64,000 nt of DNA from Rhodothermales bacterium. Its GTDB lineage: Bacteria; Bacteroidota; Rhodothermia; Rhodothermales; JANQRZ01. The notes below the pieces were generated by a model. The model had not been told where the DNA came from. It did not search any database and saw only the letters and a list, made by a program, of their open reading frames with translations. The translations under genes were made by a program, and so were the position numbers. Below are positions 1 through 64,000 of this stretch, piece after piece. The stretch spans positions 62,001-126,000 of the forward strand of contig JANQRZ010000017.1 in NCBI GenBank assembly GCA_028284265.1, read 5' to 3'. Each line of letters begins with the position of its first letter. The first letter of the stretch is position 1.

Positions 1-2009
1 ACAAGCTCGAAAACGACCTCCGCGTCCTCACCAACGAGCAGGACCAGGCCAAGCGCGACCTCTACACCCTCTTCGCCGAGCGCTCCGAGCACATCCACGC
101 CGTCAACCAACTTCTCAAGGCGTATACGCTCTACGAGAAGGACGTCGAGTACATCGTTCAGGAGGGCAAGGTCCAGATCGTCGACCAACACACGGGCCGC
201 GTCCTGCCGGGCCGCCGCTACTCCGATGGACTCCACCAAGCCATTGAGGCGAAGGAGCAGGTCAAGGTCCAGCAGGCGACCCAGACTTACGCGACGATCA
301 CGCTCCAGAACTACTTCCGGCTCTACCACAAGCTCTCCGGCATGACCGGGACGGCGGAGACCGAGGCCGAGGAGTTTGGGAAGATCTACGACATGGAGGT
401 CTCGATCATCCCGACCAACCGCCCGATTGCCCGCGACGACCAGGAGGACTTGGTCTACAAGTCGAAGCGCGAGAAGTACAACGCCATCCTCGACAAAATC
501 CGCGAGTACCACGAGAACGGCCAGCCCGTGCTCGTCGGCACCACGTCGGTTGAGGTGTCGGAGACGCTGGCGCGGATGCTGAAGCGGCAGAACATCCCGC
601 ACAACGTTCTCAACGCCCGGAAGGACCGGGCCAAGAGCGAGGCGCAGATTGTGGCCGAGGCCGGTCGCCCCGGCGCGGTCACGATTGCCACCAACATGGC
701 CGGTCGCGGGACCGACATCAAGATCTCGGATGAGGTCAAGGCGAAGGGCGGCCTCGCGATCCTCGGCACCGAGCGCCACGAATCGCGCCGGATCGACCTC
801 CAGCTTCGCGGTCGGTCGGGCCGTCAGGGCGACCCGGGCGAGTCGATCTTCTATGTCTCGCTCGAAGACGATCTGATGCGCCTCTTCGGGCATGACCGGA
901 CGGCGAAGGTGATGGACAAGCTCGGGATGGAAGAGGGCGAGGTCATCACCCACAAGTGGATCACCAAGGGCATCGAGCGCGCCCAGAAGAAGGTCGAGCA
1001 GAACAACTTTGCCATCCGCAAGCGCCAGCTCGACTACGACGACGTGCTGAACGCGCAGCGCGAGGTGATCTACGACCAGCGCCTCCACGCGCTCCTCGGC
1101 ACCCGCCTCCACTCGGACATCCTCGATATGCTCTACCAGCACGTCGAGCGCACGGTCCGCGCTCACTTCGGCGACGGCGACCTCGACGGCCTCCGCGACG
1201 AACTGATGCGGACGCTCGCCTTCGACTTCGAGATCGAGCGCGAGCGAGCCTTCGGCCTCGGCGAAGACGGGATGATCGAAGCGGTCTACGAGGCGGCAGT
1301 CGCGCACTACAACCGCAAGCGCGAGAGCCTTGCCCGCCCGTTCCACAACTCCATTCAGGAGATCATGAACCGCGACGAGGAGACCCGCCCGGAGCGGCTC
1401 TTCGTCGACTTCACCGACGGGCGCAAGCTGATGCGCGTCGTCGTGACGCCCGAGGCTGTGGTCGCTACGAAGGGGCAAGAGGTCAACGACGGGCTGGAGC
1501 GCTCAGCCGTGCTCTCGACCATCGACGCCCGCTGGACTGAGCACTTGCGCGATCTCGATGAGGTGAAGGAAGGCATCGGCCTCCGCGCCTACGGGCAGAA
1601 GGACCCGCTCATCGAGTACAAGATGGAGGCCTACAAGCTCTTCGCCGCGATGATGGAGGAGATTCAGGGTGAGATCGTCTCGCAGGTCTTCAAGGCCGGG
1701 CCGCTCGTCGACGGCAAGCGCGTCCAGACCCAGGCCGCCGCGCCGAAGTCGCGCCTCGACCGCTCCCGCGCCCAGGCGCAGAAGGAGGAGCGACAGGGCT
1801 ACGGCATCAACACCTCCGGTGGCAACCAGTCCGCCGCCGAGCGCGACCCGACCGTCGCCGCCGAGCCGGTGGTGGTCGAGAAAGAGCCGGGCCGCAACGA
1901 CCGCGTGACGATCATGAACCCGTCCACCGGCGCGGAGGAGACGCTGAAGTACAAGCACGCCCAGGCCAAGCTTAACAGCGGGTGGATGCTCGTGCGCGTG
2001 GAGGAATGA
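1..2009 (+). CDS. secA: Preprotein translocase ATPase SecA (5'-truncated by the window)
   Basis: The open frame enters the window at base 3 with no start codon, so about 668 C-terminal residues are visible and the N-terminal nucleotide-binding part lies outside. Seen: the end of the preprotein cross-linking region (GRVLPGRRYSDGLHQAIEAK), SGMTGTAETE, the second ATPase lobe with TNMAGRGTDI and the arginine-finger stretch LRGRSGRQGDPG, then the helical scaffold (KRQLDYDDVLN) and wing domains. SecA drives Sec-dependent export at the inner membrane by ATP hydrolysis. The C-terminus lacks the zinc-binding Cys tail of proteobacterial SecA and instead ends in GRNDRVTIMNPSTG...LKYKHA...WMLV, the tail typical of Bacteroidota. 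Identification is very secure; full length cannot be judged. Confidence 0.98.
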   Translation, partial: KLENDLRVLTNEQDQAKRDLYTLFAERSEHIHAVNQLLKAYTLYEKDVEYIVQEGKVQIVDQHTGRVLPGRRYSDGLHQAIEAKEQVKVQQATQTYATITLQNYFRLYHKLSGMTGTAETEAEEFGKIYDMEVSIIPTNRPIARDDQEDLVYKSKREKYNAILDKIREYHENGQPVLVGTTSVEVSETLARMLKRQNIPHNVLNARKDRAKSEAQIVAEAGRPGAVTIATNMAGRGTDIKISDEVKAKGGLAILGTERHESRRIDLQLRGRSGRQGDPGESIFYVSLEDDLMRLFGHDRTAKVMDKLGMEEGEVITHKWITKGIERAQKKVEQNNFAIRKRQLDYDDVLNAQREVIYDQRLHALLGTRLHSDILDMLYQHVERTVRAHFGDGDLDGLRDELMRTLAFDFEIERERAFGLGEDGMIEAVYEAAVAHYNRKRESLARPFHNSIQEIMNRDEETRPERLFVDFTDGRKLMRVVVTPEAVVATKGQEVNDGLERSAVLSTIDARWTEHLRDLDEVKEGIGLRAYGQKDPLIEYKMEAYKLFAAMMEEIQGEIVSQVFKAGPLVDGKRVQTQAAAPKSRLDRSRAQAQKEERQGYGINTSGGNQSAAERDPTVAAEPVVVEKEPGRNDRVTIMNPSTGAEETLKYKHAQAKLNSGWMLVRVEE

Positions 2010-2034
2010 TCAGATTAGAAACGGGTAGGCAGCT

Positions 2035-2631
2035 ATGAGTATTGATGAACTGGCTAAATACGACCACTATGAGTGGAATCTGATAACGTTCACCAGATGG
2101 CTTAGCGGACTAGAGACAACCTTCCTCGACGGGATTCCTACGGACTCAGAATGGTCTGACTTCAATTCTATTGTACAAGTCCTCAGCGGGGCTTTAACCG
2201 TAGAACCTGGCGAGGACGAGCATAGTTATATGTTCTATCCTAGCTTTGGAGCTTCAGCAATAGTGAAGGTTGCAGCGCATGCTTCTGATCGGCATATGAT
2301 GACGTACCATGAAGTCACAGAGCATGGAGCTGTTTCATCGATAATGCGACCAGTAAGACTTCGATTTCATTCTCCATCGGATATGCCGAAGCTGGCTTTC
2401 TTCTGGATTGACTGTAGCAAAGTAGATAGAGATATGTTAGCGCAAGAGGGCGATAGTCATCTAGTCTCCCAAGTAGAGGGACCAGTTTTAATCATGTGTA
2501 AAAGCAATCCTATCAATCTGTACGGGATGCCCAATATCGAGCTTGATAATGGCTTTCACGCTAGGCTTGGCGAGGAAGAGTTTACTCGCTTCGTGGATAT
2601 GCTAGCTGTCAGGCTACGCGAACGAAGTTAG
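2035..2631 (+). CDS. Hypothetical protein, AT-rich orphan (198 aa)
   Basis: This gene starts 25 bp after secA on the same strand (ATG at 2035, no strong Shine-Dalgarno). The 198-residue product has no signal peptide or membrane segment and shows no motif I recognise; it is a mixed acidic globular protein, with two Cys (WIDCSKVD and MCKSNP). Base composition is clearly lower in GC than its neighbours, and codons such as ATA, TTA and AGA, rare elsewhere in the window, are frequent. Together with the inverted-repeat cluster directly downstream, this suggests recent acquisition. It could be an immunity-like or DUF protein, but nothing in the sequence proves that. Confidence 0.7.
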   Translation: MSIDELAKYDHYEWNLITFTRWLSGLETTFLDGIPTDSEWSDFNSIVQVLSGALTVEPGEDEHSYMFYPSFGASAIVKVAAHASDRHMMTYHEVTEHGAVSSIMRPVRLRFHSPSDMPKLAFFWIDCSKVDRDMLAQEGDSHLVSQVEGPVLIMCKSNPINLYGMPNIELDNGFHARLGEEEFTRFVDMLAVRLRERS

Positions 2632-2634
2632 GAG

Positions 2635-2740
2635 TTGTCATTGCGAGGAGGCCGCAGGCCGACGTGGCAATCTCGCGGTCTGCTGCCACTCTGGGAGATT
2701 GCCACGTCGCTCGACTTTGTCTCGCTCCTCGCAATGACAA
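2635..2740. repeat. 106-bp nested inverted repeat (MITE/REP-like)
   Basis: Outer arms TTGTCATTGCGAGGAG (2635-2650) and its exact reverse complement (2725-2740) enclose inner arms CGACGTGGCAATCTC (2660-2674) and its exact reverse complement (2695-2709). The whole element can fold into one long cruciform. It has no ORF. The GTCATTGCGAGGAG...GGCAATCTC words match a dispersed intergenic repeat style seen in many bacterial genomes. Confidence 0.85.
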
Positions 2741-2784
2741 GGTGTGCCAGATCGCTTTGCCACCCAAACCTTTTCACACGTCTT

Positions 2785-2800
2785 CCCCGCGCAGGCGGGG
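2785..2800. repeat. Short hairpin CCCCGC-GCAG-GCGGGG
   Basis: A perfect 6-bp stem with a GCAG loop, preceded by TT and followed by ACCCA. This is the layout of another common short intergenic repeat. No T-tract follows, so a terminator role is unlikely. Confidence 0.6.
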
Positions 2801-2815
2801 ACCCACAGAGTTTGC

Positions 2816-2861
2816 TACCCTTATGTCATCCCGGCTCGGGGGTCGGGATGACATAAGGGTA
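2816..2861. repeat. 18-bp perfect inverted repeat with GTCATCCCG core
   Basis: Arms TACCCTTATGTCATCCCG (2816-2833) and the exact reverse complement (2844-2861) around a 10-nt loop. The GTCATCC word recurs in the repeats near 22294, 35109 and 37277, so these look like related dispersed elements. Confidence 0.8.
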
Positions 2862-2937
2862 GGCTTGAGCAAGTATTCGAGCGGATGCGCCGGGTGCTCC
2901 GTCGTAAGTTGTCGCGCTCGCTGCTGCCCCCGCCGCC

Positions 2938-4677
2938 ATGCTTAGAAGTCTTCACATCCGCGACTACGCCCTCATCGAACAACTCGAAGTCGAGTTCGAC
3001 AGCGGGCTGAACATCATCACGGGCGAGACGGGCGCGGGCAAGTCGATTCTGCTCGGTGCGCTCGGGCTGATCCTCGGCGAGCGGGCGTCCACCGAGGCCG
3101 TCCGCGCCGGGGCGAAGAAGGCGGTCGTCGAGGGGCTGTTCGACGATGCGAACGAGGGCGGGCTGCCGCACCTTTTGCGGAGCCATGAGATCGAGCCGTA
3201 CCCGTCGGGCGCGCTCGTGGTTCGGCGCGAGGTGTCGGCCTCGCACAGCCGCGCCTTCATCAACGACACGCCCGCGACGCTCACCGTCCTCCGTGCCATC
3301 GCTGAGCACCTGATCGACCTGCACGGCCAGCACGAGCACCAGTCGCTCCTCCGCACCGAGACGCATCTCGAACTGCTCGACGACTTCGGCGGGTTGGGTG
3401 GCTTGGTTGAAACCTACCGGACGCACTTCGAGGAGGTCGCCCGCCTGCACCGCAAGCGGGCCGACCTCGTCAAGCGCGAGTCCGAGTTGCAGCAGCAGAA
3501 GGCTCTCTTCGAGTTCCAGATCGAGGAGATCGACCGCGTCGATCCGCAGCCCAACGAGGAGGAATCACTCGACGCCGAGCGGCGCATTCTCGAAAACGCG
3601 GAGACGCTGTTCGAGGCGACGGCCAGCCTCTATGAACTGCTCTACGAAAGCGAGGACGCGATCTACGACCGGCTCGTGGTGGTCCGCAACGGGCTGCGCG
3701 ACCTCGCCCGGATCGACGGGGCGTTTGAGGCGACGCTCGGCGAGGTGCAGTCGGCGGAGATCATCGTGGAGGAGGCGACGAAGTTCTTGCAGGACTACAA
3801 CGCCCGCATCGAGTTCAACCCGGAGCGGTTGGAGTCCATCCGCGAGCGGCTCGGCGAACTCGAAGGGCTGAAGCGGAAGTACGGCGGCTCGCTCGACGCG
3901 GTCTTGGAGCACCGAAAGGAGATCGGCGCGACCTACGACCTCGCCGCCGACTTCGAGGGAGCCATCGCTCGCATCGACGGGCAGATCGCCGAGGCACAGG
4001 CGAAGCTCTCGGACGCGGCCTACCGCCTCAGCCAGAAGCGCCACGAGGTTGCCGAACGGATCGAAGAGATGATCCAGCAAGAACTGGCCGACCTCGGCAT
4101 GCCGCACGGCCAGTTCGTCGTGGACTTCAGCCGCGAGCCGGATGATGCGGGCTGGATCGCATGGCCCGACGGCAAAGACACCGTCTGCCTTCGTGCGCTC
4201 CCGACCGGAGCCGACCTCGTCGAGTTTTACATCACCACGAACGTCGGCGAAGCCCCGCGTCCGCTGGCGAAGGTGGCGTCGGGCGGTGAGGTCAGCCGGA
4301 TCATGCTCGCGCTCAAAACCATCCTCGCCAAAAGCGAGCGCCTTCCGATACTCGTGTTCGACGAGATCGACGTGGGCATCTCCGGCGAGGTGGCGCGTCG
4401 GGTCGGCGAGAGCATGCAGCGGCTCGGGGCCTACCATCAGATCATCGCCATCACCCACCTCCCGCAGATCGCCGCGCTCGGCGACCACCACTTCCTCGTC
4501 GAGAAGCACGTCGAGGAAGCCCCCAAAGGGGCGCGCACCAAGACCGGTATCCGACGGCTCTCGGACGAGGAGCGGACGCGCGAGGTGGCCTCGCTCACGA
4601 GCGGCGAAGCACTCAGCGAGGCTGCCCTAGAGAGCGCCCGCGAGTTGATCTCGGCAGGCAAACGGGGCGAGGGTTGA
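2938..4677 (+). CDS. recN: DNA repair protein RecN
   Basis: 579 residues, the normal length for RecN, an SMC-like ATPase acting in double-strand break repair on the nucleoid. Seen: an N-terminal ATPase half with LHIRDYALIEQ and Walker A GETGAGKSI (about residues 30-40), a long central coiled coil (about 160-370, rich in E/R/L heptads), then the ABC signature ASGGEVSRIMLALK and Walker B ILVFDEIDVGISG. The ATG at 2938 starts the conserved N-terminus directly. The stop overlaps the start of the downstream channel gene by one base (TGATG), so the two are probably co-transcribed. Confidence 0.97.
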   Translation: MLRSLHIRDYALIEQLEVEFDSGLNIITGETGAGKSILLGALGLILGERASTEAVRAGAKKAVVEGLFDDANEGGLPHLLRSHEIEPYPSGALVVRREVSASHSRAFINDTPATLTVLRAIAEHLIDLHGQHEHQSLLRTETHLELLDDFGGLGGLVETYRTHFEEVARLHRKRADLVKRESELQQQKALFEFQIEEIDRVDPQPNEEESLDAERRILENAETLFEATASLYELLYESEDAIYDRLVVVRNGLRDLARIDGAFEATLGEVQSAEIIVEEATKFLQDYNARIEFNPERLESIRERLGELEGLKRKYGGSLDAVLEHRKEIGATYDLAADFEGAIARIDGQIAEAQAKLSDAAYRLSQKRHEVAERIEEMIQQELADLGMPHGQFVVDFSREPDDAGWIAWPDGKDTVCLRALPTGADLVEFYITTNVGEAPRPLAKVASGGEVSRIMLALKTILAKSERLPILVFDEIDVGISGEVARRVGESMQRLGAYHQIIAITHLPQIAALGDHHFLVEKHVEEAPKGARTKTGIRRLSDEERTREVASLTSGEALSEAALESARELISAGKRGEG

Positions 4678-5324
4678 TGACGCTCTACGTGCTCGACCTC
4701 CTCGGCGTGGCGGTGTTTGCTGCGAGTGGTGCGCTCGCGGCAGGCCGCAAGAGCCTCGATCTCCTCGGCGTGTTTGTCGTTGCCGTGGTGACGGCGATTG
4801 GCGGCGGGACGATCCGCGATGTGCTCCTCGACCGCAGCCCGATTTTCTGGATCGAGGACACGACCTACCTCCTCGTGATCGGACTCGCGGCGGCAGCGAC
4901 GATCCCGACTGCTCGGGCTGTTCCGTCTGTTGAGCAGGGCAAGAAACCGCGCCGCGCTCTCCTCGTGGCCGACGCCTTCGGTCTCGCGCTCTTCACCGTC
5001 AGCGGGGCGCGCATCGCGCTCGAAGCGGACCTGCCGGGCGTGATGGCCGTTGCGATGGGAGCAATCACGGGGACAGCGGGGGGTGCCATCCGCGATGTGC
5101 TCACGGGTGAGATTCCGCTCATCCTCCGGCGCGACCTCTACGCCACGGCCTCGCTCGCGGGTGGCCTCGTCTACGTGGTTCTCGTCACGCTTCTGGGATC
5201 ATCGCTCGCGGTCGCACTCATCGGGGCTGGGGTGGTCGTCGCGCTGCGCTTCGCGGCTATGCTGTGGGGGCTTGATCTCCCCGTCTTTCGCCTCCAGCGC
5301 GAAGTGGAAACGCGGTCCGACTAA
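4677..5324 (+). CDS. TRIC/UPF0126-type inner-membrane cation channel family protein
   Basis: About 215 residues, seven predicted membrane segments and an internal duplication: each half carries a small-residue helix followed by a Gly-rich turn (GGGTIRDVLLDR in the first, GTAGGAIRDVLTG in the second). This is the UPF0126/YadS layout related to trimeric intracellular cation channels. I choose the ATG at 4677, which overlaps the recN stop; a TTG one codon upstream is the alternative. The physiological ion in bacteria is not established, so only the family call is firm. Confidence 0.88.
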   Translation: MTLYVLDLLGVAVFAASGALAAGRKSLDLLGVFVVAVVTAIGGGTIRDVLLDRSPIFWIEDTTYLLVIGLAAAATIPTARAVPSVEQGKKPRRALLVADAFGLALFTVSGARIALEADLPGVMAVAMGAITGTAGGAIRDVLTGEIPLILRRDLYATASLAGGLVYVVLVTLLGSSLAVALIGAGVVVALRFAAMLWGLDLPVFRLQREVETRSD

Positions 5325-5341
5325 AGCTCAGGCCACGCCGT

Positions 5342-5476
5342 TCAGCACCCGCCGAGGAGCCAGAAAAGCAGGATGAAGATGAGCACCGTCGAGAAGCACC
5401 CGCCGCCGAGTTTCTTTGCGCCGTACCCGGCGATGAGCGTGCGGAGGAGGTTGTTCATCGGGAGAAGAGGCAGCAT
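5342..5476 (-). CDS. Small hydrophobic membrane peptide (38-44 aa)
   Basis: A short reading frame on the minus strand between the TRIC gene and the symporter gene. From the ATG at 5458 it encodes 38 residues beginning MNNLLRTLIAGYGAKKLGGG; an in-frame ATG at 5476 would add six. A basic, Gly-rich N-terminal part is followed by one strongly hydrophobic helix (STVLIFILLFWLLGG) ending in Cys. It sits about 70 bp after the symporter stop on the same strand and could be the last gene of that operon. The peptide-like composition supports coding, but I do not recognise a family. Confidence 0.5.
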   Translation of the reverse strand: MLPLLPMNNLLRTLIAGYGAKKLGGGCFSTVLIFILLFWLLGGC

Positions 5477-5546
5477 GATCGGGAGGGGTTAGAGGAGGGG
5501 GCACCCAAGGTTTGGGCGATCTGTGTTGAAGCGGCTACCGGGGCGG

Positions 5547-7232
5547 TTATTTCGAGTCAGCCAACTCGTCCTCGCTCATCACGCGCGGGTAGCGGATCTG
5601 CTCGACGAGCTGCTGAATCCGCTCCGGTGGTGGCTTCGTCGCGAGGGATACGGCGATCATGAGCGCAAAGTTGAGGAGCATCCCCACAATCCCGATGCCC
5701 TGCGCCTTGATCCCGAAAAAGCTCTCGATGATCGGCTCGACGAAGGTGCCCGGCGCGACGACGTGCGCCCGCATCCCCACGATCATTATGAACGTGAACG
5801 TGAGGCCGACCACCATGCCCCAGATCGCCCCCTGCTTGGTAGCGCGCTTCCAGAAGATGCCGAGCACGATCACCGGGAAGAAGCTCGCCGCCGCCAGCCC
5901 GAACGCGAACGCCACGACCTCGGCCACGAACCCGAGCGGGTAGATGCCGAGGATGCCCGCGAGAATCACGGCCAAGAGGATCATCGCCCGTCCCACACGA
6001 AGCCGCTGTGCATCGCTCGCCGCCGGGTTGATGAGCTTGCCGTAGATGTCGTGCGCGAGGCTCGATGAGATCACAAGCAGCAGCCCCGAGGCCGTCGAGA
6101 GCGCCGCCGCGAGGCCGCCTGCCGCCACGAGCGCGACGATGAACGGCCCGAGGCCCGCGATCTCCGGTGTCGCCAGCACGATGATATCGCGGTTGATCGT
6201 GTTGAGGAACGCGGTCACATCGCTGCCCGCGTTTGCAATCGCTGCAGTGTCAATGAGTCCGGTCTCCGCCCAACTCTGCACCCAAGGCAGTTCGAGAAAA
6301 CCTTCGGGACCGAGTTCAGTGAACTGCTGGAGGAGGTAGGTTTTGGCGAAGGCGGCGAGGGCCGGGGCCGTCGTGTAGAGCAGGGCGATGAAGAGGAGTG
6401 CCCAGAATGCGCTCCATCGCGCGTCGCGGACCGTCTTGACGGTGTAGAACCGGACGATGACGTGCGGCAGCCCCGCCGTCCCTACCATCAGCGTGAACGT
6501 AATGCAGAACACGTTCAGCAGGTCGTTGTTGGCGAACGGGCTGGTGTAGGGATCGAGGCCGAGGTCGGTCTGAAGCTGGTTGAGAAGCGGGATGGCTTCG
6601 CCGATGGCTCCCTGCGGAACCGGGTTGCCGAAGAGGGCGAAGGCGATCGCTATCGCCGGGACCGTGTAGGCGAAGATCAGCACGCAGTACTGCGCGACCT
6701 GCGTGTAGGTGATCCCCTTCATCCCACCGAGGACGGCGAAGAAGGCCACGATCACCATGCCGATCCCAACCCCCAACTCGAACGGCACTTGGAGGAACCG
6801 GCTGAACGCCACGCCGACGCCGCCCATCTGCCCGGCGACGTAGGTGAACGAGACGAAGATAGCCGCCACCGCCGCCACGAGGCGGGCCACCTGCGAGTCG
6901 TACCGCTCGGCGACGAAGTCGGGCACGGTGTACTGCCCGAACTTGCGGAGGAATGGGGCGAGGAGAAGCGCAAGGAGGACGTAGCCGCCCGTCCAGCCCA
7001 TGAGATAGACGCTCCCATCGAAGCCCAGGAACGCGATGAGACCTGCCATCGAAATGAAGCTTGCCGCGCTCATCCAGTCAGCGGCGGTGGCGGCCCCGTT
7101 GGCGATGGCGGGGACGCCGTGCCCGGCGACGTAGAACCCCTCGGTCGTCTGGACGCGGCTGCGGTAGCCGATGTAGAGGTAGGCCGCAAACGTCAGCCCG
7201 ACCGTGATCCACGTCCACTCTTGGGTGCCCAT
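5547..7232 (-). CDS. Sodium:solute symporter large subunit, acetate-permease-like (VC_2705 type)
   Basis: 561 residues with about 13 membrane helices of the SSS family. Seen: ADWMSAASFISMAGLIAFLG near residues 50-70 and the conserved inner core KGITYTQVAQY near 170-180, together with long hydrophobic segments to the C-terminus. The partner is the small DUF4212 protein encoded immediately upstream: its TAA overlaps this ATG by one base (TAATG), which indicates translational coupling. Gene order acs-DUF4212-symporter argues for uptake of acetate or another short carboxylate that acetyl-CoA synthetase then activates. The substrate is inferred from context. Confidence 0.93.
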   Translation of the reverse strand: MGTQEWTWITVGLTFAAYLYIGYRSRVQTTEGFYVAGHGVPAIANGAATAADWMSAASFISMAGLIAFLGFDGSVYLMGWTGGYVLLALLLAPFLRKFGQYTVPDFVAERYDSQVARLVAAVAAIFVSFTYVAGQMGGVGVAFSRFLQVPFELGVGIGMVIVAFFAVLGGMKGITYTQVAQYCVLIFAYTVPAIAIAFALFGNPVPQGAIGEAIPLLNQLQTDLGLDPYTSPFANNDLLNVFCITFTLMVGTAGLPHVIVRFYTVKTVRDARWSAFWALLFIALLYTTAPALAAFAKTYLLQQFTELGPEGFLELPWVQSWAETGLIDTAAIANAGSDVTAFLNTINRDIIVLATPEIAGLGPFIVALVAAGGLAAALSTASGLLLVISSSLAHDIYGKLINPAASDAQRLRVGRAMILLAVILAGILGIYPLGFVAEVVAFAFGLAAASFFPVIVLGIFWKRATKQGAIWGMVVGLTFTFIMIVGMRAHVVAPGTFVEPIIESFFGIKAQGIGIVGMLLNFALMIAVSLATKPPPERIQQLVEQIRYPRVMSEDELADSK

Positions 7233-7522
7233 TAGTGCTCCTCGCCACTGGCGGACGTGGTCTCCGGTGTCTCCGTCAGCCCGGCCTCTTCATCGGCCTT
7301 GTCGCTGAAGTAGGCGTAGATCCAGATCAGGGAGACGAAGACGAAGATGCTCCCTTGCTGCGCCATCCAGAACCCGAACGGCACGCCGCCGACCTCGAAC
7401 CCGTTGAGGAACGGCGCGCCGAAGATCGCCATCCCGAACGCGACGACGGCCCAGACTGTGAGGAGAATGGCGATCCGCCGGATCTGCCGTCGCCAGTAGG
7501 CCTCTTTCGTCATCCGTGCCAT
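7232..7522 (-). CDS. DUF4212 small subunit of the sodium/solute symporter
   Basis: 96 residues, two membrane helices (about 18-38 and 55-75), with the family landmarks YWRRQIRRIAILL near the N-terminus and FGFWMAQQGSIFVFVSLIWI in the second helix, then an acidic tail. DUF4212 proteins are nearly always encoded just upstream of VC_2705-type symporters and are thought to form a complex with them. Here the gene lies 9 bp after acs and overlaps the symporter start by one base. Confidence 0.93.
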   Translation of the reverse strand: MARMTKEAYWRRQIRRIAILLTVWAVVAFGMAIFGAPFLNGFEVGGVPFGFWMAQQGSIFVFVSLIWIYAYFSDKADEEAGLTETPETTSASGEEH

Positions 7523-7531
7523 AGTGCTCTG

Positions 7532-9490
7532 CTAGCGGTTCTGCCGGTTCTCGATGAGGTCGTCCACCACCATGGCGTCGGCGAGGGTGGAGGTGTCGCC
7601 GAGGGCGTCGTGCTCGTTGGCGGCGATCTTGCGGAGGATACGGCGCATGATCTTGCCGGAGCGCGTCTTCGGGAGGCCGGGGGCGAACTGCACGAAGTCG
7701 GGCCGGGCGACGGGGCCGATGACGGTACGGACCTGCTGCACCAGTTCCTCGCGCAGCGCGTCGGTCGGTTCGTGTCCCGCGCCGAGGGTGACGTAGGCGT
7801 AGATGCCCTGTCCCTTGATCTCGTGCGGCACCCCGACCACTGCGGCCTCGGCGATGGCGTCATGCAGCACCAGTGCGCTCTCGACTTCGGCGGTGCCCAT
7901 CCGGTGACCGCTGACGTTGATGACATCGTCCACGCGGCCTGTGATCCAGTAGGTCCCGTCGGCGTCGCGGCGGCAGCCGTCGCCGGTGAAGTAGAACCCC
8001 TCGTAGTGGGTGAAGTAGGCGTTGACGAAGCGCCAGTGATTCCGGTAGACGGTCCGCGCCTGACCGGGCCAACTGTCGGCGATGGTGAGCACACCCTCGG
8101 CGGCACCGTGTTGCACTTCACCTGCTGCGTTGAGTACGACCGGATCGATGCCGAAGAACGGGCGTCCGGCTGCGCCCGGTTTCTGACTGATCGCACCCGG
8201 CAAGCCGACGAGCATGATGCCGCCGGTCTCGGTCTGCCACCACGTATCGACAATCGGGCAGCGCCCGTCGCCGACCACGTCGTAGTACCACCGCCACGCC
8301 TCGGGGTTGATCGGCTCGCCGACGGTGCCGAGCACGCGGAGCGTCGAGCGGTCGGTCTTCGTCACGAAGTCGTCGCCCTGCGCCATGAGGGCGCGGATCG
8401 CGGTCGGGGCCGTGTAGAACTGGGTCACGCCGTGGGTGTCAACGACCTCCCAGAAGCGGCTCGCGTCGGGGTAGGTCGGGATGCCCTCGAAGAAGACCTG
8501 CGTGGCCCCGTTGATGAGTGGGCCGAAGACGATGTAGCTATGGCCGGTGATCCAGCCGACGTCGGCGGTGCACCAGAAGACGTCGGTCTCGGGGTGGATG
8601 TCGAAGACGTACTCGTGGGTGAGGCTTGTCCAGACACAGTACCCGCCGGTGGTGTGGACGACGCCTTTCGGCTTGCCGGTCGAGCCGGAGGTATAGAGGA
8701 TGAAGAGCGGGTCCTCGCTGTCCATTGGCTCGCACGGACAGTCGGGGTTGGCGGTGTCGAGCGCCTCGTGATACCACGCGTCACGTTCATGCCAGTCGAT
8801 ATCGCTGCCGGTGTTCTTCACCACGAGGACATGGCGGACCGTTTGGCTCTGCGCTTCGGCTCGCTCAACGGCGGCATCGACATTGGCTTTCAGCGCGACC
8901 CGCTTGCCGCCGCGCCGCCCCTCATCGGCGGTGATGACGAAGTCGGATTCGCCATCGAGAATCCGGTCGGCGAGAGAGTCGGGGGAGAACCCAGCGAAGA
9001 CGACGGAGAAGATGGCCCCGATGCGGGCGCAGGCGAGCATCGCGTAGGCGGCTTCGGGGATCATCGGGAGGTAGATCGTCACCCGGTCGCCTTTCTTGAC
9101 GCCGTGATTCTTGAGCACGTTGGCAAAGCGTTGCACGGCGGTGTGGACCTCGGCGTAGGAGATGTGCCGTGCGGCGTCGCTCGGCTCGTCTGGCTCGAAG
9201 ATCAGCGCGGTCCGGTCGCCCAGCCCATGCTCGACGTGCCGGTCGATAGCGTTATGGCAGGCGTTCGTCTTGCCTCCGAGGTACCACCGGATGTAGATGT
9301 CGCGCTCATCGAACGACACGTCGCGGACAGTATCGAACGGCTCGAACCAGTCGATCCGCTCGGCCTGCTCGCGCCAGAATGCCTCATTGTCGTCAATGGA
9401 GCGGCGGTACATGGCAGCGTAATCCGCCTCGGAGCCGAGGAGGGCGTTCTGGCGGAAAGCGTCGGAGGGCGGATACAATTCGGCGGGCAT
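7532..9490 (-). CDS. acs: Acetyl-CoA synthetase
   Basis: 652 residues, full length for Acs, the cytosolic AMP-forming enzyme that makes acetyl-CoA from acetate, ATP and CoA. Seen: the P-loop-like adenylation motif [15 protein letters not shown] (about residue 264), WWQTETGG, the hinge segment [17 protein letters not shown], and the C-terminal [11 protein letters not shown] near 613, whose lysine is the well-known acetylation and catalytic site. It is first in the acs-DUF4212-symporter operon. Upstream a TATCTTCA octamer (9519-9526, minus strand) is a weak -7 candidate. It is divergent from the OsmC-like gene. Confidence 0.98.
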
Positions 9491-9573
9491 CGGCGGAGTG
9501 GCTAGCTGGAAGGGCGCTTGAAGATAGGGGCGAGGGCTACATTCTGTGCTCTGTCCACCTCTCCCTTTCGCCC

Positions 9574-10017
9574 ATGTCGAAGCACCGCGTCACCGTCCGC
9601 TGGCAGCGCACCGCTGAGCCGTTTACCTACGCGACCTACTCCCGCACCCACCGCTGGCACTTTGCGGGCGGCACTGAGGTCGAAGCTTCCGCCGCGCCTG
9701 CCTACCGGGGCGACCCGGCGTTGCCGGATCCTGAGGAAGCGTTGGTCGCCTCGCTGTCGAGTTGCCACATGCTCACGTTTCTGGCGATTGCCGCCCGCGC
9801 TGGGATCACGGTCGATGCCTACGAGGACGACGCCGAGGGTACGATGAGCAAGAACGCTGATGGTCGACTCGCCGTCACCCGCGTCGTGCTTCGGCCTCGC
9901 ATCACGTTCGGCAGTGAGGTAGCCGAGGACGATCTCGCCTGGATGCACGAACAAGCCCACGAAGAGTGCTTCATTGCTAATTCCGTCCGTACCGAGATGG
10001 TCATTGAGCCGCGATAG
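9574..10017 (+). CDS. OsmC family protein (peroxide-reductase-like)
   Basis: 147 residues from ATG 9574; the longer open frame upstream overlaps acs and is not needed. The OsmC/Ohr fold is indicated by [27 protein letters not shown], with the first redox cysteine in SSCHMLTFL, and the second region [13 protein letters not shown] with its Cys. Proteins of this type reduce organic hydroperoxides with two cysteines. It belongs to the YhfA/OsmC-like side rather than to Ohr proper. It shares the short intergenic region with acs, transcribed in the opposite direction. Confidence 0.9.
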
Positions 10018-10082
10018 GGGACCGAATCGGAGGATCGCTCGTACTTTATCTGCTATTGCCCCTTCACTCGACCCCACTTGCC

Positions 10083-12146
10083 ATGCCTACCCTTCTTGCT
10101 CGCGGTGCGCACCGACTCGGTGTGCTGCTTCTCGCCCTCGCGCTCGTCCCCACTGTCGTCGCGCAGGACGACGTGCTGACCCCCTATGACATAGCCCGTA
10201 TCCAGACCGTCGGCAGCGTTCAGGTCTCGCCCGATGGTGAGCACGTCGCCTACACCATCAGCGTGCCTAGCGACCCGTTCGAGGAGAACGCCCGGCCTAA
10301 CACGGAACTCCATCTCTACACCATCGACACGGAGTCGAGCACGGGGCTACGCGGCGGCGATGTCTCGCACAGCGCGCTCGCGTGGACGCCTGATGGCAAG
10401 CTGTCCTTCCTGACCAAGCACAATGACGACGAGCGCCCCGCGCTCTACACGATGGACCCCTCCACCGGGGAGATGGACCGCGTGCTCGCCTTCGAGACCG
10501 GCATCGGTTCGCCGGCTTGGAGTCCCGACGGGAGCCACATCGCCTTCATCGCGGCGGAGCCGATGCCAGACAAGGAGGACGTCCTGCCGTACCAGCCGGA
10601 CATCTATGAAGAGGAAACCCCCAACCGCAAGCTGTGGATCGTCAACCCCGAGAGCAAGATTGCGCCGCGCATGATCGACGTGCCGGGAACGGTCTACACG
10701 ATTGCGTGGAGCGCCGACGGCGCCCGAATCGCTGCGGCGATTGCGCCCGATCCCTACGTGGACAACTCATACATGGGCAAGCGCATCCACATCCTCGATG
10801 TCGAGACGGGCGAGGTCATGGCCCGCGTCGAGAACCCCGGCAAGCTCGGTGCGATTGCGTGGAGTCCGAGCGGTGAGCACCTCTCGATGATCTCCGCCGC
10901 TGACCTCAACGACCCCGCCGCCGGTCGTCTGATGGTGGCCGACGCTTCGACGGGACAATTCCAAGATGTGATGCCCGGCTATGAGGGCAACGCCACGCAC
11001 ATGATGTGGGAGGACGCCAACACGATTCGCTTCTCCGCCGATCAAGGGGTCGAGACCTCGATCCGGCGCATCGACCATGACGGAAGCATGGAGGTCGAAC
11101 TACTCCCCTTCGGTGAGGTTGTCTTCACCAGCTTCTCGGCGTCCGCCGACGGTGAGGTCGTAGCCTTCGCCGGGAGCACGCCAGAGCACCCGACCGAACT
11201 CTACCTGATGATGGACGGCGAGGCCGAGCGCATTTCCGAGACCAACCCGTGGCTCGCCGACAAACGCCTCGCCGAGCAAGAGGTGATCGAGTACGAAGCC
11301 CGCGACGGCCTGATGATCCAAGGCCTGCTCATCCACCCGCTCGACCATGAGGAAGGCACCCGCGTGCCGCTCGTCACCATCGTACATGGCGGACCGGAGA
11401 GCCACTACCGCAACACCTGGCTGACGGGGTACTCGCTCCTCGGCCAGATGGCGGCGGCGAAGGGTTACGCCGTCTTCTATCCCAACTACCGAGGCTCCAC
11501 CGGGCGCGGCGTGGCGTTCTCCAAAACCAGCCAAGCCGACCCTGCCGGGGCTGAGTTCGACGATGTCGTAGACGGCGTGGACCACCTCATCGAGATGGGC
11601 CTCGTGGACGAGAGTAAAGTCGGCGTGACGGGCGGCTCGTATGGCGGCTACGCAACGGGCTGGATGGCGACCCGCTACTCGGACCGCTTCGCCGCGGGCG
11701 TGATGTTCGTCGGCATCTCGAACAAGGTCTCGAAGGTCGGCACGACGGATATTCCGAACGAGGAGTACCACGTCCACGCCCGCAAGCGCCCGTGGGACAA
11801 CTGGCAGTTCTTCCTCGAACGCAGCCCGATCTACTACGCCGATCAGTCGAACACGCCGCTCCTCATCATGCACGGCGCAGACGACCCGCGCGTCCACCCG
11901 ACGCAGTCGATGGAACTGTACCGTCACCTCAAGCTGCGCGGGCAGGCTCCGGTCCGGCTCGTGTTCTACCCCGGCGAGGGCCACGGCAACCGCAGGGCGA
12001 CGGCGCGCTTCGACTACACCCTACGCGCGATGCGCTGGTTTGACCACTACCTCATGGGGCCGGGCGGCGACGCGCCGAGCCGCGACATCTCCGACCTCGC
12101 CGAGTCCGAGCGCGAGATGATGATGGACGCAATGGGGTCGAACTGA
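10083..12146 (+). CDS. Secreted prolyl oligopeptidase (S9) family peptidase
   Basis: 687 residues from ATG 10083, beginning with a signal peptide (basic residues, then LGVLLLALALVPTVVAQ). The N-terminal two thirds form a WD40-like beta-propeller (repeats such as ISPDGEH/AWSPDGSH), and the C-terminal alpha/beta hydrolase domain carries the triad: Ser in GGSYGGY near 519, Asp in HGADDPRVHP near 600, His in GEGHGN near 633. This is the acylaminoacyl-peptidase/DPP-type layout, probably a periplasmic exopeptidase. A TACTTTA element at 10042-10048 is a possible -7 box. The gene ends in a strong terminator (12166-12206). Confidence 0.95.
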   Translation: MPTLLARGAHRLGVLLLALALVPTVVAQDDVLTPYDIARIQTVGSVQVSPDGEHVAYTISVPSDPFEENARPNTELHLYTIDTESSTGLRGGDVSHSALAWTPDGKLSFLTKHNDDERPALYTMDPSTGEMDRVLAFETGIGSPAWSPDGSHIAFIAAEPMPDKEDVLPYQPDIYEEETPNRKLWIVNPESKIAPRMIDVPGTVYTIAWSADGARIAAAIAPDPYVDNSYMGKRIHILDVETGEVMARVENPGKLGAIAWSPSGEHLSMISAADLNDPAAGRLMVADASTGQFQDVMPGYEGNATHMMWEDANTIRFSADQGVETSIRRIDHDGSMEVELLPFGEVVFTSFSASADGEVVAFAGSTPEHPTELYLMMDGEAERISETNPWLADKRLAEQEVIEYEARDGLMIQGLLIHPLDHEEGTRVPLVTIVHGGPESHYRNTWLTGYSLLGQMAAAKGYAVFYPNYRGSTGRGVAFSKTSQADPAGAEFDDVVDGVDHLIEMGLVDESKVGVTGGSYGGYATGWMATRYSDRFAAGVMFVGISNKVSKVGTTDIPNEEYHVHARKRPWDNWQFFLERSPIYYADQSNTPLLIMHGADDPRVHPTQSMELYRHLKLRGQAPVRLVFYPGEGHGNRRATARFDYTLRAMRWFDHYLMGPGGDAPSRDISDLAESEREMMMDAMGSN

Positions 12147-12165
12147 TCGGCGTCCTTCAAACATG

Positions 12166-12206
12166 AAATACCGCCGGGTCGGGTTTGCCTGACCCGGCGG
12201 TATTTT
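12166..12206 (+). terminator. Intrinsic terminator after the S9 peptidase gene
   Basis: A perfect 15-bp GC-rich stem (12166-12180 with 12191-12205) around GGGTTTGCCT. The outer part of the stem is AAATA/TATTT and the 3' side runs into TATTTT, giving U-rich ends in both directions. Confidence 0.85.
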
Positions 12207-12215
12207 GCGGTAAGG

Positions 12216-12242
12216 TTGTTGGGATTGAGCAGTCATACTTTA
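12216..12242 (+). promoter_or_regulatory. Candidate Bacteroidota-type promoter for the secreted orphan gene
   Basis: TTG at 12216-12218 and TACTTTA at 12236-12242 (close to TAnnTTTG), with 17 bp between, slightly short of the usual 19-21. The start codon at 12262 lies 19 bp downstream. Weak but well placed behind a terminator. Confidence 0.35.
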
Positions 12243-12261
12243 TGTTGGAGCGAGGGGCATC

Positions 12262-12735
12262 ATGCACCTGACCTACTCGATAGCTGCTGCCATCGTTGTA
12301 TGGCTCTCTTTAATCGTGGGAAGTGGCGAGGCGTCTAAGCGTGTCTCTGTTTCTTACGCTGCATGTTCGGTCAACTGCCCGCCGTATGACGAGGATGCTC
12401 TAGACCAGTTGAAGCACATTCTTACAAGCGACTTCTATCAGTACTTCCGGATTGAGGCCGGTGCGAGTGGAATTAACCCCGACTCGATTGCGGTGGTCAC
12501 GGACACGACTGACTGTGCTTCGTTGGACTCTGCCCTCGCCGTAGTCGCTGCACAAGCAGACACAGCCTACTACCATCCGAATCGCTACAATCGGGCGTAT
12601 TTCGTCGGCGATAGCCTCTACTTCGTTATAGAGTGGGTGAGGCAACCAGATGATCCGTGGCAAGTCGCAACCGGGTCAGACTATTACACGGTGTTTGGAT
12701 CAGACTTCGTGAAGCGAGCAGGGACCTCGCTATAG
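12262..12735 (+). CDS. Hypothetical secreted protein, low GC (157 aa)
   Basis: A signal peptide is visible (hydrophobic run IAAAIVVWLSLIVG, small residues before ASKRVS). The mature part of about 130 residues contains three Cys (YAACSVNCPP and TTDCASL) and many Tyr/Asp residues. I recognise no family. GC content and codon choice differ from the neighbours, as for the orphan at 2035. It is a single-gene unit between a terminator and the convergent permease gene. Confidence 0.72.
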   Translation: MHLTYSIAAAIVVWLSLIVGSGEASKRVSVSYAACSVNCPPYDEDALDQLKHILTSDFYQYFRIEAGASGINPDSIAVVTDTTDCASLDSALAVVAAQADTAYYHPNRYNRAYFVGDSLYFVIEWVRQPDDPWQVATGSDYYTVFGSDFVKRAGTSL

Positions 12736-12768
12736 GCAGAGGAGCCTTGCCGCGTGAGGCAGGCTCGT

Positions 12769-14034
12769 TTATGCTACGTCCGATTCGGCGTACTCCGAGA
12801 GGTCGAGCGTCATCTCCTCGCGGTAGGTCTGGTAGAACGTCACGATCAGCGCTGTCAGCGGAACCGCGATCAGGAGGCCAATAAACCCCATCGTCGCGCC
12901 GAAGACGAGGAGAGAGAGGATCACGAGGACTGGGTGGAGGCCCACTTGGTGGCTCATGATGTTCGGCGAGAGCACGGTCGCTTCCAGCAACTGCTGCCCG
13001 AAGAGGACGACGAGCACGAAGACGGCGTCGATAGGTTCGCCGAAGATGAGGGCGATCACGATGCCCACTACATTCGTCAGGATCGCCCCGACGTTGGGGA
13101 TCATGTTGAGGAACCCGCCGAGGAGTCCGATTAGGAGTGCGAACGGCACGCCGAGGAGGGTGAGCGCAACCGAGATGTTGAATGCCGCGATGCCCGAGAT
13201 GAGGAGTTGGCCGCGCAGGTACGAACCGACGATTTTGCCCGCTTTCGTGAGATACGTCCGCCGCCCCTGCACCGTCGGGAACAGCCCGATGAGGTTGCGC
13301 TCGATCAGGGGATAGTCCTTCAGCGTGTAGAACAGCAAGACCGGGACGAGCACGACCGTGGTGACGAGGTTGAGGATAGATGAGACGCTGCGCGTGAGTG
13401 TCTGGAGCGTATCCGGGATGCGAGCGATGAGGCCGCCGAGTTGGCCGGGCAGGACGGCGGTGAGTTGCGCCTCGACCTCCGAGCGCTCCACCAGCCCTGC
13501 TTCGTCGAGCGAGGTCACGAGTGCGCTGTCGAGAATCCAGCCCTGTACGTTCGCCATGTTTGCCAGCACCCCGTTGGCGAGTGCCTCTAGGCTACCAATG
13601 ATCTTCGGGACGAGGACGATGAGGAAGGCGACGAGGACACCGACCGCGACGAGTGTGAGGCCCAGCGAGGTCGCCCAGCGCGGGGCCTTCCACCGCTGCT
13701 GCGCGGCTTCCACCACCGGGTCGAGGAAGTAGGCCAGCAGGTAAACGATCAGGAACGGGAGTAGTACCCCGCCGAGAAGCGAGACGAGCCAGACGAGGAC
13801 GAGGAGGCCCCCTGCTAGCAGGATGGCTTGCACCACGCGGTGCTCGCGCAACGGCCACAACAACACCGTCCCCACGACCCCAACAAGCAGCGGATTCAGC
13901 AATCCCCGCATCTCGACAGCCAACAAGGCCAGTGCGGCCAGTCCGCCTAGGATCAGCGCGCCCTGAAATATCGTCGTCCGTGTAGGCGCAGACGGCTCGG
14001 GTGCGGGATCGGTCGGCTTCTCGGAGACGGACAC
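12769..14034 (-). CDS. AI-2E family transporter (PerM/TqsA-like permease)
   Basis: 421 residues from a GTG at 14034, 14 bp after the MCE gene stop; longer frames would run into that gene. About eight membrane segments with a large soluble loop in the middle (about residues 150-230). The conserved block IPNVGAILTNVVGI and the preceding LGVPFALLIGLLGGFLNMIP are diagnostic of the family. Members include exporters and Na+/H+ antiporters, so the substrate cannot be read from sequence. It is the last gene of the Mla-like operon, which hints at an envelope role, but the link may be only positional. Confidence 0.9.
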   Translation of the reverse strand: MSVSEKPTDPAPEPSAPTRTTIFQGALILGGLAALALLAVEMRGLLNPLLVGVVGTVLLWPLREHRVVQAILLAGGLLVLVWLVSLLGGVLLPFLIVYLLAYFLDPVVEAAQQRWKAPRWATSLGLTLVAVGVLVAFLIVLVPKIIGSLEALANGVLANMANVQGWILDSALVTSLDEAGLVERSEVEAQLTAVLPGQLGGLIARIPDTLQTLTRSVSSILNLVTTVVLVPVLLFYTLKDYPLIERNLIGLFPTVQGRRTYLTKAGKIVGSYLRGQLLISGIAAFNISVALTLLGVPFALLIGLLGGFLNMIPNVGAILTNVVGIVIALIFGEPIDAVFVLVVLFGQQLLEATVLSPNIMSHQVGLHPVLVILSLLVFGATMGFIGLLIAVPLTALIVTFYQTYREEMTLDLSEYAESDVA

Positions 14035-14048
14035 AGTGGGGACTCGGC

Positions 14049-15161
14049 TTATTGCGCTCCCGTATCGTCGGCCTCTTCGTCGGGTACGTCCTGGCTCTGT
14101 GGCACTCCGGCGGGGGCTGGCGTATTGGCTCCGATGGTGCCACTGGCCTGTTCGCGTTGCAGCCGCTGCTCCCATTCGTACAACTCGCGCTCTCGCTGCT
14201 CAAGGGCCTCGTAGGTCTCCCCAAGCGCCTGCTCGCGGATCTCGAATGGAGCCTTCTCGCGATAGCCCCGCCGCTCGTAGTAGCCCTTGAAGAACCAGTT
14301 CTCCTTGAGCGCCTCCATGTTCTCGGCGAGGCGGAACATGGCAAGGGTGCCCCAGTTCGCGGCGTCCTCCATCCGGTCGGTCACAGTCGAGACATCGCCT
14401 GCGGCGGCGTTAAAGTCTTGGCTCGCTTGGAGCATGGCGTTGTAGATGGCGTCGTCGTTGAGGAACCGCGCCATCGTGCCCTCCCCATTGTTGACCTTGG
14501 CGATGATCTCGTTGATGCCCTCGGACGCATCCGCGGCAATCCCGACGAGCGCATCGGCTTCGGCGGTGAGGCCGCGCAGCGCGGCGCGGGTTTCCTGTGC
14601 CGTCAGGACGGATTCTTCGTAGAGCCGGTCGTCGTAGAGAAAGGCCCCGAGCGTTCCCTCGCCACTGCGGATATCGGTCATAATGCCGGTCAGCGAGACG
14701 GTCACCGAGTCGAACCGGGCCACCGACTCGAAGAGGCGGTCCGAGACTTGGGAGAAGTCGAGGGGATCGACGCCTGTGACGGTCCCGCCCTCGGCCACAA
14801 TCGGCTCTAGCTCGCTCCCGCCTTGGAGCACGACGATCATGTTGCCGACGAGACCGTCGGACGTGACGATGGCGCGGGAGTCCTCCCGGATGAGGTGGCG
14901 AGCATCATCCTGAATCGCCATCCCGACCTCGATGGGTGCCCCCGGCGCGCGCGGCAACTCGACCGTCTCGACGCGCCCGACCGAGATGCCCTGATACTGC
15001 ACCGACGCGCCGGGTGTGAGGCCGCCGACGCGGTTGAACTCAGCGCTGATGCGGAAGGTACCCGATAGGAGGAAGGTTTTGTTGGCGAGCACGAAGAGGG
15101 CCAACATGAACGCGACGACGCCGCCGAGGACGATCAGGCCGAGCCGGGCTTGACGAGACAT
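14049..15161 (-). CDS. mlaD: MCE-domain protein, MlaD-like
   Basis: 370 residues: N-terminal membrane anchor (about 7-27), one MCE domain (about 35-115, with NRVGGLTPGASVQYQGISVG), a long helical region (about 120-290), and a C-terminal coiled coil (EALEQRERELYEWEQRLQRE) followed by a Pro/acidic tail. MCE proteins form hexameric rings that conduct lipid between the membranes. The extended helical tail is longer than in E. coli MlaD and resembles needle or tunnel forms (PqiB/Mce type). It lies 72 bp after the ATPase gene, in one operon with the permease. Confidence 0.92.
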   Translation of the reverse strand: MSRQARLGLIVLGGVVAFMLALFVLANKTFLLSGTFRISAEFNRVGGLTPGASVQYQGISVGRVETVELPRAPGAPIEVGMAIQDDARHLIREDSRAIVTSDGLVGNMIVVLQGGSELEPIVAEGGTVTGVDPLDFSQVSDRLFESVARFDSVTVSLTGIMTDIRSGEGTLGAFLYDDRLYEESVLTAQETRAALRGLTAEADALVGIAADASEGINEIIAKVNNGEGTMARFLNDDAIYNAMLQASQDFNAAAGDVSTVTDRMEDAANWGTLAMFRLAENMEALKENWFFKGYYERRGYREKAPFEIREQALGETYEALEQRERELYEWEQRLQREQASGTIGANTPAPAGVPQSQDVPDEEADDTGAQ

Positions 15162-15233
15162 GGGAACTCAGAAGATGGTGGACACAAGAGTGAGTATAAC
15201 GCCACCGCGACGGCGGATCGTGCTGGTAGCGAG

Positions 15234-16043
15234 TTAGGCCCCGTACTGCTCGGTGCCGTAGAAAAAGTCCTTGATGATGGGCTCCTCGGAGGCGCGAAGC
15301 TCGTCGAGCGAGCCACTCTCGATGAAGCGTCCTTGGTAGAGAAAGTGCAGGTCGTCGGCGATGATCGAGGCGGCGAGGAGGTCGTGGGTGATGGCGACGG
15401 ACGAGATGCCGCGCTCGTCGCGGAGGCGGACGATGAGGTCCGAGACGACGCGGATGCTGATCGGGTCGAGGCCGGTCGTCGGCTCGTCGTAGAGGATGAT
15501 CTCGGGTTCGAGAATCACGGCGCGCGCAAGGCCGATGCGCTTCTTCTGGCCGCCCGACAGCTCCGCCGGGAACTGCTTCAGCGTCTTCGAGAGGTTTACG
15601 TCCTCAACGGTCTGCTCGATGCGGTCCTGCTTCTCGCCCTTCGAGAGCTTGGTGTGGCGGTCGAGGTAGAACCGCATGTTCTCTTCTACCGTCATCGAGT
15701 CGAAGAGCGCGCCGCCTTGGAAGAGGTAGCCGATGGAGAGCCGGACGCGGTCGAGCGCGTTGCCTTCGAGCAGGTCCACGCGCTGGCCCTTCACCCAGAC
15801 CTCGCCCCGGTCCGGTTTCAGTAGCCCGACGATGTGGCGGATCAGCACGCTCTTTCCCGACCCCGACCCGCCGAGCACGACCGCGCTCGACCCTTTAGGA
15901 ACCGACAGCGAGATGCCGCGCAGCACATGGTTCTCGCCAAAGCTCTTGTGGATGCCACGAAGCTCGACGATGGTGTCCTCCGGCGGCGGCGTGGAGCCGC
16001 CCGTCACCGGGGCCGTCGGTTGGGTGGTGTCAAGAACATCCAT
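15234..16043 (-). CDS. mlaF: Lipid ABC transporter ATP-binding protein, MlaF-like
   Basis: 269 residues from ATG 16043. Seen: Walker A LGGSGSGKSV (about 57-66), Q-loop in GYLFQGGALFDSMTV (about 105-119), signature LSGGQKKRIGLARA (162-175), Walker B IILYDEPTTGLDP (182 onward) and the switch His in ITHDL. GGALFDSMTV is typical of the MlaF branch. It hydrolyses ATP on the cytoplasmic face of the MlaE permease. Five bases separate it from mlaE. No MlaB-type STAS subunit and no MlaC-type periplasmic carrier is encoded nearby. Confidence 0.95.
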   Translation of the reverse strand: MDVLDTTQPTAPVTGGSTPPPEDTIVELRGIHKSFGENHVLRGISLSVPKGSSAVVLGGSGSGKSVLIRHIVGLLKPDRGEVWVKGQRVDLLEGNALDRVRLSIGYLFQGGALFDSMTVEENMRFYLDRHTKLSKGEKQDRIEQTVEDVNLSKTLKQFPAELSGGQKKRIGLARAVILEPEIILYDEPTTGLDPISIRVVSDLIVRLRDERGISSVAITHDLLAASIIADDLHFLYQGRFIESGSLDELRASEEPIIKDFFYGTEQYGA

Positions 16044-16048
16044 CGCGC

Positions 16049-16987
16049 TTAACCTCCCGATACGTCGCCGAAGATGAAGAGCGAGATTCGCACCACGATC
16101 ACGTCGGCGATGAGGATGAAGAGGGACGAGAGCACGACGGCCTGCATCGCCGCCTGCCCGACCTCGCGCGTGCCCCCGCGCACCGTGTAGCCGAGGTAGC
16201 ACGCTACGATCCCGACGATGAACCCGAAGATGCTGGTCTTGAGCGTATCCACCGTCACGTCCACAAAGCGCATCGACGAGAAGGCGGTGTCGATGAACAC
16301 GCGCCAGTCCATGTTGGTGGCGAGGTTGCTCTCCATGAACCCACCCGACATGGCAATGATGTCCACGAGGATCGTCAGGAGTGGGAACATGATGACGCAC
16401 GCGAGCACCCGCGTCACCACGAGGTAGTGGAAGGGCTTGAGCGCCGCCGCCTCCATCGCGTCGATCTGCTCCGTCACTTTCATCGAGCCGATCTCGGCAG
16501 CGAAGCCCGCCCCGAGCCGACCCGCGAGGACCAGGCTGGTGATGACGGGACCGATCTCCTTGAACACCGAGAGTGCGAGCATACTCGGCAGGAATGCCTC
16601 AGCTCCGAAACGGGCCAGCGTCCCCCGGCTCTGCATCGCCAGCACGATCCCGATAGCGAGGCCGCAGACGCTGACCAGCAGGAAGCTCTTGCTCCCGACC
16701 TCGTCCATCTGGTTCAGCAACTCCTTGAACTCGAAGGGCCGCCGCCAGAACCGCTGGAAGAAGCGCCCGACGAAGCTGAACATCGCCCCGGCCTCATCGA
16801 GGAAGGCGTAGAGCACGCTCTGCGAGTGGCGGAGGCGCTCCATCGTCCGCTCGGCGAAGCTCTTCTCGCGGAGGATTTTCTCGTTCGCCCGTGCCCTGCG
16901 TGCCGCACGGTTCCGCTCGGCAAAAGAGCGCGCCGGGCGACCCTCCGGGTCAGGGCGAGGCTCGTCGGTGAGGCGGGATGGCTCCAT
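16049..16987 (-). CDS. mlaE: Lipid ABC transporter permease, MlaE-like
   Basis: 312 residues from ATG 16987 (a TTG at 17023 would add 12). A basic, Arg-rich N-terminal extension of about 60 residues precedes the MlaE fold: amphipathic helix, then about five membrane segments with GPVITSLVLAGRLGAGFAAEIGSMKVTEQIDAM (about 165-197), the most conserved MlaE stretch. It forms the inner-membrane dimer that moves phospholipid between the bilayer and the MCE ring. First gene of the mlaE-F-D-AI-2E run, 63 bp after tamB on the same strand. Confidence 0.95.
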   Translation of the reverse strand: MEPSRLTDEPRPDPEGRPARSFAERNRAARRARANEKILREKSFAERTMERLRHSQSVLYAFLDEAGAMFSFVGRFFQRFWRRPFEFKELLNQMDEVGSKSFLLVSVCGLAIGIVLAMQSRGTLARFGAEAFLPSMLALSVFKEIGPVITSLVLAGRLGAGFAAEIGSMKVTEQIDAMEAAALKPFHYLVVTRVLACVIMFPLLTILVDIIAMSGGFMESNLATNMDWRVFIDTAFSSMRFVDVTVDTLKTSIFGFIVGIVACYLGYTVRGGTREVGQAAMQAVVLSSLFILIADVIVVRISLFIFGDVSGG

Positions 16988-17050
16988 GGGAAGGGACCGC
17001 GGTGCGGTCGGCGTTTCTGGCAAGATACCCGATCCGCACCACGCCGAGAA

Positions 17051-20000
17051 TCAGTACGAGAACTCGATTAGTGCGCTGCCGCCGTCGCCGCCTTGGTTGC
17101 GGCGTTCCAGTTGCAGGATGAGCCAACTCAGCAGTTGGTATTCGAGGGTCGCCTCGAACCGGGCCTCGTCGCGCTGGTCGCTGTTCGGCGGCTGGGTGAG
17201 GACCGGACTGAGCGAGGCGAAGGTCCGGTTCGTGAGGTAGCGTCCGAAGGTGGCGACGAGCGCACCATCGGGTCGAAGACTGATCTCGACCACGTCGAGG
17301 CCGAGGGAGTTGGCCGCCAGTCCTTCGACGATGCCGGAGAGTTGCCCGACGAGCGCCCCACCGGCCGCTCCGCCGATGCCGCCCCCGCTGCCTCCCTGGA
17401 ACGCTTCGCCCGCAGGACGTCCCGTGGCGATGTACGAGAGGATGTCGGTGTTGTCCATGCTCGGCTCGGCTGAGAACGTCAGCGTGAGACCGTCCTCGGC
17501 CTGCTCGCCCTCGACACCCAAACGCCCGGCGAAGGTGAGCAGGATGGTCGCCTCCTTGCCGGGGCCGGAGCGTGCCGGTACTTCATAGGCGGCCTCGATG
17601 TCGATCTGCGTTTCAGACACCGGCCCGTTGAAGGTGAGCACGCCGCGCCGGATGTCGAACTTCCTGCCGAGCGTCTCGACGCTTCCTCGGTTGACCTCAA
17701 TGGTGCGGAAGAGTTGATTCTCCCCTCCCGGCTCCTTGCGGACCAGCAGCGTCCCGACGAACTCGATGTCGAACTCGGGGTTCGTGTTGCTCCGAAGCCA
17801 GACATTGCGGTCGATCTCGATGTCGAGGTCAAGCTCTAGGTTCTGGACGAAGACGGAGCGTGCGGTGTCGGCCTCGGTGACGCGGACGCCGAAGGTGGCT
17901 TCGATGCGCTGAATCTCGGCCTCGGTCAGTTCAACATCTTCCAGTTCTGCGCCGGTGAGTTCTTCGGTGAGGTAGATGTCGCCAGATTTTAGGATGATGG
18001 CCCCAGTGAGGCGTGGCTTGTCCGTCGTGCCTTCGAAGAGGAGCGGAAAGTCGGGTGTGGTGAGGCGGAGTTCGTCGTAGGTCTGGGTGTCGATCACATT
18101 GAAGCCGTCCATCTCGATGGCGATGGCTAGCTCGCCGAGCGAGAGCTTCGGCAGGGTGATGGTGCCTTCGGCTTCGAGGACGCCGTTTCTCCTGCTACCG
18201 GCGCTCGCGCCTCGAATGCGAACCACGTTGTCGTCGAAGACAAGCGGGATCTGGACGTTCCGAATCGTGCGCCCGAGCGCGAGGAGGCCGAGGAACCCGT
18301 CCGCGAGCCGGGCCTCGCCGCTGAGGACGGGGTCGGACTGCGAGCCAGTGACCGTAATATCCGCCGAGAGGGTGCCGCCGACTTCAGTGAACGTTTCCGG
18401 TGGCAGGAACGGCTCGGCCCACGAGACCGGAAACGAGTCGGCGCGCACGACGAAGTCGACATCACCCTGCGCCGCCTCGCCGATCTGTGCCCGATCTCCC
18501 ACCTCGCCGCTGAGTTTGAAGTCGAGCGGGAGGAAGCCTTCGGCGCGGAGCGTCTGGCCGGAGACGTGCGTCAGCAGCGCATCGAGCGTGAGGCGGAAGT
18601 CGTTGTAGGCAATGTCAGTGGCGAGCGAGCCGACGGTTTCGCCACCAGAAACGAGGCTGTCGATCTGAAGCGAACCGTCGATGGTGGGCGATGCCGCCGG
18701 TCCGGCGAGCACCAGGGTCGTCGAGAGCGTACCGCCGACACCGTCGTAGCCGACAAGGTCCGTGACGGCATCGATCTCCAACTGGTCGATGGTGAGCACT
18801 AGGTTCTGCTCGCCTTCGAGGTCGATGACGCCGTCCACGGCGATTTGCTGGTCGCCGGAATAGAGCAGCAGGTTGCGGAAGCGGGTGCGGGCACCGTAGG
18901 AGATCGTGGCTTCCTGGAGAAGTTGCCACGCTTCATTGTCCACCCGAAAGCTGAACGTTTCGAGGGTGACGTTTCGGTTCTCGGGGTTGAGGTCGGTGCG
19001 GAGCCGAAAGTCGGCGTCGCGCCGTCGGTCGATGCCGAGTTCGCCTTGGGCTGTGAGTTCGTCGCCGTCGTAGGTCACGTCGATGTCGCCGCCCTCGATG
19101 TCGATGCTCGGAACCGACAGGAAGCCGAACTCGACGCGGGCTGTGCCCCGGATGCCGAGGCCGAAAGCAGTCGTGTCGGTGGTAGCGGTCGCCCCGGCGT
19201 ATTCGCCATTGAGGACGAGGTCGAGTGTGGAGGCGCGGATATCGCCAAAGGCAAACTGCTGGGCTTCGACGCGGACGTCGATGAAGAGTGGGTCGCCGGG
19301 GGTGCCGGAGGCTCGGCCTTGAAGGCTGCCTTGCTCTAGCGTCACCGGCTCGGCTAGGAGGGCGTTGAGTGGCGTCGTATCTTTGATATCGGCATCGAAG
19401 GTGAAGTCGGTCCGCGCCGAAGCGTAGTCGGGCAGGGCGATCTGGCCCGCGCCCGTCGCGTCGGCAAAGGACGAGCGGAGCAGGAAGCCGTCTACCCGGA
19501 TCACGCCCTCGGCGAGTGCGAAGTCCGAGCGGAGCGAGTCCACCGAGGCCCCGGCGAGTTGAGAGCCGCCGCCGCGCAGCGATCCGTCGAGCGTCATCGT
19601 GGCCGGGGCGAAGCCTTGGCCCTCGATCTCGAAGCCGAGCGTGATGTTTGTCGGAGCGCGGTTCCGAGAGAGGGAGTCGGGCAATGCCTCGCCGACGAGC
19701 GCCGTCACATCGAGGCTGTCGAGCGTGCCTGCCGCGTCGTAGGTCGGCGTCTCATCGAACGGCCGCCCAGTGAAGGAAGCGCTTGCGGTGCCTTGCTCGA
19801 AATCGAGGTCGAGGCCCGCTTCGACGTAGCCCCGGTCATTGTCGAACTGCACGGTGCCGGATTCGAGGACAGCCCCGTTGATGCGCGACGCAGTCAGCAC
19901 GATCCGTCCCGAGGTCGTGGACAACTGCTGGTCGAATCCGTTGGCGTTGAGTTCTATGCGCCCGTTGAGGTCGGTCTGGAGCGCGGGGTTGCCGAGGACG

Positions 20001-22267
20001 CGGGCGAGGTTGAGGCCTCGGAACGTACTCTCGCCAAGGCGAAGCGTCGGGGTCTCGTCAAAGGGACGTCCGGTTGCCGCGAGACGGAGGTCGCCGTCCG
20101 GCGTCGCCGCGTTCACGCTCAAATCGAGGCCGCCGCCCCGGAGCGCGCCGACGACCGAACCCTCGGTGATCTGCTGGTCGCGGAAGCGCGAATCCCGGAG
20201 GTCGAGCCGCACGTCGGCGGCGAGGGTTTGCGGGTCGATGCCAGTGCCCGAAATGGCGAAGGCTCCCGTGAGATCGCTCGACTGCGTGGTGTCTTGGGCG
20301 AGCGCGCCAAGGTCGAAGTTGCGGACGTTCCCCCGTGCCTCGTAGGTGAGCGTCTCGTCGAAGGGCCGCGCCATGCCCTCGGCGTCCACGCTCCCGACAT
20401 CACCTAGGTCTGCGTCGAGGTCGAACGCGAGGCGGCCCCCGCGCAGGTTGGCCGCTAGGTTCGCGTCGTCAATCGTATAGTCGGCGTAGCGCGAGGCTTG
20501 GAGGTTAGCCGAAAGGTCGAGAGTGAGTCGAGCAGGTTCGGTGCCCGACCCGTAGAGGGCGAAGGTGCCGGTGAGGTCGGTGTGCGTCGTGTCGCCCGTG
20601 ACGGCGGCGAGGTCGAAGCGTTCGAGCCGTCCCTCGTCCACGCGGTAGGCGAGCGGCTCCGTGAAGGGGCGGAGGACACCCTCGGCGGCGATCAGTCCAC
20701 CGTCGACAAACGTCGCCTCGGTGTCGTAGGACACGACGCCATCCCGCAGTCCGGCGTTGAGGCGAAGGGCCGACAGGTCGATCTCCCCGAACTGCGCCTC
20801 GCTGAGCCGAACCGTCGCCGTGGCAATCGCCGTCTCTGGCGCGATACCTCGACCCTCAATAGCGAACGTCCCGGCGAAGCGACCCTGCTGCTCCGGGTTC
20901 TGAAGGAGCGCAGCGAGGTTGACGTTCTGAAGTTCGCCGTTCACATTGTAACGTGGCACCTCGTCGAAGGGCCGCGCCGTGCCTTCGGCGAGGACGCGTG
21001 CGCCCGGCACCGCTGCACCGAGCGTGAACTGAAGCAGCCCATTCGTGAATTGCCCGACGAGGTCGGCTCGTTCGATCTGTTGTTCGCCGAGGTTCGTCGG
21101 GCGCACCTTCACGTCGAGTGTCCCGTCGAGTGCGTCGCGGGCAGGGCCGCGCAGGTCGAGGTCGAGGTCGGCGTTGAAGGCACCGGCGAGGGCGGGGTTG
21201 CCGAGGAGTTGACCGGGATCGAGGTCGCGGACGGTGCCTTCGGCGGCATAGCGGATGGGGCCGCTCGCGCCGCCGCCAGAGAACGCGCCGCTGAGGTCGA
21301 TGGTGCCGCCTTCGGCGAACTCGGCATCGAGGCGGGCGAGGATGTCCTGCGGCGTACCGTTGGCCTGGAGGCGGATCGTCGGGGTACCGTAGAGGGGGAC
21401 CGGCACGAACGCGCGCACGTCGGAGAAGGCGAGCGGACTGGCCTGCAGGTCGGCGTCGAAGGTCAGATTTTCGCCGCCGTAGTCGAGCAAGCCGCTTGCC
21501 CGCACGTCGCTCGCGTCCGAGGTGATGAGGAATGTGTTGAGCATCGCCCGGTCGTCCCCAAACGCCCCAGCGGTGGCGAGTTGAATAGGTCCAGCGTCAC
21601 CTGCCGGAATCGCGGTCGCGTAGAGCGTGTCGAGCGTGCCCCGGAGTCCGTCAGGTCCTTGGTAGAACCCACTGAGTCGAGCGTTCAGCCCATTCACGGT
21701 GACGACCGAGTCGCCGCGCGGCGAATAGAAGTGGGTCTCGATGCGACCTCGTGTGAGGTAGGCCTCGTCGAGCGTGACGATGAAAGTTGATGCGGAGGTG
21801 TCCTCGGGCGCAGGCTTGAGCATCTGCGCCACGTTCCACGTCGAGTCGGCATCGAGCCGGGCGTAGACCTCGACGCCGGAGGCGTAGACCTTGCCGAGCG
21901 AAAGGCGCTTACGGAGGAGAGAAAGGAGCTGATAGTCCGCCCGTGCGGTGTCGATGCGGATGACAGTCTGCCCGTCTTGCTCGATGGTCAGCCCGATCAG
22001 GCGCGTCCCGGTCAGGAAGCCACCATCGAGCCGGTCCACGGTGACAGTGGTGCCCTCGGTGAGGAGGTTTTGGATTTGCGACACCGCGATGCCCTCGACC
22101 TTGCTGCGCCCCCATTCCGTCCGCAGCAGGAGCGCTACCACGAGCACGACCCCGACGAGCATCGCTGCTGCGATGCCGATCCACGTCGCCACACGTCGCC
22201 CCAAGCTTCGCTTGCGCGGAGCCTCGGACTCAGGCATTGGGTCGGGTTGGAGGGTAGAGTCGGTCAT
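17051..22267 (-). CDS. tamB: TamB-type translocation/assembly module protein (1738 aa)
   Basis: Very long AsmA-like protein: an N-terminal membrane anchor (about 28-50), then almost entirely beta-rich sequence predicted to build a hydrophobic groove across the periplasm, and a C-terminal DUF490/TamB domain (about 1450-1738, ending LLSWLILQLERRN...IEFSY). The family bridges inner and outer membranes and supports phospholipid transport and outer-membrane protein assembly. Between about residues 432 and 935 there are five regular units of 100-101 residues, each opening with RPF(D/T)E. The BamA/TamA-type gene is immediately upstream and mlaE immediately downstream on the same strand. Length is large but within the range for Bacteroidota relatives. 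Confidence 0.95.
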   Translation of the reverse strand: MTDSTLQPDPMPESEAPRKRSLGRRVATWIGIAAAMLVGVVLVVALLLRTEWGRSKVEGIAVSQIQNLLTEGTTVTVDRLDGGFLTGTRLIGLTIEQDGQTVIRIDTARADYQLLSLLRKRLSLGKVYASGVEVYARLDADSTWNVAQMLKPAPEDTSASTFIVTLDEAYLTRGRIETHFYSPRGDSVVTVNGLNARLSGFYQGPDGLRGTLDTLYATAIPAGDAGPIQLATAGAFGDDRAMLNTFLITSDASDVRASGLLDYGGENLTFDADLQASPLAFSDVRAFVPVPLYGTPTIRLQANGTPQDILARLDAEFAEGGTIDLSGAFSGGGASGPIRYAAEGTVRDLDPGQLLGNPALAGAFNADLDLDLRGPARDALDGTLDVKVRPTNLGEQQIERADLVGQFTNGLLQFTLGAAVPGARVLAEGTARPFDEVPRYNVNGELQNVNLAALLQNPEQQGRFAGTFAIEGRGIAPETAIATATVRLSEAQFGEIDLSALRLNAGLRDGVVSYDTEATFVDGGLIAAEGVLRPFTEPLAYRVDEGRLERFDLAAVTGDTTHTDLTGTFALYGSGTEPARLTLDLSANLQASRYADYTIDDANLAANLRGGRLAFDLDADLGDVGSVDAEGMARPFDETLTYEARGNVRNFDLGALAQDTTQSSDLTGAFAISGTGIDPQTLAADVRLDLRDSRFRDQQITEGSVVGALRGGGLDLSVNAATPDGDLRLAATGRPFDETPTLRLGESTFRGLNLARVLGNPALQTDLNGRIELNANGFDQQLSTTSGRIVLTASRINGAVLESGTVQFDNDRGYVEAGLDLDFEQGTASASFTGRPFDETPTYDAAGTLDSLDVTALVGEALPDSLSRNRAPTNITLGFEIEGQGFAPATMTLDGSLRGGGSQLAGASVDSLRSDFALAEGVIRVDGFLLRSSFADATGAGQIALPDYASARTDFTFDADIKDTTPLNALLAEPVTLEQGSLQGRASGTPGDPLFIDVRVEAQQFAFGDIRASTLDLVLNGEYAGATATTDTTAFGLGIRGTARVEFGFLSVPSIDIEGGDIDVTYDGDELTAQGELGIDRRRDADFRLRTDLNPENRNVTLETFSFRVDNEAWQLLQEATISYGARTRFRNLLLYSGDQQIAVDGVIDLEGEQNLVLTIDQLEIDAVTDLVGYDGVGGTLSTTLVLAGPAASPTIDGSLQIDSLVSGGETVGSLATDIAYNDFRLTLDALLTHVSGQTLRAEGFLPLDFKLSGEVGDRAQIGEAAQGDVDFVVRADSFPVSWAEPFLPPETFTEVGGTLSADITVTGSQSDPVLSGEARLADGFLGLLALGRTIRNVQIPLVFDDNVVRIRGASAGSRRNGVLEAEGTITLPKLSLGELAIAIEMDGFNVIDTQTYDELRLTTPDFPLLFEGTTDKPRLTGAIILKSGDIYLTEELTGAELEDVELTEAEIQRIEATFGVRVTEADTARSVFVQNLELDLDIEIDRNVWLRSNTNPEFDIEFVGTLLVRKEPGGENQLFRTIEVNRGSVETLGRKFDIRRGVLTFNGPVSETQIDIEAAYEVPARSGPGKEATILLTFAGRLGVEGEQAEDGLTLTFSAEPSMDNTDILSYIATGRPAGEAFQGGSGGGIGGAAGGALVGQLSGIVEGLAANSLGLDVVEISLRPDGALVATFGRYLTNRTFASLSPVLTQPPNSDQRDEARFEATLEYQLLSWLILQLERRNQGGDGGSALIEFSY

Positions 22268-22293
22268 GCGGGGAACAGCTTCTGGTGTTCTAC

Positions 22294-22395
22294 TGTCATC
22301 CTGAGCGGAGCGAAGCGGAGTCGAAGGATCTCTGACGAGGTGCCTTCGAGAGATTCTTCGACTTCGGCCCTTGCGGACCTTCGCTCAGAATGACA
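22294..22395. repeat. 102-bp imperfect inverted repeat, GTCATCCTGAGCG type
   Basis: Arms TGTCATCCTGAGCG...GTCGAAGGATCTCT (left) and AGAGATTCTTCGAC...CGCTCAGAATGACA (right) pair over most of their length, with a loop near GACGAGGTGCCTTCG. It fills the gap between tamB and the barrel gene and has no ORF. Its words match a widespread intergenic repeat style (GTCATTCTGAGCGAAG...GAATCTCT). Confidence 0.85.
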
Positions 22396-22418
22396 AAGGA
22401 GGAAACGAAGGACCATCC

Positions 22419-24677
22419 TCAGAACGTTTGCCCGATGGAAAAGTGGAGGTGGATGCGGTTCGACTCAGGAATGGAGAAGAGGCCGAGGACGCTGATCTCC
22501 TTGGGTTCGACCTCAGAGAGCGGCGTGTCGTTCTGGATCGCGGCCAAGACATCCTGCGGGCTGCGGAGGTCGAAATAGTCCGGGTTGAGTTTGTACCCGA
22601 CCGAGAAGCGAATGGCCCCGACGGGCGTGGCAAACTCTAGGCCGGCCCCGGTCGAGTAGAAAATCCGGTCAGGATTGATGTCGAGACCCGCAAAGCGCGG
22701 GTCCGGCTCCTCGTCGATGAAGAAGCGGTCGTCGTCGGTCCAGACGCGCCCGGCATCGACGAAGACGAAGGTGCCGAAGTTGGAGCCGAAGCCGGGGAAC
22801 GGTAGCCGAATCTCGGCAGTGGCGGTCACTTTCGTCAGGCCGCCGATGCCGACGTACCGACTGGCCGACAGCGTGGTGTCGGCGGGCGCGGTGTCGGTGG
22901 CTTCGGTGATGTTTTGCTGCACGTCGGGGACCTTCGGGCCGAGCAGGCCCGTGCCCCATCCGCGCACATCGCCCGTTCCGCCGCCAAGAAAGACGACGTT
23001 TCGCAGCCGGACGAACTCGATCAGGGCGTCGTCTGGTCCATCGCCCGGAATGCTGGTTCCGAAGGGAAAGAGCTTGCCGCCGTTGATCCGGCCGTATAGC
23101 CCGATGGAGGAGCCGAGCGGGAAGAACCCCGTTGCCGTCGCGCCGAGCCGCCCGTACTCGATGCTCGTGATCGGAAAGGGGAGGGCGACTTCCGCAGAGG
23201 GGCGGAGGATGAAGCCTTTGCGCGGGCTGAGTTCGTCGTCCAACTCGCCGTAGGTGCCGGAGAGGGTGAGTGTGCTGCGGTCCACACGCCCGGCTAGCAC
23301 GTCTTGGAGCGAGTCCTGCCGTGCAAAGTCACGGATTGTGCTGAGGTCGAGGTTCGCGGTGCTTGCCGTCCGGTACTCCTTCACATCGCGTAGCTCGATC
23401 CCGTACTGGAGCGAGGCGGTCTTGAGTTGCTCCAGTTCGTAGAGGAGCGTCGCCGTGCCGCCGTAGGTCGTCGATTCGTTGCGGTCGTCGTCGCGGTACT
23501 CGGCGAAGGGGGAGCCGAGGAGCGCCACGCGGCGGTTGAAGAAGTACGGCTGCCGGAGCGAGACGGACCCTCGGTAGAGCCGCTGCGGCTCCGCCACGAT
23601 GGCTCCGAGGCCGCTGTTCGCTACTGCTGAAGCGGTGAACGTGCGCGCCCCGCCGAAGAAGTTGCGGTGCGTCCACTGCGCCTGCGTTGTCGCCCCGGCT
23701 TCGGAGAGATACCCGATGGACCCCGAGACGATGCGCGGTGCGCCCTCGCGGACGCGGAGGCGGACGACCACGCTGGAGTCGGCGGGCTGGTCCTCGGGCA
23801 CGTCGGCCAGCGCGATCTGGAACAGGTTCAGGCCGAACACCTCGCGCTGCCCCTCAACGAGCTTGCTGTATGAAAACCGGTCGCCTTCGCGGAACGGAAG
23901 CTCGCGCCGGACCACGTTGGGGCTGACCGACTCCGAGCCTTCGACCTCAATCTCGCTGATGCGCGCGCGCGGCCCAGCATCGAGTCGGATGATGACATCG
24001 GCTCGGTTGGCGAGCGAGTCTACTTCGCTTTCGGCGTCTACGCGGGCGAAGGCATAGCCTCGGTCACGGACCCAGCCGAGCGCCGCGTCTTCGAGTTGGA
24101 GGAGCCGGAACTCGTCGAGCCGCTGCCCCTGCTGAAGGGCGATCCGGTCGCGGAACGCATCCCAGTCGTCGCGCAGACTAGCCGGAAACTGCGCCACCGC
24201 CGGGCGGCCCGTCGAGTCTTGAAAGACGAGGTCGTCGAGCAGTAGCGGCGGACCTTCATCGACCGTGAAGAGAATCTTGATGGTGTTCTTCGTCGTGTCG
24301 AGGTCCGTGAGCCAGTCGATCTCCGGCTGGAGGAAGCCGTTGCGGTTGTAGAACCGCCGCAGCCGGACCACGTCCTTCTGCATCTCGACCGGCGAGAAGG
24401 GATGCACACCTACGTCATTGATGGTGGGAATCCACGAGAGGCGCTTGCGGAATCCCGGCCCGAATCCCCACAGCCCCGGCTGCTCCGTCAGCGCGATCTG
24501 TTCTTTCAGTAGCGCTCCCTCAAAAGTCTGCCCGTCAGCGAACTTGAACCGGATAGAGCGGACCTGCGTCTGCTCGTTGATGAGAAACAAGGAGGTTTGG
24601 GCTATCGCTGCGTCAGCCCACGCGAGGGCGACGAGGAGGCACGAAAAAGAGAGGAGGGAAACGAGACGGCGGCGCAT
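22419..24677 (-). CDS. BamA/TamA (Omp85) family outer-membrane barrel protein
   Basis: 752 residues from ATG 24677 (a longer upstream frame is not needed). Signal peptide MRRRLVSLLSFSCLLVALAW...AIAQ, then POTRA-like domains (about 35-380; for example the segment ISEIEVEGSESVSPNVVRRE) and a 16-strand type barrel with the lid-loop motif GDVRGWG and a C-terminal phenylalanine (FSIGQTF). Omp85 proteins fold or translocate outer-membrane components. Adjacent tamB suggests a TamA role, but a general BamA copy elsewhere cannot be excluded, so I give no gene symbol. The start lies 28 bp after the YihY-type gene. Confidence 0.93.
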   Translation of the reverse strand: MRRRLVSLLSFSCLLVALAWADAAIAQTSLFLINEQTQVRSIRFKFADGQTFEGALLKEQIALTEQPGLWGFGPGFRKRLSWIPTINDVGVHPFSPVEMQKDVVRLRRFYNRNGFLQPEIDWLTDLDTTKNTIKILFTVDEGPPLLLDDLVFQDSTGRPAVAQFPASLRDDWDAFRDRIALQQGQRLDEFRLLQLEDAALGWVRDRGYAFARVDAESEVDSLANRADVIIRLDAGPRARISEIEVEGSESVSPNVVRRELPFREGDRFSYSKLVEGQREVFGLNLFQIALADVPEDQPADSSVVVRLRVREGAPRIVSGSIGYLSEAGATTQAQWTHRNFFGGARTFTASAVANSGLGAIVAEPQRLYRGSVSLRQPYFFNRRVALLGSPFAEYRDDDRNESTTYGGTATLLYELEQLKTASLQYGIELRDVKEYRTASTANLDLSTIRDFARQDSLQDVLAGRVDRSTLTLSGTYGELDDELSPRKGFILRPSAEVALPFPITSIEYGRLGATATGFFPLGSSIGLYGRINGGKLFPFGTSIPGDGPDDALIEFVRLRNVVFLGGGTGDVRGWGTGLLGPKVPDVQQNITEATDTAPADTTLSASRYVGIGGLTKVTATAEIRLPFPGFGSNFGTFVFVDAGRVWTDDDRFFIDEEPDPRFAGLDINPDRIFYSTGAGLEFATPVGAIRFSVGYKLNPDYFDLRSPQDVLAAIQNDTPLSEVEPKEISVLGLFSIPESNRIHLHFSIGQTF

Positions 24678-24705
24678 GGGCCGGGCGGACGGCGCGAGGT
24701 GGGAG

Positions 24706-25848
24706 TCAGGAGTTGGACGTGCGGCGGAGCGAGGCCGGTGCGCCGTCCCCCGTTGGCGAGGTGCTCGCGGGCGGCGCGGCCCTTTGATCCGGCGGTGGAG
24801 CCTCCGGTTCCTCGTCCTCAGGCTCTGGCGACGACTTTGTAAAGAGGCCACGGAGGTACTGGCCGAGTCGGCTCCGGTCCGGGTCGTTCTTGCGCTCGTG
24901 CAGCCCGGTCATAATGGCCCCGATAATAAGCACGAGGCCGGAAAAATAGACCCAGAACACGAAAGCCAGCAGCACGCCGAAGATGTTGCCCAGCCCACCG
25001 AGTGCCTCGTCGGTGGAGTCGATGGTGGCTCGGACGGTGGCATCCGCGGCGGCGGCGGGGACGCTCGTCTCACCGTAGCGGCTGAAGGTGCTCGTGTACG
25101 TCGCGTAGATCGTAAACCCGTTCTTGGCAAGCTCGAATAGGACTGCTGAGACGGTAGCCCCGAAGAAAGCGCTCCGCGATGGCGGCGACGGCAGCGGGAT
25201 GAAGTAGTACAGCTGCATGAACATGAACACCGAGAGCGCATACGGGATCAGCAACGACACGAGGCGCAGCACCAGCCCCCACCCGCGCTTCAGCAGTTGC
25301 GGATCAAATCCCCAGCCGACGAGAATCTCTGTGCTCTCGGCACTGATGTAGTTGATGCTGAAGGTGAGGGCGAACGACAGGACGAAGAGCAGGCCGACCT
25401 GCGCTGTCATCCGCAGATCAAAAGCGTAGCCACTGAGGAGGGGACGATACGTCGGCTTATCCCGAACGGCGGTGGCGAGGATATACCGCAACGCTGTGAA
25501 CAGCGTGATCACCGTCAGCAAGAGGAACACCGAGCCGAAGATGGTGATGGTCGACGAGGCGTCCTGAATCTGGAAGAGCAGCTCGACGAGCGTCTCGCTC
25601 TGGCCCGGCGGCAGAAAGGTTCTCAGGTAGCCTGCCACGGCGTCAAACGGGTTCTCCTGCTTCATCACGAGGCCGAAGATGCCCGTTGCCAGAAGAATTA
25701 GCGGCAGGATCGTGACGAGCACCTTGAAGGCGATGGCCTGCGCCCAGATAAATACAGGCACCTCGTTGATGCGCCTCCACAGGCCCGCGAGGTAAAACTT
25801 CGCGGCGTCCAGAATCGAGCGCACGGGCCGAGGCAACGCGACGGACAT
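24706..25848 (-). CDS. YihY/BrkB (UPF0761) family inner-membrane protein
   Basis: 380 residues with six membrane segments: about 40-60 (AFKVLVTILPLILLATGIFG), 100-125, 140-175, 185-210, 215-245 and 250-310, then a Pro/Glu-rich cytoplasmic tail of about 70 residues. The central segment FIPLPSPPSRSAFFGATVSAVLFEL is typical of the family. Family members were once annotated as RNase BN, which is incorrect; one E. coli relative, YhjD, affects lipid A precursor export, so a lipid-related role is plausible. It leads directly into the barrel-tamB-mla block. Confidence 0.9.
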   Translation of the reverse strand: MSVALPRPVRSILDAAKFYLAGLWRRINEVPVFIWAQAIAFKVLVTILPLILLATGIFGLVMKQENPFDAVAGYLRTFLPPGQSETLVELLFQIQDASSTITIFGSVFLLLTVITLFTALRYILATAVRDKPTYRPLLSGYAFDLRMTAQVGLLFVLSFALTFSINYISAESTEILVGWGFDPQLLKRGWGLVLRLVSLLIPYALSVFMFMQLYYFIPLPSPPSRSAFFGATVSAVLFELAKNGFTIYATYTSTFSRYGETSVPAAAADATVRATIDSTDEALGGLGNIFGVLLAFVFWVYFSGLVLIIGAIMTGLHERKNDPDRSRLGQYLRGLFTKSSPEPEDEEPEAPPPDQRAAPPASTSPTGDGAPASLRRTSNS

Positions 25849-25933
25849 GGGAACAGGGCGTTAGACAATCGCCCTAATATAGAACGCACCCGTCGGGAGG
25901 AGAGCGTAAGAGAGCTACAGCCGAGTGGCCCTC

Positions 25934-27190
25934 TTAGGCTGTGGCCTTGCGTTCTTCCAGAACTGGGGGGGCCTCACCGTGCACCGTCGCGCCCGAGACG
26001 CGGCACAGACCAATCGTCCGCTGGCTCGGCAGGTCGAACATCACGTCGAGCATCGTCTGCTCCATCACGCTGCGGAGGCCGCGCGCGCCGGTGCCGAGCG
26101 CCTGTGCCCGCTCGACGAACGCGTCGAGCGCCTCATCGTCGAAGATGAGGTCCACGCCGTCCATCGCGAGGAGCTTCTGGTACTGCCGGACGAGCGCATT
26201 TTTCGGTTCAACGAGGATACGCTTCATCGCCTCCGGCGTGAGCGGGTCGAGCGCAGCGAGGACAGGCAGGCGACCGACGAGTTCGGGGATGAGGCCGAAC
26301 TTGAGGAGGTCGTCCGGCTCGGCGTATTGGAAGATGGCCGGGTCGTTCTTGTCGAAGCGACCCGCCGATCCCGCCGTGAAGCCAATCTGCGAGGCGCTCA
26401 TCCGGCGAGCGATTACGTCCTGCAACCCGGCGAACGCGCCGCCGACGATGAACAGCACGTTCGAGGTGTCGAACGGCACGAGGCTCTGCTCCGGGTGCTT
26501 CCGTCCGCCCTTCGGCGGGACGCCCGCGACGGTCCCTTCGAGCATCTTGAGGAGTGCCTGCTGCACGCCCTCGCCGGACACGTCGCGCGTGATGCTTGCG
26601 TTGTCCGACTTGCGAGCGATCTTGTCGATCTCGTCGATGTAGATAATTCCGCGCTGGGCACGCTCTAGGTCGTAGTCAGCCGCTTGGAGGAGATGGCTAA
26701 GGATGCTCTCCACGTCCTCGCCAACGTACCCGGCCTCGGTCAGCGCCGTCGCGTCGGAGATCGAGAACGGCACATCCAAGATGCGGGCCAGCGTCCGGGC
26801 GAGGAGTGTTTTGCCGGTGCCCGTCGGTCCGACGAGCAGGATGTTGGACTTCTCCAACTCCACATCGTCGTGGAGGTACTCCTGCGCTTCGAGCCGCTTG
26901 TAGTGGTTGTAGACCGCGACGGCGAGCGCTCGCTTGGCCCGGTTCTGCCCGATGACGTATTCGTCGAGCGCCTCTTTGATCTCGCCCGGCGTGAGGCGAT
27001 GCGAGCGCGTACTGACCGGGCGGCTCGGCGGCGGGTTCAGCACGAGGTCCCCGCGCACGATTCCCGAGGCGTCATGGATGCACCGGTCGCAGATGTAGAC
27101 GCCGGGACCGGCGACCATCGAGGCTACTTCCTGCGCGGTGAGATTGCAGAACGAACAGCGGATGATATCGTCGTCGCCGCCTGCGTGCAT
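25934..27190 (-). CDS. clpX: ATP-dependent Clp protease ATP-binding subunit ClpX
   Basis: 418 residues from ATG 27190. Zinc-binding domain with Cys12, Cys15, Cys34 and Cys37 ([11 protein letters not shown]...YICDRCI), AAA+ Walker [12 protein letters not shown], the pore loop GYVGEDVES, Walker [11 protein letters not shown], sensor and arginine-finger regions, and the IGF tripeptide (SASQIGF) that docks on ClpP. It unfolds tagged proteins for ClpP. No clpP lies nearby, unlike many genomes. A possible promoter lies about 45-75 bp upstream on the minus strand (TTG, 21 bp, TATCTAA). Confidence 0.98.
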
Positions 27191-27353
27191 ACGTTCGGAG
27201 CGTCGTGCGGAGTGAGGTGTTAGATACTGACATCGGCAGCCGAAATGCAACCGTTAAATCAGAAGATAGTGGATAGCCTAAGTTGGCAGGGGCGCGAAGA
27301 GCAACGCATTCTGTCCGCCCTCTCACGGTCCACGGCTCACCGTCTTACCGAAC

Positions 27354-28298
27354 ATGCTCCCCGACACATTCCTCGAACGGCTCCGCCTGATCCTCCCGCC
27401 GAAGGAACTGGCCCCCGTGCTTGCCAGCTTCAGCGCACCGCTTGCGACCGGCTTCCGCGTCAACACGCTCCGTGCTGAGGCCACCGAGGTGCTGGACCAA
27501 CTCGAACGGGATGGCCTGCACCCGCGATCCGTTGAGGGCATCCCGGATGGGTACTGGGTTCCGGCAGAAGAACGGGCTGCGCTGCTCGTCTCGTCCGCGC
27601 ACACCGAGGAGCGGCTCTACGTTCAGAACCTCGCCAGCCAGCTTCCGCCGCTCGTGCTGGACCCGCAGCCGGGCGAGCGCGTGCTCGACCTGTGCGCGGC
27701 GCCGGGGAGCAAGACCCGGCAACTCGTCTGCCTGATGGGCGACGAGGGCGAGGTCGCGGCGGTCGAGGCGGTGCGGGGGCGCTTCTTCAAGCTGCGGGCG
27801 AACCTCAAGGCGCAGGGCGCAACGTGCGTCCGCACGTTCCACCGCGACGGGACCACCGTCTGGCGGCATCGCCCCGAGCACTTCGACCGGGTGCTGCTGG
27901 ACGCGCCGTGCTCCACGGAAGGGCGCTTCCGGGCCGACGACCCAGAGACGTTCCGCTACTGGAGTCCGCGCAAGGTAAAGGAGATGGCGCGCAAGCAAGG
28001 GCGGCTCCTGTTCTCGGCCATCCAGAGCCTACGCCCCGGCGGTACGCTCGTCTACTCGACCTGCACCTTTGCACCTGAGGAGAACGAAGCGGTGCTGAGT
28101 CGCATGGTGGCGAAGTTCGAGGGGCGCGTTGAGGTCGTGCCCGTCACACTGCCGCCGGAGAGCCGGGTACAGCCAGCACTCGACGCATGGAGGGGCAAGC
28201 CGTTCTCTGATATCGCGCATGCCCGCCGCCTGCTCCCGATCGAGACGATGGAGGCGTTCTTCGTGGCCAAGCTCGTCAAGCACGAGACGACGTTATAA
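27354..28298 (+). CDS. RsmB/RsmF-type m5C RNA methyltransferase
   Basis: 314 residues, class I SAM-dependent fold. Seen: DLCAAPGSKTRQL (SAM loop, about 112-125), the acidic end of the next strand AAVEAV, the first catalytic-Cys motif LLDAPCSTEGRF (about 182-193) and the second VYSTCTFAPEENE (about 234-246). Two cysteines in DAPCS and STCTF define the 5-methylcytosine class of the RsmB/NOP2 group. No NusB-like N-terminal domain and no C-terminal RNA-binding extension are present, so it resembles the compact RsmF-like form. Target base unknown. Transcribed away from clpX. Confidence 0.93.
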   Translation: MLPDTFLERLRLILPPKELAPVLASFSAPLATGFRVNTLRAEATEVLDQLERDGLHPRSVEGIPDGYWVPAEERAALLVSSAHTEERLYVQNLASQLPPLVLDPQPGERVLDLCAAPGSKTRQLVCLMGDEGEVAAVEAVRGRFFKLRANLKAQGATCVRTFHRDGTTVWRHRPEHFDRVLLDAPCSTEGRFRADDPETFRYWSPRKVKEMARKQGRLLFSAIQSLRPGGTLVYSTCTFAPEENEAVLSRMVAKFEGRVEVVPVTLPPESRVQPALDAWRGKPFSDIAHARRLLPIETMEAFFVAKLVKHETTL

Positions 28299-28316
28299 GG
28301 GCGACTGTAACGAGAA

Positions 28317-28349
28317 AGCGGCAGGCCCTCACTTGGAGAGCCTGCCGCT
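28317..28349 (+). terminator. Hairpin after the RNA methyltransferase gene
   Basis: Stem AGCGGCAGGC (28317-28326) pairs exactly with GCCTGCCGCT (28340-28349). No T-tract follows. It lies between convergent genes, so it may serve either direction. Confidence 0.55.
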
Positions 28350-28386
28350 CGTCGGTGGTAAAACCGAGGACTAGGCTGCTAGATGG

Positions 28387-31017
28387 TTATTGCAGCAGGG
28401 TCACCCGGCGCGTCGTGGCGAACTGCTCGCCAGTGACGCGGATCAGGTAGACCCCGGAGGCCAGCCGTGCCCCGTCTAGCTCAAACGTGCGCTGCGTCCC
28501 GGCGGCCATCAGGCCATCGTGGAGACGCGCCACCTCGCGGCCCATCACGTCATAGACGGCCACCTTTACCTCCTGCGGGGTGGCCACCTCGACCGCGAAC
28601 TGAGTCCGCCCGGTGAATGGGTTGGGGTAAGCCGCCGTCATCGTGTAGACGCCCGGCTGCGCGGTGCCTTCATTCGAGACCGGCGGAACGCCCGGCGGGA
28701 GGTCGAAGGCCTGAACGCCATCGTTGATGGTGGCGGACGATCCCTGGTCGGCACTGAAGCCGAGGCCGCGTCCTGCGAAGGCCCGCCAGATGATGTCCGA
28801 GTAGGCTCCTTCGTAGAGCGTCGTGTCGGCCTCTAGGATAGCGTCGCGGCCATCTACGAAGCCCGGCGAGCACGGCTGGAGTTTTAGCCCTTCGGTGACG
28901 AGTTGGAGAGCGATGTTGTTGCCTGCTTCGCCATTGATGAGATCGGCGTCGAAACCTTCCTCGGCGATCAGGCCCCACGTCATGTCCCAGAGCATCGTGG
29001 CCCAGACAGTCCCGAGACCGTGCGGGACGGAAACGGTTCGCATCGAGAAATAGGTACTCGGGTTCTCGGTCCTGTCCGTGGTGTAGCGCCACGGGCGGAT
29101 GCCCGGCCCGTCAGTGTCCGTGAACTCGAGGTAGGTCCCGATACCGCGACCTTGCTCGGCGGTGTCGCCTTCGCGCATGGACATCATCAAGCCGTAGTAG
29201 TCGCTCCAGCCCTCGCCCATCTGCTCCTGGTTGCCGAGGCAACCGGCCGCCGCTGGGCCGCCGGTGAGGCGGTTGGAGACGCCATGGCCGTACTCGTGGA
29301 CAATCACGCCATTGTCGAGGTCGGAGTCCCGGCTAATCTGAGCGGAGAGTGCTCCCTCTGTGCCGGGCGAGTTGGCGACGAGCGTCAGACCTGTGCTTTG
29401 CTGGACGAACGCCGACGGGATCGTGGCCTGATCGCCGACCGCTCCCGGACCCATGGTGATGAGGTCTTCGGGGCCGCCTGTCTCACCTGTGGCGGTGCGT
29501 GCGTTGTTGTGGATAATGACGCCGATGGCACCAGCGTCTTCCGCATTGAGCACCTTGACACCGAACTCGCAGTCGCCACGCTCGATCAGCGCGATGTTGC
29601 CCGCGATCTCGGCCGTGTTGATGACTTCTTCGCAGCCACGGTCGGCTCCGTCATCTCCGTCTTGGCTGCCACCATCGAAGCTGACAACGGGGACGATGGA
29701 AGCTGACTCTGCATTTGTCGGGAAGGACGGGCCGAAGCTGGCCGGGGCCGTCGGGTACGTTCCAGCGATTGCAATCGGGGCCGTCACCTCGAAGCGCGGC
29801 GGGGCATCCCACTGGAACATGCTCATGCGTGGGGCACCGCCATCCGGCGGGGTGCCGAAGGTGGCGTTGTTCGTGCCGCTACCGTCTTGAGCGTCGGCTT
29901 GGACGTAGTCATTGCCCGCTCCACCGTTGCCGAAGTTGTTTGCTTGGAAGTTGCCACTTGCTTCGTCGAAGCCGTAGTGGTACATCACGTCGTGGAAGAA
30001 GTTGTTCCAGTAGAACAGGTTCGTGATCGCCACGTCCTGATACTCCGGCGGGGTCTGGGTCTCGAAGTCCACGGCGAAGTCGAAGACGAGGTCCTCGCCG
30101 CCGTCCGGGCTGTAACCGGGGGCGTTGTTGCCGTCGCGGTCTTCGGAGGCGTGGACGTTGTTGCCGCGCGTGATGGTGTACTGTGCCGAGCCAGTGTCAT
30201 GCCAGCCGAGGGGCGAGGCCGTCGGGTCGGCGGGATCGACTTCTAGCGTCCGGTCGCCAAACGAAGGAGCTTCCAGCGGATAGGCCCACACGTTGTAGGA
30301 GCCACTGCCACCGCGTGCGCCGACCATCGGACTGGGCGCGAGCGGGCGGTAGTCCGCGGGCACCTGCATGTGCTCCGACAGCCACTCGTCATGTACGACC
30401 CAGTCGAGCTGGTCCAGCACGGCTCCGCTCTCAGCATCGATGCGGAGGCTCCACCAGTGGCGTGCGTCGAGCTGGTAGATCGAGAGGTCCCACGCGAGTT
30501 GGAGTGCGCCTTCTTCGGTGACGAAGTAGACGAGCTGGACCGGGATCGGCTCCAGCGATACACCCGCGTCGCTCAGGAGGAGGCGGTTGCGCTCGTCCAT
30601 CGGCTCTACCACCGACGGAGCCGCGCCGAGCGTGAGGTCGAGGTGCTGCGCGGCGGCCTCCACGGCGGCCTCCGGCGTCAGCGACGGGGTGGCGGCGCTA
30701 GCGGCACGGGCCGCACTCGGCACGAAGGTGCTGTGCACCGCGCGGACCTCGCCGATGCGCGTCACATGGGCGCTGGTGCGGGCGTTGTACACCTCAATGC
30801 CATTGACTGTCTGGCGGAGGTAGACGTGCGTCGTGCCGCTTTTGCGGCTGGTGTACTCGTCGGTGACGGCGACCTCGGCGAGGTCAGCTTCGCTGAGGCC
30901 GAGCGTGGCGCGCTCCGTGTTGAGGTGCTCGAGCACGGTCGAAAGCGCGGCGCTCTGCGCGAAGGCGAGCGGGGCACTCACGACGAGCAGGATGAGCACG
31001 AGTAGAAGTCGTTTCAT
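28387..31017 (-). CDS. Secreted M36 (fungalysin-type) metallopeptidase with T9SS-like sorting domain
   Basis: 876 residues from ATG 31017. Signal peptide (MKRLLLVLILLVVSAPLAFAQ), a fungalysin/thermolysin-type propeptide (about 30-110), the zinc-binding HEYGH near 574-578 with the third ligand region in EGWSDYYG, an inserted PA domain (about 420-560, DRGCEEVINTAEIAGNIALIE), and a C-terminal sorting domain (about 800-876) with YPNPFTGRTQF and VYDVMGREVARL. The sorting domain predicts export through the type IX system and surface attachment or release. Role: extracellular protein degradation. None of the secretion machinery is in this window. Confidence 0.95.
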   Translation of the reverse strand: MKRLLLVLILLVVSAPLAFAQSAALSTVLEHLNTERATLGLSEADLAEVAVTDEYTSRKSGTTHVYLRQTVNGIEVYNARTSAHVTRIGEVRAVHSTFVPSAARAASAATPSLTPEAAVEAAAQHLDLTLGAAPSVVEPMDERNRLLLSDAGVSLEPIPVQLVYFVTEEGALQLAWDLSIYQLDARHWWSLRIDAESGAVLDQLDWVVHDEWLSEHMQVPADYRPLAPSPMVGARGGSGSYNVWAYPLEAPSFGDRTLEVDPADPTASPLGWHDTGSAQYTITRGNNVHASEDRDGNNAPGYSPDGGEDLVFDFAVDFETQTPPEYQDVAITNLFYWNNFFHDVMYHYGFDEASGNFQANNFGNGGAGNDYVQADAQDGSGTNNATFGTPPDGGAPRMSMFQWDAPPRFEVTAPIAIAGTYPTAPASFGPSFPTNAESASIVPVVSFDGGSQDGDDGADRGCEEVINTAEIAGNIALIERGDCEFGVKVLNAEDAGAIGVIIHNNARTATGETGGPEDLITMGPGAVGDQATIPSAFVQQSTGLTLVANSPGTEGALSAQISRDSDLDNGVIVHEYGHGVSNRLTGGPAAAGCLGNQEQMGEGWSDYYGLMMSMREGDTAEQGRGIGTYLEFTDTDGPGIRPWRYTTDRTENPSTYFSMRTVSVPHGLGTVWATMLWDMTWGLIAEEGFDADLINGEAGNNIALQLVTEGLKLQPCSPGFVDGRDAILEADTTLYEGAYSDIIWRAFAGRGLGFSADQGSSATINDGVQAFDLPPGVPPVSNEGTAQPGVYTMTAAYPNPFTGRTQFAVEVATPQEVKVAVYDVMGREVARLHDGLMAAGTQRTFELDGARLASGVYLIRVTGEQFATTRRVTLLQ

Positions 31018-31066
31018 GAGCCTTAGGGGGGTTGTGAGGGAAGACACAGATTGAATAGAATAACAA

Positions 31067-31101
31067 GAGAAGCCGCTCGCCGCAAGAGCGAGCAGCTTCT
31101 C
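31067..31101 (-). terminator. Probable terminator of the uppS-creD-like unit
   Basis: 14-bp stem with a single mismatch (31067-31080 with 31088-31101), loop CGCAAGA. Read on the minus strand it lies 71 bp beyond the CreD-like stop and is followed by a T-rich stretch (CTTGTTATTCTATT). Confidence 0.6.
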
Positions 31102-31171
31102 TGCTTAGTTGTTTCCTTTTTTGAGGGGCGTGGCGCGAATTAGAGGGACTCCTGTGCGATGCGGCTGGGCG

Positions 31172-32422
31172 TCAGGCCGCTGCTGGAGCCGGTCGCTCTG
31201 GGCGGGCCAGCAACTGCTCCCAGTCCACACGCCCCGTCAGTTGCATCACCCCGAACAGCGTCGCGATGCACAGCGCCGTGATCGTCAGCCCGGTATAGCC
31301 TTCGAGGAAGAATGTGTACGCGAACCCGACGAGGTAGACCAACTGCGCAAGCCCGACCTCAACCAGCGCGAACCGTGCCCCCGTCACAAGACGCATGTAT
31401 GACACCACGAGACCTACTGACACCGCCGAGCAGATTGCCACGGCGAGGTGGACCGACATATGATCGACGAGGTAGGAGAGCAGGAGGTGGAACGCGAAGA
31501 ACGACGCCCCGAGGAAGAAGTAGTGCATCGGGTGGAGCCGTACTCCGCGCATCAGGCTCAGGAGGAATAAGAGGAAGAAGAACAGGAACAGCGAGACCGG
31601 CGCGAAGAAGGTCACCCGGCTCACCCACGGGCCGGGGTTCAGCCGCTCCGGCATCGCCATGCCGAGGTCGGCGTCGGCCACGAGATGAGCGTACTGCCAG
31701 TCGAGCGCCCAGCCATTGTTAGTCCGCTCTTTCTTCGTCGCGGCGAGGGTGCCCGCCGGGAAGTCAATCTTCTTGAAGTCGGTCGTCATCGCGAGGCGGA
31801 AGTCACGGACCTGCTCGGTGCGCTCGCCGAAGTCGTAGCGCCACATCTCCGTGCCTTGCGAGCGATACCCGATGCGGAAGCCGATGGCCTCGCCCGGCTC
31901 TAGCTCTACCTCACGCACCGCCACGCCGTCTTCGATGGTGGCATCGCCTTCGTTTTTCCCATCAAGCGCGAACCGGAAGTTGTCGAGCACCGGCGCGCCT
32001 GTCGGAAAGCGGTAGCGGATACGGAAGGTCGCCGCCTCGTCGGTCGTGTTGCGAATCCGGTAGCGCCCGGCGAAATCGACCTCATAGGTCGGATGCCAGA
32101 GCAGGCCCTTCTTGCGGTGCTCCAGCGCGAGGTCGGCCTTGAGGTCGCTGCTGGCAAGCGGGTGGGCCTCCGTGCGGACGCGCTCGACGGTCCGCGTCGT
32201 CGGCTTGCCGTCTACGAGGTCGGCGATGGTTTCTTCATAGGGCACGAAGCGCTCAACGAGGGGAGCCTGCTGAAGCTGCGGCCCACCCCAGAGGGCACCG
32301 ACCGCGTTGCGCGTAGCGGCGCTTTGCTCGTGCGTGCGAACGGTGACGGCTCCGCCGAGGACGAACCAAGCGAAGGTGGTGCAGCCAAAGATGAAGGCGA
32401 TGGCGATGATGCGTTTGATCAT
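31172..32422 (-). CDS. CreD-like inner-membrane protein
   Basis: 416 residues. N-terminal membrane helix (about 3-28), a periplasmic beta-rich domain (about 40-280), then five membrane segments whose sequence matches the CreD end domain: SLMRGVRLHPMHYFFLGASF (about 300-320) and the final LTGRVDWEQL. CreD in enterobacteria belongs to the CreBC regulon and affects envelope integrity and beta-lactam/colicin tolerance; its biochemical function is unknown. The ATG overlaps the uppS stop (ATGA), an unusual pairing that suggests coupled expression with the lipid-carrier enzyme. No CreBC-type two-component pair is adjacent. Confidence 0.85.
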   Translation of the reverse strand: MIKRIIAIAFIFGCTTFAWFVLGGAVTVRTHEQSAATRNAVGALWGGPQLQQAPLVERFVPYEETIADLVDGKPTTRTVERVRTEAHPLASSDLKADLALEHRKKGLLWHPTYEVDFAGRYRIRNTTDEAATFRIRYRFPTGAPVLDNFRFALDGKNEGDATIEDGVAVREVELEPGEAIGFRIGYRSQGTEMWRYDFGERTEQVRDFRLAMTTDFKKIDFPAGTLAATKKERTNNGWALDWQYAHLVADADLGMAMPERLNPGPWVSRVTFFAPVSLFLFFFLLFLLSLMRGVRLHPMHYFFLGASFFAFHLLLSYLVDHMSVHLAVAICSAVSVGLVVSYMRLVTGARFALVEVGLAQLVYLVGFAYTFFLEGYTGLTITALCIATLFGVMQLTGRVDWEQLLARPERPAPAAA

Positions 32423-33159
32423 GTCGATTGGGTTTGGATGATAGGTTGGGATAGTGTGGACCCGTCGCCGCTGAGTCCGCCGAACCGGCGGTCCCGGCGG
32501 CGGAAGTCGGCGACCGCGTCGCCGAGGTCGGCGGCGGTGAGGTCGGGCCAGAGGGTGGAGGTGAAGACGAGTTCGGCGTAGGCACACTCCCAGAGGAGGA
32601 AGTCGCTCAGGCGCTGCTCGCCGCCGGTGCGGATCAGGAGGTCCACGTCCGGCGCGGTCGGGCTGTGCATCGCTTCGGCGAGGGCGTCGGTGAAGGCAGG
32701 TCGCGTTGGATCAGCACCGAGTTGACCGGCGGCTCGGCAGAGCGCGTCGCGGGCTGAGTAGTCCACGGCGATGCGGAGCGTGAGCGTCTCGCCGCCCCGC
32801 GTCTCCCACTCGGCCCGGGCGATGGCGGCGCGGACGGCTCCCGGCAGTCGGTCGCGTCGCCCGATGATGTGGAGGCGGACTCCTTCACGCTTCAGCTTCG
32901 GTAGCTCGGTGAAGAGGTAGCGTCGCAAGAGGTCCATCAGCGCGGCTACCTCCGTCCACGGGCGCTTCCAGTTGTCGGACGAGAAGGCGTAGAGCGTGAG
33001 CGTCCCGATGCCTAGCTTCGGTGCCGCTTCGACGATGCGACGGACGGTCTCGACGCCTGCGCGGTGACCGGCGGGGCGCGCCAGCCCTCGGGCTGTCGCC
33101 CAGCGCCCGTTGCCGTCCATGATGAGGGCGGCGTGGAGTAGGTGACTTTGGTGTTTCAT
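32419..33159 (-). CDS. uppS: Undecaprenyl (isoprenyl) diphosphate synthase
   Basis: 246 residues from ATG 33159, normal family length. Seen: MDGNGRWA with the Mg-binding Asp (about 14-21), GHRAG, the substrate-binding SSDNWKRP, and the C-terminal RTGGEQRLSDFLLWECAYAE...TLWPD. This cytosolic cis-prenyltransferase makes the C55 carrier used for peptidoglycan and other surface glycans. It overlaps the CreD-like gene by 4 bp. A 19-bp palindrome (33164-33182), nearly identical to one before the regulator operon, sits five bases before the ATG, implying shared control. Confidence 0.96.
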   Translation of the reverse strand: MKHQSHLLHAALIMDGNGRWATARGLARPAGHRAGVETVRRIVEAAPKLGIGTLTLYAFSSDNWKRPWTEVAALMDLLRRYLFTELPKLKREGVRLHIIGRRDRLPGAVRAAIARAEWETRGGETLTLRIAVDYSARDALCRAAGQLGADPTRPAFTDALAEAMHSPTAPDVDLLIRTGGEQRLSDFLLWECAYAELVFTSTLWPDLTAADLGDAVADFRRRDRRFGGLSGDGSTLSQPIIQTQST

Positions 33160-33163
33160 AAAA

Positions 33164-33182
33164 TACTTTGTGATGTAAAGTA
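33164..33182 (-). promoter_or_regulatory. Palindromic operator/promoter before uppS
   Basis: TACTTTGTGATGTAAAGTA: arms TACTTT and AAAGTA around a 7-bp centre. On the minus strand it includes TACTTTA, one base from the Bacteroidota -7 box. The adjoining AAAGTAAAGGGG is identical to the site at 34237-34260. No good -33 TTG is seen here. Confidence 0.5.
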
Positions 33183-33207
33183 AAGGGGCAAAAAAAGAGA
33201 CCATCTC

Positions 33208-33543
33208 TTACTGCCGAGCGGCAGAGATGATGGCCTCCATCTGGTCGAGGTACGTTTCGAGGGCGGTTCGTCCGGCGGCGGTCAACTCGTATTCGGTGCG
33301 GGGTGTGCGGTCGTCGAAGAACTTGCGGCAGGCGAGGTAGCCTGCGTCTTCGAGCTTTCGGGCATGAACACTCAGGTTGCCGTCCGTCGTGCCGAGCACG
33401 GTCTTGAGATCGCCAAAACTCATCGCCCCGCCCGCGGCGAGCGCACTGACGATACCGAGCCGCATCCGTTCATGGATCAGCTTGTCGAGGTCGGGAGCCG
33501 GAGTAGTCGCGGCTTTGCGTGTCGCGCGGGTCGTCTTTGCCAT
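33208..33543 (-). CDS. Winged-helix transcriptional regulator (HTH_34/MarR-like)
   Basis: 111 residues: a short basic N-terminal tail (MAKTTRATRKAATTP), then one winged helix-turn-helix (about 20-100; IHERMRLGIVSALAAGGAMSFGDLK, TDGNLSVHARKLEDAGYL recognition region, wing with DRTPRTEYELTAAG) and a C-terminal dimerisation helix. Such small regulators usually repress their own operon from a palindrome. It starts one base after the membrane-protein stop, so both genes form an operon. The palindromes at 34237-34253 and 33164-33182 are the natural target candidates. No metal- or ligand-binding site is recognisable. Confidence 0.88.
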   Translation of the reverse strand: MAKTTRATRKAATTPAPDLDKLIHERMRLGIVSALAAGGAMSFGDLKTVLGTTDGNLSVHARKLEDAGYLACRKFFDDRTPRTEYELTAAGRTALETYLDQMEAIISAARQ

Positions 33544-33544
33544 A

Positions 33545-34222
33545 TCAGCCTCCGTGTCTGCGTGCGATGAGAACGCCGAATACGATCTGCAATCCGCCGA
33601 AGCCGAGAGCCATAAAGCCGTTGCCCCACCCGGCGGGAGCGAGGAGGGCGAGCGCGCCGGTCAGCATGAACAAGCTGCCCATCAGCGGAATGAGCCGGAC
33701 CGAGAACATGCCTGCTGCGATGACGCCCGCACCGTAGAGCAAGAGCCACAGCCCTGGCAACAGACGTAGGCTCGCTGTTGCTCCAACGACTCCCTGCCGG
33801 ACGAAATACTCCTTCGTCGGCCCCACGTCGAATCCGTAGATGGCGAGGGTGAGGACGATCCCGGCTAGGACAGCAGGGGCGAGGCCGAGCAGGAACTTTC
33901 GGCCCTGGCCGCTGAGGAGCGGTACGCCGTGCCTTCGTGCCTTGCGTGCCGTCGCCCATGCGCCGATGGCAATCCCGACGAGTGCTTCGGCGGCCCACAC
34001 GCGCATCCACCCCACGACCGTCGCCTGCTGGACCGCAAACACCGCGGCGGCGAGCGCCGTAAAGCCCATCGCCACGCCGCCCCAGCCGGGGACGGCGGTG
34101 AACTCGGCGGTACGCGACATGGTGTCGCGGATGAACTGGAGGTGCGCCTCGGCGCGGCGCTCCGGGTGGGGCGCGGACTCGGTGCGCCGCAGGGTGCGCC
34201 GGTCAGAGCTTGGTCGTTTCAT
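33545..34222 (-). CDS. Multi-pass membrane protein paired with a winged-helix regulator
   Basis: 225 residues from ATG 34222 (a TTG at 34234 is the longer alternative). A basic N-terminus of about 45 residues is followed by about six hydrophobic segments (for example GVAMGFTALAAAVFAVQQA, KFLLGLAPAVLAGIVLTLAIYG, SLFMLTGALALLAP). No catalytic motif is visible. Pairing with a small winged-helix regulator in a two-gene operon is a recurrent layout in Bacteroidota, and the membrane partner may sense or protect against a membrane-active compound; that is inference. A good promoter with an overlapping palindrome precedes it. Confidence 0.75.
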   Translation of the reverse strand: MKRPSSDRRTLRRTESAPHPERRAEAHLQFIRDTMSRTAEFTAVPGWGGVAMGFTALAAAVFAVQQATVVGWMRVWAAEALVGIAIGAWATARKARRHGVPLLSGQGRKFLLGLAPAVLAGIVLTLAIYGFDVGPTKEYFVRQGVVGATASLRLLPGLWLLLYGAGVIAAGMFSVRLIPLMGSLFMLTGALALLAPAGWGNGFMALGFGGLQIVFGVLIARRHGG

Positions 34223-34236
34223 GCAGGACGTCAAGA

Positions 34237-34253
34237 ACTTTATGATGCAAAGT
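34237..34253 (-). promoter_or_regulatory. Palindromic operator before the regulator operon
   Basis: ACTTTATGATGCAAAGT: arms ACTTT/AAAGT with a 7-bp centre differing from the uppS copy at two positions. It overlaps the -7 box and predicted transcription start, a position suited to repression. Confidence 0.55.
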
Positions 34254-34277
34254 AAAGGGGAAAAGCGATGATGTCAA
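34248..34277 (-). promoter_or_regulatory. Bacteroidota-type promoter (TTG, 20 bp, TACTTTG)
   Basis: On the minus strand TTG (34277-34275) is separated by exactly 20 bp from TACTTTG (34254-34248), a full match to TAnnTTTG. The ATG lies 25 bp past the -7 box. This is the best promoter match I found in the window. Confidence 0.6.
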
Positions 34278-34316
34278 GAGGAAAATGTGGGGGCGTGAAA
34301 AAACGGGGGGCGATCC

Positions 34317-34664
34317 CTACAGGTCGGGGTTGACCCACCCTTCGCCTCGTTCGCTGTCGCTCTCCGACAATGACCCCGGCGAGGTTCCCATGACGAAGCC
34401 GCCTTCGAGGGCTTCATCGATTTGGCTCTCGAAGTCGTCCTCGATCTGCTCCTCGATGTGTTCGAGGACTTGGTGGGCGGCTTCGGCGCTCTGCTCGATG
34501 ATGACGATGGCGGCAAAGCGGATGCTTTCTCCGCTCCCGGCCCCGCCCATCGGGACGACTTGGAGGACACGCCAGCCTTGCTGGAGGTGATCGTTGAGCG
34601 GGTTCAGGCCGCTCGTGCCGCCGGTGCCGGTGGTGACGAGGAGGGTTTTCTGTATGGTTGCCAT
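34317..34664 (-). CDS. Hypothetical small protein (115 aa)
   Basis: No signal peptide or membrane segment. The N-terminal half is conserved-looking: KTLLVTTGTGGTSGLNPLND, then GWRVLQVVPMGGAGSG and a beta strand FAAIVIIEQ; the second half is an acidic helix (HQVLEHIEEQIEDDF). The pattern of a long Gly-rich start followed by GWRV resembles DUF4177-type small proteins, but the match is too loose to name. It stands alone with 110 bp upstream and no operon partner. Confidence 0.65.
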   Translation of the reverse strand: MATIQKTLLVTTGTGGTSGLNPLNDHLQQGWRVLQVVPMGGAGSGESIRFAAIVIIEQSAEAAHQVLEHIEEQIEDDFESQIDEALEGGFVMGTSPGSLSESDSERGEGWVNPDL

Positions 34665-34774
34665 GCCTAGCGTGGTGGAGCGGGGGGAGGATGCTGAGAG
34701 TTTTCGTCCGGGGCGCAGTTTCCCTTAAGCTACCCCACGCGGGCGAAGCTAGTGCCACGGACGAGCGGGGCGGC

Positions 34775-35071
34775 TCACACACTCGCCCCGTCTGCCAGAT
34801 CAACGAGGTCCGGGTTCTGCTGGCGGATAAGGTTCCACTTCCAGTCGCGGTGCCAGTTCTTGAGTTGCTTCTCTCGCGTAATGGCGTCGTGTACATCGCC
34901 GAACGTCTCGACCCAGAGCAGGTCCCGGATGCGGTAGCGTTTCGTAAAGCCGTCTACGAGCCCCTGTCTGTGCTCTGCGATACGCCGCGTCAAATTATTC
35001 GTCATGCCGATGTAAAGCACTGTGCGTCGCCTGTTCGACAGGATGTAGACGTAGTAGCGATGGTGTTTCAT
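34775..35071 (-). CDS. GIY-YIG domain protein (UPF0213-like)
   Basis: 98 residues forming a single GIY-YIG nuclease fold: YYVYILSNRRRTVLYIGMT (the VYI and YIG strands), Arg in LTRRIAEHR, and the Glu of ITREKQLKNWHR. This is the stand-alone short type common in Bacteroidota genomes, of unknown substrate. It sits at the edge of the accessory patch next to the decayed type ISP gene and inverted repeats. A GC-rich hairpin (GGGGCG/CGCCCC) covers its 3' end and may act as a terminator. Confidence 0.9.
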   Translation of the reverse strand: MKHHRYYVYILSNRRRTVLYIGMTNNLTRRIAEHRQGLVDGFTKRYRIRDLLWVETFGDVHDAITREKQLKNWHRDWKWNLIRQQNPDLVDLADGASV

Positions 35072-35108
35072 CAGGACCCTTTCAGATAGGTGCTCTACCT
35101 TCTCCCCC

Positions 35109-35198
35109 TGTCATCCTGAACTTGTTTCCCTGCGGGGAGGCTTCGCGTTCGGGATCCTGAAACGAGTTCAGGATGACAAGCGGGTTCAGGATGACAAG
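35109..35198. repeat. Inverted repeat, GTCATCCTGAACT type, with an extra half-unit
   Basis: TGTCATCCTGAACTTGTTT (35109-35127) pairs with 35160-35178 with one mismatch. A further GGGTTCAGGATGACAAGG copy follows at 35182-35199. It lies just downstream of the type ISP remnant; the open frame that seems to extend that gene here is reading repeat DNA. Confidence 0.8.
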
Positions 35199-35225
35199 GA
35201 TGGGTTCGGGAGGGCATCGGGCGAC

Positions 35226-37171
35226 TCAGAGCAGGCTCGTCTGGCCGGGGTCTTTGGGGCGGAGCGCTTGTGCGCGGTTCGCGGGCGCGTCGAAGGCACC
35301 GGCGGCGCGGAGGGTGTCGGCGTCGAGCGTGGGGCCGTCGCAGAGTTTGGAGCAGCGTGGCCTGGGCGGGTTCCACCGCGACGAGGCGGGCGAGGACGTT
35401 GAGCAGCTCCGTCGTGTACTCGGGGAGCCAGCCCTCGGGCTGGATGGCGTTGAGTGCCGACGGCGGGCGGCGGTTGCCGATGAGTGGGCGCGAGCGGTCC
35501 CGGCGGCGGTAGCTGAACCATTGGGTGAGCACCTGCTTGTCGGACACCTCGTAGGCCCAGACCTCCGGCGGCACGTGCTCCACGTAGCCGGTGCCGACGT
35601 ACAGCCGCTGCTCGTCGCTGTTGTAGTGCAGTTCGTCGGCGTCGGTGGGGATACTGGCGCCGTCGGGAATCGTGGGGCGGGCTTCGGCGCGCGGCGGGCC
35701 GGGGGGACGACCGGCTGCGGCATCGGCGAAGCGCTCGCCGAAGGTGTGGAGCCAGACGACCTCGCGCCCGAGCGTGACAGCCTCAGCCCACAGATCGGCG
35801 TTGGCGGTGAGCGGGAGGCCGGGCTGCACGAGGTCGTCGGCGAAGCGTTCGACGTAGGCCGGGTGCGCGGCGACGGCGGCGAGGTAGGCCATCACGTCCT
35901 CCGCCGAGACCGGCTGCCCATAGGCAGAGGCGAGAGCGGCGAGGAGGTTCGGGTTGACGTTCGGGGCCGTCGCTCCGGCGTCCTGCCACAGCGGAAAGAC
36001 GCGCCCGCCCCGACCGTTGTAGTGGTGAGCATCAGGAATCAGCGCCGTGAACGAGAGGGCCGGTCCGCTGGTGGGCGACTTGTCCGTGGGTGCCGTGAGG
36101 TAGACCTGCCGGTCGGAGTGCGCCGCCCACAGCGCCGGGTTCGCCTGGTTGATGAGCCGCTTGTCGGGGATGAGGTACTGCCGGTCGAACGAGCGGAAGG
36201 CGTAGCGCATCGGCGGGACGGCCTCGCGGGTGTCTTCCGCCACGGGCATCGAGCGCGATGCGTGGCCCGGCAATCCGCCCGTGTTGTCTTCCTTGTTGAC
36301 GTGCTTGTCGCCGGGTTTGCCGCCGTGCATGTGCGCGTGGAAGAGCTTGGCTTTACTTCTTCGGATCGGGATCGGCGGTCAGCCGCTGCCAGCGTTGCCG
36401 CAGCGTCTCGGCGTCGGGGGCGATGGGCCACGTCCGGCCGGTCATAACCCCCGTGCCGTCGCTCTTGGGAATAAATAGGTCGAAGAGTTTAGGATAGCTC
36501 GCCCAGTCGCCGCTTGCAGCGGGAAGGAAGGAGGCGCGCCAGCTATCGGATGCATCGTCCCACGCTTCGCCGTCGAGGTGGAGCGCAGTGAGGGCGTCGA
36601 ACTTCGCCTCGCGGTGGCCTTCGGGGAGCGCCGTGTAGCGAACGCGGGCGGGGGCGGTCTCGTCAATGTCCGGTGCGCGTGCGGCGAGGACGATGCAGAC
36701 GGGCTGCGGTACCCCCTGAAAGATTCGCGTATTCGTGTCGGGGAATTGGCCTTCGGGTGAGCAGTCGATCACCCATACGTCGGAGCAGTCGCGGCGGAGG
36801 TCGGCGCGTATCTTCTGGAAACCATCGCCTGCGAGGAAGCCCGCGGCGGTGATGTAGCAGATCACGCCCTCGCGCCGTGTCCCGGCCTCGGCCTCGCCCT
36901 GCGTCACCACGCGGTCCGCGCCCTTCCCCGGCGCCTTCACCTCGATGTGCCCGACCAGCGCGCCGTCCACCGTCACCGCATAGTCGGGCCGCGTCTTGAG
37001 GTCCGACAGCGAGTGCTCGCCGATGGCGGTGACGGCTCCCTCCGAAAAACCGGCGAGCGCGGCGAGGTCCGCGAGCAGCCCTTCGAGCGGGGCGCGAAGC
37101 TGGTCCTCCGGCTCGCCCGAGACGAGCGGGTTCGAGAGCTTCGCCTCGGCGGCTACGCCGAACCGGGACAC
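35226..37171 (-). pseudogene. Decayed type ISP restriction-modification gene (internal deletion plus two frameshifts)
   Basis: The pieces align in order to the roughly 1000-residue type ISP family (methylase with C-terminal specificity domain). Piece 1 (GTG 37171 to 36353) begins with the N-terminal nuclease-like part (PEDQLRAPLEGLLADL, GHIEVKAPGKGAD) and at about residue 86-98 jumps straight to the post-methylase part (REGVICYITAAGFL...WVIDCSPEGQ...RTWPIAPDAETLRQRW). Thus the whole SAM-binding/NPPY methylase core, several hundred residues, is missing. Piece 2 continues in another frame after a one-base shift near 36355 (KLFHAHM...RYAFRSFDRQYLIPD), covering the specificity domain. A second shift near 35340 restores LCDGPTLDADTL to the true end QTSLL at 35226. 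It cannot make a functional enzyme. Confidence 0.88.
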
Positions 37172-37530
37172 GGCAGCGGTAAGTCACGGGCAGGCATAGA
37201 GTTGCGGAGCTAACGCGGCGAAGGCGGAGCGCGCAAAATACTGGTGCTGCGACAAGTTCATGCGGACCGATCTGTCATCCTGAACTTGGTTCAGGATCTC
37301 AGGGGGATGGCTCTGTATCCACGGGATGGGCTGCGCCGCTGCTGCGCGGTCCGGATCGGGGTCCGGGATGACAGCCTTTCTTGAGTTTCTGAGCACAACT
37401 AGCCCTGATGGCAAAACGGAGCACGCAACCTTCAGCGAGGAGCTATTCGGGTAGGCTGTGTTAACTAAAGATTGTGGGTTTATCTTTTAACAGAGTCTGA
37501 TCCGCGTTGAATGTTTGCCCCGGAACCTTT
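37172..37530. other. 359-bp gene-free gap upstream of the Fic gene
   Basis: Contains the repeat at 37277-37374. A TATCTTT box (37481-37487) about 44 bp before the Fic start may be part of a promoter, though no TTG is properly spaced. No credible coding frame. Confidence 0.6.
37277..37374. repeat. GTCATCC-family repeat with a small inner palindrome
   Basis: ATCCTGAAC (37277-37285) and GTTCAGGAT (37289-37297) form a tight palindrome; the outer words CTGTCATCC (37272-37280) and GGATGACAG (37367-37375) close a larger unit. It is a second flanking repeat on the other side of the type ISP remnant. Confidence 0.65.
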
Positions 37531-38700
37531 ATGAGTGACACGACCACCGCAAGCGGTCGCTACGTCGAGGATTCGTCCTCCGGCGAGACGGTGCGCGCCT
37601 TCGTCCCGGCCCCGCTACCGCCCGAATTAAACCTCACGCTCAATGACTACAACTTGATCGAGGAGGCGAACCGCGCGCTCGGGCGGCTCGATGCGTTCTA
37701 TTCCGTCGCCGCGCTGCCCGAGGGGTTCTCGGACCTATTTACCTACCACTCGATCCGAAAGGAAGCCGTCCTCTCGTCGCAGATCGAGGGCACCCAATCG
37801 TCGTTCACGGATCTCCTGCTACACGAGGATGAGCGTGTCCCCGGCGTTCCGCTGGACGATGTGCAGGAGGTGTCGAGCTATGTCTCAGCGCTGAACCATG
37901 GGCTAGAGCGGCTGGCCGGTGGCTTTCCGCTCTCGCTCCGGCTGATCCGCGAGGTCCACGCGAAGCTCTTGGCGCACGGGCGCGGAGCCGACAAGTCGCC
38001 CGGCGAGTTCCGTCGCTCACAGGTGTGGCTGGGCGGACGCCGCCCGAGCCAAGCGACGTTCGTGCCACCTCCGCCCGGTGAGGTCATGGGATGCCTCGAC
38101 CCATTCGAGCACTTCATCCACGATCCCACTTATCCCGTACTGCTGAAAGCGGGCCTCGCGCACGTTCAATTCGAGACGATCCACCCGTTCCTCGACGGCA
38201 ATGGACGTGTTGGTCGCCTCCTGATCACGCTGCTGCTATGCGAGCAAGACGTGCTGAAGGAGTCGGTTCTCTACCTCAGCCTGTACTTCAAAATGAACCG
38301 GCAGGCGTATTACGATCACCTCCAGCGAGTCCGAACCGAGGGCGACTGGGAAGGGTGGCTTCGGTACTTCCTCAAAGGCGTTCGGGACACCGCACGGGAA
38401 GCCCTCGGGACAGCGCAGGAGGCGCTTGCACTTTTCGAGGCAGACCGCGATAAGATCGGTGGTCTTGGGCGCGGGGCGGCGTCAGCACAGGCCGTCTTCG
38501 CGATGCTTCAGCGACATCCCCTCACGACGATTCCCGCTGCGACCGAGCGGCTCGATTTGAGCTACCCGACGGTGCGGGATGCTCTCGGTCGTCTCGAAGA
38601 GATCGGGATCGTGCAGGAGGTGACGGGCGAAGAGCGGGGCCGACTCTACGTGTACGATCACTACCTGCGCCTCCTCAACAAAGACACCGAGCCGCTCTAG
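37531..38700 (+). CDS. Fic family AMP-transferase-like protein with built-in inhibitory motif
   Basis: 389 residues from ATG 37531. Seen: the inhibitory helix motif SSQIEG (residues 82-87, fits (S/T)xxxE(G/N)), placing it in class II Fic proteins that block their own ATP site; the catalytic loop [12 protein letters not shown] (His218 onward); and a C-terminal winged helix (about 305-380, [25 protein letters not shown]). Fic enzymes transfer AMP or another nucleotide part to protein hydroxyls. This N-Fic-wHTH layout is common in bacterial accessory regions, target unknown. No separate antitoxin gene is adjacent. Its TAG overlaps the recG stop in a shared CTAG. Confidence 0.94.
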
Positions 38701-40787
38701 CCCACGCGGGCGAAGCCGAGGCTTTTGGGGGCAGTGCGGGCGAAGTGGCGGCGCGTGTCGGTGTGCTCGGCCTGCCGGAGGTCGGGGTCGCGCTCAGCGA
38801 GAGCGAAGGCGGCTTCGCGGGCGAGGCTGAGTAACTCGGCGTCGCGGACCACGTCGGCGAGTTTGAAGGCGGGGAGGCCGGACTGCCGTGTGCCGAAGAA
38901 GTCGCCCGCACCGCGCAGCCGGAGGTCAGTCTCGGAGATCACGAACCCGTCGTCGGTGGCGAGCATGGCTTCGAGGCGCTCCTCGGCCTCGGCGGAGCGC
39001 TTGTAGTCGGCCATCAGCAGGCAGTAGCTCTGGTCGGCTCCGCGCCCAACGCGGCCCCGAAGCTGGTGCAGTTGCGACAGCCCGAAGCGCTCGGCGTGCT
39101 CGATCACCATCACCGTCGCGTTCGACACATCGACCCCGACCTCAATGACGGTCGTGGCAACCAAGATGTCCGTCTCACCCGCCTTGAAGCGGTCCATCGC
39201 CTCCTCTTTTTCATAGGCGAACATCCGCCCGTGGACGAGGTCCACGCGGTACGGTCGGAACCGCTCTTGCAGATTCTCAAACCCAGTTTCGGCGTCTTTC
39301 AAGTCGAGCTTCTCCGACTCCTCGACGAGCGGGTAGACGACGTAGGCTTGCCGCCCTTCGCGGAGTTGGTCCTTGATAAAGGCATAGGCCTCCTCGCGGC
39401 GCTTCTCGGTGTAGAGCTTCGTCTGGATCGGCTTGCGTCCGGCGGGGCGCTCGTCGATCACCGTCACGTCGAGGTCGCCGTAGACGGTCATGGCAAGCGA
39501 GCGGGGGATGGGCGTCGCGGTCATGAGGAGCATGTGCGGGCGCTGGCCTTTGCGGAACATCCGCGCCCGCTGCATCACCCCAAAGCGGTGCTGCTCGTCG
39601 ATCACCGCGAGGCCCAGGTTCTGAAACTCGACGGTGTCCTCAATCAGCGCGTGGGTGCCGACCGCGACAGCGGCGCGCCCCTCTTTCAGGTCGTCGAGGA
39701 TTTCCTCCCGCAATGCCTTCCGCTGCCCGCCAATCAGGAGCCGAACCTCGATGCCGAGCGGTTCGAGGTAGGCCTTGAGGTTGGCGTAGTGCTGTTCGGT
39801 GAGGATTTCAGTTGGGGCCATGAACGCGCTCTGAAAGCCCGAGTCGAGCGCCTGCATCATGGCTGCCACTGCCACAACCGTCTTGCCGCTCCCTACATCG
39901 CCTTGGACGAGGCGGTTCATCTGCCGACCGCTCATCGTGTCGGCGGCGATGTCCTCGACGGCCCGCTGCTGCGCGCCCGTCAGCGTGAACGGCAGCACTT
40001 CGTTGACGAACTGCCGAGCATAGTCGCCGGGTGGCCCGAAGTCGGGACCGGCGACGTCGGCGCGGCGCTCGCGCGTGAGGGCGAGTAGGAGCTGGAGGAA
40101 AAACAACTCCTCAAACTTGAGCCGCCGCATCGCCCGGCCCAACTCGCCCCGGTCTTTGGGAAAATGGATCGCCCGGAGCGCGACATTTCCGGGGATGAGA
40201 TCGTATTCATCTCGGACCCACTCGGGCAGCACCTCGGGGATTGCGAGGCCGTGTTCCTTGATGAGATCATAGATCAACCGCCGAAAGGTCCGGCTGTTAA
40301 GGTTGACCTTGTCGAGTGCTGCGCCGCCCGGATAGAGCGGGATGATCCGCCCGGTGTCGAGCGCCGCGCCCTCTTCGTCGAGCCGGTCGAAGTCGGGGTG
40401 GGCGAGGGAGAATGTGCGGCCATACTGCTCGGGCTTGCCGTGGAAGGCGAAGCGCCCGCCGGTGTCGAAGAGCCGCTGGAGGTAGGTGGCCCCGCGAAAC
40501 CAGACGCACTTCAGGGTGCCGCCGGACTCATCCTGCACGCGGAGTTCGAGCCGCCGCTTGCCGCCGCGCCCCGGCACCATGCCCTTCGCCTTCACCCAGC
40601 CGACGACGGTGACAGCCTCGCCCGCTGTGAGTTGCCGGATCGGGGTGACGGTAGAGCGGTCGAGGTAGCGGCGCGGGTAGTAGCGGAGGAGGTCACGGAA
40701 GATCTTGACGCCCGCCTTGCGCAGTGGCTCCGCCCGCCGCTTGCCGACGCCCTTCAGTTCTTCGATGTCGGTGTCGAGGACGCTCAC
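38697..40787 (-). CDS. recG: ATP-dependent DNA helicase RecG
   Basis: 696 residues, normal length. N-terminal wedge/OB domain (about 60-160, [17 protein letters not shown]), Walker [13 protein letters not shown] (about 297), DEQH box [10 protein letters not shown] (about 396), and the helicase C-terminal motif [16 protein letters not shown] followed by the TRG region ([20 protein letters not shown]). It remodels stalled forks and processes recombination intermediates. Convergent with the Fic gene; the two stop codons interlock. Confidence 0.98.
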
Positions 40788-40807
40788 GCGAGAGGGGAGG
40801 AAAGGAA

Positions 40808-40843
40808 AGTCCGGCGGCAGAATCTATTGTCTGCCACCGGACT
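40808..40843 (-). terminator. Intrinsic terminator of the NTF2-like gene
   Basis: 14-bp stem (40808-40821 with 40830-40843), with one pair that is a G-U wobble in the minus-strand RNA, followed on the minus strand by TTTCCTTTCC. It sits between the NTF2-like stop and the recG start. Confidence 0.8.
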
Positions 40844-40877
40844 ATGGTACGCCTCGTGCGTGTTTGCCTTCAAGCCA

Positions 40878-41252
40878 TCAGGCGTCCGGCGCCGGGGTGG
40901 GATAGTAGAACCGGGCGTCAACGATCTTGCCGTCTTTCCACACATAGCGCTCTACCTCCTCCAGCTTGATCCGGTTGCCGTCGGCGAACGTCGCGTCGAG
41001 CCACGACTCGATCATCGAGACGCCCTGCTCTTCATTGGCGGTGATGGCGAGGACGCCGCCGCCGTGCATCTCACGGATGGAGCCGCCGAACTCCTCCATA
41101 CGACCGATCTGGGTGTCGCGGCCTTGAGCCGTTTCGCCCGTGGCCTCGGTGATCGTCACGTTGTCCGCGTAGTAGGTGTTGACCGCTTCTTTCCACTGGC
41201 CGGTACCGGCCAGTTGGGCGAGGTCTTGGGTCATCTCGAGAATGGAAGCCAT
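40878..41252 (-). CDS. NTF2-like/SnoaL-like family protein (124 aa)
   Basis: Cytosolic, no signal peptide. The helix-strand pattern and the segments WKEAVNTYYADNVTITEATGE, GRDTQIGRMEEFGG and ERYVWKDGKIVDARFYY fit the cone-shaped NTF2/SnoaL fold found in small isomerases and ligand-binding proteins. No catalytic pair can be assigned confidently. A single-gene unit with its own terminator, divergent from the PilB-like ATPase gene. Confidence 0.85.
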   Translation of the reverse strand: MASILEMTQDLAQLAGTGQWKEAVNTYYADNVTITEATGETAQGRDTQIGRMEEFGGSIREMHGGGVLAITANEEQGVSMIESWLDATFADGNRIKLEEVERYVWKDGKIVDARFYYPTPAPDA

Positions 41253-41448
41253 GAGTCTGGGGATGGGTTAGATGCAGGGACGGAATAGACCGGTTGGGAG
41301 CAGGAGGGTCAACGCCAAGAAACGCAGGGGCGCTGACAGCATTGTGGCGCAGCGAGAAGGGCGCAGGAGCGATTTAATTCGCTCCCGACGCTAGCCGAGA
41401 CTGGATCGAAGCCCTCCCGTTCCAAATCTCCACTCTATAAGGTCCCCA

Positions 41449-43497
41449 ATGAAGAACGAGCCTGCCCAGGACGACCGCATCCCGATTGAGCCGGACAGCA
41501 ATGGCTCGGCCACACCCGAAGCACAGGATGTGGCTGAGAGCTTCAGCGCATCAGAGAGCCTTCCCGATGCTATCGGGGACCAGCTGGAGGTCGTGCCTTC
41601 CGACAGCGAGTTGGCAGAAGAGGCGTTCTCCCCGCTCAACGTGGAAGACCGGGTCGTGATCTCGCTGCTGTTCAACGAGGTCATCCGCGTCGAGCACGTC
41701 GAGCAGGCATGGCGACGGAGGCAGGAGATGACCCGCGAGGGGACGCCGATCAAGCTGTGGCGCGCGCTCGCGCTCGACCCGAACTTGGATTCTGCCGCGA
41801 TCTATGCGGAGGCGGCGAACGTCTTCGCATTCAAGACGACCAAGCATACCAAGCACAGCATTCTCGACTGCCTCCGCAAAGTGCAGAAGATGTTTTCGCT
41901 GGAGCAGTGGAGCCGGATGCGCGAACTGAAGGTTTTTCCGGCAGCGGTTCAGGAAGACCAGGCCCCGCAGCGCCGCAAGTCCGATGGCCGAGGCACGGGC
42001 AAAGGGAAAGGCGAGGAAGAGGCCCGGGCCGTCGGGCGCTGGGTATTCATCACGCACGACCCGACAAACCCGGCGATCCACCACTTTCTCAACAAGTTTA
42101 ACCTGTCATCTTATGACCTCCAGTACGCCCCGGAAAACCTGCTCGCCGAACTAGCCGAGGAGATCAGAGAAAGCGATCTCCCGCGCAATGAGTTCTTCGA
42201 GCGCCTCCAAGAAAACACGGACTATGCCTTCGACTTCGGGCTGGAGACGGACACTACGCCGCTCGTTGAAGATGAGGAACTCGAAGCCGAGATCAACCGG
42301 AGCGCGCTCATCAACCTGTTTGAAGCCGCCCTGTTCGAGGGCGTGCGACGGGGCGCGTCAGACATCCACATCTGCCCCAACGAGCAAGGGCGCGTCAGCA
42401 TCAACTTTCGGATCGACGGCGACCTCGCGCAATGGTACATCGAGGAGAAAGCGCCGCCCGAGGCGTTCCTTGCGGTCGCTAAGGATCGGAGCCGGAACGT
42501 GGACCGTTTCGAGCGCGAGAAGGGCCAAGACGGGTTCATCCAGCGCACCGTCGATGGCACGCTGATCCGCTACCGTGTCTCGGTACTCCCCATTGCCCAC
42601 TCCGATCAGGAAACGCGCCACGAGAGCATCGTCATCCGAATCCTCGATGACAGCAAGGTGGTCGACAACCTTGACAAGCTCGGGTTGGGCGAGCGAGGGC
42701 TCGCCCTCTTCAAGGAGGCCATCCGGCAGCCGCACGGCATGGTGATCCTGACGGGTCCTACCGGTTCGGGGAAGTCCACCACCCTCTACGCTGCGCTCCA
42801 CGAAGTCCGCTCGCCCAAGCGCAACGTGCTCACCGTTGAGGACCCGGTGGAGTACGTGCTCCCCGGCATTCGGCAGATCAAGGTCAGCCATAAGCTGTCG
42901 GTCAAGGAAGCTCTCCGCTTCATCCTCCGCCACGACCCCGATGTGGTGATGGTCGGCGAGATGCGCGATCAGGACACCGCCGAGCTTGGGATCAAGCTTG
43001 CCAACACGGGCCACCTCACCTTCTCGACGCTCCACACCAACGACGCCCCGAGCGCCGTCAGCCGCCTCTACAAGATGGGCGTTGAGCCGTTCCTGATCGC
43101 TCACTCGGTCACGCTCGTCGTGGCGCAGCGACTCCTTCGCGTGCTCTGCCCGGCTTGCAAACGGCCCGACGATGAACCCGACCTAGAGACGCTCAAGCGA
43201 ATCGGCTTCGAGCCAGAGGAGGGCATGACCTTCTTCCAAGCTGCCATTGACCCGAGTTGCAAGAACTGCAATGGCAACGGTTATCGGGGCCGCCGCGCTA
43301 TCGCCGAGGTGATGCCGATGAACAAAGACATCCGCGAGCGTATCATCCAGGCCGAAGGCAATCTCGATGAAGACGCCCTCCGCGACACGGCGGTTGCCGA
43401 TGGCATGACGACGCTCAAAGACGCTGCATGGGCGATTGTCAGCGAGGGCGGGACCAGTATCGAAGAGATGGTCCGCGTCGTCGGCGTATTGCACTGA
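41449..43497 (+). CDS. Solitary GspE/PilB-family secretion ATPase
   Basis: 682 residues. The first 270 are acidic and only loosely similar to GspE N-terminal domains. The C-terminal ATPase is typical: Walker A GPTGSGKSTTL (about 436), Asp box, Walker B VVMVGEMRD, His box GHLTFSTLHTND, and a zinc site from CPAC (about 565) and CKNC (about 603). These hexameric ATPases power assembly of type IV pili or type II secretion pseudopili. No pilC, pilin or secretin gene is next to it, so it serves machinery encoded elsewhere. The gene ends in a very strong hairpin. Confidence 0.94.
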   Translation: MKNEPAQDDRIPIEPDSNGSATPEAQDVAESFSASESLPDAIGDQLEVVPSDSELAEEAFSPLNVEDRVVISLLFNEVIRVEHVEQAWRRRQEMTREGTPIKLWRALALDPNLDSAAIYAEAANVFAFKTTKHTKHSILDCLRKVQKMFSLEQWSRMRELKVFPAAVQEDQAPQRRKSDGRGTGKGKGEEEARAVGRWVFITHDPTNPAIHHFLNKFNLSSYDLQYAPENLLAELAEEIRESDLPRNEFFERLQENTDYAFDFGLETDTTPLVEDEELEAEINRSALINLFEAALFEGVRRGASDIHICPNEQGRVSINFRIDGDLAQWYIEEKAPPEAFLAVAKDRSRNVDRFEREKGQDGFIQRTVDGTLIRYRVSVLPIAHSDQETRHESIVIRILDDSKVVDNLDKLGLGERGLALFKEAIRQPHGMVILTGPTGSGKSTTLYAALHEVRSPKRNVLTVEDPVEYVLPGIRQIKVSHKLSVKEALRFILRHDPDVVMVGEMRDQDTAELGIKLANTGHLTFSTLHTNDAPSAVSRLYKMGVEPFLIAHSVTLVVAQRLLRVLCPACKRPDDEPDLETLKRIGFEPEEGMTFFQAAIDPSCKNCNGNGYRGRRAIAEVMPMNKDIRERIIQAEGNLDEDALRDTAVADGMTTLKDAAWAIVSEGGTSIEEMVRVVGVLH

Positions 43498-43508
43498 GTG
43501 GATGAGTC

Positions 43509-43560
43509 AAAGGAAGGAAGCCCGCAGCCATCTCTTTGTGGCTGCGGGCTTCCTTCCTTT
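43509..43560. terminator. Bidirectional terminator, perfect 22-bp stem
   Basis: Positions 43509-43530 pair exactly with 43539-43560 around an 8-nt loop TCTCTTTG. The arm ends are AAAGG and CCTTT, giving a short U tract in both directions. The stop codon of the convergent permease gene begins within the last two bases of the stem. Confidence 0.92.
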
Positions 43561-46090
43561 AGCCTGCCGAGCGCAGGACCTCCAGAGGGGGGCGTTGCAG
43601 GACGCCTTTGCTTCCGGCTAGGCCAATCGCCACGGTTAGCGCGGGCACGATGAGGAGGGCGACGAGCACACCGCTCCACGCCGGGACGAACGGTACCTCG
43701 AACACGAACGCCGAGAGGGCCCACCCGCCGACGAGTGCGAGGCCGACGCCCACTGCTGCTGCGAGTAGGCCGAGCAAGAGGTATTCGGCGAACAGAATCC
43801 AGCGCACCTGCTCGCGTGCCGCACCGAGGGTTCGAAGGAGCATGCTTTCCTCGATTCGCTGGAACCGCGAGATGAGGACCGCCCCGGCAAGGACAACGAG
43901 GCCGGTCAGGATCGAAAACAGCGCCATGAACTGGAGCACGAACGACACCTGTCCGAGTACGCCCTGCACGAGGTTCAGCACGAGGCGCACGTCCACAATC
44001 GACACATTCGGGTAGGCCCGGACGACTTCGCGCTGAAGTTGCGCCGCTGCCTCGGCATCGCTCCCGCCCCGCGTCAGCAGGATGTCGAACTGCGGGGCAC
44101 CGTCGAGCGGGCCTTCGGGGAAGACGACGAAGAAGTTCGGCTGGACCCGTGCCCAGTCCACTGCGCGCAGACTCGCCACCTCGCTTTCGATGCGGACGCC
44201 CTGGACGTTCCACGTCAGCCGGTCGCCGATCCCGACGCCGAGGTCGCCCGCAATGTCGGCCTCCAGTGAGATCGGAACGACAGCGGTGTCAGCGGGGACA
44301 CGCGCGATCACCTCGCCCTCGATCAGTGTTTCCGAGTCGACGAGTTGCGCGCGGTAGGTCGAGCGATACTCTCGCCGGAGCACCCAGCTTGGAATCGTAC
44401 TCGTCGAGTCCTGCCGGATGTCGTCCGTGTCGCGTCCATTGACAGCAGCGAGGCTCGTGGTGACGACGGGAATCTGGCCGAGGATGGTTTCGTCCTGCGC
44501 TTCGACCAGGTCGCGGATGCCATCGCGCTGGTCAGGCTGAATGTCGAACAGGATCAGACCCGGTTGTTCGCCGCCGCTCGTGACGGCGATCTGGTCGAGA
44601 AGCGACGTTTGGACGAGCCAGAGCGTGGCGATGAGGAACGTGCCCAGCCCGAGGGTGAGCATCAGCACGAGCGTCTGGTTGCCGGGACGATAGAGGTTCG
44701 CCAGACCTTGGCGCGCCGTGTAGGGCCAGCCGCTCGGGAAGAAGCGTCGCACCGCCGCCATCACGCCACGCGCTGCGAGGGCGAGGAGGCCCAGCACCGC
44801 GGCGATGCCGAGCGGAAAGCCGACGGTGGCCTGCACGTCACCCGTCTGCACCCAAGCGAATGCCGCCACGCCGAGCGCGACGAGGCCGAAGAGGGCGAGG
44901 CGCAGCCAGTCCATGCCGCCCTCGGACTCAGCACTTTGCCGGATCGCTCGGAGCGGTGGAATCCGGCGCACGCGGACGAGCGGCAGCAGGGCGAAGACGA
45001 GCGCTACCGCAATGCCGATACCAATCCCTTCAGCCACGGCTTGCCAAGAGACCGCGAATCCAACCTCGACGGGCAGGAACGAACCGAGGACAGCGGGCAG
45101 CAGCGTCTGCACCGCCACGCCGAGTGCCGCCCCGAGGACCGCCCCGATGAGGCCGAGCACCGCCGCCTGAAGCACGTAGGCGCGGAGCGTCTGGCCTGCC
45201 GTCGCCCCGAGGCAGCGAAGCGTCGCGACGGTGTCAGCCTTCTGCCGGACGTAGACCGTGATCGCGCTCGCTACGCCGATCCCGCCGAGCAAGAGGGCGA
45301 CGAACCCGACGAGCGACAGGAATCGGCCGAGATCGCCGAGGGCATTGTTCCAGTCTTCCTGTGCTTCAGTGGGTGTGTCGCTGCGCAGCCCGAGGTCGGT
45401 CAGGGTCGGTTGAATCTCAGCAAGGATGGCTTCCTCATCAGCGTTGTCGAACCGGAAGTGGCGGCGGTACTCGGCCCGGCTTCCGAATCCGAGCAGCGTC
45501 GAGTCGAGCGAGGCCAGCGGGACGTACACCCTCGGCCCGACAAACGAGCCGACGCCGGTCTGGCCTGCGATCTCATCGATGGCACCTGCGATCCGGTACA
45601 TCGTCTGCCCCACGCGCACCGAGTCGCCGGGGCTTACGTCGTATTGCAGCAAGAGGGAGGCGTCGACGAGTGCCTCGCCGCGCTGCTGGTACGAGTCGGC
45701 CACGCTTGCCGGGGTCGTCACGATCTCGCCGTAGAACGGGTAGCCGCCTTCGATGGCGCGAATCTCTGTCAGTCGTGCCCCATCGGTCGAAGGGAAGTAA
45801 GCCATTGAGGCGAAGGCCGCCTCGCGTGCTTGCTCGCCGGGATAGGCACGGGCGATGGAGTCGGCGAGTGCTACGGCCTCGTCGGAAAAGGCGCGACGGC
45901 TGTGCAGGGTGAGGTCGGAGCCGGTGAGCGACCGGGCCTGCTCGGTGACGGTCGTTTGCAGGCTGTCCGAGAACGAGCGGATCGCCACGAGGGCCGCTAC
46001 GCCGAGGGCGGCAGAGGCGACGAAGAGCAGGAGGCGACGGCGCGAGGTCCGGCTGTCGCGCCATGCGAAGGTCGAGGAGAACGCCATCAC
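43559..46090 (-). CDS. FtsX-like ABC transporter permease (YbbP-like)
   Basis: 843 residues with ten membrane segments in the MacB/FtsX double-unit layout: one helix at about 20-40, a large periplasmic domain (about 50-240), three helices (about 255-375), a further helix cluster (about 390-440 and 470-500), a second periplasmic domain (about 505-700), and three helices at the end (about 715-835). Motifs such as LTGLVVLAGAVLISRFQRIEE are typical. With the adjacent ATPase and tesA it matches enterobacterial YbbP, whose substrate is unknown. The ATG overlaps the ATPase stop (ATGA). Confidence 0.93.
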   Translation of the reverse strand: MMAFSSTFAWRDSRTSRRRLLLFVASAALGVAALVAIRSFSDSLQTTVTEQARSLTGSDLTLHSRRAFSDEAVALADSIARAYPGEQAREAAFASMAYFPSTDGARLTEIRAIEGGYPFYGEIVTTPASVADSYQQRGEALVDASLLLQYDVSPGDSVRVGQTMYRIAGAIDEIAGQTGVGSFVGPRVYVPLASLDSTLLGFGSRAEYRRHFRFDNADEEAILAEIQPTLTDLGLRSDTPTEAQEDWNNALGDLGRFLSLVGFVALLLGGIGVASAITVYVRQKADTVATLRCLGATAGQTLRAYVLQAAVLGLIGAVLGAALGVAVQTLLPAVLGSFLPVEVGFAVSWQAVAEGIGIGIAVALVFALLPLVRVRRIPPLRAIRQSAESEGGMDWLRLALFGLVALGVAAFAWVQTGDVQATVGFPLGIAAVLGLLALAARGVMAAVRRFFPSGWPYTARQGLANLYRPGNQTLVLMLTLGLGTFLIATLWLVQTSLLDQIAVTSGGEQPGLILFDIQPDQRDGIRDLVEAQDETILGQIPVVTTSLAAVNGRDTDDIRQDSTSTIPSWVLRREYRSTYRAQLVDSETLIEGEVIARVPADTAVVPISLEADIAGDLGVGIGDRLTWNVQGVRIESEVASLRAVDWARVQPNFFVVFPEGPLDGAPQFDILLTRGGSDAEAAAQLQREVVRAYPNVSIVDVRLVLNLVQGVLGQVSFVLQFMALFSILTGLVVLAGAVLISRFQRIEESMLLRTLGAAREQVRWILFAEYLLLGLLAAAVGVGLALVGGWALSAFVFEVPFVPAWSGVLVALLIVPALTVAIGLAGSKGVLQRPPLEVLRSAG

Positions 46091-46788
46091 GCTGCCTCGT
46101 TTTCGCGAACCGACTGAGGCTCGTCGCTCACGAGGCGGCCGCCTTTAAGCCGGAGAATGCGCTCAGTGCGCGCCGCGAGATCGAGGTCGTGAGTGACGAC
46201 GACGAGCGCGGTGCCTGCCTCGGCGTTGAGGTCGAAGAGGAGGTCTTCGACGCGGTCGCTCGTCTCGGTGTCGAGGTTGCCGGTCGGCTCGTCGGCGAAG
46301 AGGATGCGAGGGCGGTTGATGAAGGCGCGGGCGAGGGCGACGCGCTGCTGCTCGCCGCCGGAGAGTTGGGTCGGATAGTGCGTCATCCGGTCGCCGAGGC
46401 CGACACGTTCCAGCAAGCGCTTGGCTTCATTATCGCCGCGCTCGCCGCGTAGTTCGAGTGGCACCGTCACGTTCTCCAATGCCGTCAGGGTCGGGATGAG
46501 CCGGAACTGCTGGAAGATGAACCCGACCGACTGCCCGCGCACGCGGGAGCGGTCGTCCTCATCGAGTGCGTCGAGCCGCTCATCGCACAGCTCCACCGTG
46601 CCCGAGGAGGGTCGGTCGAGTCCGGCGCAGAGTCCGAGCAGGGTCGTCTTGCCACTCCCGCTGGGTCCGACGACCGCGCAGGTCGCCCCATCGTCGAGGT
46701 CGAACGACACATCGTCGAGAACCGTTAGGCGGCGGCTCCCGCTGTCGAAGGTTTTGGTGAGGTTGCGGACGGAGAGGGCGAACGACAC
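46087..46788 (-). CDS. ABC transporter ATP-binding protein (YbbA/LolD-like)
   Basis: 233 residues from a GTG at 46788; the longer frame upstream overlaps the tesA leader and looks non-coding. Seen: Walker A GPSGSGKTTLL, Q-loop GFIFQQFRLIPTLTA, signature LSGGEQQRVALARA, Walker B ILFADEPTGNLD and switch THDLDLA. This is the MacB/LolD/YbbA class that works with FtsX-like permeases by mechanotransmission. It overlaps the permease gene and is divergent from tesA, the same arrangement as in enterobacteria. Confidence 0.95.
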   Translation of the reverse strand: MSFALSVRNLTKTFDSGSRRLTVLDDVSFDLDDGATCAVVGPSGSGKTTLLGLCAGLDRPSSGTVELCDERLDALDEDDRSRVRGQSVGFIFQQFRLIPTLTALENVTVPLELRGERGDNEAKRLLERVGLGDRMTHYPTQLSGGEQQRVALARAFINRPRILFADEPTGNLDTETSDRVEDLLFDLNAEAGTALVVVTHDLDLAARTERILRLKGGRLVSDEPQSVRENEAA

Positions 46789-46916
46789 AGAGGCACAGAT
46801 TGGTGGTTGGGCAAGCTGGTACGACCGACCTCGTTGCCTGTTGCAACAGTTTTCTTTGGAGAAACCCGATACGCGCCGAGTGGGTTGCCTGCTGCCTCCA
46901 CACACCGTCCGACCCT

Positions 46917-47624
46917 ATGCCTTCGCTCCGCGTCTTCAGCCTGATGCTCCTCCTTGCTGCGTGCTCCTCGTCTCCTGATACGGCGGAGGCACCCCCGGCA
47001 GAGGCCATGGCACCGCCCGAAGCCGTAGCCCAGACCGATAGCAGTGAAGTGACGGTCGTGTATCTCGGTGACTCACTCACGGCGGGCTTCGGGCTGGCGC
47101 AGGGCGAGGACCAAGCCTATCCCGCGCTCATCGACGCCAAGGCCGACTCGCTCGGCATCGCGCTCAACACGGTCAATGCCGGGATCAGCGGCGACACCTC
47201 GGCGGGCGGCCTGCGCCGGATCGACTGGCTCACCGGGCGGCAGCAGATCGACGTGCTCGTGCTCGCCCTCGGTGCGAATGATGGACTGCGCGGGCTACCG
47301 ACCGAAGCATTGCAAGCCAACCTCGAAGCGATGATTGAACGTGCCCGCGCCTCGAACCCTGAGGTGCGGATCGTCCTCGCCGGGATGATGGTGCCGACCA
47401 ACATGGGCGAGGCCTACGCCCAGCGCTTCGCCGAGGTCTTCCCGGTGGTTGCGCGTGAGCAAGACGTCGAACTCATCCCGTTCCTGCTTGACCGGGTCGG
47501 GGGCATCCCCGCGCTCAACCAGCCTGACGGGGTTCACCCGACCTTGGCCGGTCAGCGGATCATGGCGGAAACCGTCTGGCAGGTACTCGGCCCGGTGCTC
47601 AACCAGGTGCGCGCCGGAGCTTAG
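46917..47624 (+). CDS. tesA: Arylesterase/lysophospholipase L1 (TesA-like), predicted lipoprotein
   Basis: 235 residues from ATG 46917. The N-terminus is a lipoprotein signal (LMLLLAACSS), so the enzyme is probably anchored in the envelope through Cys; a Pro/Ala/Glu linker follows (about 20-45). The GDSL hydrolase part has block I YLGDSLTAGFG with catalytic Ser, Gly in NAGISGDTS, block III GANDGLRG and block V DGVHPT with Asp/His. E. coli TesA is periplasmic rather than lipidated. It is divergent from the YbbA/YbbP-like ABC genes, and its stop interlocks with that of plsY (TTAG). Confidence 0.95.
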   Translation: MPSLRVFSLMLLLAACSSSPDTAEAPPAEAMAPPEAVAQTDSSEVTVVYLGDSLTAGFGLAQGEDQAYPALIDAKADSLGIALNTVNAGISGDTSAGGLRRIDWLTGRQQIDVLVLALGANDGLRGLPTEALQANLEAMIERARASNPEVRIVLAGMMVPTNMGEAYAQRFAEVFPVVAREQDVELIPFLLDRVGGIPALNQPDGVHPTLAGQRIMAETVWQVLGPVLNQVRAGA

Positions 47625-48268
47625 CCTGTCTTCTTCCCGACGCGACTCTCCGTCCCGTGCAGCAACCGTCCGATGTTGGCGCGGTGCGTGAAGAAGATCA
47701 GGAACGGAACCGCGATGCAGAACCACATCGTCGGGGCCGAGACGTCCACGCCGAAGACCGTCTCCCGAATGACCTGCGTCAGTGGCAGCGACGCTGCGGC
47801 CGCCATCGAAGCCAGCGAGACATAGCGGGTCGTCGTAACGACAATGGCGAACAGACCCAGACCGATGAGGACGGGTACCGGCGCGAGGGCGACTACCACG
47901 CCTGCCCCCGTCGCCACACCCTTACCGCCCTTGAACCCCGCATAGACCGTGTAGATGTGGCCGAGCACGGCAGCGGCCCCGGCGATCACCATCAACCAGC
48001 CGGTGCCGTTGGGGTAGAAGAACTCAGGCTCCACGCCCACCCGCAAATACTTCCCGATCACAACGGCGAGGACGCCTTTCATCAGGTCGATCAGCATAAC
48101 CGCAATGCCGGGGCCTTTGCCGAGCGTACGGAAGACGTTGGTCGCCCCCGCATTGCCACTGCCGTGCTGTCGGATGTCGATGCCACGCAGCCAACGTGCG
48201 GCGAGGATGCTCGTCGGGATCGAGCCGATGAGGTAGCTGAGGACGAGAACGAGAATGAGTGTGAGCAT
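47621..48268 (-). CDS. plsY: Acyl-phosphate:glycerol-3-phosphate acyltransferase PlsY
   Basis: 215 residues, five membrane segments. The three conserved loops are present: GSGNAGATNVFRTLGKGPG (about 37-55), AGFKGGKGVATGAGV (about 110-124), and the C-terminal HRANIGRLLHGTESR. PlsY makes lysophosphatidic acid in the first step of phospholipid synthesis at the inner membrane. Its partner plsX is not in the window. Convergent with tesA, sharing four bases. Confidence 0.96.
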   Translation of the reverse strand: MLTLILVLVLSYLIGSIPTSILAARWLRGIDIRQHGSGNAGATNVFRTLGKGPGIAVMLIDLMKGVLAVVIGKYLRVGVEPEFFYPNGTGWLMVIAGAAAVLGHIYTVYAGFKGGKGVATGAGVVVALAPVPVLIGLGLFAIVVTTTRYVSLASMAAAASLPLTQVIRETVFGVDVSAPTMWFCIAVPFLIFFTHRANIGRLLHGTESRVGKKTG

Positions 48269-48298
48269 GGCCGGTGCGGGGAGTCCCGCGGGATAGAC

Positions 48299-50545
48299 CT
48301 AGCGCAGAAGGGTCAGGGGGCGGGTCTGCGAAGCGCCCGCGATATCGAGACGGGTGAAGTAGGCTCCATTCGAGAGGTTGCTTCCATCGAACAGCACCGT
48401 GTGTTCACCGGCCTCCATCGGGCCGTCGGCGAGGACTGCCACTTCGCGGCCGAGGATATCATACACCGTGAGGCGGACGTGAGCGGTTTCGCGGAGCGAG
48501 AACGGTACATTGGTCGCGCCGGTTGTCGGATTGGGATAGCTCACGCCGAGTGCGAAGGAGGAGGAGGGGGCGGCATCTTCTGTATCGACCGGATTGCTAT
48601 CAAGTTGAAGCACGAACAGGCCGCTCTGCATATCCGAGGCGAGAATCTTGCCCGACGGGAGGTAAGGATAGGTGGTCCAATTCCCGCGGAAGCCGATGTC
48701 CTCGGTCAGATATGTGTCGTAGAACGCTGCTGCGACAGGCTCTGCTGGGTTGGTCACATCGAAGACGCGGACACCGTCAGTGTAGTGGGCGATGTAGAGC
48801 ATGTCGTCTTTGACGTAGCAGTTGTGAACGGGCTGGCCCGGCGTCACACTGATGAGTGACACTTGCTCTACGTCGTCGGGGTCGCGCACGTCGAAACCGC
48901 GCGTGTAAGGCTCGCTACCGATCTCGTCCCCGACAAAGATGTAGTTGCCATCCTCGGTCGCGCAGATGTTGTGCGCGCCTTGGTAGACGGCGGCATACTG
49001 GAAGTTCGAGGTGACCGTCGGGTTGGCCTTGTCCGAGATGTCGAGGATGTCAACGCCTTGGTCGTAGATGGCAGCCGCGTAGAGAACGTCTCCCACGATG
49101 TCTACATCGTGGTAGTAGGTCTCACCATCAGTACCGGCAATGCCACCGAGGAAGGTCGGGGCTGTCGGATCGGCGAGGCTATAGATGCGCAGGCCACCCG
49201 GTGAGCGTCCACCGACGACGTAGAGGTAGTCACCCTCAACGAGAATGTTGTGTGAGCCGCCGCCCTCAATGCCCGGCTGCACGTCAAGCTCTCCAACGAG
49301 TTGTGGGTCGGTCGGGTCGGCGAGGTCGACGATCTGGATCGGGGCAAACTCGTTGACGAGGTAGGCATACTGACCGTAGGTCTTGATGTCCTTCGAATCC
49401 CGACCATCGGGAATGAAGCCCACTTGAACCGGCTGGCTATCCGTCACGTCGATCACGAAGAGGCCGTCGTCACGGGCGCAGAGGAGAGCGTATTCACGAC
49501 CTGTCGTCGGGTCTACGTAGCCCCAGATGTCGCCGTAGCGACTCGCTGGGTTGAGAGTGCCGATGAGGGTCATGTTGAGTGCCGAGATCGGGGAGGACAG
49601 GATCTCGACGCTCATGTCGATTGCTTGGCCCTCCCCATCGATGGCTTCGGCGCGGAAGTAGAACTGAGCCGTCGGGTCGAGAATCTCGATGGTATAGCTC
49701 GTTTCGCTCGGGTCGAGGATCGCAACGGTTTCAGCGGCGGGGGAGTCTGTGCCTTGGTAGATGACGAGGCCGTCGGCTTCGGGCGGCGCGTCATAATTCC
49801 ACGAGAGCGTCACCTCACCAGTGCCAGACTGCGCAGAGAAGTCTCGGATCTCGGCAAGGAGAATCGAGAGTGAGGCCGGGTCCGTCTCGAGGAAAGAGCG
49901 GCCTGGCTCGAGGCGGCCCTCCCACACATAGAGGATGTCGAGGTCGTCAGCTTCTATGGCGATATTGTCCACATTCTCGTAGGTGGTACCGGTGCCGTCA
50001 TAGTCACTTGCCATCACCCAGAGGTATTCGCGTCCGCCTCCTTCATCCGTGTTCGGATCCCACACCATGTTCGCATCCTGCTCGCGGTCATCCTCGGAGA
50101 TCACCACATTGAGGCGGCGCGGGTTGTCAGGATCGGAGATGTCATAGACCGCACCAGGGAACGTGCCGACTCCGACTGAAGTCCAGCTTTGGTCAGCGCG
50201 GAAGACCTGCGCGAGCGTGGTCTCTGAAGAGGACAGGACGATCTCGATAGACACGTCGCCATCGGGGCCGATGGTGGAGCCGCGGAAGTAGCGCCCGCGC
50301 GCAACCGACTCAAAGAACGTCTCAGCGCCATTGAACGAGCGGCCGCTCATCCAACGGGGGCCGTTGTCCCAGCGCCATGTCAGGTCCGCCTCATCGCCGC
50401 TGCGAGCAGCAACTGGCTCTTGGTCCTCGAAGTCAGAAGAGGAGAACTGGGGAGCCTGTGTGAGTGCGGGGTCAAGCTGTGCGAAAGCGGAAGTACTTCC
50501 GAGCAGTAGGACGCAAGTGACGAAGAGGGGAGCAAGGCGAGACAT
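48299..50545 (-). CDS. Secreted LVIVD-repeat (choice-of-anchor B-like) protein with sorting domain
   Basis: 748 residues from ATG 50545 (a GTG one codon upstream is possible). Signal peptide (MSRLAPLFVTCVLLLGSTSAFAQ). N-terminal beta region (about 30-230), a fibronectin-III-like module (about 225-310, GEVTLSWNYDAPPEADGLVIYQG), then a beta-propeller of LVIVD-type repeats (about 330-650; VIDVTDSQPVQVGFI, IQIVDLADPTDPQLVGEL, VDILDISDKANPTV, VRVFDVTNPAEPV), and a T9SS-type C-terminal domain with YPNPTTGATNVPF and VYDILGREVAVL. A surface or extracellular protein of unknown ligand. It is the second predicted T9SS cargo in the window. Confidence 0.93.
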   Translation of the reverse strand: MSRLAPLFVTCVLLLGSTSAFAQLDPALTQAPQFSSSDFEDQEPVAARSGDEADLTWRWDNGPRWMSGRSFNGAETFFESVARGRYFRGSTIGPDGDVSIEIVLSSSETTLAQVFRADQSWTSVGVGTFPGAVYDISDPDNPRRLNVVISEDDREQDANMVWDPNTDEGGGREYLWVMASDYDGTGTTYENVDNIAIEADDLDILYVWEGRLEPGRSFLETDPASLSILLAEIRDFSAQSGTGEVTLSWNYDAPPEADGLVIYQGTDSPAAETVAILDPSETSYTIEILDPTAQFYFRAEAIDGEGQAIDMSVEILSSPISALNMTLIGTLNPASRYGDIWGYVDPTTGREYALLCARDDGLFVIDVTDSQPVQVGFIPDGRDSKDIKTYGQYAYLVNEFAPIQIVDLADPTDPQLVGELDVQPGIEGGGSHNILVEGDYLYVVGGRSPGGLRIYSLADPTAPTFLGGIAGTDGETYYHDVDIVGDVLYAAAIYDQGVDILDISDKANPTVTSNFQYAAVYQGAHNICATEDGNYIFVGDEIGSEPYTRGFDVRDPDDVEQVSLISVTPGQPVHNCYVKDDMLYIAHYTDGVRVFDVTNPAEPVAAAFYDTYLTEDIGFRGNWTTYPYLPSGKILASDMQSGLFVLQLDSNPVDTEDAAPSSSFALGVSYPNPTTGATNVPFSLRETAHVRLTVYDILGREVAVLADGPMEAGEHTVLFDGSNLSNGAYFTRLDIAGASQTRPLTLLR

Positions 50546-50806
50546 CACGTTGGGAGTGTCGATGGTATCGGCTGTGAAGAGCAGGAGATGGACAAGATAG
50601 GCTATTACTCACACACTGCCTGTAGGGGTCCCTCTTTTCTTCTATGCGCCTATGCCCCCGTCAGATAGAGGCCGGAGGAGTATGCGCCTCGGCTTACGCT
50701 TGAGAGCGTGCAATAAACACCTCACTTGATACGTGAACTCCTCCCCGCTGCGCGCGTGCTATGCTGAGTTGTTTGCGCGACTGCCCCGCCACCCGCCTTG
50801 CTGCCC

Positions 50807-51517
50807 ATGCTTCGTCTTCTTCTCTTCAGTCTTTTGTTGACTGCATTTCCTGCTGCTGCGCAGGATGATAGCTCCATTACCGCCTCCGAGCGAGGTCTTG
50901 CCGTCCGCTATGATCCCGGCGCTACGGGCCGCGCCACGGCTAGCGGCGAGCCGTATAACCCTGAGCGCGCCACGCTGGCCCATCCGACGCTACCCTTCGG
51001 GACACTCGTTGAGGTGATGAACTTGGCGAACGGGCAGACCGTCATGGCTCGCGTCAACGACCGTGCCCCGGCCTCGGCTAGCCTACGTGTACAGGTTTCG
51101 GCCCGTGCGGCCGACGGGCTCGGCCTTGGCGCACGCGGTGGCGATGTGGTGGTTCGGCTCGACGAGGATGAGGTCGCGCTGCTGCGCGTTCGGGCGATGC
51201 GCGAGAAAGCGCGTGCACAGGCTGCCTCTGTCGCCCCGCCGGTCGCGCAGGCGTCGTCCCGAGGCTTCACCGTCCAACTGGCCTCGTTCTCCGATGAGGG
51301 GCGTGCGACGGCACATGCTAGCCAACTACGCGGCGCATGGGTATTACCGGTGACGGTCAATGGGAGTCGCGTCTACCGCGTCTGCTATGGCGTCTTCCCG
51401 ACCGCTGAGAGCGCCGCCAGCGGTCAAGTACGTCTCGCCGAGCGGGGTATCGACGGCTTCGTCAAATCGCTCGACGCGGCCCCGGCGCGCACGACGAGCG
51501 AAGGCGAGCGGCTCTGA
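50807..51517 (+). CDS. RlpA-like double-psi beta-barrel protein with SPOR domain
   Basis: 236 residues from ATG 50807. Signal peptide (MLRLLLFSLLLTAFPAAAQ), then an RlpA barrel (about 30-125) with LAHPTLPFGTLVEVMN and the catalytic-type Asp in ARVNDRAPA, a linker, and a C-terminal SPOR domain (about 155-225, RGFTVQLASFSDEGRATAHASQL) that binds denuded peptidoglycan at the septum. RlpA is a septal lytic transglycosylase in some bacteria. Here it has a plain signal peptide instead of a lipobox. It converges on nadC with three bases between stops. Confidence 0.92.
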   Translation: MLRLLLFSLLLTAFPAAAQDDSSITASERGLAVRYDPGATGRATASGEPYNPERATLAHPTLPFGTLVEVMNLANGQTVMARVNDRAPASASLRVQVSARAADGLGLGARGGDVVVRLDEDEVALLRVRAMREKARAQAASVAPPVAQASSRGFTVQLASFSDEGRATAHASQLRGAWVLPVTVNGSRVYRVCYGVFPTAESAASGQVRLAERGIDGFVKSLDAAPARTTSEGERL

Positions 51518-51520
51518 TCC

Positions 51521-52402
51521 TCAGCGCAGGGCGATCTTCAGCGAGATGTCGAGCGCGCGAACGGAATGCGTAAGCGCGCCGGACGAGATGAAGTCCACGC
51601 CAGTTGCGGCAATCGCCGGAACGGTAGTGAGGGTCACATTGCCCGAGGCCTCGGTCTCGAACCGTCCGGCGAGTCGAGAGACGGCTTCTTGAAGCATCGT
51701 CGTGTCAATTGACCCGTCGTCTCCGACGTGTACCATGTTGTCGAGCAGCACCCGGTCCACGCCGCCGACCGCGAGGACTTCGTCCACCTCATCCAGCGTC
51801 CGCGTCTCGATCTCGATCTGCAACTCGGGCGCGTGCTCGGTCCGGTAGGCGCGGGCCGCTTCGATGGCGGCACGGATGCCTCCTGTGGCGGCGATGTGGT
51901 TGTCCTTGATGAGGAACATGTCGTACAGCCCGACGCGGTGGTTCGTCCCGCCGCCGAGCCGGACGGCCCACTTGTCGAAGAGGCGCAGGCCGGGGGCTGT
52001 CTTCCGCGTGTCAAGAATTTTCGTGCCGGGACCGGCGGCGTCTACCATCCGCCGCGTCGCCGTGGCGATGCCGCTCATCCGCTGCATCAGGTTCAGTGCC
52101 AGCCGCTCACCGACGAGGATATCCCGTGCCGATCCCTCAACGGTTCCGAACCGCGTGCCCGCCGTCACGGTATCGCCATCCGTGAGGGTCCACGAGAGGG
52201 CAAGCTTCGGACTGAGCGTGGCAAACACTCGCTCGGCGACAGCGAGGCCTGCGAGCACACCGTCCTCTTTGGCGAGGAAGGTCGCCTCTGCAAACTGGTC
52301 GTCGGGAATCGTGGCGAGCGTCGTCACATCGCCCGCGCCCACATCTTCGGCGAGGGCGCGCTCGATCAGGGCATCGATCTCGGCGTGGGATGGAGTGCTC
52401 AT
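51521..52402 (-). CDS. nadC: Nicotinate-nucleotide pyrophosphorylase (carboxylating)
   Basis: 293 residues, full length. It converts quinolinate and PRPP to nicotinate mononucleotide in NAD synthesis. Seen: the phosphate-binding core TRKTAPGLRLFDKWAVRLGG (about 130-150) followed by GGTNHRVGLYD, the lysine in LIKDNHIAATGG, IEIETRTLDEV, and the end VDFISSGALTHSVRALDISL. Its ATG overlaps the stop of the upstream thioesterase gene (ATGA). nadA and nadB are not in the window. Confidence 0.97.
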   Translation of the reverse strand: MSTPSHAEIDALIERALAEDVGAGDVTTLATIPDDQFAEATFLAKEDGVLAGLAVAERVFATLSPKLALSWTLTDGDTVTAGTRFGTVEGSARDILVGERLALNLMQRMSGIATATRRMVDAAGPGTKILDTRKTAPGLRLFDKWAVRLGGGTNHRVGLYDMFLIKDNHIAATGGIRAAIEAARAYRTEHAPELQIEIETRTLDEVDEVLAVGGVDRVLLDNMVHVGDDGSIDTTMLQEAVSRLAGRFETEASGNVTLTTVPAIAATGVDFISSGALTHSVRALDISLKIALR

Positions 52403-52809
52403 GCGGTGGTGGAGGCGAAGGCGGCGCGGACGTGCTCGGGGGCACGGACAGTCCGGCGGCGCTCGGTGTCGAAGAAGCAGAGAGTGACGGCCCCGGAGAC
52501 GAGGACGGTTTCCTCGCCCTCACGCCGCACCGCGTAGTCGAAGCGGACCCGGACCTCCGGCGGTTCCTCGACGCGGACCGTTACCTCGATCAGGTCGTCG
52601 TAGCGGGCCGGCCGGTGGTAGCGGACGGCGAGGTCCACGACGGGCATGATGATGCCGCTGTCTTCGAGCGATTTGTAGGCCAGCCCTTGCGCTCGCAGTG
52701 CCTCGGTTCGGGCAGCCTCGAAGTAGTCCACGTAGTGCGCGTGATAGACGACGCCCATCGGATCGCACTCGCGGTAGCGGACCCGGTGCCGGTAGACGTG
52801 CTCGATCAT
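52399..52809 (-). CDS. Acyl-CoA thioesterase, YbgC/FadM-type hotdog protein
   Basis: 136 residues from ATG 52809. Single 4HBT hotdog domain: RYRECDPMGVVYHAHYVDYFEAARTE holds the catalytic Asp and the YxxYFExAR helix; the later strands FDYAVRREGEETVLVSGAVTLCFFD complete the fold. It hydrolyses acyl-CoA thioesters in the cytosol; the chain length is not readable. Cotranscribed with nadC (4-bp overlap) and preceded by accA on the same strand, with an inverted repeat in the gap. Confidence 0.93.
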   Translation of the reverse strand: MIEHVYRHRVRYRECDPMGVVYHAHYVDYFEAARTEALRAQGLAYKSLEDSGIIMPVVDLAVRYHRPARYDDLIEVTVRVEEPPEVRVRFDYAVRREGEETVLVSGAVTLCFFDTERRRTVRAPEHVRAAFASTTA

Positions 52810-52811
52810 TG

Positions 52812-52897
52812 GTTTCTCGTTTATAGTTGCTCGTTTCTCGTTCGACATACTCGGTTGGTCCTGCTCAACGAGGAACGAAAAACGGAAAACGAGGAAC
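52812..52897. repeat. AT-rich imperfect inverted repeat filling the accA-thioesterase gap
   Basis: Two 31-nt arms (52812-52842 and 52867-52897) pair at 24 of 31 positions around a 24-nt loop. The arms are made of CGTT/CTCGTT words, unlike the surrounding coding DNA. It occupies almost the whole gap between the accA stop and the thioesterase start. Confidence 0.65.
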
Positions 52898-52899
52898 AC

Positions 52900-53877
52900 T
52901 CATCCCTCGGCCCACGCACCCATCCCGTCGAACTTGGCGAGGCGCTCGGCGAGGAGGGTGGCGGTGTCGAGACCGTCGAGTTCGTCTAGGGCATTGGCGA
53001 TGGCACGGCCCGTGGCGTCGAAGGCGGCCTGCGGATCGCGGTGGGCACCGCCCGCAGGCTCAGGGACGATCGTGTCCACGATGCCTTGCTCGATGAGGTC
53101 GGGGGCGGTCAGCTTGAGGGCGCGGGCGGCTTCCTCCTTGTAGTCCCAGCTCCGCCACAGAATCTGCGAGCAGCTCTCGGGCGAGATCACCGAGTACCAG
53201 GCGTTCTCCAGCATCAGAATCCGGTCGCCGACGCCGATCCCGAGTGCGCCGCCGCTCGCGCCTTCGCCGATCACCACGACGACAATTGGCACCGGGAGGC
53301 GGGCCATCACCATCAGGTTGCGCGCGATGGCTTCGGCCTGCCCGCGCTCCTCGGCTTCGAGGCCGGGGAAGGCCCCCGGCGTGTCGAGGAGTGTGATGAT
53401 CGGCTTGCCGAACTTGGCGGCCATCCGCATCAGGCGGAGCGCCTTGCGGTAGCCCTCCGGGTTGGGCATCCCGAAGTTGCGAAACTTGCGGCTTTTCGTG
53501 TCGCGTCCCTTCTGCTGGCCGATGACCATGATGGTCCGGTCGCAGCTGCCCCACCGGCTCCCCTGGAACTGCCCCAAGCCGCCGACCATCGCTCGGTCGT
53601 CGCCGAAGAGCCGGTCGCCGTGGAGTTCGCGGAAGCCGCGGACGAGGCCGCTGATGTAGTCGAGCGTGTAGGGCCGTTCGGGATGGCGGGCCAGTTGGAC
53701 CCGCTGCCACCGCGTCAGGCCCTGGTAGATCGAGGCGCGGAGGGTTTCGACGCGGGCTTCGAGCGCCTCGATCTGCGGCGAAAGATCAACCCCGCCGTCT
53801 TCGGCGTCGAAGGACCGTAGCTCGCGGAGCTTTTCCTCTAGCTCATAGAGCGGCTTCTCAAAGTCGAGGAGGTGCAT
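52900..53877 (-). CDS. accA: Acetyl-CoA carboxylase carboxyltransferase subunit alpha
   Basis: 325 residues, normal length. The N-terminal helical pair (about 1-60) is followed by the crotonase-like carboxyltransferase fold with [18 protein letters not shown] (about 85-105), [55 protein letters not shown] and [18 protein letters not shown]. It transfers the carboxyl group from biotin to acetyl-CoA, committing carbon to fatty acids. The partner subunit AccD is not nearby. Confidence 0.98.
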
Positions 53878-53951
53878 GGCGGAGATGATCCGCGAGGCGT
53901 GATTGTGTGAGGCCGAGCGCCACCGTTGGAGCCGGGTTCACGGATCACGCC

Positions 53952-56009
53952 TCACGTTTTGCGGAAAAGGGCGCGCAGGAGGATTTCGAGGTCGAGCGCA
54001 GCAGACTGATTGCGGGCGTAGAACCAGTAGGCCCGGTGGGTCTCGACGATGTCGGTGGGCGGTGCGGCGAGGGTGTCGAGGATCGAGACGACGCCGGGGC
54101 GGAGGCCCCACGCTTTCGGCGGATGGGCACGCGCGGCATCGTAGCCGATGAGGGCGCGCCGACCGGCGAGGACCGACGGCATCCGTGCCGTCGCCGTGGC
54201 GAGGCGACGGAGCCGACCTTGCGGTCGGAGGCGCACCCCGAGGCGAATGAGCGGGTGGAGCAGGATACCGAGAAGCGCCACCGGCACTTCGACCGCACGC
54301 CGAGCCGACACCGAGCGGAGTGGTGCCACGAAGCGTTCCGCCGCGCGGAGCGGCGTCGAGAAGTCGTCGATGGACGCCTTGCCGATAATGCGGTCTTGGC
54401 CCTGCGTGAGAATCTTGAACTGCACCGGCAGGTCGCGCAGCCGCCGCATATGCTGGAGAATCGCCGTATTCGTGAGGCTATCCGCGGCGAAGATCACATC
54501 GTCGATCTCGCGGAGCCGGACGAGGTCGCGCAGATGGTGCGCCGCGCCGAGGCGCTCGACGCCCGTGACCTCGGCCCCGTCTTCCGCATCAACGAACCCG
54601 ATGAGCCGGAGTGGCGGATCGATTCGGCGAGCTAGCAGGCCGTGGAGGCGACCGGCTTCCGAGGGGCTTCCGACGAGGAGCGCCCGTCGGTTACCGTACT
54701 GCCGCCGGTTGACGACGAGCCGCCATGCGGTCAGCATGATGGCGACGAGGGCAAACCCGAGCAGGATCGTCGCGCGAGAGAAGGCGAGGCTCTTGACGAA
54801 GAACGAGAACGTTGTCACCGCGAGGAACGCCACGCCGATGCCGGAGAGGACGGGTCGGATCGGATAGCGTCGCCCGCGCCGGTAGCCGCCGCCCGCCGCG
54901 ATGCCGAGCACAGCGGCGAGGGCATAGGCTGGAACGAGGGCCGTGTAGTAGAGCGCGTTGAAAGCAATGCCCTGCTGCGCCGACCAGCCTAGTGCCACGA
55001 TCATTCCGACAAACAGGGCGATACCGAAGTCCAGGACGGGGACGGCGAGCGCAGCGAGCGCCTTCGCCGCCATGCTCATCCCGGCCCGCGCGAGGATGCC
55101 TGCCCGGATCAGCCCGGCCAGCGTCCGCGAGTGATTGCCCGCGAAGTGCTTCTCGGCGAACTGGAGCATTGCCCCGTAGAAGAGGCGGACGTAGCGAAGC
55201 TCGCCCTTGCGCGTGGACTCGCCCTTGTAGTGGACGATCTGCGTGTCGGGCGTGTAGTAAATCTTCCAGCCAGCTTGCTGGATACGGAAGCACCAGTCGA
55301 GGTCCTCGCCGTACATGAAGAACTCCTCGTCGAACAGCCCGGCTCCGCCGCCGAGGGCTCCATCGCCGGACGGCCCGGCATGTTCGTAGAGCGCGGCCCG
55401 GCGAACCATCATGCACGAGCCGGAGAGCGCGTCCACCTCGCACACCTCGTCGAGTGGGAGGTAGGTCATGTTGTAGCGCCCGAACGTCCGGCTCTTCGGG
55501 AAGAGGCGTGACAGCCCGACCATCCGGTAAAGCGCAACCGCTGGCGTCGGGAAGGCGCGGCGGCTCTCGGGGGCGAAGGTCCCGTCCGGGTTCAGAATCC
55601 GGCAGCCCGAGGCTCCGGCTTCGGGGTGGGCGTCCATGAACGCGACGAGTTCGCGGAGCGTGTCCTCTTGGAGTAGTGTGTCCGGGTTGAGGATCAGCAG
55701 GTAGCGCCCGTTCGCCTCGCGGATCGCTTGGTTGTTGGCCCGCCCGAACCCTACGTTCTCCTCATTGGCGATGACGCAGACGTGGGGAAACTGCTCACGG
55801 ACCATCGCCACGGACCCATCCACCGAGTTGTTATCCACCACGAACGTCTCGACCGATAGGCCAACCGAGGCACGCTCGACGGAGTCCAGCGCTTGCTCCA
55901 GAAACTCGCGGACGTTGTAGTTGACGATCACGACCGACACGTCCACCGCATCGGTGGCGTGCTCAACGGGCAGGGCGTCAAGAGGGAAGTGGGAGGCGGT
56001 TTTGTGCAT
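53952..56009 (-). CDS. Fusion: GT2 glycosyltransferase, membrane region, CoA-binding-like domain and degenerate sugar-phosphotransferase end
   Basis: 685 residues from ATG 56009. Part 1 (about 24-270) is a GT2 rhamnosyltransferase-like enzyme: VSVVIVNYNVREFLEQALDS, LNPDT acidic motif, GEDLDWCFRIQQAGW. Part 2 (about 300-440) has five hydrophobic segments. Part 3 (about 440-560, RRALLVGSPSEAGRLHGLL, IDDVIFAADSLTN) resembles the CoA-binding-like domain of WbaP/WcaJ-type initiating transferases. Part 4 (about 575-685) resembles the ends of the bacterial sugar-transferase domain (VLAGRRALIGY, LRPGV, YARNQSAALDLEILLRAL) but lacks the middle with the KFRTM and DELPQ motifs. GT2 is probably active on surface polysaccharide; the last domain is probably not catalytic. 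Confidence 0.85.
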   Translation of the reverse strand: MHKTASHFPLDALPVEHATDAVDVSVVIVNYNVREFLEQALDSVERASVGLSVETFVVDNNSVDGSVAMVREQFPHVCVIANEENVGFGRANNQAIREANGRYLLILNPDTLLQEDTLRELVAFMDAHPEAGASGCRILNPDGTFAPESRRAFPTPAVALYRMVGLSRLFPKSRTFGRYNMTYLPLDEVCEVDALSGSCMMVRRAALYEHAGPSGDGALGGGAGLFDEEFFMYGEDLDWCFRIQQAGWKIYYTPDTQIVHYKGESTRKGELRYVRLFYGAMLQFAEKHFAGNHSRTLAGLIRAGILARAGMSMAAKALAALAVPVLDFGIALFVGMIVALGWSAQQGIAFNALYYTALVPAYALAAVLGIAAGGGYRRGRRYPIRPVLSGIGVAFLAVTTFSFFVKSLAFSRATILLGFALVAIMLTAWRLVVNRRQYGNRRALLVGSPSEAGRLHGLLARRIDPPLRLIGFVDAEDGAEVTGVERLGAAHHLRDLVRLREIDDVIFAADSLTNTAILQHMRRLRDLPVQFKILTQGQDRIIGKASIDDFSTPLRAAERFVAPLRSVSARRAVEVPVALLGILLHPLIRLGVRLRPQGRLRRLATATARMPSVLAGRRALIGYDAARAHPPKAWGLRPGVVSILDTLAAPPTDIVETHRAYWFYARNQSAALDLEILLRALFRKT

Positions 56010-56093
56010 AGCGGCGCAAGATACGACGCCTATCAAAACTTTCGCACAATGACAGAACGCGCCGCGAGGGTCACAGCGAGCGAGGCGAAGGCC

Positions 56094-57779
56094 TCATCCA
56101 CCTACCTGTTTCGGCTGCTTGGACGGTGTGCTCGCCATGCGGATGGGGCGAGGTTGGTCTAGCACTTCGTCCGGGCTGGCCCACGTTCGGGCAAAGCTGA
56201 CGGTGAAGGTAGTCCCCTCGCCGAGTGTGCTCTGGACCTTGATCCGCCCCCCCATCAGGTCGACGAGTTGCTTCGTGATGGAGAGGCCCAGCCCTGTGCC
56301 CTCGTGGACGCGGTATAGTCCTGTTGAAGCCTGTTCGAACGCATTGAATAGCATAGGAACATCGTCCTCGTGCATGCCGATGCCTGTGTCGGCTACGTGG
56401 ACGAATACGCGGTGCTCGTCGGCGTTGACACTGAGTGCTACCTCGCCCCGCTCGGTGAACTTGGTGGCGTTCGACAGCAGGTGGCTCAGTAAGCGGCGCA
56501 GCGCCTCACGGTCGAGTTGGGACCGGGAGGCGGGGATGGCCTCGAGGCGGAAACCAAGTCCCTTTGCTTCGATGCGATGCCGAAACATATCCGCTACCTC
56601 AGTGGCGGTTTCGGCTACATCCACGACCTCGATGTTGATCTTGGTTTCGCCGCCCCGGAGTTGGGCGAGGTCGAGCAAGGCGCTGAGGGTGTCACTCAGG
56701 CGATGCGCGTTCTGGTGGAGGGCGTAGACCAAGTCACGCTGCTCTTCGGGGACCTCTTCCGCTAGGACCTCGGAGAAGCCGAGGATGCCCGCAAGGGGCG
56801 TGCGTAGCTCATGCCCCATCGTATCGAGCAGGGTCGATTTCATGCGGAGCATTTCCTCCGTGTGCACACGCGCCTGTTCTTTTTCAGCGCGGATGCGCTT
56901 CTGCTCGGTGAGGTCATGGGCCGTCATGCAGAGGACGACGTGCTCATCCTCTTCAACAGCGCTCGCGCCGATCTCGAGGTCGAGGAGGCTCCCGTCTTTG
57001 CGCCGGTGCTGCTGCTCCCCAAGCAGGACATGGCAGTTTTTCAGCCCTTCCTCCGGCTGCATTTTTAGGAAACCGCTTGGGGCGACGGTCACATCGTAGA
57101 GTGTCAGGGCGCGCAGTTCATCGAGCGTGTAGCCGGTCAAGGCCAAGTACGCCTCATTGGCGTGCAGGAAGCGATAGGTCTCCGCGTCGGTCAGAAAGAG
57201 ACCGCCCGTAGCGGTGTTGAAGACAGCGCGATAGCGACTCTCACTAGCCTGCATACGGAGCCACACACCTTGCCGGAGCCAAGTGCCGATAAAGATGGCT
57301 GTGGCCGTGGCAGCGACGCAGATCCAGAAGATCAGGGGAGGCGTGCCACTTGGTTCCGAGAGAGCGATGCCTCCTGCTACCAGCACAGCGAAAACAAGGC
57401 TCACGGCTGTTGAGTAGAGCGACTCCGCATTGGGGGTAGCCACTCCGATCATGGCAACCGTAAACAGGTATCCAACCGCGTATTCAGGAGCTAGGTCGTT
57501 TAGCCCCGTGAGCGCCCCGAACCATGAGACGAGCGCCATGATCAAGCCTGTAGACAGCCATTCTAAGTGGGCTAGGACCCAGCGACTGGTATACGTTCCG
57601 ACGACGAGTCCGAGTGGAAGCAGCGCCATCGTCCATCGCAGCCAGAGCGGGTCCGTAAAGGTAGTGTCCTGCCAGTGGTATACATAGCCGAAGGCGGGAA
57701 TGAGTACCACCGTCAGCAGACAAGTCACCCGATATGTACGCAAAGGCAGCGTGACTTCGGATGGAGAGAACGGCAGCAT
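56094..57779 (-). CDS. Membrane-bound PAS-containing sensor histidine kinase (orphan)
   Basis: 561 residues from ATG 57779 (a TTG 21 codons upstream is possible). Five or six N-terminal membrane segments (about 15-170) with no large periplasmic domain, one PAS domain (about 180-295, ESRYRAVFNTATGGLFLTD), a short coiled coil, H-box MGHELRTPLAG with phospho-acceptor His323, N-box LLSNATKF, G1 DTGIGM and G2 GTGLGLSI. Signal unknown; the bare membrane region suggests intramembrane or redox/cytosolic PAS sensing. No response regulator is adjacent. Confidence 0.95.
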   Translation of the reverse strand: MLPFSPSEVTLPLRTYRVTCLLTVVLIPAFGYVYHWQDTTFTDPLWLRWTMALLPLGLVVGTYTSRWVLAHLEWLSTGLIMALVSWFGALTGLNDLAPEYAVGYLFTVAMIGVATPNAESLYSTAVSLVFAVLVAGGIALSEPSGTPPLIFWICVAATATAIFIGTWLRQGVWLRMQASESRYRAVFNTATGGLFLTDAETYRFLHANEAYLALTGYTLDELRALTLYDVTVAPSGFLKMQPEEGLKNCHVLLGEQQHRRKDGSLLDLEIGASAVEEDEHVVLCMTAHDLTEQKRIRAEKEQARVHTEEMLRMKSTLLDTMGHELRTPLAGILGFSEVLAEEVPEEQRDLVYALHQNAHRLSDTLSALLDLAQLRGGETKINIEVVDVAETATEVADMFRHRIEAKGLGFRLEAIPASRSQLDREALRRLLSHLLSNATKFTERGEVALSVNADEHRVFVHVADTGIGMHEDDVPMLFNAFEQASTGLYRVHEGTGLGLSITKQLVDLMGGRIKVQSTLGEGTTFTVSFARTWASPDEVLDQPRPIRMASTPSKQPKQVGG

Positions 57780-57902
57780 AGAGACCGGAAAGAATAGGTG
57801 CAGAACCGCGAGGGCACGGGTGCAACCTATGATATCGGTCAAGAAGAGGGGGGCTTTACCGCAACCCAGACCGCTCGGAGTCGTTGTGTGCTCTTCTGAT
57901 TT

Positions 57903-59402
57903 ATGATCTTTGGGTCTGCCGCTGTGACTTCACTTCCCCTTTTTCGCCGCGAGGCGCGTGCCACGTTGGCGCTTGCCGCTCCGCTGGCACTGACGCAGCT
58001 CATCCAGATGGCGATGGGCTTTGTGGATGTGGTGATGATCGGACGGCTCGGACCAGATTCGATGGCGGCAGGCGTGATCGCCACCTCGGTCTATTTCTCG
58101 CTGCTCCTCGTCTGCATGGGCGTGGTGATGGCTGTCAACCCGATGGTCTCGCAGGCCGTCGGTGCGAAGGATGAGGCGATGATCGGGCGCTCGCTCCGGC
58201 AGGGGCTGTGGCTGGCTACGCTCCTCGGAGTGCCGCTGATGCTCCTGCTCTGGCACATCGAGCCGGTGCTTGGCTGGACCGGGCAGGACCCGGCGACATC
58301 AGTACTCGCCGGCCAGTACATCCGGGCGATTCTCTGGGGCACGCTGCCGCACCTCTGGTATGCCGCGCTGCGCGGCTTCGCCGAAGGGTTGGGTCGCCCG
58401 CGCCCGATTCTCATCGTAACCATCGTTGCCGCGCTGGCGAACGCCGGGCTGAACGGCGTGCTGATGTACGGCTGGCTTGGGGGCCCCGCGCTCGGTGTAG
58501 TCGGGGCCGGGTGGAGTTCGGCGATTGTGATGGGCGTACTCTTCCTCGGCCTGCTGCTCTACGTCCGGCTTGACCGCGACTTCTGGCACCGGGCAGGTCT
58601 CACGCACATCCGAAAGCCGGACCCTGATGCGCTCCGCGACCTCTTCCGGCTCGGCTGGCCTATCGGGATCAGCTTCGGGCTAGAGGCCGGGCTATTCGCC
58701 GTGACCACGTTGCTTGTCGGCAACATCGGGACAGCAGCGCTGGCGGCGCACCAGATCGCCATCAACGCGGCGAGCGTGACCTTCATGGTTCCTCTTGGGG
58801 TGGCGCTGGCGACGACCGTCCGCGTGGGGCAGGCAGCGGGGGCGGGTGACCGCGCCGGAGCAGAGCGGGCCGGATGGAGCGGCGTGGCGATGGGCGCGGC
58901 GTTCATGACGCTCGCAGCGCTCCTGTTCTGGCTACGCCCGGAGTGGGTGGTTTGGGTCTATCTCGGCACCGTCACCGGCGACGAGGTCGAAGTGGCACGC
59001 TTCGCCGCCGTGCTGCTTGGCATCGCCGCCGTGTTTCAGATTCTCGACGGCGTGCAGGCGACAGCGGCGGGCGCACTCCGTGGCCTCAAAGACACGCGCG
59101 CGCCGATGATTGTCGGCGCGGTGGCCTACTGGGGCATTGGCTTTGGTTCGGCCGTCTGGATGGGGTTCGGGCTGGACCTTGGGGCGGAGGGCATCTGGTG
59201 GGGGCTGACGCTTGGCCTCGGCGCGGCAGCGGTAGGGCTGACGCTCTGGTTCCGGTGGCGCGTCCGGCAGCGCGGCCCATTCGAGCAGGCGGGCGTCGAA
59301 CAGCAAGGCGAGGCCGAGCCGGTTGTGGCTTTAACGCCCGCCTGCCGTGCGCCGATGACGTGCTCGGAACGAAACCGTGCGTGTCACGCGCTCGACTCAT
59401 GA
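57903..59402 (+). CDS. MATE family efflux transporter (NorM-like)
   Basis: 499 residues, twelve membrane segments in two six-helix halves. Seen: APLALTQLIQMAMGFVDVVMIGRLG (about 29-53) and in the second half FRLGWPIGISFGLEAGLFAVTTLL. These are the MATE signature regions; members exchange Na+ or H+ for cationic drugs and dyes. The ATG at 57903 is used; a GTG at 57924 is the shorter choice. The last 35 residues are hydrophilic and Cys-containing. Divergent from the histidine kinase gene. Confidence 0.95.
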   Translation: MIFGSAAVTSLPLFRREARATLALAAPLALTQLIQMAMGFVDVVMIGRLGPDSMAAGVIATSVYFSLLLVCMGVVMAVNPMVSQAVGAKDEAMIGRSLRQGLWLATLLGVPLMLLLWHIEPVLGWTGQDPATSVLAGQYIRAILWGTLPHLWYAALRGFAEGLGRPRPILIVTIVAALANAGLNGVLMYGWLGGPALGVVGAGWSSAIVMGVLFLGLLLYVRLDRDFWHRAGLTHIRKPDPDALRDLFRLGWPIGISFGLEAGLFAVTTLLVGNIGTAALAAHQIAINAASVTFMVPLGVALATTVRVGQAAGAGDRAGAERAGWSGVAMGAAFMTLAALLFWLRPEWVVWVYLGTVTGDEVEVARFAAVLLGIAAVFQILDGVQATAAGALRGLKDTRAPMIVGAVAYWGIGFGSAVWMGFGLDLGAEGIWWGLTLGLGAAAVGLTLWFRWRVRQRGPFEQAGVEQQGEAEPVVALTPACRAPMTCSERNRACHALDS

Positions 59403-59452
59403 CGGGAAAATCTTGGTTCGATGCATGGGTTTGGATAGGTGCTTCGCACTCT

Positions 59453-59479
59453 TTGAGAAACCTTTTCTATGTATCTTCA
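59453..59479 (+). promoter_or_regulatory. Candidate promoter for the act operon
   Basis: TTG (59453-59455) and TATCTTCA (59472-59479), 16 bp apart; the -7 box departs from TAnnTTTG at one position. The same TATCTTCA octamer lies upstream of acs (9519-9526). The actA start is 126 bp downstream. Spacing is short, so support is weak. Confidence 0.3.
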
Positions 59480-59605
59480 ATGCCGGTCCGAGGGGTCCCG
59501 TCTACCTTCGTCCCGGTTGGTCTGTGCCTGACCTTTTAACTCAGGCGGTACGGGCCTCGAAACTTCACTTGCCGCATCGCACGTTCACCCGACGCATCGC
59601 GTTCG

Positions 59606-60277
59606 ATGGCTCAACTCTTCCCCCGCAAGGCCAACGCGCTGCCTGCCCTCTCGCTCCTCGGCGCACTCGGCGGCGGCCTCTTTCTCGTCCTCTTCGTCTG
59701 GTACTACTTGTCGCCCGAGTTCTACGAGGTCGGGTACAAGCCGGAGCAACCTGTTCCGTACAGCCACTCGCTCCATGCGGCTCAGCTCGGGATGGACTGC
59801 CGGTACTGCCACAATCACGCCGAGAACTCGACCTACGCCAACATCCCGCCGACGCAGACCTGCATGAACTGCCACGCGCAGATCAAGACCGAGTCGCTGG
59901 CACTCCTGCCGGTCCGCGAAAGCTGGGCCACGGGCAAGCCGGTCGAGTGGGTGCAGGTAACGCATCTTGCGGACTACGCCCGCTTCCCGCATAACGCCCA
60001 CGTCGCAGTCGGCGTCGGGTGTGAGAGCTGTCACGGTCGTGTTGACCAGATGCCCGTGGTCTATGTTGCCGAGCCGATGTCGATGGGATGGTGCTTGGAG
60101 TGCCATCGCAATCCCGAGGAGCACCTCCGCGATCCGTCGCTCGTCACGCAGATGGGCTTCAACGAGGAGGTGCGCGCATCGGACGAGTCCTACGACGCCT
60201 ACATCGAAGCCAATCTCCGGCGCATCGCCTCCGAAGGCATCGCCCCGCCCGAAAACTGCTCCGCCTGTCACTACTGA
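59606..60277 (+). CDS. actA: Alternative Complex III pentahaem cytochrome c subunit ActA
   Basis: 223 residues with one N-terminal membrane helix (about 15-35) and five CxxCH haem sites: C65, C86, C139, C163 and C218. This is the ActA pattern of the quinol:cytochrome c/oxidoreductase called Alternative Complex III, which replaces the bc1 complex in Rhodothermus and relatives. The periplasmic domain passes electrons onward from quinol. Co-directional with actB (60 bp gap). Confidence 0.97.
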   Translation: MAQLFPRKANALPALSLLGALGGGLFLVLFVWYYLSPEFYEVGYKPEQPVPYSHSLHAAQLGMDCRYCHNHAENSTYANIPPTQTCMNCHAQIKTESLALLPVRESWATGKPVEWVQVTHLADYARFPHNAHVAVGVGCESCHGRVDQMPVVYVAEPMSMGWCLECHRNPEEHLRDPSLVTQMGFNEEVRASDESYDAYIEANLRRIASEGIAPPENCSACHY

Positions 60278-60337
60278 GTTGAGCGCCACGGGTCGGACGT
60301 TCGGCCCGCGACCTCCTGACTCCCGACTCACCCCAGT

Positions 60338-63565
<3,228 letters not shown>

Positions 63566-63571
63566 CTGTAC

Positions 63572-63591
63572 GGGCACGGTGCGCCGTGCCC
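63572..63591. repeat. Perfect hairpin GGGCACGG-TGCG-CCGTGCCC in the actB-actC gap
   Basis: 8-bp perfect stem just after the actB stop, followed by CTACC and no T-tract. It matches a short dispersed palindrome style (GGGGCACGG...CCGTGCCCC). It may set transcript stability between actB and actC. Confidence 0.6.
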
Positions 63592-63640
63592 CTACCTTGC
63601 GCCCGCTCCGGCGAGCGCGCCCACCCATCGCCTCTACGCT

Positions 63641-64000
<360 letters not shown>

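Follow-up and report, generated by a model that had tools for sequence, protein, structure and literature searches.

In the window analysed here, a stretch of 64,000 nucleotides from a bacterium of the order Rhodothermales, a TamB bridge, an Omp85 barrel and an MlaEFD transporter are encoded together in one block of the minus strand. On balance, we favor the view that one envelope-lipid operon encodes two distinct conduits here, and that TamB does not stand in for MlaC. The genes are closely spaced and follow the order yihY, Omp85 gene, tamB, mlaE, mlaF, mlaD and a PerM-type gene; a first-pass annotation had already listed the first six in this order and on this strand, and Pfam matches bear it out, with the limits of 14049-25848 exact. 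TamB, anchored in the inner membrane, would reach the TamA-like Omp85 barrel in the outer membrane and pass phospholipid outward, with YihY as a putative assistant of this arm at the inner membrane. ATP-driven MlaEFD, with its long MlaD tail, would move phospholipid inward, or would at least be driven independently, and the encoding of both arms together may set the ratio of outward to inward flow. We infer these flow directions and the coupling of the two arms; that two machines follow one another in the same orientation within a partly conserved block suggests that their opposite lipid flows are set jointly. What is unusual about the block is how known parts are arranged, and it is not a new kind of machine.

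The outer-membrane arm begins with yihY (24706..25848, minus strand), which encodes an inner-membrane protein of the YihY/BrkB family (380 aa; PF03631, 116 bits against a cut-off of 33.7). A simple hydropathy scan gives it five hydrophobic segments; under the narrower TIGR00765 model it scores 63.3 bits, below the threshold of 73.15. The Omp85 gene (22419..24677, minus strand) encodes an outer-membrane barrel (PF01103, 137 bits) with POTRA domains (PF07244, 68 bits), the latter in two stretches by Pfam, compared with the three domains that mark a TAM partner. The protein has 752 aa from an ATG at 24677 or 810 aa from a GTG at 24851. An AlphaFold2 model of it, built from three sequences, had a mean pLDDT of 37 and was not used. 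TamB (17051..22267, minus strand; 1738 aa; PF04357, 153 bits against 22.4) has a hydrophobic membrane anchor at about residues 30-48 by hydropathy and the C-terminal PF04357 domain at 1359-1736, the two features by which a TamB of the translocation and assembly module (TAM) was recognized. The host genome has a second TamB and ten Omp85-family matches, nine of them above the cut-off.

By gene position the block Omp85 is TamA-like. Against three NCBIfam models it falls below every cut-off, with 43.7 bits of 625 for TamA, 219 of 297 for BamA and 59.7 of 400 for TamL, so that BamA is the best of the three. This closeness to BamA, together with a report that TamAB also folds selected barrel proteins (available text of PMC12800296), would fit a classical TAM, in which yihY, omp85 and tamB form an outer-membrane protein assembly module and lipid is moved by MlaEFD only. 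We hold this to be very improbable: in the same text, cryo-EM of TamAB has TamB binding PE and PG and forming a hybrid barrel with TamA, and TamB is implicated in outward lipid flow there and in the available text of PMC10665443. Elsewhere, seven loci (L093, L094, L103, L108, L114, L140, and L155) have a weak Omp85 match close to MlaE; the one in L093 was verified by Pfam, and UbiA and RNase HII genes separate it from mlaE.

The second arm comprises adjacent genes for MlaE, MlaF and MlaD, the core of an MlaEFD transporter, all on the minus strand. The mlaE gene of the block type (16049..17023; PF02405, 230 bits; TIGR00056, 219.4 against 212.2) starts at a TTG at 17023 or an ATG at 16987, and mlaF (15234..16043; an ATPase of 269 aa; PF00005, 112 bits) starts at an ATG at 16043 preceded by GGAGG. 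The product of mlaD (14049..15161; 370 aa; PF02470, 59 bits) has a single MCE domain and a long helical C-terminal tail. Scores under the equivalog models of the E. coli type stay below their cut-offs (MlaD, TIGR04430, 64.8 against 135; MlaF, PRK11831, 173.7 against 441), although PRK11831 is the top NCBIfam match of the block mlaF. An AlphaFold2 monomer model of MlaD supports the helical tail, which had been proposed from the sequence: it places a membrane helix at 3-31, the MCE domain at about 35-131 and helices at 136-339, with pLDDT of about 40-70 in the tail and 78-89 at residues 311-340. Only helices follow the MCE domain in this monomer model, and no C-terminal outer-membrane barrel is predicted. 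A conserved stretch around residues 278-300 recurs in the MlaD of L093 and L108. In a tree of MlaE, ten block-type sequences form a clade (support 100/99), while deep joins are unsure because a very long row, L049, is included. The host genome has a second MlaEFD. The idea that the block MlaEFD is a recent duplicate of it was rejected, as the two MlaE sets lie in separate clades.

The block is followed by a gene for a membrane protein of the PerM/AI-2E family (12769..14034, minus strand; PF01594, 166 bits against 34.3), whose start may be 14034 or 14175; in six genomes, the host included, such a gene after mlaD is the last of the block (cluster 13). Upstream, clpX (25934..27250, minus strand; PRK05342, 598 bits against 359) adjoins yihY in most relatives examined (L037, L038, L040, L042, L043, L044, and L085), and probably lies outside the lipid module. 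By the list of open reading frames (ORFs) of the window, the intergenic gaps have room for no further ORF on the same strand, and we take the block to be a likely single transcript. Delimiting the operon by promoter and terminator patterns was dropped, since the counts (no promoter-like sites against 1.2 in shuffled sequence, and nine terminator-like sites against 7.5) were uninformative.

The TamB-MlaE link occurs in eight of 13 Rhodothermales genomes, covering four of the seven families, so the gene order is not limited to one strain; such a limit is what the first-pass annotation had named as fatal to its module. Such recurrence argues that the junction is not due to chance. The link is missing from the other five genomes of the order and, as far as contigs show, from all 24 remaining genomes of the class; assemblies are fragmented, and contig ends may conceal linkage, as in G123, where TamB sits at a contig end. 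In G050, mlaE directly follows tamB and mlaF-mlaD-perM lie on a separate contig. The incomplete blocks break in ways that point to sub-modules: yihY-omp85-tamB stay together with MlaEFD at another location (G096 and G147), or the yihY-omp85 pair lies distant from tamB...mlaEFD, as in G030, where 3.3 kb with two intervening ORFs separate tamB from mlaE.

These gaps in the distribution could also be read as a neighborhood without coupling, that is, a vertically inherited envelope cluster whose parts act independently. The link missing in five of 13 genomes agrees with this, as does the fact that the housekeeping genes clpX and tgt border the block in the same relatives. However, the ORFs of tamB and mlaE overlap by 11 nt in G003, G008 and G050, those of yihY and omp85 by 4 nt in G003, and the junctions inside the block are kept across families although the outer flanks vary. 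We give this explanation some, if minor, credence. The gene order across families, the tight spacing and the membership of the genes in envelope or lipid-bridge families are the grounds on which the proposal of one lipid-trafficking module stands.

Every one of the 13 order genomes has exactly one PF03631 match. YihY adjoins Omp85 in ten of the 11 genomes searched for Omp85 (all but G034 and G131) and lies within 10 kb of TamB in nine of 13, and the block of L089 is without it. We found no paper in a literature search that assigns YihY a role in lipid transport. YihY may be an inner-membrane helper of the TamB-Omp85 arm. Among Acidobacteriota, YihY adjoins TamB in G149 and G213 only, too few for counting.

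The second half of the earlier proposal, that TamB replaces a missing periplasmic carrier, found no support. The first-pass annotation had noted no MlaB, MlaC or MlaA close to the block, and no extra ORF fits between the genes. A single MlaC is nevertheless encoded on a different contig of the host genome (C23:83859-84269; 85.6 bits against 26), and is present in all eight order genomes with the TamB-MlaE link. The link is absent from all four order genomes that lack MlaC, three of which belong to one family. Substitution of TamB for MlaC is rejected on these grounds, and the apparently opposed action of tamB and mlaD in Veillonella also speaks against it. The earlier annotation had named MlaC or MlaA homologues with MlaD elsewhere in the genome as counting against the module: the host MlaC adjoins an OEP (TolC-type) gene and neither MlaD is its neighbor, and PF04333 (MlaA) has no match in the host genome (completeness 97.86%). 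According to the available text of PMC10665443, a long MlaD without MlaA, MlaB or MlaC is the usual condition outside Proteobacteria, so nothing need count as missing.

A different use of the same parts, and the earlier proposal at its strongest, would be one continuous conduit, in which the MlaD tail docks on TamB or on the POTRA domains of Omp85 and the ATP of MlaEFD powers lipid movement along the TamB groove. The location of tamB immediately upstream of mlaE, the lack of an MlaA match, a barrel-less MlaD (monomer model) that may require an outer-membrane partner, and an Acidobacteriota genome (a MAG) with a TamB-Omp85 fusion 1.1 kb upstream of mlaE are all in its favor. The presence of MlaC in the host and in every linked genome of the order goes against it, as does the block-type MlaEFD of G096, which is apart from TamB. 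In the available text of PMC10665443, barrel-less MlaD proteins are described as general across the FCB group, and the Veillonella genetics are antagonistic. Of 75 loci outside Rhodothermales, none was labelled TamB by HMM, a weak result, as the HMM was built from the host class, each ORF received a single best label and many flanks were incomplete; in L142, one of the 75, Pfam later found a TamB-Omp85 fusion that the one-label scan had masked. Taken together, we regard one conduit as unlikely. The extended version, in which YihY, Omp85, TamB and MlaEFD make up one physical, regulated lipid-exchange machine, seems to us quite unlikely. At the base of TamB, YihY would load or scramble lipid, which TamB would then export, and MlaEFD, its MlaD tail docked on the same Omp85/TamB bridge, would return the excess using ATP; the single-chain TamB-Omp85 of Acidobacteriota would be a covalent form of that bridge. 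Of 99 sampled Acidobacteriota genomes, at least 24 carry a single ORF that combines TamB with Omp85. These fusions also count in favor of the two-conduit reading, and such single chains would span both membranes.

The block bears on which way phospholipid moves through MCE transporters and AsmA-like bridges, and on the means by which cells keep the two in balance. It brings both together in a lineage distant from Negativicutes, so that simple deletions could test this balance, and it suggests YihY as a candidate partner of TamB in the inner membrane.

Each arm has known counterparts. MlaD, MlaE and MlaF are shared with the Mla system of E. coli (layout partly from the available text of PMC10665443), whereas here MlaA was not found genome-wide, MlaC is on a separate contig and MlaD is longer. 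As in the TamA-TamB pair of Proteobacteria, the Omp85 gene is directly upstream of tamB, but Omp85 scores under the TamA cut-off and higher with BamA, yihY precedes and mlaEFD follows. TamL-TamB of Bacteroidota (PMC12045153, available text) likewise provides an additional Omp85 partner for TamB within the wider FCB group. There, tamL and tamB are not in a shared operon and tamL2/tamB2 are in one, and TamL-TamB operons are mentioned in the available part of an older paper (PMC4494059); the Omp85 described here has a low TamL score, and its gene is linked to tamB. TamB and MlaD are also named together in a cyanobacterial paper (PMC7464499), whose available text gives TamB only as a network partner from another locus. 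In Veillonella parvula, mlaEFD-tolC-tamB form one cluster, inactivation of tamB partly suppresses the defect of an mlaD mutant, and the two appear to work in opposite directions (PMC10665443, available text). That cluster and the present block have in common adjacent MlaEFD and TamB, a long MlaD and the absence of MlaA and MlaC from the cluster. In the Rhodothermales block, TamB comes first, Omp85 and YihY are in place of TolC, no barrel is predicted for MlaD, and the genome also encodes MlaC and second copies of both MlaEFD and TamB.

The window belongs to contig C10 of a genome of 3.69 Mb in 24 contigs. On its minus strand, in the order of transcription, clpX is followed by yihY (24706-25848), an Omp85 gene (22419-24677), tamB (17051-22267), mlaE (16049-17023), mlaF (15234-16043), mlaD (14049-15161) and a PerM/AI-2E-family gene, perM (12769-14034). 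The gaps are ~28 nt for yihY-omp85 (with an ATG start taken), ~151 nt for omp85-tamB, ~27 or 63 nt for tamB-mlaE, ~5 nt for mlaE-mlaF, ~72 nt for mlaF-mlaD and ~14 nt for mlaD-perM; the counterparts of these ORFs in the genome G003 overlap or almost touch. The block is inferred to be one operon. Six genomes end the block with the PerM/AI-2E-family gene; G085 and G135 have tgt after mlaD in its place.

The gene block claimed by the first-pass annotation is real, and the TamB-MlaE link (tamB near mlaE on the same contig) was found in four of the seven families of the order. The survey located MlaE, TamB and MlaD in 37 genomes: this one, 12 others of its order and 24 of its class, where the MlaD position stood in for MlaE if MlaE was not among the matches listed. 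Seven of the 13 order genomes have the two genes side by side (G000, G003, G008, G050, G058, G085, and G135). In an eighth linked genome, G030, the distance is 3.3 kb, and the interval holds a SpoIIE-domain gene and a small ORF that Pfam does not match. The G050 mlaE lies ~1.9 kb from the end of its contig, and a different contig carries mlaF-mlaD-perM in its interior, so the block is split or interrupted after mlaE there. The link was not seen in G013, G034 and G131 (one family), G096 or G147, and in none of the 24 other class genomes did a contig carry TamB within 50 kb of MlaE or MlaD, though a case could be concealed by contig ends.

Every one of the 13 order genomes gives a single YihY match, which lies at most 10 kb from TamB in nine. 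Of the 11 order genomes examined for both YihY and Omp85 (all but G034 and G131), 10 have the two genes next to each other. The yihY-omp85 pair is far from TamB in G030 and is split in G013, with YihY still near ClpX (locus L085). Among named loci, TamB occurs with MlaEFD in L087, L088, L089 (no YihY between ClpX and Omp85) and L091; L090 has MlaEFD without TamB. L090 and L091 are probably the same records as G096:C5 and G135:C50. Three members of the class, from two other families (L063, L065, L070), have an Omp85 gene abutting tamB, with neither YihY nor MlaEFD alongside. The incomplete blocks of relatives, either YihY-Omp85-TamB lacking MlaEFD or TamB near MlaEFD lacking YihY-Omp85, fit with sub-modules. 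In G149 and G213, both Acidobacteriota, a YihY-like gene (own HMM) adjoins tamB and is convergent with it (L174:189-1091, L204:2747-3799). In the Bacteroidetes MAG locus L093, an Omp85-type gene (6040-7806) lies ~2 kb upstream of mlaEFD, with UbiA and RNase HII genes between; weak Omp85 matches occur upstream of mlaEFD in L094, L103, L108, L114, L140 and L155 (Ignavibacteria or related MAGs), L093 being the sole one checked.

MlaEFD and TamB each occur a second time in the genome: MlaEFD on C15, beside a gene with RadA-like domains (the name RadA is our own presumptive label from these domains), and TamB on C16, next to a gene for 3-dehydroquinate synthase. In a tree of 76 MlaE rows, the block type (10 rows, support 100/99) is apart from the other type (17 rows, 100/99); in those order members whose loci were fetched, the RadA-like gene neighbours the latter. 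The closest MlaE found to that of the block is 70% identical and comes from a Rubrivirga sp. MAG, and Rhodothermales MAGs rank next; the nearest tree row is labelled Rubricoccaceae, Rhodothermota. Block-type MlaE lies on the same side of the tree as many MlaE of Bacteroidota and Ignavibacteria and two of Acidobacteria, with deep joins unsure because one row, L049, is a very long branch. L049, from the order member G147, is a very divergent MlaE/MlaF pair, its MlaE 30% identical to the block's with a branch length of 5.7.

Block-type MlaD has a conserved stretch at residues ~278-300 that is common to MlaD of L093 and L108 (Melioribacter) and missing from other-type MlaD. In an AlphaFold2 model of the block MlaD (21 sequences), a membrane helix and a confidently modelled MCE domain are followed by a helical tail that runs to residue 339 and is of low confidence apart from its last helix. 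No barrel was present in this model, and MlaD of the FCB group is reported to be without one in the Veillonella paper (PMC10665443). The block Omp85 is one of 10 family matches in the genome, nine of them above cut-off. From the ATG start its first residues resemble, by eye, an ordinary signal peptide; its one cysteine, residue 13, lies within the hydrophobic stretch in a context that is not lipobox-like. None of the three models BamA, TamL and TamA scores it above cut-off, the highest score being with BamA; it is called TamA-like by position only.

The proposal that TamB takes the place of an absent periplasmic carrier, MlaC, is unsupported. A PF05494 search found one MlaC in the genome itself (C23:83859, 85.6 bits) and MlaC in 33 of the 37 genomes of order and class. 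The co-occurrence runs opposite to that predicted by replacement: all eight linked order genomes have MlaC, and the four without it (G013, G034, G131, and G096) are all unlinked. The genomes compared are not independent, three of these four being of one family. G147, also unlinked, does have MlaC. The search for MlaA covered this genome only and had no match; the lack of MlaA and MlaB beside the block MlaD is ordinary, a long MlaD without MlaA, MlaB or MlaC being described as the rule outside Proteobacteria (PMC10665443). A TolC/OEP-family gene lies directly upstream of MlaC in all 10 genomes whose MlaC surroundings were fetched (L036:6265-8312; L075-L083), as called by Pfam in this genome and by 31-55% protein similarity in the other nine; MlaC may have a TolC-type outer-membrane partner.

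A MlaE match in an Acidobacteria MAG, L142, has upstream of mlaE a single ORF of 2177 residues (L142:270-6803) with AsmA/DUF748, TamB, POTRA and Omp85 domains, ending ~1.1 kb before mlaE. A PF04357 search of 99 sampled Acidobacteriota genomes found TamB in 88, with a frame of >2,000 residues in 24 of them, including G148, the genome of L142; loci were fetched for the other 23 long-frame places and 17 more. In 23 genomes our own HMMs detect TamB and Omp85 within the same ORF; in a 24th, G164, the ORF shows Omp85 by own HMM and TamB by Pfam. Fusions thus occur in at least 24 of the 99 genomes (L142; L207-L229 except L216), a minimum, since only some of the frames of <2,000 residues were inspected. 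The frames are of 2019-2441 residues except in G187 (1558 residues, judged from a 4-kb locus); a 2073-residue frame in G216 gave neither TamB nor Omp85 in the own-HMM scan and was left out of the count. Pfam supports the two domains in another four ORFs, and since one of these (G211, L215) lies on a contig of 5.98 Mb, assembly error is unlikely. Among the fetched fusion loci, MlaEFD is nearby in L142 only. The literature search found no paper on such a fusion, and the words 'fusion' and 'fused' are absent from the available part of a 2015 paper on TAM evolution. A TamB-POTRA-Omp85 ORF could encode a single-chain bridge across both membranes.

The earlier interpretation is half right: the block is likely a lipid module, but TamB as a substitute for MlaC is unsupported. 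In a search that reached few subscription journals, no paper tied YihY to TamB or to phospholipid transport, and none beyond that on Veillonella described a TamB-Mla cluster. A cryo-EM study of TamAB reports that TamB binds PE and PG and, together with TamA, makes up a hybrid barrel (PMC12800296). Veillonella parvula has mlaEFD, tolC and tamB in a single cluster, and its mlaD mutant is partly rescued by inactivation of tamB, which the authors read as opposite lipid flows (PMC10665443). By transfer from these two systems, the block probably encodes two lipid arms under common control, in which YihY, the Omp85 protein and TamB would act outward and MlaEFD would act inward.

Follow-up and report, generated by a model that had tools for sequence, protein, structure and literature searches.

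The two near-identical palindromes found in the window (the whole 64,000-nt stretch of Rhodothermales DNA analysed here) appear to belong to what looks like a real operator-regulator module, shared across phyla and with uppS among its targets. In the model that we favour and consider quite probable, an autoregulated winged-helix protein (wHTH) represses both the operon that it forms with a membrane protein (memb) and the uppS-creD unit through two predicted operators, O1 and O2, and memb acts as a sensor that relieves this repression (Table 1). A dimer of wHTH, a PF13601 protein, would bind the 17-bp dyad ACTTT-RYRNYRY-AAAGT. Bound to O1, the dimer would mask the -10 element from which memb-wHTH is transcribed; bound to O2, it would stop transcription immediately ahead of the uppS-creD start. 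By sensing the state of the envelope, memb would relieve the repression exerted by wHTH, and this relief would raise the levels of the cis-prenyltransferase that makes the polyprenyl carrier lipid, of CreD and of other membrane proteins.

Table 1. Features of the predicted module, with positions counted from the first nucleotide of the window
Feature	Position	Strand	Remarks
creD-like gene	31172..32422	-	PF06123; 4-bp overlap of its start with the uppS stop codon
uppS paralogue, 246 aa, PRK14839-type cis-prenyltransferase	32419..33159	-	PF01255, NF011412
Operator O2 (predicted), 5' of uppS-creD	33165..33181	.	minus strand reads ACTTTACATCACAAAGT / CCCCTTTACTTTACATCACAAAGT
Hairpin with a 3' T run, between wHTH and uppS	33190..33231	-	fold -13.7 kcal/mol, z -2.2
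wHTH, 111-aa winged-helix regulator	33208..33543	-	Pfam PF13601 HTH_34, profile match
memb, 225-aa membrane protein	33545..34222	-	without Pfam family
Operator O1 (predicted), 5' of the memb-wHTH operon	34237..34253	.	minus strand reads ACTTTGCATCATAAAGT / CCCCTTTACTTTGCATCATAAAGT
Probable memb-wHTH promoter	34249..34277	-	TTGACA 34272-34277, 17-nt spacer, TACTTT 34249-34254; reading by eye

Both palindromes, ACTTTGTGATGTAAAGT at 33165-33181 (O2) and ACTTTATGATGCAAAGT at 34237-34253 (O1), fit the pattern ACTTT-N7-AAAGT. They share 15 of their 17 bases and are both followed on the plus strand by AAAGGGG; with their surroundings included, they form a 28-nt direct repeat of 89% identity. O1 lies 14 bp from the ATG of memb (34222) and O2 lies 5 bp from that of uppS (33159). 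The near-identity of the pair, its shared edge and both spacings are as the initial annotation had described them, and the TTG-N20-TACTTTG string that it had described as overlapped by the second site is indeed present there, on the minus strand. The pair is far above chance: the window contains only these two exact copies, while dinucleotide shuffles gave a mean of 0.01 and never two, and a search of the window at one mismatch still returned these two sites alone. Across the whole 3.69-Mb genome, the pattern has three matches, the third of which is unlinked to the window pair and lies 5' of another membrane-protein gene (memb2).

The placement of the sites is conserved well beyond this genome. 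Relatives of wHTH were taken from 60 genomes of the window's group, from named metagenome-assembled genomes (MAGs) of other phyla, and from the phylum to which a Gemmatimonadota MAG belongs (200 genomes, of which 139 contained a match). Altogether, 62 loci, drawn from Rhodothermia, Gemmatimonadota, Acidobacteriota and other MAGs, had a readable region upstream of memb. When one mismatch at most is allowed, a site is found within about 200 bp 5' of memb in 54 of them (0.28 expected from dinucleotide shuffles); for linked uppS genes, the number with a site on their 5' side is 17 of 45 (0.06 expected from such shuffles), these counts being of loci that are related within one phylum and hence not independent events. 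None of the 32 housekeeping uppS genes is preceded by a site, and the pattern at memb and uppS repeats in each of the three genome sets. About half of the linked uppS genes are without a site of their own; most of these are located close behind wHTH, the closest one overlapping it, as expected if they share the wHTH transcript, and some are at least 100 bp away. The seven spacer bases follow RYRNYRY (70, 61, 64, 57, 64 and 69 of 71 sites at the six specified positions, in that order), which constitutes an independent sign of a dyad since the search left the spacer free. Watson-Crick pairing of the symmetric spacer positions was not above column expectation, and the symmetry is one of purine/pyrimidine class alone. 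The initial annotation had regarded absence of the palindrome from close relatives as counter-evidence; such absence was looked for, and the sites were found to recur.

How the sites are positioned bears on the direction of control. The site and the probable -10 element overlap in the window and in its nearest relatives. For linked uppS genes, it lies just upstream in the window's own family and spans the start codon in many others, with ATG or GTG at operator position 6 or 9; where it does span the start codon, its right half also encodes protein (M-x-Q-S), and part of its conservation could be at the protein level. Sites over a -10 or over a start codon suit a repressor or a roadblock. The geometry is different in Gemmatimonadota and Acidobacteriota, where 2 nt separate the end of the site from TTGAC(A/G) and most loci show a plausible -10 at a spacing of 16-18 nt. 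This is the main argument for the reading that wHTH binds the same sites and activates, since class II activators bind flush against the -35 box, as the sites do in most Gemmatimonadota loci and also in Acidobacteriota. However, an activator could not work on its promoter from a site over the -10, as in the window and its nearest relatives, nor from the many uppS sites that cover the start codon. We thus regard activation as unlikely, and repression appears likelier by far. Two other particularities of the promoters were noted. In loci of family f12, including L043 (genome G039), the memb promoter seems to hold a pair of operator-like dyads, of which the first covers the -35 (ACTTGACACCGCAAAGT) and the second the -10 (TACTTTGGATCACAAAGA). 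In many of the Gemmatimonadota loci L178-L205, a mere 6-12 nt or so separate the predicted -10 from the start codon of memb, which suggests leaderless transcripts.

The putative repressor, wHTH, scores 83 bits against PF13601 (gathering score 27) and covers profile positions 2-80 of 80. Its AF2 model (pLDDT 89) has a winged-helix fold whose best PDB match is 1ub9 (TM 0.75 by query, E 8.5e-6), followed by MarR, HxlR and ArsR proteins, and its recognition-helix region DGNLSVHARKLE is nearly invariant. Its partner memb has no match among Pfam and NCBIfam models, and the AF2 model (pLDDT 89) predicts an N-terminal helix followed by a bundle of mostly hydrophobic helices. Foldseek combined with VIA-align returned no convincing relative of memb (best E 1.0); the best Z of 9.3, to a designed helical barrel, was rejected, this Z range being called common for helical bundles. 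Among the 60 related genomes, memb and wHTH are both present in the same 23 and both absent from the same 37, and the constancy of this membrane partner suggests a sensor.

The sites themselves follow wHTH. In AT-rich relatives, the plain ACTTT-N7-AAAGT pattern proved too loose, its reversed control being equally frequent, and the strict spacer motif ACTTTRYRNYRYAAAGT was therefore adopted. It is present in 10 of the 23 genomes with wHTH (strong matches) versus one of the 37 without (Fisher p 1.3e-4), where the counts near the module are not independent because the motif was partly derived from the same loci, and the absence from wHTH-less genomes is independent. The reversed control of the strict motif gave one match across all 60 genomes. 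Could the sites be operators of another DNA-binding protein, with wHTH as a bystander? One MAG of 89% completeness (G031) has sites while neither wHTH nor memb was found in it; our guess is that its wHTH may simply be missing from the assembly. Yet the sites adjoin wHTH across phyla, the strict motif tracks its presence, wHTH is the sole HTH_34 protein of the genome, and no other cluster-constant regulator was noticed in the loci examined, all of which makes a bystander role very unlikely. The earlier proposal that wHTH represses its own operon and the uppS unit is thereby reinforced as regards the sites, which are conserved at both places, track wHTH and are placed as fits repression, while the binding and the repression are what we infer from them.

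A closer look at the promoter region concerns what else the likeness of O1 and O2 might reflect. The TTG-N20-TACTTTG string is equally readable as TTGACA - 17 nt - TACTTT, in which TTGACA is perfect, TACTTT agrees with TATAAT at four of six positions, and this second hexamer overlaps O1. The memb-wHTH promoter is a reading by eye because a consensus scanner scored none at O1; elsewhere, too, the sites abut or overlap promoter-like elements that were predicted by eye, the scanner having called none. A comparable -35 was looked for 5' of the uppS site and none was seen. Bacteroidota promoters carry a -7 box, TAnnTTTG, which TACTTTG resembles, and the overlap of TACTTTG with the site, with TTGACA 17 nt upstream at O1, would agree with a shared core promoter element rather than an operator. 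We hold this to be highly improbable, as conservation extends to the right arm and to the class-symmetric spacer, the position of the promoter relative to the site shifts between phyla, and exact sites number only three in the genome. Finally, chance or a recently duplicated, functionless 28-nt stretch was rejected as having a negligible probability: the AAAGGGG flank is identical in both copies, as local duplication would give, but other families and phyla have these sites in the same positions. Between wHTH and uppS, the hairpin and T run listed in Table 1, which the consensus scanner did not call as a terminator, may form a possible weak terminator that splits the two genes into separate transcripts.

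The predicted regulon of wHTH is wider than memb-wHTH and uppS-creD and includes memb2, DUF4153-type and ferritin-like genes in relatives. The memb2 gene, unlinked and 3' of the third genomic site, encodes a 188-aa membrane protein; its orthologues have the site in five of seven genomes with wHTH versus one of 16 without (p 0.003), the wHTH-containing genomes G007 and G009 having no site before it. In G031, which is the exception both here and in the strict-motif comparison, there are sites 5' of memb2, of a DUF4153 gene and of a ferritin-like gene. The DUF4153 genes with a site are L132 and L133. The ferritin-like gene L131 is preceded by a site, and a homologue of it is located between uppS and creD in G013. 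Sites were also found before a small membrane-anchored family (L040, L046) and, in family f12, before a second family of multi-helix membrane proteins that adjoins wHTH and is without a Pfam match.

What the module might do for carrier-lipid supply depends on the enzyme encoded by the linked uppS. In the window, it scores 245 bits against PF01255, 223.9 against TIGR00055 (cut-off 109.55) and 353 against NF011412 (334), and it is the second UppS of the genome, the housekeeping uppS being located on contig C16 with a higher family-profile score. Alignment to solved UppS revealed the active-site motifs (DGNGRW, GH, NW, RTGGE and the E of AYAEL), to which the catalytic residues are assigned, and a conservative change of SSENW to SSDNW. 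The creD-like product reaches 62.8 bits against PF06123 (cut-off 23), with its best stretch C-terminal, and 63.4 bits against the NCBIfam CreD equivalog NF008712, which is below the cut-off of 275; by the rule of that model, it is classified as CreD-like and not as a CreD orthologue. In L048 and L049 of the Rhodothermia family f15, a DUF4389 membrane protein follows uppS in place of creD.

In the Rhodothermia family f15, which belongs to the same order as the window, six genomes of 97-99% completeness yielded no uppS besides the linked copy, and this copy is also the sole uppS found in six of the 16 Gemmatimonadota genomes examined, whose completeness is not given. In the UppS tree, the f15 enzymes and those of four of the six sole-UppS Gemmatimonadota fall within the main linked clade, which has 100/99 support and is separate from housekeeping UppS, while the sole UppS of G086 and G116 fall in a second small linked group. 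Linked UppS do not form one clade, L103 being counted as the linked gene of G032. Judged from this tree and these gene inventories, main-clade linked UppS can evidently serve as the only UppS of a cell, which makes a role of the linked enzymes in carrier supply likely. In the window organism, the link of the palindromes to the C55 pool would be indirect or conditional, because a housekeeping uppS is present elsewhere and housekeeping uppS genes are without the site. The tie to the C55 carrier that the initial annotation had drawn is thus weakened here, where uppS is a PRK14839-type second copy, and strengthened where the linked uppS is the only one, in f15 and the six Gemmatimonadota. A bolder extension, which we put forward tentatively and rate at somewhat below even chances, is a cross-phylum, membrane-linked homeostatic switch for the supply of polyprenyl carrier lipid: memb would sense either the envelope or the pool of carrier and would signal to the PF13601 repressor, which would then release uppS (in some lineages the sole UppS) together with CreD, DUF4153-type and other membrane proteins.

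Other genes and repeats of the window deserve mention on their own account. Two ORFs in different frames on the minus strand (36353-37171 and 35095-36330) successively match the C-terminal domain of Type ISP restriction-modification enzymes, and the region 35095-37171 (-) probably encodes a disrupted or truncated enzyme of that type. A small stand-alone protein with a GIY-YIG nuclease domain is encoded at 34775-35071 (-), and the inverted repeats TGTCATCCTGAAC / GTTCAGGATGACA at 35104-35199, which adjoin its gene, are a possible mobile repeat. The window also encodes an M36 fungalysin-type metallopeptidase with a PA domain and a Por_Secre_tail sorting domain (28387-31047, -), and a Fic/DOC family protein with a winged-helix end (37507-38700, +).

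Among known regulators, the closest relative of wHTH is the PF13601 HTH_34 family, whose solved example (1ub9, PH1061) is of the same sequence family and fold, short and one-domain; the difference is that wHTH is assigned a proposed operator, regulon and membrane partner here. Searchable open-access papers yielded no function or operator for this family and no description of the regulator, the operator or the module. If the model is true, a member of PF13601 would receive a first function, and the DUF4153-type and memb families, both uncharacterised, would be placed in a context. The ArsR/SmtB, MarR and HxlR (YodB) repressors are small winged-helix proteins that act as dimers on short palindromes over their own promoters, and wHTH shows weak profile and fold similarity to them; unlike these repressors, it has a constant membrane-protein partner. 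An identity as an ArsR/SmtB metalloregulator was rejected in view of the low score against NCBIfam HTH_metalloreg (29 bits, cut-off 55) and of a search for a conserved cysteine pair or metal site, which found that, in 34 sequences, no invariant or nearly invariant column holds a cysteine.

Peptidoglycan, O-antigen and other glycans all depend on undecaprenyl phosphate as a common carrier that is limiting and, to our knowledge, little is known about the transcriptional control of its synthase. In Lactococcus, the MarR regulator RmaH is reportedly tied to cell-wall and membrane lipid genes and is described as an activator (PMC13277315). RmaH and wHTH are both winged-helix regulators, RmaH being of another family. 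We know of no membrane partner or ACTTT-N7-AAAGT operator for RmaH. In Bacillus subtilis, SigM with YhdLK offers a case in which a membrane complex reports the undecaprenyl-phosphate pool to a transcription factor; this factor is a sigma factor held by an anti-sigma complex, it occurs in Bacillus and its relatives alone, and its action is not believed to run through an increase in UppS (PMC11081497). Compared with SigM-YhdLK, the module of the window would rely on a winged-helix regulator and would have uppS in its regulon, and its combination of regulator, predicted operator, constant membrane partner and target set offers a directly testable route to the adjustment of carrier supply.
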